IMG/VR virus record: IMGVR_UViG_3300030085_001554
Location: 1-60,508 of that record
Reading direction: 5' to 3' (one strand)
Length of the DNA: 60,508 nucleotides
From: a virus
In this document: one piece after another, positions 1 to 60,508 of the stretch
Position numbering within the stretch: position 1 is the stretch's first letter
How the letters are laid out: each line of letters starts with the position of its first letter
Made by a program: the position numbers and the translations under genes
The notes under the pieces: model-generated
Databases searched by the model: none
Seen by the model: the letters and a program-made list of their open reading frames with translations, nothing else
Told to the model about the DNA's origin: nothing

Positions 1-1
1 G

Positions 2-247
2 CTGTCCGACAACCGTGTCAGAGTTCTGCTCGGTGTCAAGGACGGTCGCTACCAGCAGGTGTACACCAAGCACTTCGGTAGACTCAAGCCGTTCCGCAAG
101 GACCTGTTTATCAAGCAGTTGAATGATGACTATGGTGCGTTCAATGCTGAGTACAACTCTAGCCTCGAGCTTGAGAAGTATGTGCCCGGCTTGATTGCCC
201 CAGACCCTGAACCGGTAGCTGAGGCAGCAGTCGATAGCGACTGGTAA
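2..247 (+). CDS. C-terminal fragment of a possible ssDNA-binding protein
   Basis: An open frame enters from the left edge and ends with TAA at 247; about 81 residues are visible and the true start lies outside the window. The fragment has a basic, aromatic part (VYTKHFGRLKPFRKDLF) followed by a short acidic, proline-rich tail that ends in DSDW. An acidic tail with a terminal aromatic residue is typical of phage and bacterial single-stranded DNA-binding proteins, where it recruits replication partners. The next gene is a primase, which fits a replication role. The family is not recognised from sequence alone, so the function is an inference. A rho-independent terminator follows directly. Confidence 0.5.
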   Translation: MSDNRVRVLLGVKDGRYQQVYTKHFGRLKPFRKDLFIKQLNDDYGAFNAEYNSSLELEKYVPGLIAPDPEPVAEAAVDSDW

Positions 248-268
248 TTAGTTATGTGTTGATAGAGG

Positions 269-299
269 AGGGGGCCTTAGTGCCCCCTTCTTTATTTTT
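269..299 (+). terminator. Rho-independent terminator
   Basis: A 7-bp GC stem (AGGGGGC / GCCCCCT) with a 6-nt loop is followed by a T-rich tract (TTCTTTATTTTT). It lies 20 nt after the stop of the preceding gene and ends just before the primase ATG at 307, so the primase must be transcribed by read-through or by a promoter overlapping the terminator. Confidence 0.85.
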
Positions 300-306
300 A
301 CCGGTC

Positions 307-1332
307 ATGATTAAGCATCGCAACAGTGAAGACCATCTACACAGCGAAGTAATACTCAACAAGATCTCCGAGTATGACATCTTCAGACACTACTGTCCTA
401 ACTTCAAGCAGACTGGGGTCAAGTTCTGCAGTGACTTGCGTGAAGACAAGAAGCCTGGTGTCAGTATCGTTGATTGGAAAGGCACTCTGCTGTACAAGGA
501 TTTTGCTTTCGAGGAACATACCTTCAATTGCTTTGGGTATGTGATGCACAAGTACAATCTAGAGTTTGTAGGTGCTCTTCAACTTATATCTCGTGACTTT
601 GGTTTGGGACTCTCTTCCACAGATATAGCCCCTACTGCTAAGAAGTATGTATACCAGAGGACCCCGCTGAAACGTTCCGTAATCCGCATCAAATCAAGAC
701 ATTGGTCTAGTGCAGATGCAGATTATTGGAAGAAGTTTTGCATTCCAAAGAGTTTATTGGTTAGATTTGACGTCCACCCGATAGAATATTTTTGGATTAA
801 TGAGACACGTTTTCACCCGCATAGTATCAGTTACGCTTTCCGCTTTAACAGCGGTTATAAGATTTATAGTCCGCATGAAGAAGAAAATAAATGGTACTCT
901 AACGTCGGTAAAAATGTGGTTCAAGGGTATTCTCAATTGGCTCGCACCGGCAAGATTGTATTTCTCACAAGTTCCCTCAAGGATGTCATGTGTTTGGAAG
1001 TGCTTGGCTACTCCGCCATCGCTTTACAATCCGAAATGCAAATGCCCAGCGAAACGCTCATCCAGGAAATCAAAGAGAGGTTCGAAGAAGTAATCGTCCT
1101 GTACGATAACGACTTTGATTCAGATCAGAATCCTGGACAAACTATGGCCAATAAGATATGCCAACAGTTTGGACTTGCTAACGTATGTATTCCCAGTGTA
1201 TATTGTAGCAAGGACGTATCTGATTTGATTAAGGACCACGGCTTACAAGTAGCAACACAACTAATCAATGAAGAGATATGTCAGACAAACAACAGCAGAT
1301 CGACGCAATCCTACACCGATGTGCCCTTCTGA
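307..1332 (+). CDS. DnaG-type DNA primase with TOPRIM domain
   Basis: A 341-residue protein likely to make RNA primers for phage DNA replication. The N-terminal third (NKISEYDIFRHYC ... FCSDLREDKKPG ... FNCFGYVMHKY) resembles the primase N-terminal region but without a full zinc-binding Cys set. The C-terminal half is TOPRIM-like: a beta strand ending in TSSLKD (about 222-226), then GYSAIALQSE, then the acidic metal motif LYDNDFD (266-272). The usual TOPRIM glutamate is replaced in the SLKD loop, a variant I associate with crAss-like phage primases. A GTG at 256 would add 17 residues, but these would run through the terminator hairpin, so ATG 307 is preferred. The end overlaps the next gene by 55 nt. 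Confidence 0.8.
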   Translation: MIKHRNSEDHLHSEVILNKISEYDIFRHYCPNFKQTGVKFCSDLREDKKPGVSIVDWKGTLLYKDFAFEEHTFNCFGYVMHKYNLEFVGALQLISRDFGLGLSSTDIAPTAKKYVYQRTPLKRSVIRIKSRHWSSADADYWKKFCIPKSLLVRFDVHPIEYFWINETRFHPHSISYAFRFNSGYKIYSPHEEENKWYSNVGKNVVQGYSQLARTGKIVFLTSSLKDVMCLEVLGYSAIALQSEMQMPSETLIQEIKERFEEVIVLYDNDFDSDQNPGQTMANKICQQFGLANVCIPSVYCSKDVSDLIKDHGLQVATQLINEEICQTNNSRSTQSYTDVPF

Positions 1333-1505
1333 TGGCTAACCTAGGAACCAAGACACCATTAGATGTAGGAACGAGAGAAAAGGCAAAACAACAGGAACGA
1401 GAGTGGCTTCAAGAAATAAAAGACATAGATCCAGAACAGTACAAAATGCTGGTACCAGATCCACAAGAGTACGAAACGCAAGAAAAAAGCAAGTCGACGG
1501 AATAA
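1278..1505 (+). CDS. Small charged helical protein
   Basis: A 75-residue protein starting with MSDKQQQID and rich in Glu, Lys and Gln, probably all helical. It begins inside the end of the primase gene and its last 103 nt overlap the annotated start of the DUF1064 nuclease in another frame. No family is recognised. The amphipathic composition looks like a real protein, while the overlapping frame here is Arg-rich and looks like a shadow, so this gene probably owns the shared DNA. A role as a partner of the primase or nuclease is possible only by position. Confidence 0.6.
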   Translation: MSDKQQQIDAILHRCALLMANLGTKTPLDVGTREKAKQQEREWLQEIKDIDPEQYKMLVPDPQEYETQEKSKSTE

Positions 1506-1897
1506 ATTTCCGCAGCTTACTCGAAGCGTTTTGTTATCAGAAGCTCAAAGAGAACGGCATTCAGTCTGAGTATGAGACCAAGAAGTACGTTTTGTTTGAG
1601 GGTATTCACTATGAGAATAGTAGATACGAGGACAACGGCAAGACTGGTTACAAGGACAAGAAGACTCACAAGGTCCGCGACATCACGTATACTCCTGACT
1701 TCATAGACCCCAAGGGTAAATGGATTATAGAGTGTAAGGGATATGCGAACGAGAGGTTTCCCTTGAAATGGAAGATGTTTATGAAGCTGCTAAACGAACA
1801 GGGTGACCCACCTGTCCTGTTTGTACCACGGAACCAGAAGCAAGTTCTGGAGACGGTAAGTAAGATCATAGAAATGACGGCCCCCACAGTTTTGTGA
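1403..1897 (+). CDS. DUF1064-family PD-(D/E)XK nuclease
   Basis: Up to 164 residues. The core matches the DUF1064 phage nuclease family: VDGINFRSLLEAFCYQKL (Glu of LLEAF), YTPDF with the catalytic Asp, and IIECKG with the ExK pair, in the order expected for a PD-(D/E)XK fold. Members are small phage endonucleases, some suggested to act on branched DNA or replication intermediates. The start is unclear: no ATG lies before the core, the only ordinary in-frame start is GTG 1403, and the first 30 residues overlap the preceding gene. The family usually opens with a short basic stretch before VDG, so part of RNARKKQVDG is likely real. The 3' end forms a terminator. Confidence 0.75.
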   Translation: MASRNKRHRSRTVQNAGTRSTRVRNARKKQVDGINFRSLLEAFCYQKLKENGIQSEYETKKYVLFEGIHYENSRYEDNGKTGYKDKKTHKVRDITYTPDFIDPKGKWIIECKGYANERFPLKWKMFMKLLNEQGDPPVLFVPRNQKQVLETVSKIIEMTAPTVL

Positions 1898-1908
1898 GGG
1901 TCGTTTTT
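1876..1908 (+). terminator. Rho-independent terminator at end of nuclease gene
   Basis: The last codons of the nuclease gene form a hairpin (GACGGCCCCCACA paired with TGTGAGGGTCGT, with small mismatches) followed by TTTTTAT. The stop codon is inside the hairpin. It lies before the gene at 1921 and divides the rightward module into two transcription blocks. Confidence 0.75.
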
Positions 1909-1920
1909 ATTTACAGCAAC

Positions 1921-2280
1921 ATGAGAGAATTTAAATTAAGAAAAGGGGTAGACCCCCCGAAGCCCGGTGAACTAATCGGGGTAGCGTATGGAGGGGCCGG
2001 AAGTATCTGGCCCTCTGTATTTATAGGAGCCAGACATACTGGTGACCACTTTGTTGTGACACACTTTGTGATTGGGTGGGGGCATAGAAAGATGCCCACT
2101 GACCTTACGATGCAGTGGCTACGCAAGAACTCTGACCGTATTTACGGAGAGCGTGTAGTCGACAGGATCATTCACGCAGACACGAAGTGTTTAACTGCAG
2201 AAGAAACAAAACAGTACAATGCAATTAAATCAGTTATAGAACATGAGTATCAAGACCATTGGGCAGTCCACCCAATCTAA
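1921..2280 (+). CDS. Unknown early protein
   Basis: A 119-residue protein with ATG 1921 just after the terminator; an earlier in-frame start at 1894 would lie inside the terminator and is rejected. The sequence has a Gly- and aromatic-rich middle (VAYGGAGSIWPSVFIGARHTGD, then VTHFVIGWGHRKMP) and a helical C-terminus with several His and Asp residues. No family is recognised. It overlaps the rIIA-like gene by 38 nt, so it is probably co-expressed with the rII pair. Confidence 0.65.
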   Translation: MREFKLRKGVDPPKPGELIGVAYGGAGSIWPSVFIGARHTGDHFVVTHFVIGWGHRKMPTDLTMQWLRKNSDRIYGERVVDRIIHADTKCLTAEETKQYNAIKSVIEHEYQDHWAVHPI

Positions 2281-4993
2281 CACACGTGGTCTGGAGAAGA
2301 TAATCAACAAGGGTGCAGAGCGCCTGGTTATTGATGTCCTCCAGTCAACGCAGTATTCTACCCCAATCCCTTCTACTATCCGCGAGCTGGTGACTAACGC
2401 CTGCGATTCACAACGTGAGAAGGAGATTGCGATAGAGATACTGACAGGTAAAGCAGAGGCATCGGAGTACTTCATCACCCGCGAAGGAGCTGAGTACGAA
2501 GATTCAAACTTCGATCCTAGCTATTACAACCTTGAGCACCTTGACATGGACCAGAACAGAGTCAAGGTACTTTACATTGAGAACGACGAAGGCACAGGAT
2601 ATTGCGACACAGTAGAGATTATTGATTATGGCGTAGGTATCGGTGGACGTAGACTCGAAGGCATGCTCGAGCTTGGCTATTCCACAAAGCGTAACACCGC
2701 AGAGAACTTCGGTGCATTCGGTTTGGGTAGCAAGATCGCTCTGTCTACGGGTGTTTCGCACTACACCATCGAGACCGTATACAATGGGAAGCTCTTCAAG
2801 ATGCATTGCTACCCCTACAAGACTGACTTTGCAATCAGCAAGTGGGATGCAGACGGAGAGATTATTCTAAGCAATGGAGATCCGGCGTACTACAAGGCAA
2901 CAACGCATAAGAACTACACTAAGATTTCGTTTGGGTCGAAGAAGCACAATCGTAGAGCATTCAACAATGCTGTGCGTGACCAGCTTTCCTACATCCACAA
3001 CGTAGATTTCTTTACGCAGTATGCAAGCGGGGGAATGTTCCCCGAGCATATCTCTAAGAACATACTTATCAACACACCCACGTGTATCGTATCAGAAGGT
3101 AGCAGCTGGTACACCAAGCCACACATTGTGATTGTCAAGAACCCTGGTGATTCCATCGGTATCAACTATGGTAGTATTGACTTCCGTGAGATGGAGATGG
3201 AGGACCTGCATGGTAACATCGGCATCAAGTGTCCGATGCGGCAGGCCTACATTGACGATGACGGCAACGAAGTTGTGGTACGTGAAGGTGTGGAGGTTAC
3301 CCCATCACGTGAGAAGGTAATCTACAACGATAAGACAAAGGAGTATCTGCAAAAGATGTTGCAATGTGCCGCCGATGAGGCAAGCGAATTGATTGAAGAA
3401 GCGCTGAAAGAAGAAGACTTTTTGAAATGGATTGAATTATGCTCTAATGTTCTGTACAAAAACTCTAGTTCAGAAGAAGTCAGTAACGATCTGATGGGTC
3501 TGAACCAGATTGCTCGTATGGTCGATACGTCTACGATTCGACCGATGTTCAAATCCTCTGGCATTCGATACGCTAACCCTAAAAAGATGTTGCCTGGGTA
3601 CCGTGTCAGAGTGATAACGAAGAACTACAATACGATCAACCGTGCAGAACTAGACAACTGGTCATCAGGTAACCTATCTCGTATCTATTATGCAGAGGAC
3701 GGAGGGGCTACCAAGATGAAGGATCTATACCTGACTGGAGAAGGTGGTGGATTCGTACTTATTACCCCAATCGACAAGGACTTCCTTGCGGATGAGATCT
3801 TTAGAGAGACTCGTCCCGAGCAGAAGGCAAAGTTGATTGCGGCTAAGACGAAGCACGACAACCTCAAGCAGGTCATAGCCCAACTCTTGGACCAGCACTC
3901 CCCCTCTCTTCTTAGTTATGATGAGGTAGTAGTGCCTGATGACGTACAGTTGATGCTGTCTAAGATTGAGGAGAGAGAACAGACCAAGCAGTTGACTGCG
4001 GCAGAACTTCGCAAGCTGCAGCAGCGGACTGTTGGTTATTCTCTCCGTGTCAAGGGCAGAGATGAGACCATGTGGGTGTGGGACAAAGTTGAGCCAAAGA
4101 TCGAACAGGTCTTGAACTCGACTGTCCCCACCTTCTATGGTACATCAGAAGATAACGTCAAGCTGAAGCTTGCAGCAGAGATGCTCAAGAATCGACTGCC
4201 TAGGTGGACTGACAAGCACACTGCGATTCAAGGTGATTGGGAGTACAGCCCTGTGTTGTTTCACGAGGTTGTGCCCTCTAATGCTTGGAGCCCCAGCAAG
4301 TTTGAACCTGAGTATCACAGAGTAATCGACCAGGATTCTCCTCAGATTATCAGGTTCTCTCAGGCAAATGTCAAGTATGCAAAGCAGAATCCGCACTGGA
4401 AGCACATCGATGACTTCTTCTTCACTGTTGGTGAGGATGGGGGAATCGTAGCTAGCGAGTATCTCAAGCCTGTACTAACTGGTCTGCTCATTCGTAAGAG
4501 CAGGCAGCAAGTATGGTGGTGGCTGAAGGGCTACATAGCTAAAGATCTCCTGCGTCCAGCGTATGATTTGTATACGAAGATGGAGAGATACATGGAGACC
4601 ACTCGGTTCACGTTCAATCGCTGTTCGGAGACTGAAGAGTTTGTCAAGTATCTCACCAACTTCATTGAGTATCAGGATGTTTGTGACAGCGGTGACGTAT
4701 CTTTGAGAGAGCAAAAGTCCAGGGAGTTCTTTGTTGTAGATGTACCAAGCATCGACGCATACGACAGAGATATCGCTGGCACCTGTACTGTTTTGGATGA
4801 CCTATCAGATGTCATTGGTGACTGGATGTTGGGGTGTGCACCTCCATCAAATTCAGACAAGTACCATGAGATCTTCAAGGTTGTGCTTGACAGCTACAAC
4901 AAGTTTGATATCGATATTCCGGAGGTTGAGGTCCCCCGGATGAGATTTAGTTTCACGCCTCAAAAAACCGAAACAGATAATGGTGAACATTAA
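2243..4993 (+). CDS. rIIA-like GHKL ATPase protein
   Basis: A 916-residue protein of the T4 rIIA type. The N-terminus has the GHKL (Hsp90/gyrase B/MutL) ATP-binding motifs in order: IRELVTNACD (47-55, with Asn52 as the Mg-binding residue), IIDYGVGI (126-133) and the GAFGLGSKIAL lid (157-167). The remaining 700 residues are probably the transducer-like and rIIA-specific regions. In T4, rIIA and rIIB are membrane-associated and needed to infect hosts carrying prophage lambda with its Rex system; their biochemical role is unresolved. Here the gene overlaps the rIIB-like gene by 14 nt, matching the paired organisation in many large phages. Confidence 0.85.
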   Translation: MSIKTIGQSTQSNTRGLEKIINKGAERLVIDVLQSTQYSTPIPSTIRELVTNACDSQREKEIAIEILTGKAEASEYFITREGAEYEDSNFDPSYYNLEHLDMDQNRVKVLYIENDEGTGYCDTVEIIDYGVGIGGRRLEGMLELGYSTKRNTAENFGAFGLGSKIALSTGVSHYTIETVYNGKLFKMHCYPYKTDFAISKWDADGEIILSNGDPAYYKATTHKNYTKISFGSKKHNRRAFNNAVRDQLSYIHNVDFFTQYASGGMFPEHISKNILINTPTCIVSEGSSWYTKPHIVIVKNPGDSIGINYGSIDFREMEMEDLHGNIGIKCPMRQAYIDDDGNEVVVREGVEVTPSREKVIYNDKTKEYLQKMLQCAADEASELIEEALKEEDFLKWIELCSNVLYKNSSSEEVSNDLMGLNQIARMVDTSTIRPMFKSSGIRYANPKKMLPGYRVRVITKNYNTINRAELDNWSSGNLSRIYYAEDGGATKMKDLYLTGEGGGFVLITPIDKDFLADEIFRETRPEQKAKLIAAKTKHDNLKQVIAQLLDQHSPSLLSYDEVVVPDDVQLMLSKIEEREQTKQLTAAELRKLQQRTVGYSLRVKGRDETMWVWDKVEPKIEQVLNSTVPTFYGTSEDNVKLKLAAEMLKNRLPRWTDKHTAIQGDWEYSPVLFHEVVPSNAWSPSKFEPEYHRVIDQDSPQIIRFSQANVKYAKQNPHWKHIDDFFFTVGEDGGIVASEYLKPVLTGLLIRKSRQQVWWWLKGYIAKDLLRPAYDLYTKMERYMETTRFTFNRCSETEEFVKYLTNFIEYQDVCDSGDVSLREQKSREFFVVDVPSIDAYDRDIAGTCTVLDDLSDVIGDWMLGCAPPSNSDKYHEIFKVVLDSYNKFDIDIPEVEVPRMRFSFTPQKTETDNGEH

Positions 4994-6128
4994 TTTGGTG
5001 GGGGAGAACATCTCTATATCTATAGGGGAAGACTTCTTTGTCGTACCAAGTAATACTGCTACCATGACTGCCTTGAACGAGTACGCTGCTAAGGCGAACT
5101 TCGCCACGCTCAAGGAGGACTACGATGAGAACGTAGCCCAGATCATGGAGATAATAGCGGACAACGGTATCGACGCGAATCGTAAGATTCGTTCTAAGTG
5201 CAGCTACCTGGTTCAGGACCAGCTCACTAAAGAATACTTCTTGACCTATGAGAGCGAGAAGATCTCCGACATACCTATGCCCCAATCTCTTGTTGATAGA
5301 ATAATGGATTCGATTGACAAGAACATTGACTTCATGCCCATCGTGAAGTTGTGGACTAGGTTCCTGCGTAACCCTTACGTCAAGAAGAAAGGTGAGGACT
5401 TTGTGCGTCGCTTTGCAGACTTCGTTAACATGAAGTATGTGCACCCAGAGAACAAGCAGATCTTCATGGACAAGGGTATTGCAGAAGAGGTGGCAACTGA
5501 GTTGGCTACTGTGTATCAAATCAAAGTGACTAACGAGGGCCTACTCAATGGCTACAAGGTCAGTCGTGAGATTTTACACAAGTATGATGCTGAGAGTGGG
5601 GAAGAGATTCCTCGTTACACACGCACGTTCAATGTGGATACTGGTGAGATTGAGAGTGAGGGACTTCCCGAGTTTGTGGAGGACCGTCTCTTTGAACCCT
5701 CTGTCATGGGCCGAGGCGGTGATGCGTTCTACTGTGGTGACAACAAAGGTCACTTCATCAAGGTAGGACAGACTCACAGGCTTGAGTCCTGGGACCAAGT
5801 GGACACTAACGACAATCGTAGTTGTGTCCCTGGTCTTCACATCGGTGGTCTGTACTACATCGCGTGGTACAGCGGTGAGATTCACAATGTCTTTGTTGAC
5901 CCGATGCACATCGGTGCCATCCCCTGTTCGGAGGACGGTGCTATTCGGTGTCTGCAATACTTTGTGCACTCCAGTCTCGCTGGTGTGAACGGTAGTATGT
6001 ATCACTCCTCCAAGTATGCGGAGCTCACTGACCAGCAATGGGAAGAGATGCGCCGTGAAATACAGGAGGACAACATACGTGCTTCAGACAAACTCCAAGA
6101 GTCCGAAGAACTATTATCAGTGATGTAA
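4980..6128 (+). CDS. rIIB-like protein
   Basis: A 382-residue protein that starts inside the end of the rIIA-like gene. The central part carries the rIIB signature: IKVTNEGLLNGYKVSREILHK (about 180-200) and, further on, GDAFYCGDNKGHFIKVGQ and CVPGLHIGG followed by YIAWYSGEIHNVFVDP. The N-terminus (GEDFFVVPSNTATMTALNEY) resembles the small phage domain often found in rIIB relatives. The two rII-like proteins probably act together. Their presence between replication genes suggests early expression. Confidence 0.82.
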   Translation: MVNINLVGENISISIGEDFFVVPSNTATMTALNEYAAKANFATLKEDYDENVAQIMEIIADNGIDANRKIRSKCSYLVQDQLTKEYFLTYESEKISDIPMPQSLVDRIMDSIDKNIDFMPIVKLWTRFLRNPYVKKKGEDFVRRFADFVNMKYVHPENKQIFMDKGIAEEVATELATVYQIKVTNEGLLNGYKVSREILHKYDAESGEEIPRYTRTFNVDTGEIESEGLPEFVEDRLFEPSVMGRGGDAFYCGDNKGHFIKVGQTHRLESWDQVDTNDNRSCVPGLHIGGLYYIAWYSGEIHNVFVDPMHIGAIPCSEDGAIRCLQYFVHSSLAGVNGSMYHSSKYAELTDQQWEEMRREIQEDNIRASDKLQESEELLSVM

Positions 6129-6129
6129 C

Positions 6130-6903
6130 ATGAGTCAGCAAATTGAACGACTTCCTAAAGGAAAGGCCGTTTGTTTGATTGACGCAGACTCGTTACTGTA
6201 CTACGAGATGAACCGGGATACGTTGGAAGAGGCCATGGCAGGTCTCGACCAGCGTGTCCACGACATCTTGCACCAGTGCAATACTACTAAGTATGCGGGT
6301 TTTCTAACTCAAGGCAAGTGCTTTAGGTATGATGTGGATGTTGAATACAAAGCCAAGCGTAAGAAGTCTAACCGATCTGTGCTGTTCCCTTCTTTGAAGG
6401 AGTATGCACAGCAGAAGTGGGGCTTCACTTATGTGACTGAGCTAGAGGCTGACGATATCGTTAGCTACTATTCATACAACCACGAGGAGAATACTATTAT
6501 CTGTTCCCCGGACAAGGATGTACTCAAACAATGTATTGGGATGCATTACAACTACGGGAAAGCGGAGTTCACACACACGTCCCCTGACGAAGCTCTTAAG
6601 TTTCTGTGGGTTCAGTGTTTGATGGGCGACAGTACAGATAACATCGTAGGTATTCCAGGTGTAGGGATAAAGACTGCCGAGAACTGGTTGAAAGACAGAA
6701 CCAAAGACTTCGAATCTTTTGCCATACGTAAGTATGTCGAGAAGTTCGGTATGGTCGAAGGTATTACTGAGTTCTTCAAGAACTTCAACCTAGTCTATCT
6801 GCTCAAGACGGATGAAGACTTGGCCCGTTATGGGCTGAGGCTTCCCCCCTTGCAGTGCATAGACATCTCTCAGGATGAGTTAGATATATGGAAAGATGAC
6901 TGA
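6130..6903 (+). CDS. 5'-3' exonuclease / flap endonuclease
   Basis: A 257-residue FEN-family nuclease. The metal-binding acidic residues are in place: CLIDADSL (D18, D20), ELEADDIV (E106, D108, D109), CSPDKD (D128, D130) and GDSTDN (D167, D170), followed by the helix-3-turn-helix DNA-binding segment IVGIPGVGIKTAENWL (172-187). The family removes RNA primers and 5' flaps from DNA and is related to T4 RNase H, T7 gp6 and the pol I 5' domain. It starts 2 nt after the rIIB-like stop and its end overlaps the next gene by 8 nt. Confidence 0.9.
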   Translation: MSQQIERLPKGKAVCLIDADSLLYYEMNRDTLEEAMAGLDQRVHDILHQCNTTKYAGFLTQGKCFRYDVDVEYKAKRKKSNRSVLFPSLKEYAQQKWGFTYVTELEADDIVSYYSYNHEENTIICSPDKDVLKQCIGMHYNYGKAEFTHTSPDEALKFLWVQCLMGDSTDNIVGIPGVGIKTAENWLKDRTKDFESFAIRKYVEKFGMVEGITEFFKNFNLVYLLKTDEDLARYGLRLPPLQCIDISQDELDIWKDD

Positions 6904-7642
6904 TGCCAAAGGTCTTAGCTTGACGCCCGTTGATGGGCGTACGGTGAGGCTGCATAAGCCTACAGAGTATCGAGAAGAAGTCAAAGGTTCAGACATAATA
7001 CGTCTGTACCAAGACAACGGCCCCCTTGAGATCAAGGTGGGCACATCGATAACGTATGGGAAAACAAAGCACAAAGTGAACGTTATCAAGAGAGGTATGA
7101 ATAGTGACAAGATTGTTTGTTACGACCTCAAGAACTCTCTCTTGACTAGCTCTAGCATCTTTGCGCTCCCCTTTCTAGGGGCTAACAAGAAGTACATGTT
7201 GTGGGACTCGCTCTTTGTGAATGCGTTTATCTCAACAGAAGAATACGACGAGTGCATCGCACTGCTGTATCGGTTCTCTGGAGAGACGTTGTTTACGAAG
7301 TTCGAAGCCGCAATGTGTGCTATGCCTAATTTTATCAAATTTGAAGACGTGGACAAGTACCATGTCCTTTTCATCTTTGATGTCCCAGACTCTGCAAAGA
7401 ACTCTTACCAACGTTTTAGGAACGGAGAATACTCGCAAATTGATGACATATGGAAGCTCATGATACTTGACTATCATGGCTTCGATAGCAACGGAAAGAC
7501 AGGTCAAATACTGTACAAGAACCCCGAACTAAAGAAGAGCATGGAGAAGCGACTCTTCATTGAGCTTCCGGACGGGGCAGAGCTACACGATATACCTGAC
7601 ATGAAGTACGAGAAGTTTAACAAAGAATATTATCAGATATAA
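6896..7642 (+). CDS. Unknown conserved-looking early protein
   Basis: A 248-residue soluble protein with mixed alpha/beta composition, no signal peptide and no membrane segment. The N-terminal 80 residues look like a small beta domain (DIIRLYQDNGPLEIKVGTSITYG); the rest is rich in aromatic and acidic residues (EEYDECIALLYRFSGE, FEDVDKYHVLFIFDVPD). No catalytic motif or family is recognised. It overlaps the exonuclease by 8 nt, and the last base of its stop codon is the first base of the glycosylase ATG (TAATG), so it is translated as part of the repair and replication cluster. Confidence 0.7.
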   Translation: MTDAKGLSLTPVDGRTVRLHKPTEYREEVKGSDIIRLYQDNGPLEIKVGTSITYGKTKHKVNVIKRGMNSDKIVCYDLKNSLLTSSSIFALPFLGANKKYMLWDSLFVNAFISTEEYDECIALLYRFSGETLFTKFEAAMCAMPNFIKFEDVDKYHVLFIFDVPDSAKNSYQRFRNGEYSQIDDIWKLMILDYHGFDSNGKTGQILYKNPELKKSMEKRLFIELPDGAELHDIPDMKYEKFNKEYYQI

Positions 7643-8355
7643 TGCATCCACTATTCGAAGGTGTGGACTACGGGTGGCCTGAACTAGAGTCACTCGTAGA
7701 CAGTTCACAGTTCGACTTCACCGTGGAGGAGATAAAGTCTAAAGGCAAGAAGATATATCCTAAGCGTCAGGATCTCTTCAAAGCCTTTAGACTCTGTCCC
7801 CTAAACGAAGTGCAAGTCGTTATACTCGGACAAGATCCGTATCACAATGGACAAGCTACTGGTCTAGCTTTTGGGGTGGCACACAAGCCTATCCCACCAT
7901 CCTTACGTATCATACACAAAGAGCTGTGTGCACAGTTCGACCACAACCAGTCACTCGATGACTTCGACCACACGCTTGAGCATTGGGCTAAGCAAGGTGT
8001 TCTTCTACTCAACACGTGTCTCACTGTTGAAGAAAAGAATCCTGGTGCCCATGCTGGTATGTGGGATTGGTTTGTGATACAGGTACTAAAGATGGTCCAA
8101 GAGAAACGGAGACATACTATATTTGTCCTCTGGGGTAAGCACGCTCAGAAGTTCTCGAAGCATATCCAAGTTGCTGTAGTGCAGTCTGCTCATCCTGCAG
8201 CAGAAGCATACAGCGGCGGAAATGGTGGCTTCCATGGGAATGGTCACTTCTTCAATATCAATGATCGTATTGAGAAGCCCATTAACTGGTTCGAACTTCC
8301 CACGCCCATTACCGAAGAAGAACAAATAAAAATGTATGACAATGGCTGGGACTGA
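7642..8355 (+). CDS. ung: Uracil-DNA glycosylase, family 1
   Basis: A 237-residue protein that removes uracil from DNA. The active-site motifs are clear: VILGQDPYHNGQATGLAFGV (Asp65 activates water), the uracil-recognition strand VLLLNTCLTV (Asn124) and the C-terminal SAHP loop (His184). The loop differs from the usual HPSPLSAYRG: here it reads HPAAEAYSGG with an insertion (GNGGFHGNGHF), so the Leu that normally enters the DNA helix appears to be missing. The length is normal for the family. It shares one base with the gene before it and overlaps the next gene by 20 nt. Confidence 0.93.
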   Translation: MHPLFEGVDYGWPELESLVDSSQFDFTVEEIKSKGKKIYPKRQDLFKAFRLCPLNEVQVVILGQDPYHNGQATGLAFGVAHKPIPPSLRIIHKELCAQFDHNQSLDDFDHTLEHWAKQGVLLLNTCLTVEEKNPGAHAGMWDWFVIQVLKMVQEKRRHTIFVLWGKHAQKFSKHIQVAVVQSAHPAAEAYSGGNGGFHGNGHFFNINDRIEKPINWFELPTPITEEEQIKMYDNGWD

Positions 8356-8683
8356 CAAACTAAGGTTTTGGGAACATGAATACTCAACAACAACTCTTGA
8401 CGTGAAGGAAGCAGAAGGCGCAATCAAAGAAGCACACGATGTACTGGACAAGCTGAAAGATCTTCTTGCTAAGAAGAACAAAGCTTACGGTAACAGTGCG
8501 CTTTCTGATGTCAACCTCTTCTGTAACCTATCCTCAATCCAATTGCTAGAGGGACAGATAGAGCACAAGTTGAGAAGGCTCAAGAACTTAGGCGTTGATG
8601 GTGATACGGAAGATACTCTCATGGATCTCATGGGGTATCTAACACTGTTCATGGTCGCCGTACAACGTGAGAGGTCTAAATGA
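8336..8683 (+). CDS. DUF1599 / Nmad1-like small helical protein
   Basis: A 115-residue all-alpha protein (ATG 8336 or 8342). The segment LLAKKNKAYGNSAL ... IEHKLRRLKNLG ... EDTLMDLMGYLTLF fits the DUF1599 pattern ('nucleotide modification associated domain 1'): a KNxxYGNS motif, a basic K-RL segment, and an acidic D-L-DLxGY helix. The family is distantly related to MazG-like NTP pyrophosphatases and occurs near nucleotide-metabolism genes in phages. Together with the adjacent uracil-DNA glycosylase this suggests control of the nucleotide pool or of base content. Last gene of the rightward module. Confidence 0.7.
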   Translation: MTMAGTDKLRFWEHEYSTTTLDVKEAEGAIKEAHDVLDKLKDLLAKKNKAYGNSALSDVNLFCNLSSIQLLEGQIEHKLRRLKNLGVDGDTEDTLMDLMGYLTLFMVAVQRERSK

Positions 8684-8723
8684 AAAAGGGGGAGCAGATT
8701 AATTTCTGTTCCCCCCTTTTTTT
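8684..8723. terminator. Bidirectional terminator between convergent modules
   Basis: A long hairpin (AAAAGGGGGAGCAG paired with CTGTTCCCCCCTTTT, loop of about 8 nt) flanked by A-runs on the left and a T-run on the right. It would stop transcription on both strands. It lies between the end of the rightward early module and the end of the leftward giant gene, 18 nt from the latter's stop. Confidence 0.9.
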
Positions 8724-8741
8724 ACTTGCACGGCATGGTTC

Positions 8742-11700
8742 TTATTCGAAGAATCTGATTTTGTCTTCTACAGTTTTGGTGTCGGCAGTAGAGAAGCCGT
8801 AGATAATAGGCATCACTTTACCAACCTTACCCCAAAGCTTCCTGTCTCCTTCTTCTCCCCAGTAACTATCTCTCTGGTAGATGACTTCCTTCTCCAGCTT
8901 CTCGCTGACAGGAGCACCAACTGCTTGGCGCACATTGTAAGGAAGCTCTGCCAGAGCAAGGTGAGTTACAAGGTCCCAATACTTCTGTAGTCTGTTTGCC
9001 GCAGCCATGGGGGCAACAAACATTCTCAAGGCCTCACCTGGATTGATGTAACCTAACAGCTCAGTCTGCAATCTTCTAGCTTGGTAAGCTATGTATGCAG
9101 CTGCGTAGCTATCCTCGTCATCATCATCTAGTATGCTAGTGAGTGCACTGAATATGAGCATCACTGTTCCCAGTGCCCCCATCTCAGTGACTGCACGCTT
9201 GATGTTCATCTTGTCTACACTAGCAGTATTGTCCCAGACTTTGGAGAATTTGTACCCGTTCTCATGCCCAAGGCGCAGGAAGCTGCCTAGTGATATGTAC
9301 ATACCTCTGGTCACAGTACCAAGCTCTAAGTCTCTATGGTAGATGTCACCGTGTCCCCAACGTTTTCTCCAGCCTGGGATGAAGTAGTTCTTAAACAGCA
9401 TCAAGAAGGCACCGAACGGAGTTCTAGATAAGGTAGATGCATCGAAGTTACCCTTCACCTGGTTAGTACGCTTGTACAATCCACGCAGCTTAGCCATGAA
9501 GACAGACTCATTGAAGCCGCTCTTCTCCATGTCTACTCTAGGATCAAGCTCTACACCGTTCTTGGTCTCTACCATCAGGTCCCACAGGTTGGCGTCTTTG
9601 CCTTCTTCTGTTTGGATGACCTTACCGTTCTTGTCCACTAACTTTCCTTCGAGTGCTTTCATAGAGGCAAGCATTCTAACTGCTGCTGTCTCGTATTCTA
9701 CTGCACCCTGCAGAGCCAACAGATTACCTGTCTGGATTGCCTTCAAGAACTTATTGTTAGATGCATCTCTACCGAGAGAGTCTGTAGCTTCGACCAAAGC
9801 ATCGTAGTGCAACATTGCCTTACCTAGCTTGGAGGTAGCAGCAAACTTGCCGATGTCCCCAACTCCAGCACCTTCTTTGATAAACATGCCCTTGGCCCAC
9901 CGGAGGTCCTTGTTGTCAAAGAACTCTCCGGCAATAGCCTCTTCTCTTACCATCAAGTTGTCCAGAACAAACTGGTTACCTATCTGCAAGAAGTTGAAGC
10001 TCAAGCTACCAAGTGCAGCCATGGAGTTGATTGTCCCAACAAACTTGGTGGGGTCCATACCCAGGATCTTGTCTTCAATCTTCTTCTTGTGTATACCGTA
10101 GAAAGCACTGTCGATGAACTGCATCAAGTGATTAACAGTGTTGGATGCGTCACCTGGTGTGGTAGCCGTAGTGTCCACCGAGTACTTTTCGAACAAGTTC
10201 TTAAATCGCACAGCCTCTCTGTCCAAGAGCGTAGCACCTTGGTCATCCTTCTGTATAACACGTCTCTGCTTGTGCAGATCAGCCATTGCATTGACAAGAC
10301 CAACAAGCTTTGCCTTTTCAGCATACTGGTGTGACCTGTGAGAGAACATCAAGATGGAGGAGAGGATGTCCCTTGTCACTTCCTTCTCATCTACCGGGTT
10401 AGTGTAGTATCTAGGCAGGTATCTTTCAGACTTTCCTTCAAAGTCAACTGCCGCACCGTACATTTCTTGGTCAGTCTCTGTACGGACAAACGCATCCTTC
10501 GCCTCTACAATCACACCCTTCAGCCCAAGACGACCAATAGCCTCGACGTTAGACTGACGTACACTCGGGAGGATATACGAGAAGTTGTCCCACGGGTTCA
10601 TGTGCTGTGGGTTGTTCTGTCCGTATATCTGTTGCTTCTCTTTGTATGTCTCGAGCAAGAAGTTGTACATCTTCTTGAGCTCAGGTGTTCTCTGGATCTT
10701 CTTGTACTTCTCGCTTTGCCACTTCTCTTCGTTAGGCTTAGCCAGCTCTCCCATGTACGTCTGTGTAGACCGATCATATGAAGAGCGAATACGAATGTTC
10801 AAGTCGTTGATGTACTCCTGCAGGATAGCAGCCTCACCTGGTTTCTCAAAGTCTTCTGCAACTTTGCGCTGAGCAATCAATTCTTTCCGTTCGTTGGTAA
10901 GAGCTAATAGTTTAGCTGCTGCATTATCTACTTCAACAGTGTTCTCAGCAAACCAGGCAGCCTTTCTGCGGAAGTAGTTACGCCCCTTCTTGCTAAGTAT
11001 CCACTTCTGATACTCCTTTTTGCTCTTTTCGCTTTCAGGGTCGTAGTCAGGCCGCTCAGTATCTTTTGCCAGATTCTGCAAGAACGTCTGCATCTCGAGG
11101 TAGAACCCAGCAGTATTCGTAGGCTGCACCAGCGCAAGTTGTCTAAGAGATTCACCTTTGACGCCTCTAGACTTTACCTCTACGACTTCGATAAGATCCC
11201 CAAAGAATTTAGCCTTGTTGGTGTCGTCTCCCATGTAGTCTTTGAACTCTCTGTAGTACTCTGCTGCCTCGTTGATTACAGCTAACGACTTTCTGTTCGC
11301 CCCAAAGTTGCCTTCGTTGAGAGCCAGTGCAAACATCTGCAAGTTGGCTTCGCTAGAGTATACCATCGGGTCAAGCCACAAAGCAAAGGCACTCTTATCT
11401 GTGTGCGCGTCGGTGAGCTCCTTAATGATGTTGTCTCTGTTCAGCTTCTTTGCTTGAAGCTTCTCGATCTTTAACTCAATTACAGCTCTCTTCCACTCCT
11501 GCTTGGGGTCTAGGCCGTCAAACTCTGCAGTTTCTTCAATCTGTTTCTTTCTCTTTTTCAGTGCCTGGTAGTCAGGATCACGACTCATTCCACTCGTGTC
11601 CATGTTGGCACGAGTCGCTGCTATTACCTCATCGATCTTTGCGTTTATGTTCGGATCTATGTACGCAGCGTAAGCATCTGCAACAAGCGGAGCTATAGTC

Positions 11701-14700
11701 TCAATGTATTCCTCTTCTAAGTCTTGCAGTTCTGCAATAGACTTATTGAGGTCGTGCAATATCTGCTCACTGAACAGGTAGTCTGCGTTGCCGTCTTCCA
11801 GGTCTTGTCCAATGACATCTTGTACAGCTCTCTGCAGCTTGTCCACAAGAGAACGGCTACGGTCGGTTGGGCTAAAGAAGGTGTCAATAGTGTGCTTGAC
11901 TTGTCCGATTCTTTGAAGCATACCTAGTGCATCTTCTTTTGAAACAGGCTTGTCTTTTGCTTTCTGCAAGTCGTTGAACACAGCACGTGCGAGAGCCACC
12001 TGATCGTGCACGTAAGAGGCGAACGTCAAGAAGCCCTTGATGCTGTTCTTATTCTCACTAATCTCCTTCAGGGTGTTCTGTAACTGCTTGACCTTCAGGA
12101 CCTCTGCCTTAGTCTGCAGAGTAGAAGGCTTCCGCTTGATCATTCGGATCTGCTTCTCCAGGCTCTGGTACCCCTCTTCAAAGATGTCATCTAACCTTTC
12201 ATCAAGCTGCTTACTCTTTTGTACCCTAGGATTCCTCTTACCGGTGAGCACCATGGCTCTGATATCACCTGCGAACATCTTCTCTGCAAGGACCGCAGCT
12301 GCATCAGGAGTAATCCCAAACAGCTTTCCGATGGCACGCATGATGCGGTTAATCAAGATGCGGAGTTTGCTTGGGTTCTTGCGTTCGATTCGAGCTCCCT
12401 CTAATCCGACGGCAGTAACCAAGATCTCCTTGAGCATCCCAAACTCATCCAGCTTCTCGTTCTCGTACTCACGACGAATCATTGCAGCAAGGTCAGGTCT
12501 AGTCTTTTCAACCTGTGCAGCAAACTGACGTACGTCCTCTTCGGGGAGCATGTCAATTAGAATGTGACCAGCCTCGTGGTACACTGTATCCTCCGACATC
12601 TGAGCGGGGTCCAACGTGATAACCCCATTCTCGACCATACCCTTTGTCCCTGCAGGTAAGCTGGTCAGGACAACAGGGAGCTCTACTCCCGCAGCTGCAA
12701 AAGAACTAGTCAGTCTAGCAATCTTAGCTTCTGCTCCTATAGGAGTTTCAGCTACAGTAAGGTTGAGGAGAGACTTTTTCTTCGAAGGCAAAGCAAGACT
12801 GTCATCTGTAAGCTCTCCTAACTGCTCTTGTAAATCTTTTATTTGTGCCTCAACCTTTTGTTTTTGCTCGAACTTATTTCTCCCAAAGAACATGTCAAAA
12901 GCAATCTTATTTTGAAGACTAAATATCTTTTCTTCTAACTGCTTTATCGTTGGATTCCCTTCAGTTAAACCAGTGAGAGGATTTATTTTAGTAGTCTCTT
13001 CTTGGGAAAGGTCTGTCTTTGCTCCTGACGTTAGGTCACTAAGAGCACTCTTTCCCTTTTCCATTTCGCTGAGCTCACCAGAGAAATTATCAGCAGTTAA
13101 TTCTTCTGAGCCCAGTGCTTCTGCAACTTCTTCATTCTCTGTCTTTACCTGCTCAGCATCAACGTCATCTTTCTCAGGTGCATTGTTATCCTCAGACTTG
13201 AGCTTCTTCAATCCTCTGGTCTCAAACACCAGGCTCCCATCCATTGGCTCTCCTTCTTCGGTTCTAAGATTGTGTTCGTAGAATCGACCCTTTACAGAGC
13301 GTCGCTGCACTACTTCGAAGAGCACGTCTCCAACAGTACTATCACCTATAAACTTAGGAGTGGCCTTTACAATACCTACACCTCTGACATACATGTACTT
13401 AGGAGGTACACTTTTTGCGTCTTTGTCCCATCTAACAGTCTCCTCGTTAGCTATTCGCATAGGGATATTCACAAGACCTAAGTATCCTTTCCTGTACTCA
13501 GACAGAATAGTTTCTCCTGAGTAAGAGTAGGCTCCATAGTGCACCAAGAAGTCATCTTGAAACTCTACACCGAGCTCAGTTCTACCCATGCGCAGCTGTT
13601 CAATTTCTTGATTGTAGTGTTCGGTGACACCGATGTCTTCAAGGATGGACGGGGGCAGGACATTCATCATACTGCGAGGACCAGGACCAAAGCCAGTAGT
13701 CACGATAGCAGTAGTAAGAAGATCTCTAGCAAACTTGTTGGCATACGCTGCCTCTTCTTCGTTAAAGATTCCAGACAGATTGAAGTACAGCTCTTCCCAA
13801 CCTGCAATGATTGCGTTTTGCTGGCCCACGTCTCTAGACTGTCGGTTGTTGTACTCTACGTACACCATCCGCTTTCTGTCTTTCTTCTTCTTGGTGTTGT
13901 TGAACTCGTACTGCGCAGGCTCTAGCGAATCTATGAGTGCGTTGAACACCCCCTTGTCATCGAGAATGCTCTTGATGTTATCTAGCTGGGAGAGTATGCT
14001 ACCCTCTTCTTCTCCTTCTAACAACAGATCCTGTACAAGTGTCTTGTCCAAGAAGCCTTGCTCGTACAGAGGACTACCGGGCTTGGTGACAAGGTGATGG
14101 TTTACACCCATCAGTAGTGCCTTCTGCACACCCTCCCCAAATGGGGAGCCTTTACCCATGTTCATCACTGCCTTCCTGAACATCTGGTATCCAGGTTGAT
14201 TGGCTAGGAACCCAGCATCAGAAGCAAGTTCAAGTGCTTTTTGTATAGCTTCCCAATATGCTCTAGACGATCTGTATGCGTCTCCTTCTAAGATCTCAAG
14301 CAGTAGAGCTTTGCCTCCGTACACAGAACCACCTGCAGCCTTGGTCAAGTAGTAGTCTATCTTATCAAACTGCGCAAGATTCTGCGCGGTTGTACCAGAC
14401 TTGTCTATGGTAAATGGAGTAATTGCACTATACAGATTGTACAGGTCATTAGCCTCTCTGTTTATAAGCTGCAGTATTTGCAGCATACGGGCGTACTCTT
14501 TCTTGGTTGGGGTTTTATCCTCTACTAGGTATGCAGTAGTCTGCCTTCTCATCTCTTCGAAGTCAAGGACAACGTCTCCCAACGGCTTGGCGAACTTCAG
14601 TATTTTGTATTCAGTCCCACTAAGCAGAGACTTGGATATGCTCTGTCCGTTTTTCTTAGCCTTTTCCGTGACTGCTCGTACAACGGGGTGGTTGAGGTAC

Positions 14701-17700
14701 GTGCTTACCTGTCTAGGAGTCAGGCCTCTAGAGTAGAGGTACGTAGAAATTTTAGCTGTAAGCTCGCTGTCGTTGATAGCACGCTGCAATGGGTCTTTTA
14801 CAGAGTCCACTGCAGAACCCAAATGCAAAGACATGAAGTAGTCTGTAGGCCTCTTTGCTCCGGTAGCATCTTCGAAGAGTGCGTTCTGTTGCAGAGTAGA
14901 TGTAGTTACCGTGAAGGCGTCATCTTCAATGAAAGTCATCAGCTCTCCCTCGAGGAGCTCTTCTTCTACCTGAGACCCAAACAGAACGTTCCGACCAAGA
15001 ACTGCATCTGCCCAGATACCACGCAGTCTGTGCGAGAGCATGTTGTCTACCGTAGATTGTATTGCATCTACAGTGCTGAAGATGTCCAGCTCTTTGCTTT
15101 GGAACATAGCAGGAGCGTTGTCTCTTGCCACCTTCAGGTCGGGACCGTCCAGCGGAGTAACCACCTCATGCATGTGGTTAAGGTTAGATGCAACTGCTTC
15201 GAAGGTGTCAAAGAAGACATTGTTCAGCTGTGCATTGCTGAGCTCAGACATACCTTCTAAGTTATCTTTCAGCTCTCCGTAAGGAACTTGCACCTTCTCT
15301 CCGTTCTCTATCTCAGGGAAGAGGATAAACATCTTATCGATGTCAAAGTCAGAACCCATCATGGCGGTAATGCCAGGCGGTACACGGATAACTCCGTCGT
15401 GTGATCTTGGGAGCAGGTTTCGCACCTCCATAATCAACAGAGAAGACTTACCCTGTTGTGGAATACGGTAACCCATGATGCGTTTAAGACCTTCGTTGAT
15501 CTTGGACATGTCCCCAGTCTTTCTTGCCTCATCAATAACCTTGGGGTCAATGCCTGCGCGGACAAGGTATCCTGCCCCAACATCAACCTGTGCATGAGCA
15601 AGACGATTGTCCTTCACCTCCAAGAACTTGAGGTTCTCTTGCAGGCTAGCATCTGCCTCTATAGTTCCGAGGTCAGAGAATCTACCGCCGAGGTCTGCAA
15701 ACTGAACCATTTGCTGCCCCTTGACCCTCTGCTTGTAGACATCATTCTTGTAGATGCTGAAGATCAGCTGGTCAAACTTACTCTGCAGAGTTGGGTAACC
15801 GAATGGGAGTGACTCTAATGCTTCGAGCACACCTTCGTTAAATCCCTTCTCTCTTGCCAGAGACTCAAGCTTAGCTTTTACTTTGGGCAAGAACTCTTCA
15901 ATCGCCTTCTGCCGCTGAGCTTCATCCTTAGCTTCGAGAACTCTATCATACCCCAGCTCTTTGTGCACACCAGCCAGCGCTCTGTTAATCTTCTCGCTTA
16001 CAGCACTGTGGAAAATGTCTTGCAGCTGATTGCCTTTTACAGTCTCAGCAAAGTCCAGTCCTGCATTGTAGGTGTAGTCTAACTCCGCGAAGATGTTGGT
16101 AAGCATGTTCACCTTTGCCTGGTGACCAAGACCCAGCTCATCTTTAGATCCCTTAATCGGGACTTCTTCTGGGAAGCGCAGGAACTGTGAGTCCATCTCT
16201 GCTACGTTAAGGCCTGCAAACTGACCAGGGGTAGCTTCTGCTCCTGTCTTTACTTCGTAAGCAGGAACGACGGCAAGCTTCTGTGCAGATATTGCATGGA
16301 CAACTTCAATAGGTTCCATGCCTTCATAGAACTCTCCTCTTGCTTCCATACGGTTAAGAAGGTCCTGTAGCACAGGTATGCCTTCGACCAGCTCGTCTGT
16401 AAGAACTATGTACGAGGTCTTGTCAGAGTAGTTAACAATCAGGTCACTCCCTGCTTCATTCCTTTTTACTGGACCATCGTATGACGGCTTCATAGCAGAG
16501 ATTGGGACGCTGGGGTCCCAGATACCTTCCCCTATCTCAGCGGCCACGTATGCTCTATACACTTCTTCAAAGCTGGCATCAACCTCACCCTTACCCTGCA
16601 TAATCTCGTAGAAGTGCTTTGGAGATATAAACGCCTGTGCGTCAGTAGACTCCATACCCAAGTAGCCCGCTACAATTCTTTCAGCTGCAGCCTCACTGCC
16701 CAAGATCTTAGCGATGTTGGACTTATAGGCATCCAGCGTTTCAGGATCTAAGCTAACCAGAACGTCTCTGATTGTACTTGCGTTGAACCTTGGTGACAGT
16801 CCATACTCTGGGTTAGACGGGATGTCTCCTTTAAGGATGGGTTTACCACCTGGAGTGGTGATGAGCTGTGCTCTCTTGACGTAGTCCTTTCCGTCTTTGG
16901 TTACGTTCACACCTGCTCGGAACATAGACCGAGACAGAAGACGACCCATGTAGTCATACAACGCATAGTTTCTGACAAACTCTGTCGGCCTACCAAGTGC
17001 CTTGTTGTCTACGTTCTCAGCCAGAAATTTATATCCGGCACTCTTCAGGGGGAAGCTAACCTTACCCTTCTTTGTAACCTTACCTCCGATGCGGCGCGCC
17101 AGACGTACGAAGTTCTCTTCTATCGCAGCATCAACTTCTCCTACAAGTCCTTCAAACGCTGCTGTAAGCTCTTCATCTGTCTCAATCTCAGCGACCTTGT
17201 CTTTGGTGTAGTAGTAGTGAATGCCCTCAATAAGATCCTCCTCTTCCTGGTTCATGATGATACCGTCGGAGTCTACCTCTACAACTTTAGGAAGCACATT
17301 AAACTTATTCCAAGAGCCTGCAGAGAAGTCAGGAACTAACTCTCCTGTGTCCTCATCCTCTACCATATTATAGTGGTAGCCTTCTACAAGAATGCCCAAG
17401 CCTTCTCCTTCTACTGCAGCACTTATTTGCTCCCTGGCTTCTTGCATACGAATCAAGTCGAGAACAAGACCGTCACGCAGAGCAGGCTCAAACGTAGACA
17501 TCCCAAAGGCTCTGGATTGCTCCCTGCGCTCTAGCTTTGGGATAGGGATTAAGACCGGGCGCTTTCTGTCACCCGGCGTATCCATTGCTACAAAGGCCTC
17601 TTTCCTGCCGGTGTTGTAGAATGCATTCATTCTAGCTGCAAGAAGAGTCTCGAAGTTCATGGTCTCGACGACGTTATTCGTCATCTCATCTTCTTCCTGT

Positions 17701-20084
17701 TCACCAAAAGCTTCTAGAGTCTTGAACTTAAAGTTCTTGGTGTAGCCATCGTTCTGCAGTAACCTGTACAGCAGGTCACTAGCTCCGTACATGTTGTGCT
17801 GTAGCGTGTTGGTTATGAACTCGCGCAGCTCACCATTGGCTATACGTATCTCCTCGTCGTTGAGCCTAGACTTCTTATTGATAGGGTAGATAGAACGTCT
17901 AAGAGAGTCAACGAATGTGTTTGACTTTGCAGTAGTAAATGGAGCGACGAACTTCTTGATGATCTCTTTGATGGTTGTACCCTCGTCATCGAAGAAGTTT
18001 GTTCCAAGCTCGTTGTTGTTCACTAGTGCAGATACAATCTCTATGAATCTAGTGTTGTTGATGAACGTCTTCAGCCTGAACTTGTCCTTGCCTTTGGTCT
18101 TGAACACAGCTTGGACACGATCGATACTTTCTTGTTCGGTCACACCAATCTCTATGCCCATCTCCCAAAACAGTCTACCTAAAGCAGCTTGTTGTTTTGT
18201 GTTAAGGTTAGGGCTAAGCAGTATACCTTCTTCTACACTTATTCCAACTTCTTCTGCGAGCTTTTCAATCTTTGCCTGTCGTGCGGGATTCACACGAAAG
18301 CCTCCGCCAGGAAGCTTCCGGAATATTTTCCTCGGTAGAGTAGAATTTTCTTTCCATGTAAGCTCGTATGACCTGAGCACAGACCCATCATTGGGGGAGT
18401 AGATTTTACTACTTACGACTTTGTCTTTCCCAGACTTAGTAGTCTCTACCTCAACGCGTAAGAACTCTTGAGATGCAGTGTTAAATGCGTAGAATAGTGA
18501 GGCTTGTTGGTCTGCCTCTAAGGAGTTAATGAAGTTGTAAACTGACAACATAGAAGGGATACTTTCTCCCTTCTTCTGCAGCTTGGTCAACATCTCAGTA
18601 AAATTGCTAGAGTCTGTAACGATGTTGAGTACAGTTCTGTACACTTCCATTGCAGGTATGTACGTGCGTATGCCTGTGCGGGTAGCGGCGTCGCTATCTA
18701 CAGGAATACGGGACAGAAGTATACGCTGCTTCTGAGTCAGTGTCTTACCCGGGTCCTCCTCAAGCCTAGATATAGAGTAGATACGCTCTTGGCCTTCCTC
18801 GTCTTTGAACTCGACTTCACGTTCAGTAAGTCTCAGTCCAAACTCCTGTAACAAGACAGCAGTGTCACTCCGGAATCCAGTGATCTTACGACCGTTTTCA
18901 TCCTCGAAGTCATACCAGTTATCGTATACAGCTTTGAAGTAGTCTTCTAAACCTATCTTGTCTGGGTTGTCTTCGTACTCATCTTCGAACAGCTTAGAAA
19001 TTAAGTTTCCGTTCTGGTCAAAGATTGGGGGAGAGTCGTAGATATCCTGCTCTAGTTTGTAGTCAATCAGTTCCTGGAGCTTTGACTCGTCTTCATTGGC
19101 TGCGTCGTGCAGTCTTCTCACCTTAGCAAACTCTTGGTAGCTGAGCATGTTACCGTTAGCATCGCTCATAGACAGGCGTAAGAAATAATCTCTTACCTCT
19201 GACCGCCCCTTTACTTTGGGGTCTCCCAAGAGATTCCTAGTCTTACGGCTCATCGCCTTACGTAAACCCTTACGATCTGACGGGTCCACTCTTTTCATCA
19301 GAGCGTCGTAAGAATCTACTATCATAGCAGCACCCACACGGGTGAGCTCCTCGTGCATCTGGATGTCCGTAGCAAACCTTTTAATCATGTTTGCCGTAGT
19401 GCTGCCCTTAAACTGGGTGGCTCCGCGTACGAACTTGGCTGGGATCTTGTTCGACTCTATGAGTCTGTATGCCTGTCTTGTAGTAAGCGGCTTCCCCACC
19501 AACGCTCTAACGTACGCAAGCAAGTCCTTGAAGAACTTAGCTATTCTCTGCCCCATGCCTTTGGGTGCAGACTCTGACATAGAGTAGAAGCGGAACTCTT
19601 CCGCCATCTTTTCTTCTAAGGCCAGCAGTCTGGCATCAGCATCAGATATCTTCTCCTTGAGGTCTTTCCTAGCCCTAGCGATATCCTCAGCTGTGGGCTC
19701 ACCGTATCGCTCTACCGCATCCTTGTACAGTTGTTCTCTCTGAACATCGTTGAGTGTGGTACGGAAGAAGATGTGAAACGCTTCGTGGTACTTAGCATCA
19801 AGAGGAGCAAATTGACTTAAGTGCGCAGCGCCCTCTTGCACATACCCAAATCGTAACCCACTGTCAAGACTCTCTAGTGCATTCTTAATGAAGACACTAT
19901 TGTCTCCAAAACGCTTTTGGAAGTAAGAGTTTACACGATCCGTCTGGTCGATGACAAAGGTAGTTGGGATATTACCTTGGTACTTATCCCACAGGTAATA
20001 CGCAATGTCCTCGTCGAACTTATTGATCAGACCGTCAAACTGTTTCTTGACTTCTGGGTTAGAGAGATTCGGGCAAAATGGCAT
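8742..20084 (-). CDS. Giant virion protein: RNA polymerase with two zincin domains
   Basis: A 3,780-residue protein, probably packed in the capsid and ejected with the DNA. Residues 95-170 hold a zinc-peptidase motif, YHEAFH (H100, E101, H104), with a Glu-rich helix LEEKMAEEF downstream. Residues about 1,100-1,700 are the RNA polymerase: GSDFDIDKMF carries the metal-binding Asp triad (D1579, D1581, D1583), the form known from the crAss-like phage phi14:2 virion polymerase, with LGLGHQAK (K1324) upstream as a possible part of the first barrel. An acidic linker lies near 2,298-2,367, then a second zincin YHEAGH (H2503, E2504, H2507) and 1,250 mostly helical residues ending in a hydrophobic segment (VMLIFSALTSIL) and a basic-aromatic tail. 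The start overlaps the previous stop as TAATG. Confidence 0.88.
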   Translation of the reverse strand: MPFCPNLSNPEVKKQFDGLINKFDEDIAYYLWDKYQGNIPTTFVIDQTDRVNSYFQKRFGDNSVFIKNALESLDSGLRFGYVQEGAAHLSQFAPLDAKYHEAFHIFFRTTLNDVQREQLYKDAVERYGEPTAEDIARARKDLKEKISDADARLLALEEKMAEEFRFYSMSESAPKGMGQRIAKFFKDLLAYVRALVGKPLTTRQAYRLIESNKIPAKFVRGATQFKGSTTANMIKRFATDIQMHEELTRVGAAMIVDSYDALMKRVDPSDRKGLRKAMSRKTRNLLGDPKVKGRSEVRDYFLRLSMSDANGNMLSYQEFAKVRRLHDAANEDESKLQELIDYKLEQDIYDSPPIFDQNGNLISKLFEDEYEDNPDKIGLEDYFKAVYDNWYDFEDENGRKITGFRSDTAVLLQEFGLRLTEREVEFKDEEGQERIYSISRLEEDPGKTLTQKQRILLSRIPVDSDAATRTGIRTYIPAMEVYRTVLNIVTDSSNFTEMLTKLQKKGESIPSMLSVYNFINSLEADQQASLFYAFNTASQEFLRVEVETTKSGKDKVVSSKIYSPNDGSVLRSYELTWKENSTLPRKIFRKLPGGGFRVNPARQAKIEKLAEEVGISVEEGILLSPNLNTKQQAALGRLFWEMGIEIGVTEQESIDRVQAVFKTKGKDKFRLKTFINNTRFIEIVSALVNNNELGTNFFDDEGTTIKEIIKKFVAPFTTAKSNTFVDSLRRSIYPINKKSRLNDEEIRIANGELREFITNTLQHNMYGASDLLYRLLQNDGYTKNFKFKTLEAFGEQEEDEMTNNVVETMNFETLLAARMNAFYNTGRKEAFVAMDTPGDRKRPVLIPIPKLERREQSRAFGMSTFEPALRDGLVLDLIRMQEAREQISAAVEGEGLGILVEGYHYNMVEDEDTGELVPDFSAGSWNKFNVLPKVVEVDSDGIIMNQEEEDLIEGIHYYYTKDKVAEIETDEELTAAFEGLVGEVDAAIEENFVRLARRIGGKVTKKGKVSFPLKSAGYKFLAENVDNKALGRPTEFVRNYALYDYMGRLLSRSMFRAGVNVTKDGKDYVKRAQLITTPGGKPILKGDIPSNPEYGLSPRFNASTIRDVLVSLDPETLDAYKSNIAKILGSEAAAERIVAGYLGMESTDAQAFISPKHFYEIMQGKGEVDASFEEVYRAYVAAEIGEGIWDPSVPISAMKPSYDGPVKRNEAGSDLIVNYSDKTSYIVLTDELVEGIPVLQDLLNRMEARGEFYEGMEPIEVVHAISAQKLAVVPAYEVKTGAEATPGQFAGLNVAEMDSQFLRFPEEVPIKGSKDELGLGHQAKVNMLTNIFAELDYTYNAGLDFAETVKGNQLQDIFHSAVSEKINRALAGVHKELGYDRVLEAKDEAQRQKAIEEFLPKVKAKLESLAREKGFNEGVLEALESLPFGYPTLQSKFDQLIFSIYKNDVYKQRVKGQQMVQFADLGGRFSDLGTIEADASLQENLKFLEVKDNRLAHAQVDVGAGYLVRAGIDPKVIDEARKTGDMSKINEGLKRIMGYRIPQQGKSSLLIMEVRNLLPRSHDGVIRVPPGITAMMGSDFDIDKMFILFPEIENGEKVQVPYGELKDNLEGMSELSNAQLNNVFFDTFEAVASNLNHMHEVVTPLDGPDLKVARDNAPAMFQSKELDIFSTVDAIQSTVDNMLSHRLRGIWADAVLGRNVLFGSQVEEELLEGELMTFIEDDAFTVTTSTLQQNALFEDATGAKRPTDYFMSLHLGSAVDSVKDPLQRAINDSELTAKISTYLYSRGLTPRQVSTYLNHPVVRAVTEKAKKNGQSISKSLLSGTEYKILKFAKPLGDVVLDFEEMRRQTTAYLVEDKTPTKKEYARMLQILQLINREANDLYNLYSAITPFTIDKSGTTAQNLAQFDKIDYYLTKAAGGSVYGGKALLLEILEGDAYRSSRAYWEAIQKALELASDAGFLANQPGYQMFRKAVMNMGKGSPFGEGVQKALLMGVNHHLVTKPGSPLYEQGFLDKTLVQDLLLEGEEEGSILSQLDNIKSILDDKGVFNALIDSLEPAQYEFNNTKKKKDRKRMVYVEYNNRQSRDVGQQNAIIAGWEELYFNLSGIFNEEEAAYANKFARDLLTTAIVTTGFGPGPRSMMNVLPPSILEDIGVTEHYNQEIEQLRMGRTELGVEFQDDFLVHYGAYSYSGETILSEYRKGYLGLVNIPMRIANEETVRWDKDAKSVPPKYMYVRGVGIVKATPKFIGDSTVGDVLFEVVQRRSVKGRFYEHNLRTEEGEPMDGSLVFETRGLKKLKSEDNNAPEKDDVDAEQVKTENEEVAEALGSEELTADNFSGELSEMEKGKSALSDLTSGAKTDLSQEETTKINPLTGLTEGNPTIKQLEEKIFSLQNKIAFDMFFGRNKFEQKQKVEAQIKDLQEQLGELTDDSLALPSKKKSLLNLTVAETPIGAEAKIARLTSSFAAAGVELPVVLTSLPAGTKGMVENGVITLDPAQMSEDTVYHEAGHILIDMLPEEDVRQFAAQVEKTRPDLAAMIRREYENEKLDEFGMLKEILVTAVGLEGARIERKNPSKLRILINRIMRAIGKLFGITPDAAAVLAEKMFAGDIRAMVLTGKRNPRVQKSKQLDERLDDIFEEGYQSLEKQIRMIKRKPSTLQTKAEVLKVKQLQNTLKEISENKNSIKGFLTFASYVHDQVALARAVFNDLQKAKDKPVSKEDALGMLQRIGQVKHTIDTFFSPTDRSRSLVDKLQRAVQDVIGQDLEDGNADYLFSEQILHDLNKSIAELQDLEEEYIETIAPLVADAYAAYIDPNINAKIDEVIAATRANMDTSGMSRDPDYQALKKRKKQIEETAEFDGLDPKQEWKRAVIELKIEKLQAKKLNRDNIIKELTDAHTDKSAFALWLDPMVYSSEANLQMFALALNEGNFGANRKSLAVINEAAEYYREFKDYMGDDTNKAKFFGDLIEVVEVKSRGVKGESLRQLALVQPTNTAGFYLEMQTFLQNLAKDTERPDYDPESEKSKKEYQKWILSKKGRNYFRRKAAWFAENTVEVDNAAAKLLALTNERKELIAQRKVAEDFEKPGEAAILQEYINDLNIRIRSSYDRSTQTYMGELAKPNEEKWQSEKYKKIQRTPELKKMYNFLLETYKEKQQIYGQNNPQHMNPWDNFSYILPSVRQSNVEAIGRLGLKGVIVEAKDAFVRTETDQEMYGAAVDFEGKSERYLPRYYTNPVDEKEVTRDILSSILMFSHRSHQYAEKAKLVGLVNAMADLHKQRRVIQKDDQGATLLDREAVRFKNLFEKYSVDTTATTPGDASNTVNHLMQFIDSAFYGIHKKKIEDKILGMDPTKFVGTINSMAALGSLSFNFLQIGNQFVLDNLMVREEAIAGEFFDNKDLRWAKGMFIKEGAGVGDIGKFAATSKLGKAMLHYDALVEATDSLGRDASNNKFLKAIQTGNLLALQGAVEYETAAVRMLASMKALEGKLVDKNGKVIQTEEGKDANLWDLMVETKNGVELDPRVDMEKSGFNESVFMAKLRGLYKRTNQVKGNFDASTLSRTPFGAFLMLFKNYFIPGWRKRWGHGDIYHRDLELGTVTRGMYISLGSFLRLGHENGYKFSKVWDNTASVDKMNIKRAVTEMGALGTVMLIFSALTSILDDDDEDSYAAAYIAYQARRLQTELLGYINPGEALRMFVAPMAAANRLQKYWDLVTHLALAELPYNVRQAVGAPVSEKLEKEVIYQRDSYWGEEGDRKLWGKVGKVMPIIYGFSTADTKTVEDKIRFFE

Positions 20085-23000
20085 TACTTACAGTCTTTTT
20101 TGTTTTGTTCTCCCTTCTTCTTGGCCTGACCTGCCGGTCTTTTTCTTTTTGCTGCTTTGGATGCAGGTGAGAGAAGGCTAGTTATATCAGCCGGGGGCTT
20201 GGGCTGGGCATTTCGTGTATCCATCTTTGGCTTAGGGGCAGCTACCTCTCCGGTGAGTTCGGAGTCAGACTCAAAGATATCTATTTCGATGCCGAGATCA
20301 TAATAAAAGCTCCCGTTATGCGCCTTACCATCTACCGTAAGAATAGATAACTTATCTCCTTGCGGAGTTTCAAGCTCATTGGGGTCACTTAAGTACTCGA
20401 GGTAACTGTCGTAAGACTGTCCAGTAACCTTAGAAGTATACGGTGCATTAGCATATGCTTCTTCAATGCTGACCTGTCTTCTCTTGTCTAGCAAGGCCTT
20501 GCGGAAGCTGGACAAGAAAGCTTCCTTCATCTTGTTCTGGTAGATGGACATCTCCTTACGCATTGCAGTCTGCTCTTCTTTGGACAGACCTTCTTCGTAA
20601 GGATTGAACTTACTCTTGAACGTATAGCGAACGTTACCTTCGGAGTCAGTAACAGGTATTTCTTCTTCTCCGACCGTCTCCTTCTTCTCTACGAACTTTC
20701 CTACAGAGAAAACAAAGGGCTCTCCCTTGAGCGCCTTAGCCATATCTGTGTTGAAGATTCTGACTACATCTCCATTAGCATGTTTGAAGTAGACAGTAGC
20801 GTTTGCGAACGGCTCTTGCTGTATGTAGATAGTAGTATCAGGGTTCTGGTCGTTTGAGAAACCTACAATCTCTCGAATGCTTTCTACAATGGTACTGGTA
20901 TCCTGTTGCAACAATGCTTCTATTGCACCCACAGCCTGTGAGTCCATCTGTGCAGTCGCTGCAGCTTTGATGCCGTACCCAAATCCGGGTCTGGGAGATA
21001 CGATTACAACTCTACCTGCGCGGATTCCTTCTTTAGGATCAGTCTGTATTCCAAAGATCTCGTCTACCTTATCTGCCTCCTCTTCGTTGTTCTGCATTTC
21101 AGCAGACAGTCGGACTCTACCCTTGTTGTTCATAGCAGCAATGGTGACGTCCTCCATCCCTTCGACAGCTTCTGCAATAGAGAAGAATACTCTTTCACCT
21201 GCTTCGTTTACAGTAGTGACGATGTTACCTGCACGCACACCTTTGATGCGCCCCACTACATCTTCCCCATTTACAATATTCTTTCTCTCCTCTGCTATAG
21301 GCTGTGTAGCGCTAGCACTGGGCACCATTCCGATAAGGACAGTGTCTGCTCCAACTTGTAAGTAAATGCCGATAGGAACGTTGTCGGAGGTTGTTTCGTT
21401 CTCAGAAGACCACTTGGTCTCCAGCACCTTGAACGTAACCTTCATATTCTGAAGGTCTTCTATAGGAGTGTCCTTGATGATCTGACGGTTGATAGGCAGT
21501 GGTACACCGTTGACGTCTTGCTGGTTGATGTCGTTACCTGTGCTTGTCTCCCCGTTCTCGTTAACGATAACATTGTACGTTCCCCGTTCAGTACTCAGCT
21601 CTCCGTTTGCTACACTTACTGCACCAGACTTCTTTCTGTTCTCCAGGTGTCTTTGCTGTTGCTCTTCTTTTGTAGCTGGAGAAGTACCTCTTTGCGCATT
21701 TTGGAGCCTTTGATTGTAGAAGGTTTTTAAGTTTATACCCATTGAGGCAGTTGTAGTTAAGCCCAACTGCCTAAGAGCAAACTTGCTAAACTGTTCCCAT
21801 GATGCTCCCCGCTCTAAGAACAATTCCATAGTGTCTATATACTCCTGGGCTGCTTCTTCTTGAGTTTTAGAATACTTTCCTTCATCATTTAGCAACCCCA
21901 CAGGACGTCCAACATCTACAACATCTAAGTCTTTAGTTTTTCCTAGACCAGAAGCTTGTAGATTTCCGGCAAGACTCATATTTACTTCGTCTTCAAGCTC
22001 ATCTATAGTTGTTGCTTCAAATTCGGTTTTCTTCTTCTTCTTCTTTTTTCCTGTAAGCTCCTCAAGCGCAGAAGGTCCCCTTTCACCTTGCTCTTCTGCA
22101 AGTGCAGCAGCTATCTCTGCTTCTGTGGGGGGTGCGTCTTCTGAAGGATCTTCTTTGATAGCATCTTCTTCACCAGGCACATCTTCTGCCGGACCAACCT
22201 CTTCCTCTGCGGCAGGTGCTTCCTCGGCTGGCTTTTCTTCCTTTTTCTTTTTCTTCTTAGGCTTAGTCTTAGGTTCAGCCTTGGGCTCTGCTCTTGTCAG
22301 CAGCGGGTCAAGCTGCCCATTTCTGGTACGCGCCTCAATAATCTTAGAGTAGATGCTTTTGGTCATCGCATCTTCTTCGTCATTGTATTTACGCTTAAGC
22401 TCAGCGACAGAGAGATACGCAGATTCAGTTTGTATGTCTCTAGCTAAATCGGAGACTTCTTTCTTCCGCTTGGCTATTTCATGTTTGACCTCGGCACTGA
22501 GAGGATTCTCTTCTGTGCTTACAATATCACGCAGGTCTTTTTCTGTCCTTGCATTAGCAAGTCTTTCTCTTGCTTGCTCATCGCGTTGCTGCTGTGCAAT
22601 TGCATCTTCACGTATGCGCTGACGCTCAAGAGCAGCACTTCTGCTTTCTGGACTTGCATAAAGATCATTTACAGTCTGAACTAGCTGCTTATTCTTCTCA
22701 TTAATTCGAATCAGATCTATGGCCTTTGTTGCATAGTCTGGTGCAGCATGTGGCTTTCTACGTTTAACACGCTTTAACCCACGTTCTAACTTATCTCTAA
22801 GTGCTTTGGGATCTCCCTCCAGGTCCTCTTCAGTGATGATGCCTTTGTCAGACTTGTACTCTCCAAGCTCGTTGAGCTCGCTCATAAGGCTGGTAGTACG
22901 AGTACCCCCGTCTTCAATCTCGAAGGCGTATTGTAATGCGTTGCTGCGGAGGTCATTGAAGTCTTGGAGCTGTGCGAGATGCTCTGCTATCTCTTCTTTG

Positions 23001-24787
23001 TCTGCTCTAGCACCTGGTGCAACAGGGGGACTGAACCTAGCATCAAAGTTATCCCGCAGCTCTACAAACCTGAGGATGTCATTTTTGATGCCATTGACCA
23101 GTTTGTTCTTGTCTAAGCTGTCTACGCTGTCCGGGATTCCGTAGTGCTCTCTAAACGTCTGCTCATCTTTAGCCAGCTCTTCGTCTAGCTTCTCCATGAA
23201 CAAGTCTAGCCTACCACCATCAGCAGCCAGCAAAGCTTGTTTCATGACAAGGACAGCTTGCAGATCTCTGTAGGTCTTGTGGTCTCCCTGCTCTAAAGCT
23301 TGGGACATGCGTGCAGCTATGTCTATCTGAGAATCAAGGCTCGCTGCTTTCTGCATGTAGTTGAACATCTCAGGGTCATTGAGCATGTCAACTAACTTGG
23401 TTCTTAATTCTTTCTCGCGCTTCTGAGACTCTCTGCCTGGCTTGAGGTAATGTCTACGTACAGCACCACCACCTCCACCGAGAATACCCACGATGGCACC
23501 GACCATAGTAGAGTCTAAGCCTTCTTTGGTTGAGAACGTAGTAGCATACGCTTCTCCCCAGGCGTCTATTGCTTGTGACAAGGCTCCTTCTGTGCCTGAA
23601 CGCATAAACGGGATTGAGGTTTCACGCAAGAACTGCAGGGTATCTTCTGCCGCCCCTTCTTGTATTGCAAACTGCGTGCTCTCTTGGAAAGACTCAACAA
23701 CAGCGCCTCTTCCCATGGGCTTACCAAAGTTGATCAATGCGCGTTTCGTTGGGGAGAGCTGGTCTACGGTCGACTCGTACAGTTTGGTCTTTTGGTTTTT
23801 TGTTATACCACGACCAAACCCACGGCGGGCATCGAAGTATCTAGGATTAAGTAGAGCTCTGTAGGCAACAACATTACCTAGTCCCACTACCATACTGTTA
23901 AGAGCAAACGCAGTATTAGCTACAGCTTTAGCTTCTTCTTTGGCGTCTAACTTAGTCTGTGCATCTAGGTCTTTTACTTCCACACCAGTGGCAGCAGCAG
24001 CCTGTTCCAACAACTCTTGTTCTTTACGACGCAGTGTTTCACGTGCCTCTACAGAGGCTTCTGCAAACGCAGATGTAAATCCTATGAATGCGTTCTTAGT
24101 TGCATCAATAGCTGGTGCAAGACCCGGACCCTTTGTTATTGCTTTAACAGCATCATCCACTCCTGTAACAGCAGCTTTTGTGAACCTGTGCGCCTTGAGT
24201 CCATTGCTTAAAGCCTTACCTGCCAGACGCACCCCTCCTGCAACTGTAGCAGTACTACCTATCATGCCTGCCAGATATCCAACACCATTCAGCGTTTTGT
24301 CTGCCCAGAAATTGGCGTAGCCGAGAGAAGCTAATCCTACTGCTTCTTGTTCTTCTTTTGTGTAGTAGTTAGGAAAGTTATTTTGCATCCACTCGTTCAT
24401 AGAGTCGACGTTGTTACCTATGACGTTGTCATAAAACTTACTTTTATCCCACTGTCCTACAGACTGAATGATACCTGCTACAAGTCCCGCAGTGCCGTCA
24501 ACGAATGCCCCACCTGCAGTGGTGATCATTTTTGCGGTTCCGTTAAACCACTTCTCTCCTGTGGACTGTCTCTTGGCGCGCTCTTCTTCTAAATCAAGAA
24601 ACGGAGACAAAGGAGCTCCGTATTCTTGATAGCTAGCAATTGGGTCCCTGTACTGAGGGTTAAACTGTGATTGCAATTGAACACCTGCTCCAGGAGATAC
24701 CCTTTTAACTGAAGGAAGTCCAGTGATAGGACTTACCTCAGGTACTTCAGGAAGGCCTGTAAACTCGTTGAGCGTTTGATTCTCCAT
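20084..24787 (-). CDS. Large virion cargo protein
   Basis: A 1,567-residue protein with the layout of crAss-like internal (ejected) proteins. Residues about 1-60 are Pro-rich and carry two TGLP motifs. Residues about 85-260 have Gly/Ala-rich hydrophobic segments (TTAGGAFVDGTAGLVAGII, GYLAGMIGSTATVAGG) that could insert into a membrane during DNA delivery. A long charged helical middle follows, with a Lys-run and Pro/Glu/Ala-rich low-complexity stretch near 870-980, and then a globular beta-rich C-terminal part. No enzyme motif is recognised. TAATG overlaps link it to the genes on both sides, implying coupled synthesis with the polymerase giant. Confidence 0.75.
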   Translation of the reverse strand: MENQTLNEFTGLPEVPEVSPITGLPSVKRVSPGAGVQLQSQFNPQYRDPIASYQEYGAPLSPFLDLEEERAKRQSTGEKWFNGTAKMITTAGGAFVDGTAGLVAGIIQSVGQWDKSKFYDNVIGNNVDSMNEWMQNNFPNYYTKEEQEAVGLASLGYANFWADKTLNGVGYLAGMIGSTATVAGGVRLAGKALSNGLKAHRFTKAAVTGVDDAVKAITKGPGLAPAIDATKNAFIGFTSAFAEASVEARETLRRKEQELLEQAAAATGVEVKDLDAQTKLDAKEEAKAVANTAFALNSMVVGLGNVVAYRALLNPRYFDARRGFGRGITKNQKTKLYESTVDQLSPTKRALINFGKPMGRGAVVESFQESTQFAIQEGAAEDTLQFLRETSIPFMRSGTEGALSQAIDAWGEAYATTFSTKEGLDSTMVGAIVGILGGGGGAVRRHYLKPGRESQKREKELRTKLVDMLNDPEMFNYMQKAASLDSQIDIAARMSQALEQGDHKTYRDLQAVLVMKQALLAADGGRLDLFMEKLDEELAKDEQTFREHYGIPDSVDSLDKNKLVNGIKNDILRFVELRDNFDARFSPPVAPGARADKEEIAEHLAQLQDFNDLRSNALQYAFEIEDGGTRTTSLMSELNELGEYKSDKGIITEEDLEGDPKALRDKLERGLKRVKRRKPHAAPDYATKAIDLIRINEKNKQLVQTVNDLYASPESRSAALERQRIREDAIAQQQRDEQARERLANARTEKDLRDIVSTEENPLSAEVKHEIAKRKKEVSDLARDIQTESAYLSVAELKRKYNDEEDAMTKSIYSKIIEARTRNGQLDPLLTRAEPKAEPKTKPKKKKKKEEKPAEEAPAAEEEVGPAEDVPGEEDAIKEDPSEDAPPTEAEIAAALAEEQGERGPSALEELTGKKKKKKKTEFEATTIDELEDEVNMSLAGNLQASGLGKTKDLDVVDVGRPVGLLNDEGKYSKTQEEAAQEYIDTMELFLERGASWEQFSKFALRQLGLTTTASMGINLKTFYNQRLQNAQRGTSPATKEEQQQRHLENRKKSGAVSVANGELSTERGTYNVIVNENGETSTGNDINQQDVNGVPLPINRQIIKDTPIEDLQNMKVTFKVLETKWSSENETTSDNVPIGIYLQVGADTVLIGMVPSASATQPIAEERKNIVNGEDVVGRIKGVRAGNIVTTVNEAGERVFFSIAEAVEGMEDVTIAAMNNKGRVRLSAEMQNNEEEADKVDEIFGIQTDPKEGIRAGRVVIVSPRPGFGYGIKAAATAQMDSQAVGAIEALLQQDTSTIVESIREIVGFSNDQNPDTTIYIQQEPFANATVYFKHANGDVVRIFNTDMAKALKGEPFVFSVGKFVEKKETVGEEEIPVTDSEGNVRYTFKSKFNPYEEGLSKEEQTAMRKEMSIYQNKMKEAFLSSFRKALLDKRRQVSIEEAYANAPYTSKVTGQSYDSYLEYLSDPNELETPQGDKLSILTVDGKAHNGSFYYDLGIEIDIFESDSELTGEVAAPKPKMDTRNAQPKPPADITSLLSPASKAAKRKRPAGQAKKKGEQNKKDCK

Positions 24788-27246
24788 TATCTACCGGGTA
24801 CTATAGTGGTAAATCCTTGCTCCACCAAAGTTTTGTTTATAAATCCGTTTCTGTCTAGGGCACTTGTAAGACTCATGGTTCTATTAGCTCCCGGGCCTGT
24901 AAGCACTGTAACCTTGTCGTCTTCAATATTTACCTCAAACGATATGCGTCCCCCTTCAGGGAGTGCGGGGTTTGCGTTAGGAGGAAGTATCGCCGTTAAG
25001 ATAGGAGCGGCGACACCGTGCTGTCTTTGCACCAAAGCTTGTCTGTAGAAGGAAGCTCCCATACTAGCATACCAGTTGTTTATTCCCGGTGCTCCAGTGA
25101 TTTGAGACATAGGGATATGGGCTACTACAGGTATTCTGTCTTTACCTACTTCATAGGTCAGTTCCAGTGTTGGACCAGCAGGGCCGGGGCTTGCAGGATT
25201 AAATCTTACTTCTCCTACAGATACAATTCTTTCTGATCCTCTTTCACCGACGGTCAAACCTTGTTCTTCCATTATCTCATCAAATCCAACAAGGCGCCCT
25301 GTTCTCTGGCTGACAAATGCTTCTCCTCTTGCATGCGGATTAGTCTTAGCAAACAAGTCATTGAGTTGATCCATCTCTCCCTTAGTCATTCCCAAAAGAT
25401 TAGTGCTGACTGTGGGAGTATACTGTCTGGTTGACATGCCTTCTATGTACTCATTTAACTGTTCGTCAGACTTTTCTAGTGCATCCTGGATACTGTTTGA
25501 GATTCCAGTTTTTGGTGAGAACAACATTTCGATAATATCTGCAGAGCGTCCTAAGCCCCCACCTCCAGTAACTCCGAAGGTTTCGTTAAAGAATTGTCCA
25601 AACCCTTCAGGGTGTGATGAATCCTGGAGGAGGTCATAGTTGTATCCTCCCCACCAAGCTGCAAGCCTACCGTACTCTCTAGGATCAACTCCTGGATCGG
25701 CAAACATACTTGCTTCGTACTCATTTAGATACGAGTGCAGATATGCAAGTGCCGTTGCATTGTCTACGTTGTACTGTTGTTTTATCCCTCGTATTATTTC
25801 TGGGATTCTGTCATGTGATTCCATGGCAGATTGTACTCTTGCTTCGGGCGTCTCACCAGTTGCGTTTCCTGCTTCCTCCAACAACACATTAAGTGCGTGC
25901 TCTTCGGCTAATAGCTCTTGTTGCGCTGCTTTTGCTCTGTTAAACAAAGCTACTTCATCTGGCTCAGCGCCACCTTTGGCATTGATAAAGTCTTGGGCGG
26001 TCATTGTACGAAGCTGATCAAACGTAAGACCGGGGAGTATTTCGTCATAATACCCAGCTTCAGACATTTGAGCTTTTCTCCGCTCTACTTCCTTCATGCT
26101 AGATCGCTTGGTATATAAGCTGACTCCGCTTGGAGAGATGTACTCAGCAACTTCTCCTGGCGCAGATATAGCTACATTTTGTCCAACGCCCCCGCTAGCC
26201 TCGATAGTCTTAAGGTACTTCTGGTCCCATGTGACTATTCTAGAGTCTTTGGTTGGGGAGAAGTAAGCGAATCTAGACTCAGCCGCGTCTCTGTACCCAT
26301 TTTCAATACGCTGCATTTCAAGTGCTTGTATCATCTGACGAGAGCGGTCCACATCTGCTGTGGCCAACTGACCAGCGGTTTGTCTGACTTGAGATGCGTA
26401 AGCTGCAGCTACTTCTCTTTGTTCTTCGCTTAGGTTAGAGTCTTCTGCCATCTCATCATATCGAGCAGCTTCGCTTTCGAACTGGTTCATGTACTGAAGC
26501 TTTGTGGCTTCTACCTGCTCTGGATCGGCCATCCCGTAACGAATCTCTGCCTTTCTAGCCATGTACTCCCGCACCTGCCCGTCAGACATTACCATGTTCA
26601 TTACCTCCTGTACTCTCTCAGCAGAAACAGTTTTGTAGCCTTTCTCTGTTTTTACAGTGTAGACTCCGTCAGGTCCTACTACTCCAACGTCTTGGCGCGT
26701 GACGTTATGCTCTTCGGCTACAATGCCTTTAAGTGCTTCGTTGATGCGCTTTTCTATTTCTGGGTCCTGCACCATAGTAACTCCAACAAAGGGGTTGCTA
26801 TAGTTTCCTTGAGCATCTCTTTGTAGGCCAGTGTACCCATACTGCGAAAGAGCAAGCGTGCCTTCGTAATCTTCGTAGTCTATTTTGCCTTCTTCGTATG
26901 CTTCTTTCAGCCCCGTCTGATATGCACTGTACAGCTCGTAGTTCTGCTTGATTGGGGCAGACTCCATGTTGTACTTTCGAGCTGCATTCATGACAGGAAC
27001 AGTCATGTTCTCGTAGTCACCTCTCTTTGAGATACCTGTAAGAGTTTGATTGGTGCTGTTTACGAGCTCATCGCGATACTGCATATCTGTAGCAAACGGA
27101 GCAGCTTGGAGATTCATCATCTCCTGCTCTACTAACGATGCATTCTCGTAGTTAGTCAAGAATCTTTGACGCAGCTGCTCAGCAATCTCCGTAGACATAG
27201 GATCTACGAACTGCGTTAGGGGCTTATATAGAGAACGGTATGCCAT
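24787..27246 (-). CDS. Virion cargo (internal) protein
   Basis: An 819-residue, largely helical, acidic protein with no signal peptide or clear membrane segment. The N-terminus (VDPMSTEIAEQLRQRFLTNYENASLVEQEM) looks like an extended coiled-coil region and the C-terminus is more beta-rich (RISFEVNIEDDKVTVLTG). The sequence is not recognised beyond its similarity in composition and position to internal proteins of crAss-like phages. It lies between two other cargo genes with TAATG overlaps at both ends. A structural or ejection role is inferred from this context. Confidence 0.7.
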   Translation of the reverse strand: MAYRSLYKPLTQFVDPMSTEIAEQLRQRFLTNYENASLVEQEMMNLQAAPFATDMQYRDELVNSTNQTLTGISKRGDYENMTVPVMNAARKYNMESAPIKQNYELYSAYQTGLKEAYEEGKIDYEDYEGTLALSQYGYTGLQRDAQGNYSNPFVGVTMVQDPEIEKRINEALKGIVAEEHNVTRQDVGVVGPDGVYTVKTEKGYKTVSAERVQEVMNMVMSDGQVREYMARKAEIRYGMADPEQVEATKLQYMNQFESEAARYDEMAEDSNLSEEQREVAAAYASQVRQTAGQLATADVDRSRQMIQALEMQRIENGYRDAAESRFAYFSPTKDSRIVTWDQKYLKTIEASGGVGQNVAISAPGEVAEYISPSGVSLYTKRSSMKEVERRKAQMSEAGYYDEILPGLTFDQLRTMTAQDFINAKGGAEPDEVALFNRAKAAQQELLAEEHALNVLLEEAGNATGETPEARVQSAMESHDRIPEIIRGIKQQYNVDNATALAYLHSYLNEYEASMFADPGVDPREYGRLAAWWGGYNYDLLQDSSHPEGFGQFFNETFGVTGGGGLGRSADIIEMLFSPKTGISNSIQDALEKSDEQLNEYIEGMSTRQYTPTVSTNLLGMTKGEMDQLNDLFAKTNPHARGEAFVSQRTGRLVGFDEIMEEQGLTVGERGSERIVSVGEVRFNPASPGPAGPTLELTYEVGKDRIPVVAHIPMSQITGAPGINNWYASMGASFYRQALVQRQHGVAAPILTAILPPNANPALPEGGRISFEVNIEDDKVTVLTGPGANRTMSLTSALDRNGFINKTLVEQGFTTIVPGR

Positions 27247-29963
27247 TATCTTCTTCTTCTTCTGACCCCTCCCAATCTACGAACATATCCGCCTCGCTTT
27301 TGGGTAGTTGTCTCTTCGTTAGTTTCAGGAGTAGTTCCTGTAGCTTGTATCACCGCGTTTGCTCTGCGTTGATTCTGCATATTCCACGTGGGTGCACCTT
27401 GTTCGTAAGCTCTAGCAATCTCCTCACGAATTTGCATGTCAGTCATGCCGTAGTATGGGGAGTTCTTACGCCGAGCTTGCCGCTTTGCATTTTCAAACGA
27501 TACTTGTCTGTCGTATTCGTTGTCTATTTGGTATGCTCTAGCTGCACGATCTTCTGATTTGTATGCACGCATATCATTGGAGAACTGTGCAAGGTTAGTT
27601 CCCAACTGATTGAAAGCAAGCATACGCTTCTCGTATTCGTTTTGATCACGCTGGTTCTGCGAAGCTGCGTTGAATTGTCTAGCACGTGCAACTTGGTCAG
27701 CATCAAACTGAGAAGCTTGCAGATTAGACAGCTCTTCTTGCGCGGCAAGCTGCTTGTTCTGTCTAGCCTCTTGTGTAGCTATATCAATGTTGCCCTGTCT
27801 CTGCTTGTCAATTGTTGCCATCTGTGCAGCTATTGCACCAGGGCCGGCTGCGTTGTTCTGTATGAACTTGTTAGCTGCATTAGTTGAACCTGCAAGTGCT
27901 GCACGCTCAGCATTGAAGTTGACACGAGGTAATTTAATACGTCCAGTAACTGGAGCAGCAATTGTGTTGGGCTGCGGGTACTTACTAGTTAGCTCTGCCA
28001 TCGGACCGATCAGCTGGTACGGAAGAACGACGTCCCTTCTTTCTCTAGGAAGGTCCATAACAGGAGTGTCATCCGGAGTGTCTCCTTGTTCTTCTGTGTC
28101 CTGCGTAATTATTTCTTGCTCTGGAGTGTCTGTAGGAATAGGCTCAGGGTCATCAGTAGGCATTTCCTCGCTTCTTCTATACGGGATATAAGCACTTACA
28201 GTTTGCTCCCCAACTTTGCCGTCTACCTTAATCCTAGACTCTTCTGGCACCTTTTCGTTGTATGCCTTTTGGAATGCCTTAACGTCTTCTGGATCAGTAG
28301 GATCAAAGTCTTCCCAGCCGTCATACCACGGATTGTTGGCTTTGAGATCTTCTACCTCATCCATAGTAACTTGATCTCCGTCTGCTCTGCGGTAGAGTCC
28401 TTCGTCAGTTCTGCTCTGTCCTTCAGGGAAGTCACGTGCATACGCTAGATCTGGCGCCAAGCTGTACTCATCAATCATCTCTGGATTTGGGATGACTCCT
28501 TCCTCTACTTCTCCTCCGACTTGCATGATGTTATTAGGGTCACGAGGACCATTTTCATCTCTTCCTGCGTTGTTTGCCACCCGCTCTTGCATCTTAGCAA
28601 GCTCCTGTATTTTCTTTTGGCTACCTCCAGCAGCAAGAAGCTCTTTGTGTCTAGCAGCAAATGTCTTACCTCCTAGCTTGAGGTAATCAGAAAAGATGTA
28701 GTCTCCAGCTTTACCGCCGTTATTTTTCATCTTAACCTTGTCCATAGTTTCGCCTCCCTCAACTTCAGTGTTTTCGTCTAGCATGATACCACCCTGAGAG
28801 TGCTTGGGCCCAACAAACTCTACAGCACCACCTGGCAAGGGGCGCATATAACCACCTGCTTGAGCTTTTGCTCTTTGCATCTGCTCTTCAGTAGGCGCAC
28901 CCTTTTCTCCCTTACTACGCATTTTCTCACCACGTGCTCTCTTAGCACGGATGTTGGCCCACAGTCCACCTCCCTGCATCTGATAACCAGGCAGGTAAGA
29001 ATTAGACATTGAGCTTCCTACGTTGAAGCCCATGTCTTGTCCTGTTGAGAACATAGAGCGATTGAATGCTGCTTGCTCTGCGTTTGCTATCACCCTGTCT
29101 TGAGCTTGTTGTCTAGCTTCTTCTTCTCTTGCTTCCAGCTTTTGCTTACGCTGTCTGAGTAGAGCTGCAGTGCCTCCGACAAGACCTGCCCCAATTAAAC
29201 CGATAGGGTTAGTAAGTCCTATCATCGCTGCTAATCCAACACCGCTACCTGCCCCTGAGAGGAGACGTCCTGCTCCTTCTCCAAAGTTGGTGCGAGTATC
29301 GTCGTCATCGTCAGATACTTTCTCAATGCCTTTACCTGCAAGAGATGCAGCAGCGGCAATAGGTCCAGCACCAATAGAGCTACCAGCAGCGCTAGCAGCA
29401 CTTGCTGCATCAGAAGCGCCTTTACCGTAGTTACCCAAGTTGGTGAGTAGTTCTCCAGTGTCTTTAGATGCTTTGGCTACCTGCCTGGCCGATGCAGTAC
29501 CCTTAGCAATCTTGGCCATACGTGCAGCATTTGCTGCTTTCTTTATGGCCTCCTGTCCAAGATCTTGTCCAAGGTCTGCAGCTCCTTGCTGCATTCCCTG
29601 TTGAAACTGTTGCTGTTCCTGAGCCTCTCTTTGCTTTGCTGCCTCGTCTCTACGCTGTTGCGTTTGCATCACTTCTTGTTGAAGTTGTGCCAACTGCATC
29701 TGAGCCTGATGAGCTCCTGCCATGCCAGACATAGTGCTGGTGTAGCCAGAGGTTGCAGCAGAGGTAGGCATAGCGTATGGGTTACCTCCAGCTTGTAACT
29801 TATCACGCTCCTTCATTAGAGCGTCTAGGTTACTGGGGTAGGGCTTACCTTTTTTGTAGATCTCTGCGATCTGACGGATAAGCTGTGCGCGGCGTCCAGC
29901 ATTCTTACTACCCGAGAGGTACTTCGGGTTGATGTTCATTTTCTTTGATTTCTTCTTGGCCAT
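27246..29963 (-). CDS. Virion cargo protein with peptidoglycan-binding-like segment
   Basis: A 905-residue protein. The N-terminus is basic, then Gln-rich and coiled-coil (85-130). Residues 185-270 contain Gly/Ala-rich hydrophobic segments (GVGLAAMIGLTNPIGLIGAGLVGG) likely to be membrane-active. Residues 378-435 carry a phage motif I have seen in Bacteroidota phage structural proteins (EFVGPKHSQGGI, TEVEGGET, YIFSDYLKLGGKTFA). Residues 552-592 (PEDVKAFQKAYN and IKVDGKVGEQTVSAY) resemble a PG_binding_1 repeat, which binds cell wall. This suggests help with cell-wall crossing during DNA entry. It starts 2 nt after the muzzle stop and follows a promoter-like repeat. Confidence 0.72.
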   Translation of the reverse strand: MAKKKSKKMNINPKYLSGSKNAGRRAQLIRQIAEIYKKGKPYPSNLDALMKERDKLQAGGNPYAMPTSAATSGYTSTMSGMAGAHQAQMQLAQLQQEVMQTQQRRDEAAKQREAQEQQQFQQGMQQGAADLGQDLGQEAIKKAANAARMAKIAKGTASARQVAKASKDTGELLTNLGNYGKGASDAASAASAAGSSIGAGPIAAAASLAGKGIEKVSDDDDDTRTNFGEGAGRLLSGAGSGVGLAAMIGLTNPIGLIGAGLVGGTAALLRQRKQKLEAREEEARQQAQDRVIANAEQAAFNRSMFSTGQDMGFNVGSSMSNSYLPGYQMQGGGLWANIRAKRARGEKMRSKGEKGAPTEEQMQRAKAQAGGYMRPLPGGAVEFVGPKHSQGGIMLDENTEVEGGETMDKVKMKNNGGKAGDYIFSDYLKLGGKTFAARHKELLAAGGSQKKIQELAKMQERVANNAGRDENGPRDPNNIMQVGGEVEEGVIPNPEMIDEYSLAPDLAYARDFPEGQSRTDEGLYRRADGDQVTMDEVEDLKANNPWYDGWEDFDPTDPEDVKAFQKAYNEKVPEESRIKVDGKVGEQTVSAYIPYRRSEEMPTDDPEPIPTDTPEQEIITQDTEEQGDTPDDTPVMDLPRERRDVVLPYQLIGPMAELTSKYPQPNTIAAPVTGRIKLPRVNFNAERAALAGSTNAANKFIQNNAAGPGAIAAQMATIDKQRQGNIDIATQEARQNKQLAAQEELSNLQASQFDADQVARARQFNAASQNQRDQNEYEKRMLAFNQLGTNLAQFSNDMRAYKSEDRAARAYQIDNEYDRQVSFENAKRQARRKNSPYYGMTDMQIREEIARAYEQGAPTWNMQNQRRANAVIQATGTTPETNEETTTQKRGGYVRRLGGVRRRRR

Positions 29964-29965
29964 GA

Positions 29966-32900
29966 TTATCTAAAGGATTGTCGGAACTTAGTACCCGCTG
30001 CATACAAATATATTAAATTACCAGTTAAGTTGTCGCTAACTAAGCGTACGCCCATAAAATGGTCTACAAACTTCTTCTGGTTGTACCAAACTTTATTATT
30101 GTCTATATAGTTGGCATTTATAGTTCCCTCCTCTGTGAACATAGATGTGTTGACAAGACTTGTAGTAGTTCCTGTATTAAAGTCGTCTTGTACGTTCAGC
30201 TGGTTGTTTGCTAACACTGCAGCTGTGTTGTTAGCCTGCACGCTGAGATCCCTGAAGTCATTGACATACCAGAATCTATCTACTAATCTGGCGTTATTCA
30301 GGTAATAAATGTTCCGTACTCCAGAAACCTGGTGGGTATTGTACGTGTAGAAGGTCGTAAATCCTGGTGAAGTATGTCTGTCTACTTCTGAAGGATACGT
30401 GTTGTTGATGTTGACTACGTCTGCCCAGTACCTAATGTTGGTGAATATCTTGGACGTCCCTGCTTGAGCATTGTCAATATACTCAAACTCGAAGTTGTAG
30501 GTCGTACCGTAGAATACTCCAGGAGCATCTAGGTTAGAGTGCTCCCACACGTTACCCCCACTTCCATTAACCAGTCCGTAGTATTCTTTCTGGTTATTTG
30601 CAAAGATAGCAGGCAGATAGCTGTGTCTGCTGCCCCATACCTTGAGTTCTGGATAGTAGGATATCGTCCATCCATCAGGTTGGAAGCTGGTTCTATCAGA
30701 GAACAAGAATGTTTGTGTTCCCCCTGCTCCTGCTGATGGGAAGTTGCCCGAAAGAGTAATTCCATCATTTGTAATGTTGTCTACAGTGACTGTAAAACCT
30801 CCTGTAAGTATTCCGAGTAAGGCTCCGATGGGAACAAGCTCTTTCTTAGACAGGATGATTCTCTTGTACTTAGGATCGTACGTTGCGTTGAACCCGAAGT
30901 TCTCTGTAGGGGAGTCAAAGTTCAAAGTATTTAGGGAGAAGTCTAGATAGGACTCTATGGCATATGGTATGTTGTCTAAGAACCACTTCTCCATGCCTAG
31001 AGAGCTTACTTCCTCAATGCTCTCTCCCATCATGTACACTCTACGGTCTCTTCGGTTTACAAAGAACTGTCCGAATCTTGTAGTCAAAGAAGCGAACTGA
31101 CAGTCAGTGCCGCCGTAACCCTCTGTGGTTGGGATCATCTCGTCAGGATTCTGCTCGAAGATGTCTCCACTACCAACAAAGGCTTGTGTGTTATCTCCCA
31201 GTCCTAATTGCTGTCTACCTCTAGTCACGAAGAGTGATCGTTCGGTGTGCAAGTAGAGAATGCTGCCTAGAGTAAACAGCTTGGTAATGGGTCCTCTGTT
31301 CTTGGGCAAGTCTTTGAAGTCCAGCGCTAAGAAGAACCTGTACTTATCTTGTATGCTACCGTCGTCCACAGTAGAACGTATTGTTCTGGTGGGGAATGCA
31401 GTAGGGTTAAACAGCTTCTTTGGGAGTGGGGTGGTGACTTTGATGTCCTGCACTGCCGAGTAGTTGTTCATGTACAGCAGATGCTCTGACTTAGTCATAT
31501 CATTATCTGGTCCGTTGAACAAAACATCGGTGCCTATAGACCCATCCCAGAATAAACTTTGTAGTGGTGTTACACCTGCTGCTGTATCTCCCTGGTGTCT
31601 AAACCCGAGAAGATCGTCAGACTCACACAAGAACTGGAATACGGTAGCGTAAGGGTCTACAGCCCTATCTTCTTGCTGTGTGTTAGAGCCATTAACTGAG
31701 TACAGTTGGTATGGGTTAGTGCTCCAGTTATCGCTGTTAGTAGCGTCGGCGTTCGCGTTAGTGAGGAATACAGCCCCAAAGTCTTGGGACGTGGACCGGA
31801 ATGAGTACCTACCCACGTATGTATCTCCCCCGAATACAGTGTCTGTGGACGTAACACCTCTCTGCGTCTTGTCAATTTTCTGGTAGTAGCCTGTCCAAAC
31901 CAAGCGTTGCTGGTCAAACGGCTTGTACACGTTTGTCTTGTATACGCAGAGATTTACCAGATAGACTGCAGGCCAGGCCTGGAAGTCGCTGCCTTGGTTC
32001 GTTACATTTGTTTGGTGCAGTGAAGACTTTAGGCCCCCGTCTTTTACTGAGCTCCACTCTGCTTGAGTCCACCAGTCTATTACACCTGCACTGCTTCCAA
32101 AGTCGCTGCTGAAGTTAGCATGCTGAACCATAGCAGGGAGACCAGACATCAAACCAAGAGCAATACAAGACTCTCCAGCGTAGTGCATCAAGTTGTCTAC
32201 GTTCTTAAACGCTGCACTATCAGTGTTCTTAAGCAGTGTGCTGCCTGTTATGTAGGTCTTACTGTTAGCGTCTAGGACTGCAATGGTTTGGTGGTTGTTA
32301 AGCCAGTACTCGTAGTTGTCGTTGTTAAAATTGTAGCTGCCTAAGATAGCAGGGTTGTTGACGTAGTTCGGGTTGTTGTATCTCTGCGCAACAAGAATAG
32401 ATGTGTAGTAGTTGGCAACACCTGCAGCATCTGCGTTGGGTCCGTCGGTAGTAACTCCTACCGCTCTCTCTGCATTGAACGTACCGCTTCCGTCGTTTGC
32501 CCACTCGTACCAAGACTCATTACCTATCGTGGAGTTTACCCAATCTGAGTCAAGCATGTACTTCAGACCGTCACCTGGCTTCTTCTTGTTCCCTCCAGAC
32601 CACATACGCATGGTCAAGAGCTTCTGCACGTCTATGTGGCTAGCTCCGCTAAGCGTGTGCTTGTTCTTGAGTAGGTTGAAGTCATGGAATGCAAAGACAG
32701 GGAATACCTTTCTTTTCTTGCCATTACCTCCGGGGTAGTCAGATTTGGTAATAACGTTGTTGTACGAAGGCAACTGGCCTTTTAAGAACCAAGCGTCGGA
32801 GTATGGGCCATGAGCTGCAGTGCTCATCCTTGTGCCCGGCACCATGATATCTTCATACCATGCAGGGACGACAACACTTTGACCTATGATGGTCTTCTCT

Positions 32901-34858
32901 TGCTGTGTACGCTTAGCGTAGTAAATCTTAAAGCCTTGTACCTGGTCTCGGATAAAGTCCGGAATCGGGATGTTGTTAAACTTCACCCCTAGGATCTTAA
33001 TGCTTTCAGTAAGATGCAGTCCAGTTACATTGAGATTTGACCCAAATAGATTAGCATTGACACCTCCTGCGTTTAGACTGTCTACAAACGAGTAGTTTAA
33101 GTTCTTGTTCGGGGGCATCTTGTGGTGCCTCACCTTTTCTCCTCGTATGTCTCCTTGGTCTACAGGGTCACCACTGGTTGGGTCAGCTGTAAATCTATCG
33201 AAGTCTGCAGTATCTGGATACAGCTCGTCTTCGTTCTCCCAGAAGCTCATTTCGTTAGAGTACTCAGCCTGTATATACTGTGTATCTGTAACCTGATGCA
33301 GACGTGCGTCTGGGTACATGTCCACAAACTCGTCAAGGTCTAAGTTTATGTCGCTGTTCTTTATCGTGTTTACTATCTGAGCAGTCAGTTCTGAGTTCTC
33401 ATTTACTGTAACTGTCTGACTGCCAGCGCTAAGCAACACTGTAGGCTCTCTACCAGGAATGTGGTATGCGAACGTTTCGGTGCCGTCATTTAGAACAAAC
33501 GATATGTAGAATGCATATACCTCAGATCTCCGGTATCCTCGGTACTGGTGTGACATACGCACATCTTTGTAGCCTTTACGTACATCTGATGCAAAGAAGC
33601 CGTCGTTCAAATCATCAGACTGCAGAGTCTTGTAGATGTCAAAGTCGTCACTGGCTTCTAGCCCTTGGAAGTTAGAATATCCCTCTCGTAAGGTGATAGT
33701 GTGGTATCTCTTGGGGTCAAACTTGGGGACTGTCGTAGCAACAGGAGCTACTGTAATGCTGTTTGCAAACCTCTGGTACCCTATATCACCTCGTGCTTTG
33801 AGGTTGGCTATGTACAGCCTATTGTCCAGCTGCACAAAAGTCTTTGCTGTCTCGTATCGTACAGAATCGATAACTACTTCAGAAATACTCGCACCTGCTG
33901 CCTGTTCTAGTCCGGTGTATGTGATCTCCAGCTGGGCAAAAGCTGCATTGGTCTCTGGGATTTCAACAATCTCAAGTTCATAAGCGAACTCACTAGAACT
34001 CTGGTTAGTCCCACCCCCGAACCGCTGTATGATTACAGGGCGTACATGTGTGTAGTTAGATGGAGCAGGAATATCCACGCTCCAAATAATGGACTTGTTA
34101 GACTGAGAGCCTTGCGGGTCACCAGTAATACTTTCCGTAGGAATGGAGTCTTCATGTTCTGTGACGACGTGCACAGGGTTAGAAGTAGCTAGGTAGTTTG
34201 TACGATTTAGGTCCTCGTCTACATAGGCAAGGGCTAAGTGATACGTACCACTGACTACACCTCCACCTTCTTCTATTCTGATATCACGGAACTCGGGGAT
34301 AAACCCACCATTCAAGAAGAGGTCGAGCTTTTCTACTGTGTAATCCTCGTTGCTGTACAGTCTGCTCTCAGGAGACGTTTGCTGTCTCGTGATGTTAATT
34401 ACCCTGGGTGGATTGAACTCGCTAATGAACTCTATCCCAGTAAGACTCTCAGTTCTTTTTACGAGGTAGTTGTCTGTAAAGTATACCAGTATGTTCCCGT
34501 TGACGTCAATTTTAGACGTAGCTTCAATCGTGTGCGATCGCTGGAAGTTAAGTGCTGCATTTCTGTAGATTATCGTGTTCTGCATCGTTGCAGGGTCCGC
34601 GATAGATATGGCGCATGTTGAGTTACCATTGAGGGTGTAGAGGAAGAAGAGTACAATACGACCATCTTTTAGAGGACACTGCCCTATCATATTATCAACG
34701 ACGAAACCACCTACGTTCGTAAACGCGGTGGTTCCCTGCTCGCTGACTACAGCTCCTTTATGGTAGTACAGGTTGGCATTCAGGGCATCTCGGTATGATC
34801 CCTCTGGTTGGTCAACCCTCTCAGGGTCTTTCACCATACCTGCTATAAACTTCTTCAT
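29966..34858 (-). CDS. Tail tube/muzzle-type protein (crAss 'stabilization' family)
   Basis: A 1,630-residue beta-rich protein. The N-terminus, MKKFIAGMVKDPERVDQPEGSYRDALNA in its key positions D11, Q17-PEG and A25-LN, matches the start typical of the large crAss-like 'stabilization' or muzzle protein, which forms the distal tail tube that closes the channel. The body is rich in Asn, Thr, Tyr and Gly with repeated beta-strand patterns (for example SGTYHLALAYVDEDLNRTNYLATSNPV), consistent with propeller-like or fibre-like domains. There are no signal or membrane segments. It lies between the fibre genes and the cargo genes, the expected place for such a protein. Confidence 0.75.
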   Translation of the reverse strand: MKKFIAGMVKDPERVDQPEGSYRDALNANLYYHKGAVVSEQGTTAFTNVGGFVVDNMIGQCPLKDGRIVLFFLYTLNGNSTCAISIADPATMQNTIIYRNAALNFQRSHTIEATSKIDVNGNILVYFTDNYLVKRTESLTGIEFISEFNPPRVINITRQQTSPESRLYSNEDYTVEKLDLFLNGGFIPEFRDIRIEEGGGVVSGTYHLALAYVDEDLNRTNYLATSNPVHVVTEHEDSIPTESITGDPQGSQSNKSIIWSVDIPAPSNYTHVRPVIIQRFGGGTNQSSSEFAYELEIVEIPETNAAFAQLEITYTGLEQAAGASISEVVIDSVRYETAKTFVQLDNRLYIANLKARGDIGYQRFANSITVAPVATTVPKFDPKRYHTITLREGYSNFQGLEASDDFDIYKTLQSDDLNDGFFASDVRKGYKDVRMSHQYRGYRRSEVYAFYISFVLNDGTETFAYHIPGREPTVLLSAGSQTVTVNENSELTAQIVNTIKNSDINLDLDEFVDMYPDARLHQVTDTQYIQAEYSNEMSFWENEDELYPDTADFDRFTADPTSGDPVDQGDIRGEKVRHHKMPPNKNLNYSFVDSLNAGGVNANLFGSNLNVTGLHLTESIKILGVKFNNIPIPDFIRDQVQGFKIYYAKRTQQEKTIIGQSVVVPAWYEDIMVPGTRMSTAAHGPYSDAWFLKGQLPSYNNVITKSDYPGGNGKKRKVFPVFAFHDFNLLKNKHTLSGASHIDVQKLLTMRMWSGGNKKKPGDGLKYMLDSDWVNSTIGNESWYEWANDGSGTFNAERAVGVTTDGPNADAAGVANYYTSILVAQRYNNPNYVNNPAILGSYNFNNDNYEYWLNNHQTIAVLDANSKTYITGSTLLKNTDSAAFKNVDNLMHYAGESCIALGLMSGLPAMVQHANFSSDFGSSAGVIDWWTQAEWSSVKDGGLKSSLHQTNVTNQGSDFQAWPAVYLVNLCVYKTNVYKPFDQQRLVWTGYYQKIDKTQRGVTSTDTVFGGDTYVGRYSFRSTSQDFGAVFLTNANADATNSDNWSTNPYQLYSVNGSNTQQEDRAVDPYATVFQFLCESDDLLGFRHQGDTAAGVTPLQSLFWDGSIGTDVLFNGPDNDMTKSEHLLYMNNYSAVQDIKVTTPLPKKLFNPTAFPTRTIRSTVDDGSIQDKYRFFLALDFKDLPKNRGPITKLFTLGSILYLHTERSLFVTRGRQQLGLGDNTQAFVGSGDIFEQNPDEMIPTTEGYGGTDCQFASLTTRFGQFFVNRRDRRVYMMGESIEEVSSLGMEKWFLDNIPYAIESYLDFSLNTLNFDSPTENFGFNATYDPKYKRIILSKKELVPIGALLGILTGGFTVTVDNITNDGITLSGNFPSAGAGGTQTFLFSDRTSFQPDGWTISYYPELKVWGSRHSYLPAIFANNQKEYYGLVNGSGGNVWEHSNLDAPGVFYGTTYNFEFEYIDNAQAGTSKIFTNIRYWADVVNINNTYPSEVDRHTSPGFTTFYTYNTHQVSGVRNIYYLNNARLVDRFWYVNDFRDLSVQANNTAAVLANNQLNVQDDFNTGTTTSLVNTSMFTEEGTINANYIDNNKVWYNQKKFVDHFMGVRLVSDNLTGNLIYLYAAGTKFRQSFR
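29998..30018 (-). promoter_or_regulatory. Promoter-like 21-bp repeat, copy 1
   Basis: The minus-strand sequence TTTAATATATTTGTATGCA, with one more base on each side, is identical to the copy at 34902-34922. It contains TATATTTG, an exact match to the Bacteroidota -7 box TAnnTTTG. This copy lies inside the 3' end of the muzzle gene, with 34 nt between it and the ATG of the first cargo gene (29963). No clear -33 TTG is seen at the usual spacing. Confidence 0.5.
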
Positions 34859-34901
34859 TATCTATGTATTAGTCTCTAATAATCATGTGCTTTTATTTGG
34901 T

Positions 34902-34922
34902 CTGCATACAAATATATTAAAT
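34902..34922 (-). promoter_or_regulatory. Promoter-like 21-bp repeat, copy 2
   Basis: An exact copy of the element at 29998-30018, here in the gap between the 82-residue gene and the muzzle gene, with 43 nt between it and the muzzle ATG (34858). It contains the -7-like TATATTTG. The gap has no terminator, so the element may add transcription for the muzzle gene on top of read-through. Confidence 0.55.
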
Positions 34923-34928
34923 CAAAGG

Positions 34929-35177
34929 TTAACTTACTGACTTGCTGTATTCATGCGCATCTTCTAAGCTAAGCATCTCTTCATTATACTTATCTACCCA
35001 ATAGCAGCTGTACTCTGCATGTTCCCCTTCTCCATCATCTTTCCATGTTTCTTTGAATAAGGTGCTTCCGTCAATGTCACTGACTATAGTCTTGCCTGTA
35101 CTAGTTACTGTAGCTGTAGCAGGGATTAAGGTGATGTCAGGACGGTCCTCGTGCTTCGTATTTATTATCTCTGGCAT
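34929..35177 (-). CDS. Small unknown late protein
   Basis: An 82-residue acidic protein. The first part looks like beta strands (DITLIPATATVTSTGKTIVSD), and the end is helical and charged (YNEEMLSLEDAHEYSK). No family is recognised. Its start shares bases with the previous stop (TAATG), so it is translated with the fibre-like gene before it; it may be a small fibre accessory or chaperone, but this rests only on position. Confidence 0.6.
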   Translation of the reverse strand: MPEIINTKHEDRPDITLIPATATVTSTGKTIVSDIDGSTLFKETWKDDGEGEHAEYSCYWVDKYNEEMLSLEDAHEYSKSVS

Positions 35178-36802
35178 TATGATGGAACTGTATTTTGGTT
35201 AACCGCACTCATGTTACTAGCAGTTGTGCTTTCTTGGTTTAGAGCTTTGCCAAAAAGAGCCGCTGATGTTTCTTGGAAGTAGATGTGGTCGATGGCAAAG
35301 TCTCCTTTAAATGAGCTTGATGGTGCAGCAGTCTCCCCAGTCTCAAGCCGATCAGTATTATGGGTCGTATTAGTACCGGTGTTTGCAGAGTAAGCAAAGT
35401 AGATGTAGTATGTTTCGTCTACTGCTCTATACGTATCAAGGTTTATTGTAACCTTAGCCCAGTCTTGCGATAGGCCGCTACTAGCTCCCGTGTCATAGTT
35501 TGTAAACGTAAACTCACTGCCTATAGCAGTAGCGCCTGTTGTTTTACCCCCAGAGGCATACTGCTTTACTTTTGTGGTAGGATTACTAGGCGATGTAATC
35601 GTTCTGCACTCTAGGTTTCTAAGAAGAGTTGCTTGACCATCACCAGATGTATCTGCATCGTCTATATAAACAGACAGTCCGCCACAGGTTGCTCCGTGTG
35701 CGTGTATATAGAAGCATAAGTCTAACTGATTAGAAGTGTCACTCATGGTAGTGCTAAAGTTTATGCCCACAGTGCGACATACTTTAACATGATTTCTGCC
35801 GTCTTGTCCTGTTGTCTCCGAGAAAATAAATTTAGTTGTATTATCTACGGCGGTGCTTGACGCAAGAGAAGACGGAAGGTTGCTAACATCTACTCCGGAG
35901 GGAGGACCTGTGCCTGTAGACGCAGTTGCTCTATCCCCATTTTGAGAGTTAGGGCCCATAAACCACTCTGCGGCTTCTTGGCTAGACCGTATACTGGGGG
36001 TGTTGTTGTTTGAGCTAGGCTTCCAGTTAAACGCTGCTGAGGCATTTGCGCCATTAGCCCATCCAGACATATTTAATAGACCTACTATGTTTGGGTCGGA
36101 CGGATTCCATCCACCTGTGTCGCTGTGAGTGCTATCAGTTTGTCTAACCTGCCCGGCGAAGGTAAAAGTACCCAGTGTGGTGCCCGATGTGAGTACAGTG
36201 GGAGTTGATGATGGTACAGCGGCTGCGTTGATAGGTATTGTATTCCACGTATCTATTGTACCGAATGAGGGAACGGTGTAGTGTATATTTAAAGAAGGCG
36301 ATATAACGAGACCAGCCATGCCAAGCGTATCATGCCCCATCATTCTTAGGGAGGCACTTGCGCTGTTACTAGCAGTACGAATAATAAGGCCTATATCATC
36401 TACTTGTGCACCAGTAACCGATAGGTTGTGCATGCTGGTAGAACCACCTGCAGTACTATGAAATGTGCCTGCACCACTAGTGCTCGGAGGAAGTACAGTA
36501 GTTGTTTGCCCAGGAGTAGTACCTGAAGTTTCAAACAAAGCAGGGGTCAGCTGGAATGAACAGTTAGTTGCCGCACTAGTACGGACAGCTATCCGCATTT
36601 CTATACCTACAACTGTAGCATTACTAGGCACAGAGTGTGTTATTCCGCTCAGTATTACCTGATCAGTAACAGTTGACATGTCAGCCTGACCGCTGTACTG
36701 GCTACCTCCAGCTGCTGTAGCCCGGAGGCTCTCTGCCTCAGACTGAGTAACCCCATTAGTTGACTCAACCGTATTAAGCCTTGTAAATCCAGTACTAGGC
36801 AT
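35177..36802 (-). CDS. Tail-fibre-like / adhesin-like structural protein
   Basis: A 541-residue protein very rich in Ser, Thr, Gly and Ala with few Lys and Cys, typical of beta-rich fibre or receptor-binding proteins. N-terminal half: repeated beta patterns such as GITHSVPSNATVVGIEMRIAV and a segment SLRMMGHDTLGMAGLVISPSL. The C-terminal half has carbohydrate-binding-like composition (FYIHAHGATCGGLSVYIDD, WAKVTINLDTYRAVDETYYIYF). No catalytic residues are seen. Linked by TAATG to genes on both sides. It is the most likely receptor-binding candidate together with its upstream neighbour. Confidence 0.6.
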   Translation of the reverse strand: MPSTGFTRLNTVESTNGVTQSEAESLRATAAGGSQYSGQADMSTVTDQVILSGITHSVPSNATVVGIEMRIAVRTSAATNCSFQLTPALFETSGTTPGQTTTVLPPSTSGAGTFHSTAGGSTSMHNLSVTGAQVDDIGLIIRTASNSASASLRMMGHDTLGMAGLVISPSLNIHYTVPSFGTIDTWNTIPINAAAVPSSTPTVLTSGTTLGTFTFAGQVRQTDSTHSDTGGWNPSDPNIVGLLNMSGWANGANASAAFNWKPSSNNNTPSIRSSQEAAEWFMGPNSQNGDRATASTGTGPPSGVDVSNLPSSLASSTAVDNTTKFIFSETTGQDGRNHVKVCRTVGINFSTTMSDTSNQLDLCFYIHAHGATCGGLSVYIDDADTSGDGQATLLRNLECRTITSPSNPTTKVKQYASGGKTTGATAIGSEFTFTNYDTGASSGLSQDWAKVTINLDTYRAVDETYYIYFAYSANTGTNTTHNTDRLETGETAAPSSSFKGDFAIDHIYFQETSAALFGKALNQESTTASNMSAVNQNTVPS

Positions 36803-38319
36803 TAGTTCAGTTGTATGAAGTCAGTAGAGGGCTTGAAGTATACTACATAGTGGCTATTGTCTGAATAAAGGGCGTAACCTAAGTGTCGCACATAGTGGTT
36901 CGCTGTATTAGGTACTGTAAAGGTGAACTTACCCGCCTCCGTATTATCTAGATACAAGATGCCACCTTCAGTAAAAGTTCCATTCACCTGCTGAGCAGGG
37001 ACGTTTACTATTCCTTCAGTCAATAAGATTGCACTAGCCTCCGAGGCATAGGTGTCATCTGCGTAATACCCAATAAACCCAATTGCAGTTGCTGCTGCGT
37101 TGGCTCTTGCAAGTTGTAGAGCTGGACCAGAGCTATCGTAGAATGTGTATAGCATTCTAGTCGTTAAATCCACAGTCGCAAAGTGCAGAGCTATGTGAGT
37201 TCCGTTACTAGCACCTTCCACAAGAGTGCCTTCGACATCTAACCCGCTGTCCCCTACAGCGTTAGTAGCATCTAAAAGAAACCCTGAGGGTTTTTTACCG
37301 TTAGACTTACAGTGTATTACACCTGTGTTCTGTAAGAGGGGGAAAGAGGGCGTGTTATTAGACCCACTCTGGCTAACCGAGTGGTCGTTGTACGTCAAAT
37401 ACTGCTCAGCATCAATGTTAGTGTTGCTGTTTCCAGCTGTAAGCACCCGGTTTTCTGCATACGTGTCTATTGGGGAATCCAACCCCCCACTTTGAGCTAC
37501 AAATGATAGAGCACCAGCACCATTTGTCTTTAGCACGTGGCCATCACTTCCATCGGCAGATGGCAAAGTGAATGTTAGGTCAGAGCCGAGGTTAGTATTA
37601 GGAGCTTTTAGGATAACCCCTTTATCTCCGTTCTGTGATGGTTCTCTAAGCTTGATCTCTCCGCCATCACTTTTATCAAACCTAACATCGGCACCAAAAA
37701 CCCAGTGGTCCTCACTGTCATCATAGAAAAGTTTGCTAGTTACGCCATCTTTGATGTTAAAGTCGTTGCCGGCCATGTCTAACTCTCTATTTGCAGAGAG
37801 AGACAGGTTTGTGTTCCCTATATTGGTAGACAAGCTAGCTGACGAGGCAAATGCAAGTTGGTTACTTGTAGTGTGATACAGAAGCTCCCCACTCTGTGGA
37901 GCAACTTTCGGCAGGATGAGAGTTACATTTGAACTAATACTTGAAGCAGCCTGAAGAGAAGTAAAGTTGGTTGGACTGCCACCTGCTTCGTAGAACTTAA
38001 GGATGTTTGTTGTACCTGCAGTATCTATTGTGTTTTGGAGACGAATCTCACTGGTATCAAGCCCTATCAGAGAAACTATAGTATCTAAGCTGTTTCCATT
38101 CGAAAAGTTCCTTAACAAGAACCTGTTGACTGTTTGACTGTTCTCTGAATCTGTATGCCGTATAGCGAAGTTAGCCTGCGTGTCGGCAGAGCCAAAGTCT
38201 GGCGTAGTTAGCGTCAGATTCCTAGTTACGGTGGCACCTGACCCAGGCGTAGGGGTAGACTGATCGGCTGACCCAATGTTGCCGTCCTCTTCAGTAAGTA
38301 TTTTCTTCCATGTGGCCAT
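36802..38319 (-). CDS. Tail-fibre-like protein with MATWKK start
   Basis: A 505-residue protein. The N-terminus MATWKKILTEEDGNIGSAD is almost repeated at the start of the protein at 38703-39878, suggesting a shared attachment peptide. The middle has stacked short beta motifs typical of phage fibres (LTLTTPDFGSADTQANFAIR, GEIKLREPSQNGDKGVILKAP, LTFTLPSADGSDGHVLKTNG), similar to fibre repeats common in marine phages. The C-terminus looks globular and could bind the receptor. Its stop overlaps the next start as TAATG. Confidence 0.68.
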   Translation of the reverse strand: MATWKKILTEEDGNIGSADQSTPTPGSGATVTRNLTLTTPDFGSADTQANFAIRHTDSENSQTVNRFLLRNFSNGNSLDTIVSLIGLDTSEIRLQNTIDTAGTTNILKFYEAGGSPTNFTSLQAASSISSNVTLILPKVAPQSGELLYHTTSNQLAFASSASLSTNIGNTNLSLSANRELDMAGNDFNIKDGVTSKLFYDDSEDHWVFGADVRFDKSDGGEIKLREPSQNGDKGVILKAPNTNLGSDLTFTLPSADGSDGHVLKTNGAGALSFVAQSGGLDSPIDTYAENRVLTAGNSNTNIDAEQYLTYNDHSVSQSGSNNTPSFPLLQNTGVIHCKSNGKKPSGFLLDATNAVGDSGLDVEGTLVEGASNGTHIALHFATVDLTTRMLYTFYDSSGPALQLARANAAATAIGFIGYYADDTYASEASAILLTEGIVNVPAQQVNGTFTEGGILYLDNTEAGKFTFTVPNTANHYVRHLGYALYSDNSHYVVYFKPSTDFIQLN

Positions 38320-38330
38320 GTGCTGCTATT

Positions 38331-38510
38331 TTACTTAGCAGCTTCAAGACCAGCCGCCGCTTCTCTCTTTTCTTCTAGCTTTTGCAAGCGTACAAATTCT
38401 TTATCAAGCTTCTCTATTGTTTTGGATACACTGGGAGCATCTGATGCCTTGATGTTAACCTGTTCAACTGCCTGCTTGAGAAAGTAGATTTCACTAATGT
38501 CTAATTTCAT
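38331..38510 (-). CDS. Small coiled-coil protein (59 residues)
   Basis: A short frame from ATG 38510 to TAA 38331. The product starts MKLDISEIYFLKQAVEQ and continues as a charged helix (SKTIEKLDKEFVRLQKLEEKREAAAGLEAAK), a good coiled-coil candidate. It fills most of what would otherwise be an unexplained 380-nt gap between two fibre genes. No family is recognised. A role as a fibre chaperone or connector is only a guess from the position. Confidence 0.6.
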   Translation of the reverse strand: MKLDISEIYFLKQAVEQVNIKASDAPSVSKTIEKLDKEFVRLQKLEEKREAAAGLEAAK

Positions 38511-38529
38511 TGTGTTTGGTTTAGGATGA

Positions 38530-38703
38530 TTACTTAGCCTTAAGCTGATTTTGCAGCTTGACTACAACGTCTGCCAACAAAAGTACATCTTTTCCTTCGA
38601 AGTTGGTCTCGTGGATCACCTTCAAAAGTAAAGACAGCTCCTGTTGGGTCAGGGTGTCAGTGCTTACAGCACCAACATCCCTGCCCTTATTCAGAAGCCC
38701 CAT
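38530..38703 (-). CDS. Small helical protein (57 residues)
   Basis: A short frame from ATG 38703 to TAA 38530. The ATG shares bases with the stop of the preceding fibre gene (TAATG), the same arrangement seen at many genes here, which supports it as real. The product (MGLLNKGRDVGAVSTDTLTQQ, then ELSLLLKVIHETNFEGKDV and LLLADVVVKLQNQLKAK) looks like two or three amphipathic helices. It resembles small accessory proteins found beside fibre genes in marine phages, but no family is recognised. Confidence 0.65.
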   Translation of the reverse strand: MGLLNKGRDVGAVSTDTLTQQELSLLLKVIHETNFEGKDVLLLADVVVKLQNQLKAK

Positions 38704-39878
38704 TACAATACCCTCAAGTACAGTTCGCCTGCGGCAGTGCCAATGTTTGAAGAGGCAAAGTAGAATGAGCCAATACCAGCAGAGTTGCCATTAGGAGCCG
38801 TAGCAGAGTCTCCAACCATTTCCATCACAGCGATGGGGAAGAGAGCTTGGTTCGTTGCTTGGTGGTTCTTGAGACCCCAACCCGTAAGTCCAGCTGCTGT
38901 ACCCGAACCATCGTAGGTTCCATCGTTAGATGCACCGAGGTCTTTAGTCCACTCAAATCTTGGGCGGTGGGACGCGGTGGCTGAAGTCTCAACCTCAAGA
39001 CCTGCCGCAGTACCAGTGTCAGGAGTTGGGGTGTCGTTCGTGGCGACCAAGATAATGTGGTCTTCGACATTAAGGTTGGTGGTGTTAACGGTAGTGGTCG
39101 TACCGCCGACGGTGAGGTTACCAGTCAATGTAAGATTGGTAAACTGTGGGTTGTCGCCAGTTCCAAGTCCAAGTGAGGTTCTAGCCGTATTGCCAGATTC
39201 GTAAGCAAATGTGCCTGCACCAGTAGCTACGATAAGCTGTCCATCAGAACCTGCCGCACCAAGAGTGTCGAGGTCTTCAAGCACGCCATCTACAGCAATG
39301 TTGACCGTTGTGTTGCCGCTTTGGTTTACAGTAAACGTCTGGTTTGAACCACTGATACCCGCACCCGGAGCAACAGTAATTGTACCGTTTCCGGGAGTAG
39401 AGGTCTGAGAATCGACGTAAGCCTTAATAGACTGCTGCGTAGCAAGAGCCGTAGCAGAGTCAGAGGTCATGTTGTCCTCGTCCTTAATCTCTACGAGGGT
39501 GGACGGGCTGCCACTAGACCCAGACACGTTACCAAGAACCCGCAGGTCGGCGATGTCTGCAAGACTAATATCAACGTCAGCATCCGAGCCAACAAGCACG
39601 TTGTTCTGACCTCCAGTCAGACCGCCACTAGTTGTCAAGTCCCGAGCGGCTGCCGTTGATGCAAGGAAGTCACCTGTTGCAGCAAAGGCCGCCGTTCCAA
39701 GGTTCATCTCACTGATGCTCAAAGCACCAGAACTACCCCCAGAGTCGGCGGATGTTACGACATTAAACGTAGTCCCGGAGTTGCCCGACGTAATGTCAGT
39801 GCCAGCGGCCAGCGTTGCTGTAATAGAGCCAACCGTAATGTTAGCGTCTTGAATTAAGACTTTTTTCCATGTAGCCAT
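38703..39878 (-). CDS. Tail-fibre-like protein, marine phage type
   Basis: A 391-residue protein starting MATWKKVLIQDANITVGSI, close to the start of the 505-residue fibre-like protein. It has the string of Gly/Ser/Thr-rich beta repeats found in fibre proteins of marine phages: LTLTGNLTVGGTTTTVNTTN, LNVEDHIILVATND, and a TAAGLEVET segment. The C-terminus (GIGSFYFASSNIGTAAGELYLRVL) looks like a fibre tip or trimerisation part. The leader has TATATTTA about 36 nt upstream of the ATG, close to the Bacteroidota -7 box. Confidence 0.68.
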   Translation of the reverse strand: MATWKKVLIQDANITVGSITATLAAGTDITSGNSGTTFNVVTSADSGGSSGALSISEMNLGTAAFAATGDFLASTAAARDLTTSGGLTGGQNNVLVGSDADVDISLADIADLRVLGNVSGSSGSPSTLVEIKDEDNMTSDSATALATQQSIKAYVDSQTSTPGNGTITVAPGAGISGSNQTFTVNQSGNTTVNIAVDGVLEDLDTLGAAGSDGQLIVATGAGTFAYESGNTARTSLGLGTGDNPQFTNLTLTGNLTVGGTTTTVNTTNLNVEDHIILVATNDTPTPDTGTAAGLEVETSATASHRPRFEWTKDLGASNDGTYDGSGTAAGLTGWGLKNHQATNQALFPIAVMEMVGDSATAPNGNSAGIGSFYFASSNIGTAAGELYLRVL

Positions 39879-39929
39879 AATATTATGTTTTTAAGTATGC
39901 TTTCGAAAGTGTTGTAAATATAGAGAAAA

Positions 39930-40418
39930 TTATGATGATACTCCAAAATAGAGATTATCATTATCGTCAGCATACATACCACCATCGAAAGCAGCCGGAG
40001 GTGTGCTGAATTGTTTAAACTCAACAGTACCGTTCAATTTAACTCGTCCAGTACCGTTAGGTGTAAATTGTATATGTCCATCGGATTCTGTGGTGGTTAT
40101 GATGTGGGCAGTAGACCCGTCATAAACATCTAGATTTCCACCCAACTGTGGGGTGGTATCTTCGACAACGTTTTCTAAACCAGACCCTACAGAGCTCCAG
40201 TTAGCTGCATTTGTCCACCCGCCTCCGTTGTATACGAAGGCAGTAGGGCTACTTGTACCTACAATGGCAAGAAACCCGACGACTTGCAGGTTAGTAGACA
40301 GATTGTCCCTAGCTGTAGTGTCATCGAAGAATCCAAATCCTTTTATCTGATTGCCAGTCGCATCGAGGATCGGAGCATTCGCATTGTTATGTGATACTGG
40401 TCCTGGAAAGATTGGCAT
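39930..40418 (-). CDS. Small fibre-like protein
   Basis: A 162-residue protein with the fibre motif TTPQLGGNLDVYDG and TESDGHIQFTPNGTGRVKLNG, common in tail-fibre and structural proteins of marine phages. The N-terminus (MPIFPGPVSHNN) is short and probably the docking part; the C-terminus (FDGGMYADDNDNLYFGVSS) resembles the end of fibre shafts. Its start overlaps the upstream stop as TAATG. It is probably a minor fibre or shaft component. Confidence 0.6.
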   Translation of the reverse strand: MPIFPGPVSHNNANAPILDATGNQIKGFGFFDDTTARDNLSTNLQVVGFLAIVGTSSPTAFVYNGGGWTNAANWSSVGSGLENVVEDTTPQLGGNLDVYDGSTAHIITTTESDGHIQFTPNGTGRVKLNGTVEFKQFSTPPAAFDGGMYADDNDNLYFGVSS

Positions 40419-41656
40419 TAGAAATCAATTTTTATTGTTTGACCTGATGCGAATGCATCGTCGAACGTGCTTCTGTAAAAGCGGTATGTTGTGGTTACAC
40501 CATAGTCATTGGTTATATCCTTCTCTACTACTGCTTCGAAGTCACTAAGCACGTCAGTAGAGTTGTTCAGTAGTATTTGGTTTGGGGCACCCCATGCAGA
40601 TGGGTAGGCCACCCAGGTAAACTTATTTGCAGTGTCCATACCTGCATCTGCTGTGGCAGTAAAGTCTCCTTGTGCTCTTAAGCTATCAAGCGGTGCAGTA
40701 AGTGTACCCCACAGTGTTTGTGCTGCGGCATTGTCTGCAATCGCGGTAGTTGTACTAGATCCTACGCGGACTCTGTAGTACCAGTTGAATGATATTGCTC
40801 CGCTCGTTATTGTAACGTTAGACCCACCTCCAGTGTCTGTAGCTTGTACTTTGTAGCTCTTAGTAGACTGGACAGTAAGGTCTCGCTCTAAGACAGAGGC
40901 AAGAGTCTTTGCCGCGTTGTCATCTGCAAAACCTGACTCTATGCTAGAGTTCCCCTCAAGAAAAACAACAGAGGTATCCCCCGTCTGCGTGTTGTCTGTG
41001 ATATTGTAGTTGAACCCTTGGAGCCTAAGCCCTTGTCCTACCTCTAACGTAGCACCACTGCTTACATTATTGAACGCCCCATACCCACTGCCTCCAGATG
41101 TAGTGTTCTGTAAAGCCCTGCTGACATTAGTCAGGCTGATAGACGTGACGTTGTACTTCTCCAACATGTTCCTAAGGACTGCCTCTATGTCCGTACCTAC
41201 TGTTATAGGTGTGGTCATATGAGAGAAAGCAGCGTCAGAGTTAGTGATATTGATAGCAGTCTGTATTGCACTGCTACCACCAGAGGCTTCTTCCCAGCTA
41301 TACGCGTCGCTCGAATACTTGAGGAACCTGCCGTTAGTTGGGGCAGGGATATCATCTAAGTCTTCTAGCTTGTGGGGGCTAGTCAGGAAGAACGCGTTTA
41401 GATTGGTGACAGTGGTAGACAGGTCAGAGCCCCATAGCGTGGTGCCGTCTGATTTGTAAATTGCAGTGTGGGCTAGCCCGATAAATACTTTGGTATCTGC
41501 AGGTGCGGCTATAAGATTTACGGCACCACCTTCTGCAACAGCGCTGAGCTCACGAGTGCTAAACTCACGAACTCCAATAACGCTATCGTCAGATGCGAGG
41601 GTGATTACGACATGCTCACCACCTTTTGCCTGTATCTTATATTTATTAGCCATCAC
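40418..41656 (-). CDS. Fibre-like structural protein
   Basis: A 412-residue protein (two adjacent ATGs, MMANKY). The first 100 residues look like a small beta domain that may attach to the tail (YKIQAKGGEHVVITLASDDSVIGVREFS). The middle has LEDLDDIPAPTNGRFLKYSSD, a fibre motif often followed by SYSWEEA as here. The C-terminal 150 residues look globular (WYYRVRVGSSTTTAI, KFTWVAYPSAWGAPNQI), similar to fibre-tip domains. The start overlaps the end of the ring protein gene before it. Confidence 0.62.
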   Translation of the reverse strand: MMANKYKIQAKGGEHVVITLASDDSVIGVREFSTRELSAVAEGGAVNLIAAPADTKVFIGLAHTAIYKSDGTTLWGSDLSTTVTNLNAFFLTSPHKLEDLDDIPAPTNGRFLKYSSDAYSWEEASGGSSAIQTAINITNSDAAFSHMTTPITVGTDIEAVLRNMLEKYNVTSISLTNVSRALQNTTSGGSGYGAFNNVSSGATLEVGQGLRLQGFNYNITDNTQTGDTSVVFLEGNSSIESGFADDNAAKTLASVLERDLTVQSTKSYKVQATDTGGGSNVTITSGAISFNWYYRVRVGSSTTTAIADNAAAQTLWGTLTAPLDSLRAQGDFTATADAGMDTANKFTWVAYPSAWGAPNQILLNNSTDVLSDFEAVVEKDITNDYGVTTTYRFYRSTFDDAFASGQTIKIDF

Positions 41657-43038
41657 TCAATTCTTAACGTGCCCGCAGTTACTCTTGCTCCCGTCAATCC
41701 AGGGTTACCAGATTGGATTGGGATTCTAATAAACACAGTGCCAGACTGCACACTACCAACCAGAGTCGTCTCATCGCCCTGGATCTGAGTGCTGTTGCCT
41801 GTGAGGGTGTAGGTAGTGCTACCCACAATAGTTTCCTGTGCAGTGTCATTGTTGACCAACACAACCTCAACGTCAAGATCTCCTGCACCGTCGTCGTTGA
41901 ACTCAACAGTGTAGGAGTAAGTCAATGTCATAGACGAAGCAAGTCCGCTCAGTAAGAACTGGTCAGAGCCGTACGTAATGACAGAGGTGCCGAGAACGGT
42001 GCTGATCTCGTCACTAGGTGGGTTGGCAAGTTTGACTGCAGCAGTAACACCTGCAGCAATATTCACCGTAGCAATTGTACTAGAGCTCCAGTAGACACTG
42101 GTAGTTCTACGCGTAAGATTTGTTGCAGCAGTCTTGGTCGGTATACGATTCGAGATAGGCATACCATCGATGAGGTACTTACCCTTGTCTCTATCGAGAG
42201 ACTCTCTTCTGTTAAGACCAGCAAAGCCTTCTGCGTGTCTGTTGATGTTCGGGATGAGTCTGACGAACTGATCCATGAACGATTCGTACCCGTCAATGTC
42301 TGGGTAGTTAGCTGCATTACGAGCTTGTGTGCAGTAGTATCTCCACTTACCGTCTGCAAACTCGTACCCAATGCCGTTCTGTGACGGGGTCATGTTGCCC
42401 AAGAGCATCTTCTTGTAGACATACCAGAACATAGCTTCTTTGAAGCTGATGTCGTCTGGGACCATAGGGTAGCAGTCATCGTCGACAGGAAACGCCATGT
42501 AGCTTACGCAAACCTTACCGGTTGGGAATGACGTTTTGATTTTGTCTGCTTCGATGTAGTAGCACCGGGAAGACACCTGATTGTCGTGGATACAGTCAGG
42601 GCAGTCTGCAGTCTTGGGGAAGTTTGTTCTGCACTTATTGAGCACGGTTATCCCGTCATCAGCTCCTAGCTGGTTTTCAAGAACCTGCAGCCTGGAGTTG
42701 ATCTCATTGAGCGTATAGTTAGATGCGGCACTGCCATTAACAATGTTGTCTATTTGCTCTAAAAGGGTATCCATCTGCTGTGAGATGATGATACCCTCTT
42801 CGGTTTCGTTAAGTGCAACCTGGTTGATGTAGAACAGATCGTTAGGAAGTGCTGCCTTGTAGTCTTTTGTAGTTATCACACAGGTCTTTTTCTCTAGCTG
42901 TGGTGCAGCTCCTATGTGCTCTAACGCTTCTCCGATCCACTCGATAGCATCATCTATCCAGTTATCCGTGTTCGGGTTAATGTCCCGAAAGATCTTACGG
43001 ATAATGGCCTTACTAGATATCGTCTTATATATTGCCAT
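41653..43038 (-). CDS. Ring-type connector/tail protein of crAss-like phages
   Basis: A 461-residue protein. The N-terminus (AIIRKIFRDINPN, DDAIEWIGEALEHIGA) matches a conserved start in crAss-like structural proteins now interpreted as ring or adaptor proteins between portal and tail. Residues about 135-160 have a Cys cluster (KC, DCPDC, SRCYY) that may bind zinc, followed by IKTSFPTGKVCVSYMAFPVDDD, the other conserved part. The middle helix ISFKEAMFWYVYKKMLLG is typical of the family. The last 120 residues form an extra beta domain. It overlaps the preceding gene by 14 nt. Confidence 0.75.
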   Translation of the reverse strand: MAIYKTISSKAIIRKIFRDINPNTDNWIDDAIEWIGEALEHIGAAPQLEKKTCVITTKDYKAALPNDLFYINQVALNETEEGIIISQQMDTLLEQIDNIVNGSAASNYTLNEINSRLQVLENQLGADDGITVLNKCRTNFPKTADCPDCIHDNQVSSRCYYIEADKIKTSFPTGKVCVSYMAFPVDDDCYPMVPDDISFKEAMFWYVYKKMLLGNMTPSQNGIGYEFADGKWRYYCTQARNAANYPDIDGYESFMDQFVRLIPNINRHAEGFAGLNRRESLDRDKGKYLIDGMPISNRIPTKTAATNLTRRTTSVYWSSSTIATVNIAAGVTAAVKLANPPSDEISTVLGTSVITYGSDQFLLSGLASSMTLTYSYTVEFNDDGAGDLDVEVVLVNNDTAQETIVGSTTYTLTGNSTQIQGDETTLVGSVQSGTVFIRIPIQSGNPGLTGARVTAGTLRIE

Positions 43039-43507
43039 GTTTTCTGAATCTGAGGTATGCTAGTTCGTCTTCTTTAAGCAGCTTAGTTAACTTCTCCTTG
43101 TTCCCCTTTACTCCACGGGTAGGGGTAAACCTGTACGCTGTCTTGTTGGGAATCTTGCACCTGTGCTTTTCCCAGTGATACTTACAGTACCAGGGGTCAG
43201 TGTAGTATATAAACCACTTCTCCCCCTCAGGATTGTCCTCGGAGTACAGCGTCTTCCCCTGGGACAATAGTTCCTGTTTGTACTTGTTACTCTCCCACCA
43301 ATCTATCGTAGGCTTGGACGGGTTGCGCTCAATCCTACGGATAGAAAGGTTTGAGAGATTGTTCTTCATGTTGAACGCACTGCCCTCAAGGATACCGTTT
43401 ATCACAGCTATGTTGAACGTTTCGCAGATTTCCTTAAACAACTTCTTGCTTATAGGATTCTCGACGGTCTTCGTGTAGCTGCTGTAGATATCCTTGAGAG
43501 TGTGCAT
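43025..43507 (-). CDS. Conserved crAss-like protein, possibly HU/IHF-like
   Basis: A 160-residue basic protein. The order FKEICETFNIAVINGILEGSAF then NLSNLSIRRIERN and KPTIDW resembles the HU/IHF layout of a helical body followed by a beta arm that grips DNA, and IHF-like subunits are reported in the structural block of crAss-like phages. The C-terminal half (YCKYHWEKHRCKIPNKTAYRFTPTRG) is a conserved segment of this family, rich in aromatic and basic residues. Function is not certain; a DNA-binding or connector role are both possible. It overlaps the ring protein gene by 14 nt. Confidence 0.55.
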   Translation of the reverse strand: MHTLKDIYSSYTKTVENPISKKLFKEICETFNIAVINGILEGSAFNMKNNLSNLSIRRIERNPSKPTIDWWESNKYKQELLSQGKTLYSEDNPEGEKWFIYYTDPWYCKYHWEKHRCKIPNKTAYRFTPTRGVKGNKEKLTKLLKEDELAYLRFRKHGNI

Positions 43508-43511
43508 TCAA

Positions 43512-44711
43512 TTACTTCTTCTTGCCCTTACCAGACTTACCTGAGCGGATCTTAGCGGCTTCTCGCTTACCAAAGTCAGACTTTACGCGTGCCATAGCCC
43601 ATGCGTGCTGAGATGTTTTAGGACGGTTACCCGAAGACATGTATGCAGCTAAGCCTCTACGATACACTTCTTTCTGTGCAGCAGAGAGACCGGACATACC
43701 GCCCCCTTTTTTACCACCTTTCTGAAACACACCTCTGCCTTTTAAGACATCGGCACGAGTTACTTTACCGTCTCCAGTCAGGTCTGGGAACGAGCCTTTA
43801 GCGTTTTTTTTTTTACCGCCTGGTTGGTAGGACATCTTCTTACCATAACCTCCCATTCCCATCTTCTTACCTCCGTACATCATGGGTCTGTTGATGTCCT
43901 TCTCAAGCTTCTTCATGTCATCAGCAGACACCTTGGAAGCAGCAGTAGTATTAGGCTTACGTTTTGCAGCGCGGTCAGCTTGTCTTTTAGCACGACGGTT
44001 ACGTCTGTCCTTCATACGCTGATCTGCTTTATCAGCACGTTCCCTCTTACGATCACCTTTTAAACTAGTAGTAGGGGGCCGGGTGCCTGTGGGCTTTGGA
44101 GTTGCCGGCTTTTTAATCGTAGGAGTTGGGCGCTCGTTAGAAATCGGCTTGGCCTCTTTTTTCGCAGTAACAGGCGTCATGTTAGGACCACGACTAGTTG
44201 ACCCAGGAGTCTGTGCAGGTCTGCCTGTTCCACGAGGTCTTCCAGTAGCAGGATCTCTATTCTCTGCAAACGGCTCACGCTCAGGACGATTGGTCGGCCC
44301 TTTGCCATATGCTTTGTTAATCTTGTTCTGGTAGTAGTTGTATTCTTTACTGCCTTTAGAATACTCTTTTCTCTTCTTGATGTACTCGGCAAGCTTAGGA
44401 TCTTTCCTTTTAGCTGCGGCGTACTTTGCTTCATTTCCAGCCCTGGTGCCTACAGGAGTACCGCTATTTCCAGCACTTCTAGGAGGGTTAGGAGAGTTAC
44501 GAGTAGTCTCTTCTTGCATTTCTCTCCGACGAGCATTTGACAGCGAGTTTGCAGTACGCTCACCAGCAGACTGCATCTTTTTGGGGCCGCCGAACTTTAC
44601 TTCTTTGCCGGGCTCCAAGAAGCTGCCCTTCTTGTACATTTTCTTGCCTCTTTTCTTCGAGGACTTTTTCATATATGCCATAGTTTCTAAGTTGTTCTTG
44701 TTGATTAGCAT
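43512..44711 (-). CDS. Very basic virion protein with dockerin-like motif
   Basis: A 399-residue protein extremely rich in Lys, Arg, Gly and Pro and almost certainly disordered over most of its length. Residues about 307-323 hold FPDLTGDGKVTRADVLKGRG, an EF-hand/dockerin-like calcium loop often seen in phage structural proteins. The end (SAAQKEVYRRGLAAYMSS, TSQHAWAMARVKSDF) looks folded. Short motifs YQPGG and FQKGG occur. The basic charge suggests DNA binding in the capsid. ATG 44711 overlaps the gene before by 7 nt; ATG 44681 is an equally plausible start. Confidence 0.65.
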   Translation of the reverse strand: MLINKNNLETMAYMKKSSKKRGKKMYKKGSFLEPGKEVKFGGPKKMQSAGERTANSLSNARRREMQEETTRNSPNPPRSAGNSGTPVGTRAGNEAKYAAAKRKDPKLAEYIKKRKEYSKGSKEYNYYQNKINKAYGKGPTNRPEREPFAENRDPATGRPRGTGRPAQTPGSTSRGPNMTPVTAKKEAKPISNERPTPTIKKPATPKPTGTRPPTTSLKGDRKRERADKADQRMKDRRNRRAKRQADRAAKRKPNTTAASKVSADDMKKLEKDINRPMMYGGKKMGMGGYGKKMSYQPGGKKKNAKGSFPDLTGDGKVTRADVLKGRGVFQKGGKKGGGMSGLSAAQKEVYRRGLAAYMSSGNRPKTSQHAWAMARVKSDFGKREAAKIRSGKSGKGKKK

Positions 44712-44977
44712 CTACAACGCCACTTTCGCAGTGCTTTGTTGATGCGTGAATTTGGATCTCTCTGTCCCTTAGCTCCTGTTCTGCTTTTCTTCATGCCACA
44801 CATACGTGCACAGAAAGATTTACGACGAGCTTTCTTTTTACCAGTAGGATTCTTTTCAGTGACAGCCATAGACAATTTGCTCCCAGGGTTAGCTCTACGG
44901 TAAGATGCTATCCCTTTTCTGTTGAGGCCTCCTGATTTACTCTTGCCCTCTTTCCTTTGCCATGCTGGTGATGCCAT
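44705..44977 (-). CDS. DUF6321-like small basic protein
   Basis: A 90-residue basic protein whose conserved blocks SPAWQRKEGKSKSGGLN, KGIASYRRANPGSKL, KKKARRKSFCARMCGMKK and DPNSRINKALRKWRC fit the DUF6321 phage family. Its function is unknown; the high positive charge and four Cys residues (FCARMC and CRC) suggest nucleic-acid or metal binding. It lies between a ring-type protein and the very basic protein, with 2 nt and a 7-nt overlap respectively, which suggests a virion or DNA-packaging role. Confidence 0.78.
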   Translation of the reverse strand: MASPAWQRKEGKSKSGGLNRKGIASYRRANPGSKLSMAVTEKNPTGKKKARRKSFCARMCGMKKSRTGAKGQRDPNSRINKALRKWRCRC

Positions 44978-44979
44978 GA

Positions 44980-45651
44980 TTATTGGGTGTCTTGTTGTCT
45001 ATCGTTTTCGTCGTCCACTAAGGTACTAATTAATAGCTTAAGTTCACCATTGATTAATCCGGACGTTATAGCAGCTATCATGTCTGCTGGTATAGGGAAT
45101 GTAGAATCAGCATCGTAGCATGTTCCATCACATGAATCGAGTGCTGCAAGCTCTTCTGGATCTTCGAATACTCCGCGCACATTTACGAAGTCCATGCCTC
45201 CTGGGTTGTACACGTAGAGATAATCCTCTATCATGTAAGCCTTAGGCTTATGGGCTGTGAACTTATCGAAGGGTACCCACTGTACCTCGTAAGGCTCGAT
45301 GAGAGGGATTCTACCTAATCCCGTTACATCGCCCACATGGGTAATAGCATCTTTGAAGTTGAACCTGACAGTTCGTGGAAGCTTCTTCTTTGTACGGTAG
45401 ACAGGACAGTCTATCGTATTGTGAGAGCATGGGCACTTGCTGGCATCTACCTGCTCAAGCTCAAGACATCCTGCATCTTGCTCTAAGTGCCTGGTTATAA
45501 GACCATTACGCATAAAGTCCCTGCGAATGAACATCGCACGGTAATGCTTAATATTGAACTTTATTTGCCCAATAGAGATATTCTCATCATTGTGAGATCT
45601 GCCTGCACGCACCAGGTTCAGCAGGTTATATGCGATTTCATTCAGGGTCAT
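44980..45651 (-). CDS. Ring/adaptor-type tail protein of crAss-like phages
   Basis: A 223-residue protein. The N-terminus (MTLNEIAYNLLNLVRAGRSHND ... IGQIKFNIKHYRAMFIRRDF) is the conserved opening helix set of the small crAss ring proteins. A Cys cluster (GCLEL, CPCSHNTIDCP) at about 63-84 may bind zinc. The central part (RTVRFNFKDAITHVGDVTGLGRIPLIEPYEVQWV) is beta-rich, as expected for a ring that sits below the portal. Overlaps the preceding gene by 14 nt. Confidence 0.75.
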   Translation of the reverse strand: MTLNEIAYNLLNLVRAGRSHNDENISIGQIKFNIKHYRAMFIRRDFMRNGLITRHLEQDAGCLELEQVDASKCPCSHNTIDCPVYRTKKKLPRTVRFNFKDAITHVGDVTGLGRIPLIEPYEVQWVPFDKFTAHKPKAYMIEDYLYVYNPGGMDFVNVRGVFEDPEELAALDSCDGTCYDADSTFPIPADMIAAITSGLINGELKLLISTLVDDENDRQQDTQ

Positions 45652-45940
45652 CTAACTTTCTCTTTACTTCCAAGAGCTCCGAGCACTTCTCGTACTCTTC
45701 GCCCTCTTCGAAATATGCTATTACGTCATCTATTATCAGTCTTACTGTGTCTGGCTCTTTGGGATCGAACGGCAGGAAGACAACCTTTCCAGATTCTGTT
45801 TCCTGCAGAAGAAACTCTTCTACGTGTACTTTCCCGGTTAATATCATATATGCATTCTCGTACGCTTCCCCAAGGATTTCTATCTCCTCGAACAGGTCGA
45901 GACCGTCGTCTTCATCTTCGTATGGTAGATCATTAAACAT
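45638..45940 (-). CDS. Small acidic unknown protein
   Basis: A 100-residue acidic protein. The ATG at 45940 overlaps the stop of the metallophosphatase gene by 8 nt (ATGTTTAA), which is the natural start; longer versions up to 46144 would overlap that gene by 200 nt and are rejected. The product (MFNDLPYEDEDDGLDLFEEIEILGE, then KVVFLPFDPKEPDTVRLIIDDVIAYF) is probably alpha/beta. No family is recognised. Its place beside ring proteins suggests a virion or assembly role. Confidence 0.65.
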   Translation of the reverse strand: MFNDLPYEDEDDGLDLFEEIEILGEAYENAYMILTGKVHVEEFLLQETESGKVVFLPFDPKEPDTVRLIIDDVIAYFEEGEEYEKCSELLEVKRKLDDPE

Positions 45941-47081
45941 TGTATTGAAAATATCCTTCCATTCCCCTCTCTTTACTCCATATATATGCCTGTCCAGTCC
46001 GGAGAGACTCGTATCCCATTTGTTTGTGCCACGAATCATTAGGACAAATAGAAGGAACGAAACGGACTTTGATTCCTCGATATTCATTGACTTGTTCTTT
46101 GTGGAAATGCCCGCAATGCGCCTCCCTATGAGACGTGGCCGCAAACATCTCCGGTTGTTCTGTTGCCATGATTAAAGGAATGTTTTGGGCCTTTTCTTTA
46201 TCACCGTGGGTAAACATCAGCATGTTAGTCCCATATCTGTAATACTTCCGAGGGTCGTCACTGTTGTCCACGGTTACGTTAGGATCATTACGATACCATC
46301 CGTCGACGACATCTCCTACGTAATACATCCGCTCGTAGTCGTGGTTACCTGAAACGACTATAACATCCACTGGAGCTATCTTCTTTAAATAGTCTATGGT
46401 GTAGACCATCAGCTTCCAATAGCCTCTGAAGCTTCGCTTCCAATCCATATAGTCCTGCTGCGGAGTGCCCTTAGTAGTTGTCATGCGCATACCTTCTGAG
46501 TTGAGTCCGTCATTCCCTATCGGGAGGATGAACCGCTCTATATCCAGTCCTGCTGCTTTGGCAACTAAGTTTTCTACTACGCGTATGTACTCTTCTTCTT
46601 GAAAGTCGTACGGCATAGGAACGTCTACCAACTTGCCGTAATGGATATCCGGGAGAGATATCTCGTATGCTACAGGGTCATCTAATTCCCTGTAAACAAT
46701 GTCTGGTGAGATAGGAGCGTAGTCTTCTGCAAACTCTCTTACCTCTTCTCTTATGCTGTCAATGTCTGGCTGGTCTGCAGTTACGATAGAGTATCGCATG
46801 TCTCCTGCGGCAGTTTGCCAGAACTTAACGCTAGACACAGAAGCCTCACTAATACCATGGGTCTGCAAAAACTTCTGCAGGCTGGAGGTCTTAACGACGT
46901 CTTCTCTATCTAGTTTGTTTTCAGATACGTTCTCGTTCCTGAGCTCGTCTCTTACTTCTGCAAGTACTTCAGTACAGACTTGTACGGGAGACTCCAATCT
47001 ATGCGCCAAAGCCCAGGGACCTTTTTTAAGGTACCCGGGCTTGCTCAGCAAAAATTGTCGTATCTCTTGTCTGCTCTTCAT
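45933..47081 (-). CDS. Metallophosphatase (calcineurin-like phosphoesterase)
   Basis: A 382-residue enzyme. The metal-binding motifs are in order: PDIHYGK (D145, H147), GNDG (N190, D191 in place of the usual GD), GNHDYE (245-250), HGD (292-294) and GHFH (324-327). The first 100 residues look like a winged-helix or helical domain (EIRQFLLSKPGYLKKGPWALAHRL). Metallophosphatases can cleave DNA, RNA or nucleotides; crAss-like phages commonly carry one in the structural gene block, and its target is unknown. Being among the late tail genes, it may act in the virion or just before assembly. Confidence 0.82.
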   Translation of the reverse strand: MKSRQEIRQFLLSKPGYLKKGPWALAHRLESPVQVCTEVLAEVRDELRNENVSENKLDREDVVKTSSLQKFLQTHGISEASVSSVKFWQTAAGDMRYSIVTADQPDIDSIREEVREFAEDYAPISPDIVYRELDDPVAYEISLPDIHYGKLVDVPMPYDFQEEEYIRVVENLVAKAAGLDIERFILPIGNDGLNSEGMRMTTTKGTPQQDYMDWKRSFRGYWKLMVYTIDYLKKIAPVDVIVVSGNHDYERMYYVGDVVDGWYRNDPNVTVDNSDDPRKYYRYGTNMLMFTHGDKEKAQNIPLIMATEQPEMFAATSHREAHCGHFHKEQVNEYRGIKVRFVPSICPNDSWHKQMGYESLRTGQAYIWSKERGMEGYFQYNV

Positions 47082-47485
47082 ACCACTATAGGTAAGAGTG
47101 GCACAACCTCTTCTGGAGTTACATCTTCGGGCAGTTGCCCTTCCTTGATGGTCTGCAGATCCACCTTGATTGCGGTCTGCATTACTTTCTCCAGTTCAGC
47201 AAGTTGTGCCTTTCTCTCATCGATTAAGTCTGCGTGTTCTTCTTCTAACTTCTTAAGACCAGCTTCGTCCTCTGCTTCTGCAAGTTTGTGGGCTTCACCC
47301 GACACCTTTACAAACTCATCAGACGGCTTGGCCATCTCTTCATACTGTCTAAGGAGATTCTCCAGCTCTTTAACGTTACGTGCAACGATGATGGAGAAGC
47401 GTGCTCCTTTGTGCTTCTTGACTGCTTCCAGTCCTTTGTACAGCTCGATGGCATCAGCCACCTTCATTTCTACCTGATTAAACAT
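47078..47485 (-). CDS. Coiled-coil late protein
   Basis: A 135-residue, Glu/Lys-rich protein. Residues 10-110 predict as two antiparallel helices (AIELYKGLEAVKKHKGARFS ... LENLLRQYEEMAKP ... KKLEEEHADLIDERKAQLAELEKVM), followed by an extended end (PEDVTPEEVVPLLPIVV). No family is recognised; similar short coiled-coil proteins occur in this part of crAss-like genomes. Its stop overlaps the metallophosphatase start. Confidence 0.65.
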   Translation of the reverse strand: MFNQVEMKVADAIELYKGLEAVKKHKGARFSIIVARNVKELENLLRQYEEMAKPSDEFVKVSGEAHKLAEAEDEAGLKKLEEEHADLIDERKAQLAELEKVMQTAIKVDLQTIKEGQLPEDVTPEEVVPLLPIVV

Positions 47486-47503
47486 TGTGGTTGGTTTGAT
47501 TTA

Positions 47504-48505
47504 TTAGTTCATCACGATAAAGTGAATCTTTCTTACTTGTGCAGTTGCCTGCGTCGAGGTATTGTTTGCTATGTTGATTATAGCCCGACCAGATGTTACG
47601 CTCTGCAGTGACACGTGAACGTTGTCTTCATCTGCGCTGGTTGGGTTCTGTAAGGTAAGCATTATCACGGAGTTTGCAGTTATCTCAGTGTTCTCCAAAG
47701 TAAAATTGTGAACTGTCGTAGCGGCAACTGTGCTAGAAACAAGAGTAATTACACCAGCAGAACCATTGCAGGTAACAGAGCTTGTGATGCTGCTAGTCTG
47801 TGTGGCTGCTTTTGTTCCAGATGTAAGGATCTTATCAACCGTAGCCTCTGCCAAGACTGTATTACCTAACGTAGGCGTGTCCCCAGTCTCAATAAAGTTA
47901 CCCTTAACTAATGCGAAAGTAAGAGTATTCGCAGAGTTGTTTTGTGTAATAGCTATGTTTGATCCTCCAACTAAGGTCTTCATCGTAGGACCAGATGTGG
48001 TTCCTACTGCGATCTCTAAGTCTGCATCAAGTACGACACTGCTTACCGAGGCTCCTCCTACCAACAAGGACTTGGCTGTAAGACTAGAGAGTCCAGTTCC
48101 GCCGTTGGCTATAGGAAGTACAGTAGAGCCGACATTGGCTGCAAGGTTTACAGTGCTCAAGAATGCGGAGCTACTGTTACTTGCTGCACTGAGATCAAAG
48201 CTCCCAATGCCTGCGAGGTTGTTTATGTTGATGTCACCCTGTGTGACAGACAAAGTAAGGTCATTAGTATTCTGTGCCACAGTGATACCAGTGCCTCCCA
48301 CAATATCTCTTTGCGAGAGTACCCCGAGAGCAAAGCTCTTTACAACGCCAGCACCCGCACTCCCAAGTGTGGTAATGGTTTTGATGGCGGCAGACAATGC
48401 TGCGAGTTTTGTTGTCCCCGACCCATTGTCTATCACAAAAAAGTGGGAAGACGTCAGCGAGCCGCTTGCTGTTTCACTAAGACTATTGATAGTTACGTTA
48501 GCCAT
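47504..48505 (-). CDS. Fibre-like protein with ANGGTGLSSL motif
   Basis: A 333-residue protein rich in Ser, Thr, Ala and Val with repeated beta motifs. Residues near 135 carry LPIANGGTGLSSL, a motif that recurs in phage tail and head fibres. The C-terminal part (SGRAIINIANNTSTQATAQVRKIHFIVMN) looks like a compact beta domain. In crAss-like phages fibre genes lie both here, near the head genes, and further on with the tail; this one may be a head fibre. Confidence 0.62.
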   Translation of the reverse strand: MANVTINSLSETASGSLTSSHFFVIDNGSGTTKLAALSAAIKTITTLGSAGAGVVKSFALGVLSQRDIVGGTGITVAQNTNDLTLSVTQGDININNLAGIGSFDLSAASNSSSAFLSTVNLAANVGSTVLPIANGGTGLSSLTAKSLLVGGASVSSVVLDADLEIAVGTTSGPTMKTLVGGSNIAITQNNSANTLTFALVKGNFIETGDTPTLGNTVLAEATVDKILTSGTKAATQTSSITSSVTCNGSAGVITLVSSTVAATTVHNFTLENTEITANSVIMLTLQNPTSADEDNVHVSLQSVTSGRAIINIANNTSTQATAQVRKIHFIVMN

Positions 48506-48508
48506 TGT

Positions 48509-48940
48509 TTAATAGTTTTTAAGGGTGTCTCCCCCTTGAGTTACGATTGTGTCCCCGCCTTGAGTGATTAAGAAGTTTACTACTGCAGGAGATGAAGCTG
48601 CGCCAGCATTACCTACAGTAAATGCAGTTCTTGTTTCTATACAATCCCTGCACTCTCTTTCTACGTATGCAATAAACGAGTTGATTAATTTGTACCCTGG
48701 CTTCTCAGACGCGTTGAGTTGCAGGCAGTCTTTAGCCTTGTCGTCCTCTGCATTCTTCTGATAGTCCTCCAGGAGATACCCGATGAGGGTTAGCTTGACA
48801 TTTTCCATAGTGTCACACCTGACTCCTGCCTTAATCTTCTTTTGAAGCGTAAGGTTTCTACGGCTGATGCATAAACGCAACGCCTTGATCTTGTCAACTA
48901 TGACCTGGTTATTGTCGTATGATGTTGCTGTCTGAGCCAT
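48509..48940 (-). CDS. Small Cys-containing structural protein
   Basis: A 143-residue protein. The first 110 residues are helical with several Cys (ALRLCISRRNL, GVRCDTMEN, DCLQLN, RECRDCIETR), and the end is two short repeats of GGDTIVTQGGDTL. It starts one base from the stop of the Cys-rich protein before it, suggesting that the two are made together and may interact. Similar Cys-rich pairs occur in crAss-like phages; function unknown. Confidence 0.6.
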   Translation of the reverse strand: MAQTATSYDNNQVIVDKIKALRLCISRRNLTLQKKIKAGVRCDTMENVKLTLIGYLLEDYQKNAEDDKAKDCLQLNASEKPGYKLINSFIAYVERECRDCIETRTAFTVGNAGAASSPAVVNFLITQGGDTIVTQGGDTLKNY

Positions 48941-49528
48941 TTAGCATCCGCATGCGCAAACTTCTGTACACAGGCCGTTTGCTTTGTCAAACATAAGCTT
49001 TGCGTTGTCGTAGCTACCTTCTTCTTCGGCGGCATACTTAGACGCTTGCAACATCAAAAATACTTTTTCTGCTCTGAGCAGATCTTCTTTGCACTTGTCG
49101 CACTTGCAGTGGCATTCAATTGCCGCGTCGACAAGCTTAGCTATACAGCAGTTTATCTCGCAGGGAGCTACTGTAAATAAGGTAGTCATGAGAGTACTGT
49201 CTCCAGTGTTCTCATTACTGATTCCATCACTGTCTGCGTCGGTGTTGATAGTTACGTTGTCGTGTAGTTCGACAGATATAACACCCTTGAGCGCAGTGGT
49301 AGATGTAGTGGTAAAAGTAAGAACTCCCCCTGCTTCAGTCCAATCACTTGCAGTCAGGAATACTTGTACTGTTTTGCTCTGATCATAAATGTAGATCTTT
49401 TCGATCGTAGTTATGTCAGCGATAGCGGCCCCAAACTGGTCTGTTAGGGCGTTGTTTGCAATCCGCCCACTGACCGTTTTGCAGTTGGTGGATACGTTTA
49501 AAAATCTTACGTCTTCTGCTGATGCCAT
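48941..49528 (-). CDS. Cys-rich structural protein
   Basis: A 195-residue protein in two parts. Residues 1-110 are beta-rich (VSGRIANNALTDQFGAAIAD, EKIYIYDQSKTVQVFLTAS). Residues about 125-195 are a Cys-rich helical part: CEINCCIAK, ECHCKCDKCKEDLL and a final CTEVCACGC. The clusters could bind zinc or form disulfides in the virion. It is the first gene after a terminator, so it needs read-through or its own promoter. Confidence 0.65.
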   Translation of the reverse strand: MASAEDVRFLNVSTNCKTVSGRIANNALTDQFGAAIADITTIEKIYIYDQSKTVQVFLTASDWTEAGGVLTFTTTSTTALKGVISVELHDNVTINTDADSDGISNENTGDSTLMTTLFTVAPCEINCCIAKLVDAAIECHCKCDKCKEDLLRAEKVFLMLQASKYAAEEEGSYDNAKLMFDKANGLCTEVCACGC

Positions 49529-49540
49529 TGTGGTGGATTT

Positions 49541-49576
49541 AAAAAAATAGGGGCAGGCGCAATACCCGCCCCTATT
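49541..49576 (-). terminator. Rho-independent terminator after the 345-residue gene
   Basis: On the minus strand a 12-bp stem (AATAGGGGCGGG with CCTGCCCCTATT, one wobble) and a 7-nt loop are followed by seven T residues. It lies 18 nt after the stop of the 345-residue protein and before the Cys-rich protein gene. It probably lets the head genes upstream be made in larger amounts than the tail genes downstream. Confidence 0.88.
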
Positions 49577-49594
49577 CTATTTTACATTATGTGA

Positions 49595-50632
49595 TTACCA
49601 GATAAAGGTCTGCTTTGCAGTAACGTTCGCAAGAGCGAATGCTGCATCGATGTTCGTATCACCTGCGGCCATTGCTGTAGAGCTATCTGCAGCGTAAATG
49701 ACAGCCTGGTTCAACGTACCTGCAGGAGCAATACCTGAGCTGGTCGGCCAGTTGTGCTCGTACTCAAGAGTAATCTTGTGGTACTGATAGTCGGTCTGGG
49801 TCAACCTGCTGGGATTCTGCGGGAGGTACATTCTGTTGAAGTTACCAACGCGGTAGTTAGTGCGAATCTCGTCACCAAGAACCTGCCAGTCGTTACCGAC
49901 ACCGGGCTTGAACACAGTAGTGCTAGCATTAGCAAGGAACGTGCTGTCCGTGAGGTTCTCAACGATCAGCTCGAACGTAACACCTGCATGACGTGCAGTG
50001 ATGGTAACGTCACCAGAAGAGTTAGACGCCGTAAACAAAGCGTTCAAGATAGAGCTACCAGCGATGTTAGCAACGAGAGCGTCTCCAGAAGCAGTGGCAC
50101 TGGCGCCTTCAGCGCTAATGTGCAACACCTTGTGAGTGCCGTGCGTGAATGCTCCAAGCGGGAAGTCGAAACCACCACCAGAGAGGTCGATGTAGCCAGA
50201 AGAATCCGGATCATGGAAGTTCAGCTGTGCAGTCGGGGCCGTACGGACAACGAACTTGACATCGTATTCTTTGTTGGCAACGAGCGTACCAGCAGTAATT
50301 GCATGGCGAACAGAAGCAACAAACGGTTCAAACGTAATACGTCTGACGTTGCGTGAGCTAATGATCGGGCTAGCAATCGGGTTGCCGGAAACACCTTGAA
50401 CAATTTGGAAATCGTTGTACAACCAGAGAGGGTTTGCCAAAGCAAGAGTATCACTAGCGTCAGCAGCACCCCCAGATTCAATAGAAGCGTCGTAAAGAGC
50501 GGTAGCAACGTACGTATCAGTAGCGCCAAGCGTCCAGATACCAGCATCTCCAGCAGTTACGCTATCGTAGTCCGTGCCGGTTTCAAGGTTGGCATTGTTC
50601 AGGATAAACACCTGATTTAAATTGGTTCCCAT
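49595..50632 (-). CDS. Probable auxiliary capsid or head protein
   Basis: A 345-residue protein with no Cys and few Lys, rich in Ala, Thr, Ser and Asn and mostly beta (YDVKFVVRTAPTAQLNFHD, DVTITARHAGVTFELIVE). It ends KQTFIW. Its own leader carries TAAATTTG (50661-50668), a match to the Bacteroidota -7 box, and a strong terminator follows. An isolated unit with its own promoter-like site and terminator, close to the capsid gene, fits a high-copy virion protein such as a decoration or auxiliary capsid protein. This is inferred; no family is recognised. Confidence 0.6.
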   Translation of the reverse strand: MGTNLNQVFILNNANLETGTDYDSVTAGDAGIWTLGATDTYVATALYDASIESGGAADASDTLALANPLWLYNDFQIVQGVSGNPIASPIISSRNVRRITFEPFVASVRHAITAGTLVANKEYDVKFVVRTAPTAQLNFHDPDSSGYIDLSGGGFDFPLGAFTHGTHKVLHISAEGASATASGDALVANIAGSSILNALFTASNSSGDVTITARHAGVTFELIVENLTDSTFLANASTTVFKPGVGNDWQVLGDEIRTNYRVGNFNRMYLPQNPSRLTQTDYQYHKITLEYEHNWPTSSGIAPAGTLNQAVIYAADSSTAMAAGDTNIDAAFALANVTAKQTFIW

Positions 50633-50665
50633 TATTTCTATATTTTTTGGGATTAAACGTCAAAT

Positions 50666-51829
50666 TTATTCACTCTCTAGGACTTCCCTAGATTGTGAGT
50701 TATACCTCGGGTCCGATATGGCCTCCAGTATGCTTTGCACTGCCATCTCCACGATCTCTTGATGAGTGTGGGGAGCCAGCTCACAACCTACGCCTAAAGC
50801 ATTGCTCATAAGCTTAGGTTGTCTAATGTACTTAATATTGACAAATGTAGTGAAAAAACTGTTGTCACTATATACGTCAATAAAGTTTTCCTCCATCGTG
50901 TACTTAATGCTATCATAAGTACTCGTGTTAAATGGGTCACCTAACAGTGAAAGTATGTCGTCGTGTTGTGCGTACGACATCTTTGCTCTCTGACCCGTTC
51001 CAGGAACTGCACTAGTTCCATCGTATGTTCTGTAAACAATTTCGCTTACCGCAGGAAGTGTAACGATTACTTCTGTGTAGGTGATTTCTCCGCCTATATT
51101 GTTGTACCACACTGCTGTCAAAGTGCCTGTAGACAAAGGGCCCGTAAACAAGTAGATAATCTCGTTTGAGTTTGCCGTTGGGGTTACCTCATGTGTCGTT
51201 AGTGCGTTGATGTTGTATGCGGGAAATGAAGGAGCGTTGTCCGTTGGGAAGTCAGGGTCAGATCCAGCAATAGCTATATCTCCGACTAGGTCAGCGGCAT
51301 AGTTGTTCTCATCCATCAAATCTTGGTACTCTAGCCCAATGCCTTCTGTAAGTCCGTCGAGACTACTTTGTATAATAGGTGTACCATTTACGCGAACTGA
51401 TGCTAAGATGTGTCCTTCTATTGGAGGAGTAAGGGACAACTTTCCTACGCTGTAGTTATATACACCAGTACCTGGGGTTACGGCCTGCGTGCAGTCGTAG
51501 AACCCGTCATGATACGCATTAACTAGGAACATGTAGTCGTTAGGGAGAGGTGCCCTATCTACTTCGAACCCAGTGATAGACGCCCCGTAGTAGAAGCACT
51601 TGAGTCGTGCCTCCACTACTAGGGCTCGTAAATCGTCTATCCTTTTCTGAGATTGCTCAAAGCCATCACGGTACTTATTACCCGTTGGGGAATAGCGTTG
51701 CTTGATGAACCGATGCATTGCATTGTTCAACTCGTGATCTATCTCCTGCGGAAGGAGGTTGTCAACCTGGAAGGATGCAATCTTTTGCACCCCAAGGTTA
51801 ACTGCTATGTGCATCTCTTCTATGGTCAT
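50666..51829 (-). CDS. Ring-type portal/tail adaptor protein
   Basis: A 387-residue protein. The N-terminus (MTIEEMHIAVNLGVQKIASFQVDNLLPQEIDHELNNAMHRFIKQRY in its pattern of M-x-IEE, QEID-x-x-LN and RFIKQR) matches the conserved start of one crAss-like ring protein type. A beta-rich middle follows and the end is helical (HTHQEIVEMAVQSILEAI). It probably attaches beneath the portal, along with the two other ring proteins in this window. Its start overlaps the upstream gene by 4 nt (ATGA). Confidence 0.72.
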   Translation of the reverse strand: MTIEEMHIAVNLGVQKIASFQVDNLLPQEIDHELNNAMHRFIKQRYSPTGNKYRDGFEQSQKRIDDLRALVVEARLKCFYYGASITGFEVDRAPLPNDYMFLVNAYHDGFYDCTQAVTPGTGVYNYSVGKLSLTPPIEGHILASVRVNGTPIIQSSLDGLTEGIGLEYQDLMDENNYAADLVGDIAIAGSDPDFPTDNAPSFPAYNINALTTHEVTPTANSNEIIYLFTGPLSTGTLTAVWYNNIGGEITYTEVIVTLPAVSEIVYRTYDGTSAVPGTGQRAKMSYAQHDDILSLLGDPFNTSTYDSIKYTMEENFIDVYSDNSFFTTFVNIKYIRQPKLMSNALGVGCELAPHTHQEIVEMAVQSILEAISDPRYNSQSREVLESE

Positions 51830-52632
51830 TTAACCTCTTTGAGTTGAGCTCTCATGGCGTTTACTGCGCCAGAGTTCTTTTTGTTGTTAAAATAAATGAT
51901 GGCATCTGTCATGTTCTCTCCGATGGTTTCGTCACCGTAGATTATCTGGTTACCGATTGTGCGGAGAACTTCCTTCTCTACCATCTCTTCTAATTCTGCA
52001 CGGACGTCGAGGTTTTTGTCAGTACTATGCTTAACGAAAGCAGCAGGCTTGTCGTTCTTGATGTTGTACATCTGGTTCTCAACTTCCATGTCGGTCATCT
52101 TATCAGGGGTAGCACCCTTGACAAGGACACGCATAAGTCTGCGCATCTTATCAAAGTCAGACGAGATCTTGATGAACTCTTTGTCTGCTTCTTTTTTAAT
52201 CTTTACCTCAGCATTCTTCTTAAGCAAGTCGCGTTGCGGATCGTAGATGTAGAAACGCTTCTGGCCATCAGCCTTCATCTGAGCTTCAGACTCTGCAACT
52301 TGTCTATGCTTGAGGCACCACTTGTAGGTGATGTAATCCATGACGTTCTCAGGATTACCTTCCTCATCTGTAGTAATGTCCAGCTCTGCTCCTTCGAACG
52401 GAACTTTCAGTGACATACTAGCCCAAAACTCTTTTTCTTGTTTGGGCCATGCTTCGTGTCCGGGTGGTACATCTAAGATGCGGGACAAGAGTTTGTGAGA
52501 CTCTTCCCCTTCTACACCTCGTAATGGTTGTCTACCGATATAGATACTACCGATTGCAACTTTGGCGCCTGCTCTTATCTCTTTAGGTAAGTGATTCAGG
52601 ACTTCTTTTCTGCGGATAAATATTTTGCGCAT
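51826..52632 (-). CDS. Conserved crAss-like structural protein
   Basis: A 268-residue basic protein. Blocks such as PLRGVEGEESHKLLSRILDV, FWASMSLKVPFEGAELDI, NPENVMDYITYKWCLKH and KRFYIYDPQ occur in a conserved crAss-like protein found directly after the capsid gene. The rest is charged helix. Its function is unknown; its position after the capsid gene suggests head completion or virion structure. It is separated from the capsid gene by a 133-nt gap that holds a hairpin and a tandem repeat. Confidence 0.65.
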   Translation of the reverse strand: MRKIFIRRKEVLNHLPKEIRAGAKVAIGSIYIGRQPLRGVEGEESHKLLSRILDVPPGHEAWPKQEKEFWASMSLKVPFEGAELDITTDEEGNPENVMDYITYKWCLKHRQVAESEAQMKADGQKRFYIYDPQRDLLKKNAEVKIKKEADKEFIKISSDFDKMRRLMRVLVKGATPDKMTDMEVENQMYNIKNDKPAAFVKHSTDKNLDVRAELEEMVEKEVLRTIGNQIIYGDETIGENMTDAIIYFNNKKNSGAVNAMRAQLKEVK

Positions 52633-52635
52633 GAT

Positions 52636-52697
52636 TAATTGTTCTTTTGGAGTTTAGAAAGAATAACTAAGTTGTTCTTTTATGAAGAAGAATAACT
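52636..52697 (-). repeat. Imperfect tandem repeat in the leader after the capsid gene
   Basis: Two copies of a unit of 29 and 33 nt on the minus strand. Each starts AGTTATTCTT and ends with AAAAGAACAA plus a few bases (copy 1 at 52669-52697, copy 2 at 52636-52668). The centres differ. The repeat ends only 3 nt before the ATG of the 268-residue protein, so it could bind a regulator, act in translation or serve as a processing site. Confidence 0.65.
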
Positions 52698-52716
52698 TAA
52701 GCTTTTGTTGGTAAGC

Positions 52717-52746
52717 GGAGGGGACCACTCATTAGCAGCCCCCTCC
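52717..52746 (-). terminator. GC-rich hairpin after the capsid gene
   Basis: GGAGGGG and CCCCTCC pair across a 16-nt loop, about 20 nt after the capsid stop codon. No T-run follows on either strand, so it is not a typical terminator; it may slow or partly stop transcription, or protect the 3' end of the capsid mRNA. Confidence 0.5.
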
Positions 52747-52765
52747 TATGCAAACCAAACACAAA

Positions 52766-54193
52766 TTACGATGCCACACACTGGAGGTCGAGCGAAGTAT
52801 CGAATCTGCGGAGCAGGATACCAGCCGTCTTCAACATGTGTACAGATGCACCGTCTATGTCACTAGCGCGGGTGTCAGTTTCTGCGAAGCCCTTCGGCAC
52901 AACAGAACCAGCAACACACCAGCGCAACATTTCACGACCCTTCTTATTGATCATCTGGAGATTGTTTTCTCCGTCGTAAGAAGACTGGTCGACAAACGTC
53001 ATTCTGTAGGATTCCAGCGGCAAGCCAGTCTCAGGGTGCTTCTTAGAAGCCTGAGCGACAGGACCGTGGTCGAACAACGGAACCTTTACCACATTCACGC
53101 GGTGACCATCGATGTGGTCGTAGGACGTGAAGTAACCGCTGATACCCAAGCTACGACCGGAACCGGTGATGAACTTAGACTCAGTAGTCTGAAGGTAACT
53201 GTTACCGCTGTAGTAGTTACGCAGAGCCTTATCGAACTCACGTGCGCCACCAACACCGGTGAAGAGAGTGACCTGCTTGTCCGTAGCATCAGTCATGCCG
53301 TAGAACAAGTCACCAATCACGTTCTCAATCTTCTTCTGGGTCAACGTAGAGTAGGTGTCCTTGTTGATGATCTGCTCAAACAGACCAGGACCAGCAAGAA
53401 CCGGCTGACCGTTTTCGTCGAGCATCTCATTAACACCATTGCTACCGTAGGTCTTTTGACCGTACCAGTAGTACATCTCACACTCTTCCTTAAACTTGAG
53501 CATGTGACGGTACTCTTCGTAGTCCATCCACAACTTGGTGGTAGAACCTTCTCTCAACGGGAGCTCGAACTGAGCGACATAGTCCTTAGCGTTACCAGAC
53601 ATGTGGTAAGACTTACGGACCGTACCGATCTTAGAACGAACGAGGCCAGGTGCCGTCCAGTTGGAGGCGTTACCTCTCGAGAAGTCAATTCCCACAGAAG
53701 CAAACAGCATTCCGAACAAAGCACCGTTACCGACGTCAGCAGCAGGCATGCTAGCTTGGTCAGGAGAAACGAGCTTCAGAGTGTACTCATAACCACTAGC
53801 CACAGGACGGGGCTCCTCCATGATGCGAGCGAGCACACCAGACTGAGACACGAGAGTGTAGGGGAAAATGAAGAACTTGTCCGGGAAGGTCAGCTTGAAG
53901 AGCTGTCCGTTAACGCCTTGTGCAGCCGTCAAGTTGGTTGCGTTAGACACGGGACGGACATTCACTTCGTGAGTTTTCACACGGTACTCATACTCGAAGC
54001 GGTCGATGGAGCGAGTGTTACCCACACCTTCCGTCATGAAAGACAGGGGGAACTTCTTCTCCTCGCGGCCTGCGAGGTGAGTAATAATAGGAGAGAGCTC
54101 TTCGGGCTTCTCCATAAGAGCATTGACCAACGAGTTGGTGTCGGTCATCTGCTGGTCGTTGTAGTACGTTTTCAGTACTTGCGTTAAAGCCAT
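52766..54193 (-). CDS. Major capsid protein
   Basis: A 475-residue protein of the crAss-like HK97-fold capsid family. Typical blocks are NWTAPGLVRSKIG (178-190), RKSYHMSGNAKDYVAQFE (193-210) and TTKLWMDYEEYRHM (218-231). Further support comes from its place directly after a scaffold-like gene, next to the portal and terminase. There is no sign of a cleaved prohead delta domain at the N-terminus, which starts MALTQVLKTYYNDQQM and runs straight into the fold; this fits the separate scaffold protein. The 479-residue open frame on the opposite strand is a shadow of this gene. Confidence 0.88.
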   Translation of the reverse strand: MALTQVLKTYYNDQQMTDTNSLVNALMEKPEELSPIITHLAGREEKKFPLSFMTEGVGNTRSIDRFEYEYRVKTHEVNVRPVSNATNLTAAQGVNGQLFKLTFPDKFFIFPYTLVSQSGVLARIMEEPRPVASGYEYTLKLVSPDQASMPAADVGNGALFGMLFASVGIDFSRGNASNWTAPGLVRSKIGTVRKSYHMSGNAKDYVAQFELPLREGSTTKLWMDYEEYRHMLKFKEECEMYYWYGQKTYGSNGVNEMLDENGQPVLAGPGLFEQIINKDTYSTLTQKKIENVIGDLFYGMTDATDKQVTLFTGVGGAREFDKALRNYYSGNSYLQTTESKFITGSGRSLGISGYFTSYDHIDGHRVNVVKVPLFDHGPVAQASKKHPETGLPLESYRMTFVDQSSYDGENNLQMINKKGREMLRWCVAGSVVPKGFAETDTRASDIDGASVHMLKTAGILLRRFDTSLDLQCVAS

Positions 54194-54213
54194 AGTTTTC
54201 GAATTTTAGTTGT

Positions 54214-55308
54214 TTATTGTAATATGCTGCCGAGATCCAGTTGATCGAAGTCGACGTTCCTGGAACTACGTTGTTGTTTGCGAGCACTCTTGACTCTCTC
54301 CTCGTTCGAAACAATTCTGTCTCTCAGATTACGAGCGGCTTGAGTCTTCGCCTTTTTTTCGATTATTCCGTTAAGGTCAAACCCACTATACAGCATATAA
54401 TCTATAGCTAGTTTGACATCCGTTCCCGCTTCCTGATAATCCAGGTCACGTTGAGTTTCTCCATTATCGCCGATGGGTTGGGATATATAATCGAAGAAGT
54501 TTGATTTCTCTCTATCTGGGATCTTAACACCAGCAAACTCGTTCCCTCCTTCGATGTGGTCTGCGACCTCACCCCAGAACTGCTGCTGTTGTTCTTGTTG
54601 CTGTTCATACTGCTCTCGCTGTTGAGCCATCAGCTGCTCTTGTTCCTGTTGTTGGAACTTGGCAAGATGATCTTTTGCACGCTTAGCGTTTGCAAGCAAT
54701 CTCCCAGAATCTTCATACGTATCTATTGTGTCTTGTATGAACTCTGTATCGTGCCCCTTAGTCTGTAAAAACTGTGCGAGCACTGCACGTTGCATATTGA
54801 CATCATCGTCTCTTACTTCGAGGGCGTTGAAGTCAATTTGTTGTCCTTGCTTTTGAAAGAACTCACGGGAATCGCCTCCCGCCAGCACATAGTCAAGATG
54901 TTGTTGAACCTCAGGGAACTGCTCGAACAGTGACTGCAGCTGATCTTCTGCTGCGTTTTGACTGATATCTCTTACGAAGTTCGTAATGCCTTCAAGTGAG
55001 TCATCATAGTCACCTTCTAATTCGAATCCCAATGTGCGAGCTACCTCGGCAGCTACACTAGCAGGTTCTCCATCTTCTTCGTGCTCGTCTTCTACGTAGG
55101 TTTCTTCTTCCTCAGGCTGCTCATAATAATCATCATCAGCATCTTCGTCCCCCACTTCTGGGTCTACGTTTTCGTCTTGCACTTCCTCCTCAACTTCTTG
55201 AGGAACTTCTTCGACGACGTCTTGGACGTCCTCTACTGTTTCGACTCCATCACCGATCACATTGTCGAGTGTGAGAGAGTCAATATTTAACTTGTCGTCT
55301 GGTTGCAT
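54214..55308 (-). CDS. Scaffolding protein
   Basis: A 364-residue protein with the usual scaffold design: a very acidic first 95 residues (VEEVPQEVEEEVQDENVD in pattern), a helical middle, a Gln-rich coiled coil (EQEQLMAQQREQYEQQQEQQQQF) at about 215-240, and a basic end (EERVKSARKQQRSSR). It comes immediately before the capsid gene. It should guide capsid assembly and then leave or be degraded. The sequence also has a TAAATTTG (55314-55321) only 5 nt before the ATG. Confidence 0.78.
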   Translation of the reverse strand: MQPDDKLNIDSLTLDNVIGDGVETVEDVQDVVEEVPQEVEEEVQDENVDPEVGDEDADDDYYEQPEEEETYVEDEHEEDGEPASVAAEVARTLGFELEGDYDDSLEGITNFVRDISQNAAEDQLQSLFEQFPEVQQHLDYVLAGGDSREFFQKQGQQIDFNALEVRDDDVNMQRAVLAQFLQTKGHDTEFIQDTIDTYEDSGRLLANAKRAKDHLAKFQQQEQEQLMAQQREQYEQQQEQQQQFWGEVADHIEGGNEFAGVKIPDREKSNFFDYISQPIGDNGETQRDLDYQEAGTDVKLAIDYMLYSGFDLNGIIEKKAKTQAARNLRDRIVSNEERVKSARKQQRSSRNVDFDQLDLGSILQ

Positions 55309-55342
55309 GTCTACAAATTTAATTAGTTAATTAGCTTGTTTC

Positions 55343-55363
55343 TTGTAAAATTATTTTTTACAA
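55343..55363. other. AT-rich hairpin in the gap before the scaffold gene
   Basis: TTGTAAAA and TTTTACAA pair across a 5-nt loop in the 71-nt gap between the 754-residue gene and the scaffold gene. All but two of the eight pairs are A-T and no T-run follows on the minus strand. It could be a protein-binding palindrome or a weak terminator. Confidence 0.35.
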
Positions 55364-55379
55364 AAGCCCTTATAATATA

Positions 55380-57644
55380 TCACTTACGTAGTTTAAAGTA
55401 CTTTCGCATGGGTCGTTTTCCGCCCCTTTTAGCCACGTTTTGTGGTAAGTTGTTGTCTCCTTCGTAAGCTATTGCGTTCAGCATCTTAAAGATGTCATCT
55501 TTACTGTAGCCTGTATTAAGTTCCCCAAAGGGAGAATTATACTCCGAGTTGCCTTTGAGGTAGTCATCAAACTGTTCTCTTGTTACTGGGGAATTAAATA
55601 CATCTACTCCCTGGTTGTACAAACCCCGCCGCATGTCCATTATACGCGCTCTAGTTTCCGTAGGTTCTTGCACGTATTCTCTGTATCTATCTGAAGTTTT
55701 TTGTACGACTTCTCCTTCTTCGTCCGAAGATCTAAAACTCTGCATCATATTAAAATCTGCTAGGGGGAAACTACTTCTGTCCGAAGCATGAGATCTTTCG
55801 TGGACTCCCGTTCCTAAAAGCTTATCAGTAAGCTGGCCACTATAGTTAGGATTATATACGGTGATGTTTCGCCCAGGGCTAAAGAATGCTCGTATTGTTG
55901 ATCTGTAGTTATCTCCGTACTGATTTGCAAACTCACCTACATCTGAACTTGGAAGATAAGATGCACTTAGCAGGTTCTGATTTCTTTCATCAGTCGTTTC
56001 TTTTGCATACTTCTGAGAAACGTATCGGTTAAAGGCGTCTCCAGCGCCAATTACGTCGAGTGCAGATAAAACAGTTCCTTTGTCCCTTTCTCCTCTGTTG
56101 CTTTTCATATAGCTCTCTGTGAGCATTTGCTGTGCCATTGGAGAGTTGTTCCATTCTAAGTTAAAGTCTGTACCTGCAAGGTCAGCGAACTTTGCCGGTT
56201 CGTTTCCTGCCATTTCTCCTATGACGTCTACCTTACCTGGCATGCCCATAGTCAATACTTTTCTAGGGCCCTCTTCTTTAGGGCCAGCGCTTTGGTACAC
56301 TCCCCCTGCCTGATTAAGATTAAGGCCGCTCATTGTGTTGTTTGTGAACCTATCGGTTAGGTCATCTAGAGCACTTAGAGTGTATCTGTTAGGTGCTTCT
56401 CCTGGTCTGAGTGTTCTTCCTCCTACACTTGGAGTTCCGTAAAGGTTCTGTATGTTTCTGAGAAGAGTATTTTTATTTTTATTGAACGTAGCCCTTTCTC
56501 TTGCAGCTTCGTAGAACAAGTCACTTGCACGATCAACTGTTCTTCGATTAAAAAGATTGTGCTCTGCTGCTCCTCTTCTTAGCGCTCTATTTGCATCTCC
56601 GATTAAATCCAAGTCTGCTTGTCGCATTCCTCTGATAGCACGCGTAGCCTGATTCTGCAGCTTTGTTATCTGCATACTTTCTGGCATTACATCTTTACTC
56701 AGATTTATAGCTTGTCTTGATCTTGTAGGAGCGCTTGCTCCAAATGCGAGGGGAGACAGAGCTTCGAAAGCTCCCATAGCCGTCAGACTAACTGGGTTGC
56801 TGAGGGGGTTCTCCTCTATATACTTTCCTGCTGCCATCTGGTTATACTGCAATCCAGGAGGCATAAATGCCATGGCATTGGGAGGTGCTGCACGACCAGC
56901 CTGTCTTATAGTTCCTTGGTCAGGAGGAGGCTGAAGAGCGGAGGTATCTAATGGTATTGTAGTTGGGAGAGTTGGCATAGACACTCGGGTGTTGTCTTGC
57001 ACTCCCCCTGACTGCATCTTCCTAGGTACGTACTGCAGTTGATTCTCCCCAAAATATCCTGTGGGATTAGCTATCATCTTGCGCTCAGGGCTAAGCATCT
57101 GAGACATGAACTCTAGCTTAGCTGTAGGATGCACTTTGGACTTAAGCAGCATCCCAGTTTCATGGTCTACTGAAGGATAGTGTCCTGCAGCATCAGGCTT
57201 GTAGCCGAGCTCTTTAGCTCTGGCCATATTATAGTCACCGCCTGCTTGCATGTTAGCAGGAGTCTCAATGACTGTCCCCCGCTGAGGACCAGTAGGAAGG
57301 TTTTGCACACCAGGGGGCACATTCTCGTATGACTTGACTAAGTGTCCCTGCTCGTCGTACTTCTCTATGTTGATCGGGGCTTTCATCCCGACCGTATTGA
57401 ATGGGGTATTAGGAGGAACATTAGGGAATATCATACTTTGAGAAATGTTCCCAGCCTGATGTGCAGGTCTCAATCCTTGCTGTTGTTGCTGCGGTGTCTG
57501 CGCAACCTGTATATTATTTTGTTGCTCGAATTGCCCAATAATATCGATGCCCTGGTTGTACGCCTGGAAAACATCTAGTATAGAGCCTGGGAATCCAGAC
57601 TGCTTGTGCCGTTGCAGCAGAAATTTTCTCGTAGCGTTATCCAT
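55380..57644 (-). CDS. Virion protein with zincin-like motif
   Basis: A 754-residue protein between portal and scaffold. Residues 133-180 carry a module seen in several phage proteins (ARAKELGYKPD, GHYPSVD, GMLLKSKVHPT). Residues 611-625 read LGTGVHERSHASD, an HExxH zinc-peptidase motif (H615, E616, H619). Short MQxGG motifs occur (MQAGG at 132, MQSGG near 210) and a related NQAGG near 440. The N-terminus is Gln- and Pro-rich. It could be an internal head protein, or a peptidase for virion processing. The family is not recognised. Confidence 0.62.
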   Translation of the reverse strand: MDNATRKFLLQRHKQSGFPGSILDVFQAYNQGIDIIGQFEQQNNIQVAQTPQQQQQGLRPAHQAGNISQSMIFPNVPPNTPFNTVGMKAPINIEKYDEQGHLVKSYENVPPGVQNLPTGPQRGTVIETPANMQAGGDYNMARAKELGYKPDAAGHYPSVDHETGMLLKSKVHPTAKLEFMSQMLSPERKMIANPTGYFGENQLQYVPRKMQSGGVQDNTRVSMPTLPTTIPLDTSALQPPPDQGTIRQAGRAAPPNAMAFMPPGLQYNQMAAGKYIEENPLSNPVSLTAMGAFEALSPLAFGASAPTRSRQAINLSKDVMPESMQITKLQNQATRAIRGMRQADLDLIGDANRALRRGAAEHNLFNRRTVDRASDLFYEAARERATFNKNKNTLLRNIQNLYGTPSVGGRTLRPGEAPNRYTLSALDDLTDRFTNNTMSGLNLNQAGGVYQSAGPKEEGPRKVLTMGMPGKVDVIGEMAGNEPAKFADLAGTDFNLEWNNSPMAQQMLTESYMKSNRGERDKGTVLSALDVIGAGDAFNRYVSQKYAKETTDERNQNLLSASYLPSSDVGEFANQYGDNYRSTIRAFFSPGRNITVYNPNYSGQLTDKLLGTGVHERSHASDRSSFPLADFNMMQSFRSSDEEGEVVQKTSDRYREYVQEPTETRARIMDMRRGLYNQGVDVFNSPVTREQFDDYLKGNSEYNSPFGELNTGYSKDDIFKMLNAIAYEGDNNLPQNVAKRGGKRPMRKYFKLRK

Positions 57645-59866
57645 TATTCTCCGTTAGGCTCGGTGTCTCCTTCTTTATCTAAAGCTTCTCGCTTAAGATC
57701 GATCTCCTTCTCTTTGATGTCATGATCCATCATGATCTTCTGCAGGTCGATGTCTAAACGATTAGCTTGGTCTTTAGCTTCTGCATTGATGAGAGCAACT
57801 TCTATGTCTTTGCGGCGGTCTCTGTCTTTCTCTTGAGCCTCTTGCTGCATCTTCATCTGCTCCATCTGCATAGCCTGCTGAGCCTGTTGTTGTTGAGCTT
57901 GTTGCTGTGCAGCTTCAAGTTCTGCTTGTGCGGCTTCTGCCTTTCTAAGCTTTTCTTTAATGCCGCTGAAGTTCTCCGTGTCCATGAGATCCAGGACTGC
58001 GGATGCGGGCATTCCATTCTGTATCATGGCTTGAGACAGCTCCTTAGCTTGTCTAATATTCTCTTGGTCTCTACCTGCATCAGATACGAAAATGCCGTAC
58101 TCGCTTTCCATGTGGGCGAGAGAGTCCATATCAATGAACTGAGTGGTCGTGTCCGGAAGCACGTACATTCCTTTCTTCCCAGATATCCAGGCTTCTTTGG
58201 AATAGTCTAACATGCCTTGCAGTTCTCTCTGCTCAAATCGTGCAAACTTGCGGAACAGGTCTTCAGTGATGTGGGAAGACTGTACGATAGCTTGTTGCGA
58301 AGAGCCTTTGCCTTCGTATGCACCAATAGTTCCCTGTCTCTGTCTATTGACTCCAGAGATCTTCTCCCACTCTTGCATTGTAGTCTCAAGTAGCAGGACG
58401 TATTGTTCTATCGTCTTGATAGACATGTCCAATACAGACTGGTGTTGCGGTGAGAGCTGAATGCCTTCTTTGTTGTAGTCAACCCAAGCAATACCTGTGC
58501 CCTCTACGTAGTACATGAACTTATCGAGGTCCCACTTCTTGGGAATCATATTGATGTCGAACTGTGCGATGATATCTTTACTACGTGCAATCGCAAGCTC
58601 CATGCGGTACTTGAAGATGTTGTAGTTAATCTGGAACGGGATACCAAGGCTCACCAACGAGATGTTGCTGGAGTTGATATCCGAATACTTGAACCCGTTG
58701 ATGGGCAGTTTGCATCTAGACGGGTTGTCTAAAGACGTTCTCTGATTAGGGATTGGAGATGTCTTTACATAGAACCTTCCGTCAATCTTAGTTCCTTCCC
58801 ATACTTCGTTAACCCACTCGTACTTGATCTTGCCTCCCATCTCCTTGATTTCGGCAGGCATCCTGTAACCTTCTGCAACCTCAAACTCCTCGATTACGCC
58901 GGTCTGTGGGTCTGTGTAGGACACAAAGCCAATACGTTTGCGGCTTTTCCAGTACACAGTTACGACTTCTACGAGTCTGTTTCTGTAGATGTTGTCATCC
59001 GCCCCCGTGGCCTCCGAGCGGTAAAGCAGATATGTGTCTACTGACTGGTGCTTGGGGTCTTCTAGTTGGAGGACTTGTTCCTCAGTGAGGTAGTCACCAA
59101 AGTGATCGATAACCGTGGCTGCGTGCGAATAGCGTCTCACTATTGCCCAGTCTCCGTCTTCAACAAACTCTACATCTGGGTCCTTGTCGAAGTCAATGTC
59201 AATTGGATTGATTACGTCGTAAAACGGCTCAGAGCGTCTAACACCTTTGTGCGAATACGTTTCTCCAGATACCAGGAAGTGAAAGAATTGCTTCTGGAAC
59301 TTGTCGTACATCTCCTGCTCGTACATGATGTAGTTCATCGCTGACTGGCCTTTGATGGCGCGGTCATCTACGTATGTACGTTCAAACTGCTCAGCCACTT
59401 GCTTTGGGAGTGGGGGCTGTTGCTCTTGTATCTGCTGAGTCTCTAGGTCTTTTGGCTTTGCAATCTCATTCAAGAACATTGCTTCTACCGCTGCTCTAAG
59501 CTGTTTTGTTTTAGCCTCTTCTTTCAGGCTGATGCTATCTGCATTCTTTACGGTAACAGTGTAGTTGAGGGGGCGCTTGGACTTTTCTCCCAGCAACAGA
59601 TCGATGATCGGCTTGATGATGGGGTAGTTCCTAAGCTTGGACGGAAAGTTCTCTCGACTCTTTCCGTATGGTTTGATTACATATCTGTAGTCAGTCTCGT
59701 CGACTTCTCCGTTGTAATAATCATATAGTGCTTTCAGATTGCTGCGTCTTTCGCTCAATCCGAACTTAGATATATTGATGAAAGCGTCCACACATTCCTC
59801 TCTCCACTTCTTAGTCTTCTTACTTAACGGTAGTCTTTGCTGCGGTATTTTTGCTGCTCCGTACAT
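57644..59866 (-). CDS. Portal protein
   Basis: A 740-residue protein that forms the ring at the capsid vertex through which DNA enters and leaves. The N-terminal portion carries the crAss-like portal pattern: LKALYDYYNGEVDE (44-57), RENFPSKLRN, and PIIKPIIDLLLGEKSKRP (82-99). Later blocks include FLVSGETYSHKGVRR, NPIDIDFDKDPDVEFVEDGDWAIVRRY and EKISGVNRQRQGTIGAYEG. The last 120 residues are a Gln-rich coiled coil. It lies 19 nt after the terminase gene, and its stop shares bases with the next ATG (TAATG). Confidence 0.88.
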   Translation of the reverse strand: MYGAAKIPQQRLPLSKKTKKWREECVDAFINISKFGLSERRSNLKALYDYYNGEVDETDYRYVIKPYGKSRENFPSKLRNYPIIKPIIDLLLGEKSKRPLNYTVTVKNADSISLKEEAKTKQLRAAVEAMFLNEIAKPKDLETQQIQEQQPPLPKQVAEQFERTYVDDRAIKGQSAMNYIMYEQEMYDKFQKQFFHFLVSGETYSHKGVRRSEPFYDVINPIDIDFDKDPDVEFVEDGDWAIVRRYSHAATVIDHFGDYLTEEQVLQLEDPKHQSVDTYLLYRSEATGADDNIYRNRLVEVVTVYWKSRKRIGFVSYTDPQTGVIEEFEVAEGYRMPAEIKEMGGKIKYEWVNEVWEGTKIDGRFYVKTSPIPNQRTSLDNPSRCKLPINGFKYSDINSSNISLVSLGIPFQINYNIFKYRMELAIARSKDIIAQFDINMIPKKWDLDKFMYYVEGTGIAWVDYNKEGIQLSPQHQSVLDMSIKTIEQYVLLLETTMQEWEKISGVNRQRQGTIGAYEGKGSSQQAIVQSSHITEDLFRKFARFEQRELQGMLDYSKEAWISGKKGMYVLPDTTTQFIDMDSLAHMESEYGIFVSDAGRDQENIRQAKELSQAMIQNGMPASAVLDLMDTENFSGIKEKLRKAEAAQAELEAAQQQAQQQQAQQAMQMEQMKMQQEAQEKDRDRRKDIEVALINAEAKDQANRLDIDLQKIMMDHDIKEKEIDLKREALDKEGDTEPNGE

Positions 59867-59885
59867 TCTTGTAAAAGTATAAAAT

Positions 59886-60508
59886 TTATCGATAGTTCCT
59901 GTCGAACCATTCGTTCTGGGACATATCGTTGATGGTTTCTACGACCTCTTTATTATATAGCTCTCTGGTGTGATACATGCCTACCATAAACGCCATGACA
60001 CGGTCGAAGTTACCCTTGTGGTTAAATTTAATTAATTCTTGCAATAATCCAACGTCATAAATCTCATGCAAGTTAAGCCTTATATTCCCATCTTCGTCAC
60101 TGCTTCTTGGGGATATTAACCAATCTCTTATATAAAGCTCTCCTTGACGCTTACGTTGCTCTGTCATATGCATGCCGTACTGACGTCGTACATTTCTGCT
60201 ACGTAGCTCTTTCTTGTCTAGCATCTCAAACTCCTCTTGGAGCTTGTGGAGTTTACGGTAGCGCTTAGCGTACGCTATCAACTCACCGCGATCGTTCTCA
60301 AACCCAATCTTCGCATTGTAGTAATCAGCCAGCATGAATAGGTTTCTGTTGTATTCATCCTGTGTCTGTGGTCTACCTACGTAACTAGCCACAATCATAT
60401 CGTCCGGCTTGGAGAGATTGTTGGGTCGTTTGATTACATACGCAGCACCAAGTGACTGGTTGCTCGTAGACTTGCTTTGTGCGTAAGGGTCATGGCAGAT
60501 AACGTACA
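59886..60508 (-). CDS. Terminase large subunit, C-terminal part
   Basis: The frame enters at the right edge and ends at 59886; about 207 residues are visible and the ATPase part lies outside the window. The fragment begins with YVICHDPYAQSKSTSNQSLGAAYVI, where the Asp in HDPY fits a catalytic acidic residue of the terminase RNase H-like nuclease domain. The rest is the end of the nuclease domain and a helical tail (NFDRVMAFMVGMYHTRELY). Together with the portal gene right after it, this identifies the packaging motor. The ATG 60398 is internal and not the real start. Confidence 0.78.
   Translation of the reverse strand, partial: YVICHDPYAQSKSTSNQSLGAAYVIKRPNNLSKPDDMIVASYVGRPQTQDEYNRNLFMLADYYNAKIGFENDRGELIAYAKRYRKLHKLQEEFEMLDKKELRSRNVRRQYGMHMTEQRKRQGELYIRDWLISPRSSDEDGNIRLNLHEIYDVGLLQELIKFNHKGNFDRVMAFMVGMYHTRELYNKEVVETINDMSQNEWFDRNYR

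Follow-up and report, generated by a model that had tools for sequence, protein, structure and literature searches.

Locus and gene content

The window, by which we mean the whole 60,508-nucleotide stretch of viral DNA analysed here (IMG/VR record IMGVR_UViG_3300030085_001554), carries on its minus strand a giant ORF of 3780 aa (8742 to 20084) and, directly upstream, an ORF of 1567 aa (20084 to 24787); the two share one base (TAATG). Residues 1130 to 1593 of the giant protein match 6VR4, the catalytic virion RNA polymerase of Cellulophaga phage phi14:2 (phmmer E 3.7e-17), and its catalytic DxDxD is the DFDID at residues 1579 to 1583 (15336 to 15350), of which D-F-D-x-D is invariant among 32 relatives. 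The polymerase region, called B here and homologous to phi14:2 gp66, spans approximately residues 230 to 2290 (13215 to 19397). The C-terminal third matches phi14:2 g065, an "RNA polymerase associated protein" (E 1e-23), and contains C (8742 to 12125), a virion protein homologous to phi14:2 gp65 and crAss001 gp49. Both neighbours of the gp66 family are thus present, with the gp67-like subunit A, a homologue of phi14:2 gp67 and crAss001 gp47, in the upstream ORF, and the gp65-like C fused C-terminally. By homology, the giant protein joins the virion RNA polymerase of Crassvirales, subunit B, to its gp65-like partner C, which bears out the original prediction of a fusion between two cargo proteins. 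Scans of the whole giant protein against Pfam and PHROGs gave nothing useful, and a DNA search against phage records returned no match.

The giant ORF is laid out as Z1-B-Z2-C, where Z1 and Z2 are putative zincin domains. Its first 40 residues (19965 to 20084) form a module that matches the starts of C genes that stand alone in L025, L026, L030 and L039 (E 2e-9 to 3e-8) and in L073 (E 3e-4). Within this module, the sequence FCPNLSNPEVKK contains Cys4 (20073 to 20075), the sole cysteine of the giant protein. Z1 follows at residues 38 to 250 (19335 to 19973). An acidic low-complexity linker at residues 2298 to 2367 (12984 to 13193), which had been predicted to separate the two halves, is cysteine-free and sits at the B-C seam; it contains 30% D+E and 9% K+R, a composition matched in acidity by other stretches of the same protein. 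Z2 occupies residues 2441 to 2653 (12126 to 12764) and leads into C. Subunit A likewise contains one cysteine, its penultimate residue Cys1566 (20090 to 20092; ...KKGEQNKKDCK). Elsewhere in the window, at 52748 to 54193, two long ORFs, one of 479 aa on the plus strand and one of 475 aa on the minus strand, overlap almost fully.

Two ancient paralogous zincin-like domains

Exactly two HExxH motifs occur in the giant protein, YHEAFH with its histidine at 100 (HEAFH, residues 100 to 104; 19773 to 19787) and YHEAGH with its histidine at 2503 (HEAGH, residues 2503 to 2507; 12564 to 12578), as originally reported, against approximately 0.04 expected from composition. Because direct comparison of the two halves by BLASTP was not significant (best E 0.44), we gathered relatives from 65 contigs and eight reference crAss-like phages, extracted the domains at the Z1 and the Z2 position and built a separate aligned profile from each set. 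Compared with hhalign, the two profiles matched over 144 columns (probability 97.4%, E 1.1e-11) in the very register that had been proposed, YVRALVG..RQAYRLIE against IMRAIGKLFG..AVLAEK, so that the claimed likeness of the two segments stands at the level of profiles and fails at that of pairwise comparison. It is highly improbable that the segments are unrelated and merely converged on helical sequence around a common motif; the insignificant pairwise BLASTP and the weak matches to solved structures and Pfam would fit such convergence, but the profile match outlasts masking of HExxH in both profiles (E 8.6e-7) and exceeds all 16 control profiles (column shuffles, the reversed profile and ten neighbouring windows; probability ≤1.2%). 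Furthermore, an iterated profile built from Z1 alone retrieves the Z2 of the window (E 1.3e-4), and AlphaFold2 models of Z1 (pLDDT 79) and Z2 (pLDDT 88) predict a common order of elements, H-E-E-E-H-H-H-H-H-H. Z1 and Z2 are, on this comparison of sequence profiles, homologous domains.

Downstream of each motif lies a conserved glutamate that is probably the third zinc ligand: Glu158 of Z1 (19611 to 19613), nearly invariant in 23 Z1 domains, and Glu2553 of Z2 (12426 to 12428), invariant in 25 Z2 domains. The nearest solved structures to both models are mostly metallopeptidases of gluzincin layout, which rank first for both, though at modest scores (Z about 6, Foldseek E above 0.05). Gluzincin-type enzymes (PPEP-3, the M78-like IrrE/PprI and thermolysin-like peptidases) share with the models the HExxH helix, the strands preceding it and the glutamate on a later helix. 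Neither domain gave a significant sequence match to Pfam peptidase families. Assignment of the zincins to family M78 was considered and set aside: three family members in all match PF06114, below the gathering score and at best with E 0.012 and 0.07, and neither Z1 nor Z2 of the window matches it. We suggest that Z1 and Z2 probably act as zinc peptidases and travel into the host together with the polymerase.

In the tree of both domains, Z1 and Z2 are reciprocally monophyletic (clade support 100/98) with one change of label. The duplicated zincin of the original prediction is therefore real as homology, but it is not particular to this giant protein and not recent; the phylogeny indicates an ancient paralogous pair, each member inherited in its own place. 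The zincins appear accessory, as loss is frequent and either one may be missing or decayed; the motif has decayed to LPEEFAH in Z2 of crAss001 gp49 and to YWEAMR in Z1 of L008. Z2 domains of the LPEExxH type, in which the first histidine is lost and the later glutamate kept, were seen in crAss001 gp49 (L068:9437-13492), L010, L022, L023, L041 and L044, and in those records they are unannotated as zincins. Other arrangements were also encountered. In L013:462-8411 (and in L140) a Z2-like domain (IHEFSH) adjoins Z1 (YHEGFH) at the head of the polymerase gene, the pair being preceded by an MSAFCPN start, and in L131:16399-20625 a single C gene holds two Z2-type domains, HExxH being absent from the first and present as HEFGH in the second.

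One domain order with variable gene breaks

Domain maps covering 74 loci and 80 further loci, in which subunit A was found by profile at part of the loci and by position at the others, showed that relatives keep a single order, A-Z1-B-Z2-C, while the gene breaks vary in place. The break lies before Z1 in the window and the L034 group, after Z1 in crAss001, cr128_1, Dulem virus 41, L031 and L040, before Z2 in L007, L029, L034 to L038 and many others, and after Z2 in L016, L121 and L125; L003, L004 and L006 have no break at all and encode A-Z1-B-Z2-C in one polypeptide of approximately 5,330 aa. In L001 and L002 the fused protein contains Z2 only. Relatives with the two halves in separate genes, a check that the original prediction had proposed, are readily found: the halves are two genes in L007 and L009, the nearest split relatives of the window's fused clade, and in most of 105 clusters. 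Matches to these two place the B-C seam of the giant protein between approximately residue 2278, where the N-gene match of L009 ends, and residue 2454, where the match to the separate C of L007 starts.

Z2 heads C wherever C is a separate gene. Z1, in contrast, is usually a tail of A or an A-B linker and belongs to A as much as to B; it closes A as a C-terminal domain in crAss001 gp47, cr128_1, Dulem virus 41, L031 and L040, a position that speaks against Z1 as the ancestral head of the polymerase. The description of the giant protein as two zincin-headed units was therefore half right, fitting the C half only.

We attach virtually no probability to the notion that the join of B and C is an assembly or frameshift artefact. 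The window is a single metagenomic contig, which would fit such an error, but seven relatives drawn from several metagenome sets show the same fusion, with 29-39% identity in the best segment, so an assembly error does not explain it. L001 to L006, from different sets, carry it at 32-39% identity (best segment), and it recurs elsewhere on the tree in p-crAssphage, L008, L043 and L118. Fusion of B and C amounts to four changes on a polymerase tree of 62 rows and five on one of 103 rows. A separate observation concerns the motif [ND]P[LFI]TGLP, which lies at the N-terminus of A (residues 9 to 26) and at N-termini in L002, L004, L009 and L010, and which in the window recurs at the B-C seam, at residue 2369 of the giant protein (KINPLTGLTEGNP). 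The idea that this motif (PxTGLP) marks both the B-C seam and the beginning of A was discarded, since only some close relatives have it.

The original prediction further held that the zincin heads might cut the acidic linker and so release two cargo proteins from a self-cleaving fusion. The linker does lie at the seam with Z2 close behind it, and both Z1 and Z2 combine HExxH with a conserved glutamate. Yet L008 and L152, relatives with A, B and C fully fused, contain zero intact HExxH motifs, L001 and L002 lack Z1, the fused p-crAssphage gp44 and cr110_1 have no recognisable Z2, and zincins are also common in phages whose subunits are separate genes. An obligatory cut within the chain is thus unsupported, and we regard the self-cleaving model as distinctly unlikely, though an optional cut may occur.

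Paired cysteines mark the gene breaks

Cysteine is scarce in A, B and C, averaging 0.09%, whereas the remaining ORFs at these loci have about 1%. The chain of the window contains one cysteine in the 3780 residues of the giant protein and one in the 1567 of A, with zero at the fused B-C seam. Their positions follow a rule. At every split B|C junction of our first set, B carries a cysteine within its last 1-9 residues and the next gene carries one within its first 2-7 (at residue 10 in L014, whose start is uncertain). In a held-out second scan of 50 clusters new at 70% identity, all 46 split B|C clusters had the cysteine pair (46/46), and two fused clusters had no cysteine at the seam. The A|B junction behaves alike: A ends with a C-terminal cysteine wherever A and B are separate neighbours, and an N-terminal cysteine is found in 60 split clusters and in none of 12 fused ones; a gene that joins A to B starts without cysteine. 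L008 alone departs from this pattern, and it is a fused chain that the length criterion misclassified. There are exactly two terminal cysteines per break in 76 of 79 clusters, the exceptions being L060 and L149, where A is cut off or elsewhere, and L027, where the cysteine of A lies 32 residues from its end. Six unbroken chains contain zero cysteines throughout, and 54 of the 79 chains contain none beyond those predicted.

The pair moves with the break, whether this falls at A|Z1, Z1|B, B|Z2 or Z2|C; it shifts along in L016, L121 and L125, where the break lies past Z2, and L022, which has a second break within C, carries a pair there too. The outer ends of the chain, the start of A and the end of C, are as a rule cysteine-free. 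L118 repeats the layout of the window, with an A that ends ..DWDCII and a fused B-C that starts MGKNSNC and has no other cysteine. The chain appears to start at A, since the two cargo-type ORFs upstream of it (24787 to 27246, 819 aa; 27246 to 29963, 905 aa) contain zero cysteines.

The rule also sorts true breaks from spurious ones. L050 (5796 to 12538), an apparent exception, is likely a frameshifted C gene whose true head, right after B, begins MVVC, and in L065, where TAG seemed to be read through, the pair points to a true stop. Apparent violations in L050, L132 and L134 coincide with likely frameshifts. In seven loci (L025, L026, L030, L039, L049, L074 and L113) long frames are open only with TAG read as an amino acid; among these the rule holds in those with both sides of B|C readable. 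Genes that follow a break often begin with a shared module around the conserved cysteine, C-P-N-x(3)-S/N..G..A..W..N, and modules of this CPN type are found on B and C alike, for example in L007 B, L013, L023 C, L025, L037 C and the giant protein of the window.

Cysteine-free fused seams are in part expected in proteins this poor in cysteine. State changes on the trees number only about 5 for B-C and 6 for A-B, and sign tests of fusion against cysteine on independent pairs, though all in the expected direction (3/3 and 2/2), have no power because independent fusion events are few. A role for the terminal cysteines as a zincin cysteine switch was ruled out, as phages without zincins keep them. 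A search of the open-access literature for zincins, cysteines or disulfides in the cargo of crass phages returned nothing on point; earlier mention elsewhere is possible.

A putative disulfide-stitched cargo

Crass-like phages are described as the most abundant human gut viruses (PMC10172136), and the presence in virions and the transcription activity of the Crassvirales virion RNA polymerase have been established for relatives (PMC10172136; PMC7886860, citing Drobysheva et al.). Their huge cargo has to leave in the right order through constrictions under 50 Å; the crAss001 study argues that it must be partly unfolded to do so and that packing, together with interactions among the cargo proteins, sets the order (PMC10172136). 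We propose that virions would contain, and inject into the host, a cargo that forms one colinear chain, A-Z1-B-Z2-C, with a length of about 5,700 residues. Either of two devices, each able to replace the other, may hold this chain together: the genes are fused, or a cysteine stands on either side of a break. The window would use both, with B and C fused via the acidic linker and A joined through its Cys1566 to Cys4 of the giant protein. The terminal cysteines would form head-to-tail interchain disulfides in the virion, so that a split chain would behave like a fused one; the covalent chain would then impose an order on the passage of A, B and C through the narrow tail, and the reducing host cytoplasm would free the subunits. 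Oxidation would have to follow lysis, because crass phages assemble in a reducing cytoplasm. The portions of the crAss001 atlas available to us list disulfides in tail and portal proteins and none for cargo (PMC10172136).

Homology, domain order, positions of the gene breaks and the cysteine rule are established at the sequence level; we infer from them the disulfide bond, its timing and its role. We hold with good confidence that the cargo combines a B-C fusion with paralogous zincins at its seams and a chain kept by fusion or by a cysteine pair. That Crassvirales cargo more generally is one covalent A-B-C chain, made through fusion or interchain disulfides, threaded in order and released in the cytoplasm, with ancient zincins at the seams, we favour somewhat more cautiously.

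Alternatively, the terminal cysteines could serve as metal clasps, form homotypic dimers (A-A, B-B, C-C) or attach the cargo to another virion protein. In favour of such roles, crAss001 virions reportedly contain many disulfides between tail proteins, and the small CPN-type module that B and C starts often share could be a docking element. However, the cysteines sit at inner chain ends only, in pairs that track the break, both are absent upon fusion, and zincin-less phi14:2 keeps them. We therefore consider these other roles unlikely, though deserving of some weight, and prefer head-to-tail stitching.

If the cysteine rule does mean disulfide stitching, it would represent a new way of building ejected virion cargo and offer a simple answer to the problem of ordered exit, namely a single covalent string with redox-cleavable joints. 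The rule would make separate cargo genes one functional unit. It also tells genuine breaks between genes apart from probable frameshifts (L050, L132) and may flag assembly errors. The tandem zincins, in turn, can be read as an ancient paralogous pair at the seams, which includes an unannotated, motif-less zincin-like domain in crAss001 gp49.

Comparison with known systems

By description, the giant virion RNA polymerases of N4-like phages and the polymerase of P23-45 are likewise very large and ejected or virion-carried, and that of P23-45 is likewise fused to another virion protein, the tape measure. We know of no zincin pair or cysteine seam in either.

Closer to the window, p-crAssphage (Carjivirus communis) gp44 is annotated as an RNAP catalytic subunit fused to an unknown RNAP subunit, a B-C fusion, and gp45 as an RNAP-associated protein fused to a zincin protease; the B-C fusion and the zincin as such are therefore not new. 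Its A|B seam follows the cysteine rule, with gp45 ending ..SFSCM and gp44 beginning MSC. In contrast to the window, its fusion lies elsewhere on the polymerase tree, it has no recognisable Z2 and it contains several extra internal cysteines.

In Bacteroides phage crAss001, gp47 is A with a C-terminal Z1, gp50 is B and gp49 is C with Z2, and all three were found in virions by mass spectrometry (PMC10172136), in a data set that includes a sample left non-reduced (PMC10172136). Unlike the window, it has three genes, with A on the other strand and the Z2 motif of gp49 lost (LPEEFAH). Nevertheless, the inner ends all carry cysteines, at Cys2339 of 2341 in gp47, Cys5 and Cys2404 of 2412 in gp50 and Cys5 in gp49; gp47 ends ..ALRCNS and gp50 starts ..SKRC.., while gp50 ends ..DKICGANTLYEL and gp49 starts ..AKKC...

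Cellulophaga phage phi14:2 has, in gp67-gp66-gp65, the same colinear A-B-C virion proteins and the same catalytic motif as the window. It encodes them as three separate genes with no zincin detected, whereas the window has B and C fused with both Z1 and Z2, and it carries terminal cysteines at both seams: Cys1797 of 1797 in A, Cys3 and Cys2179 of 2180 in B, and Cys3 in C.
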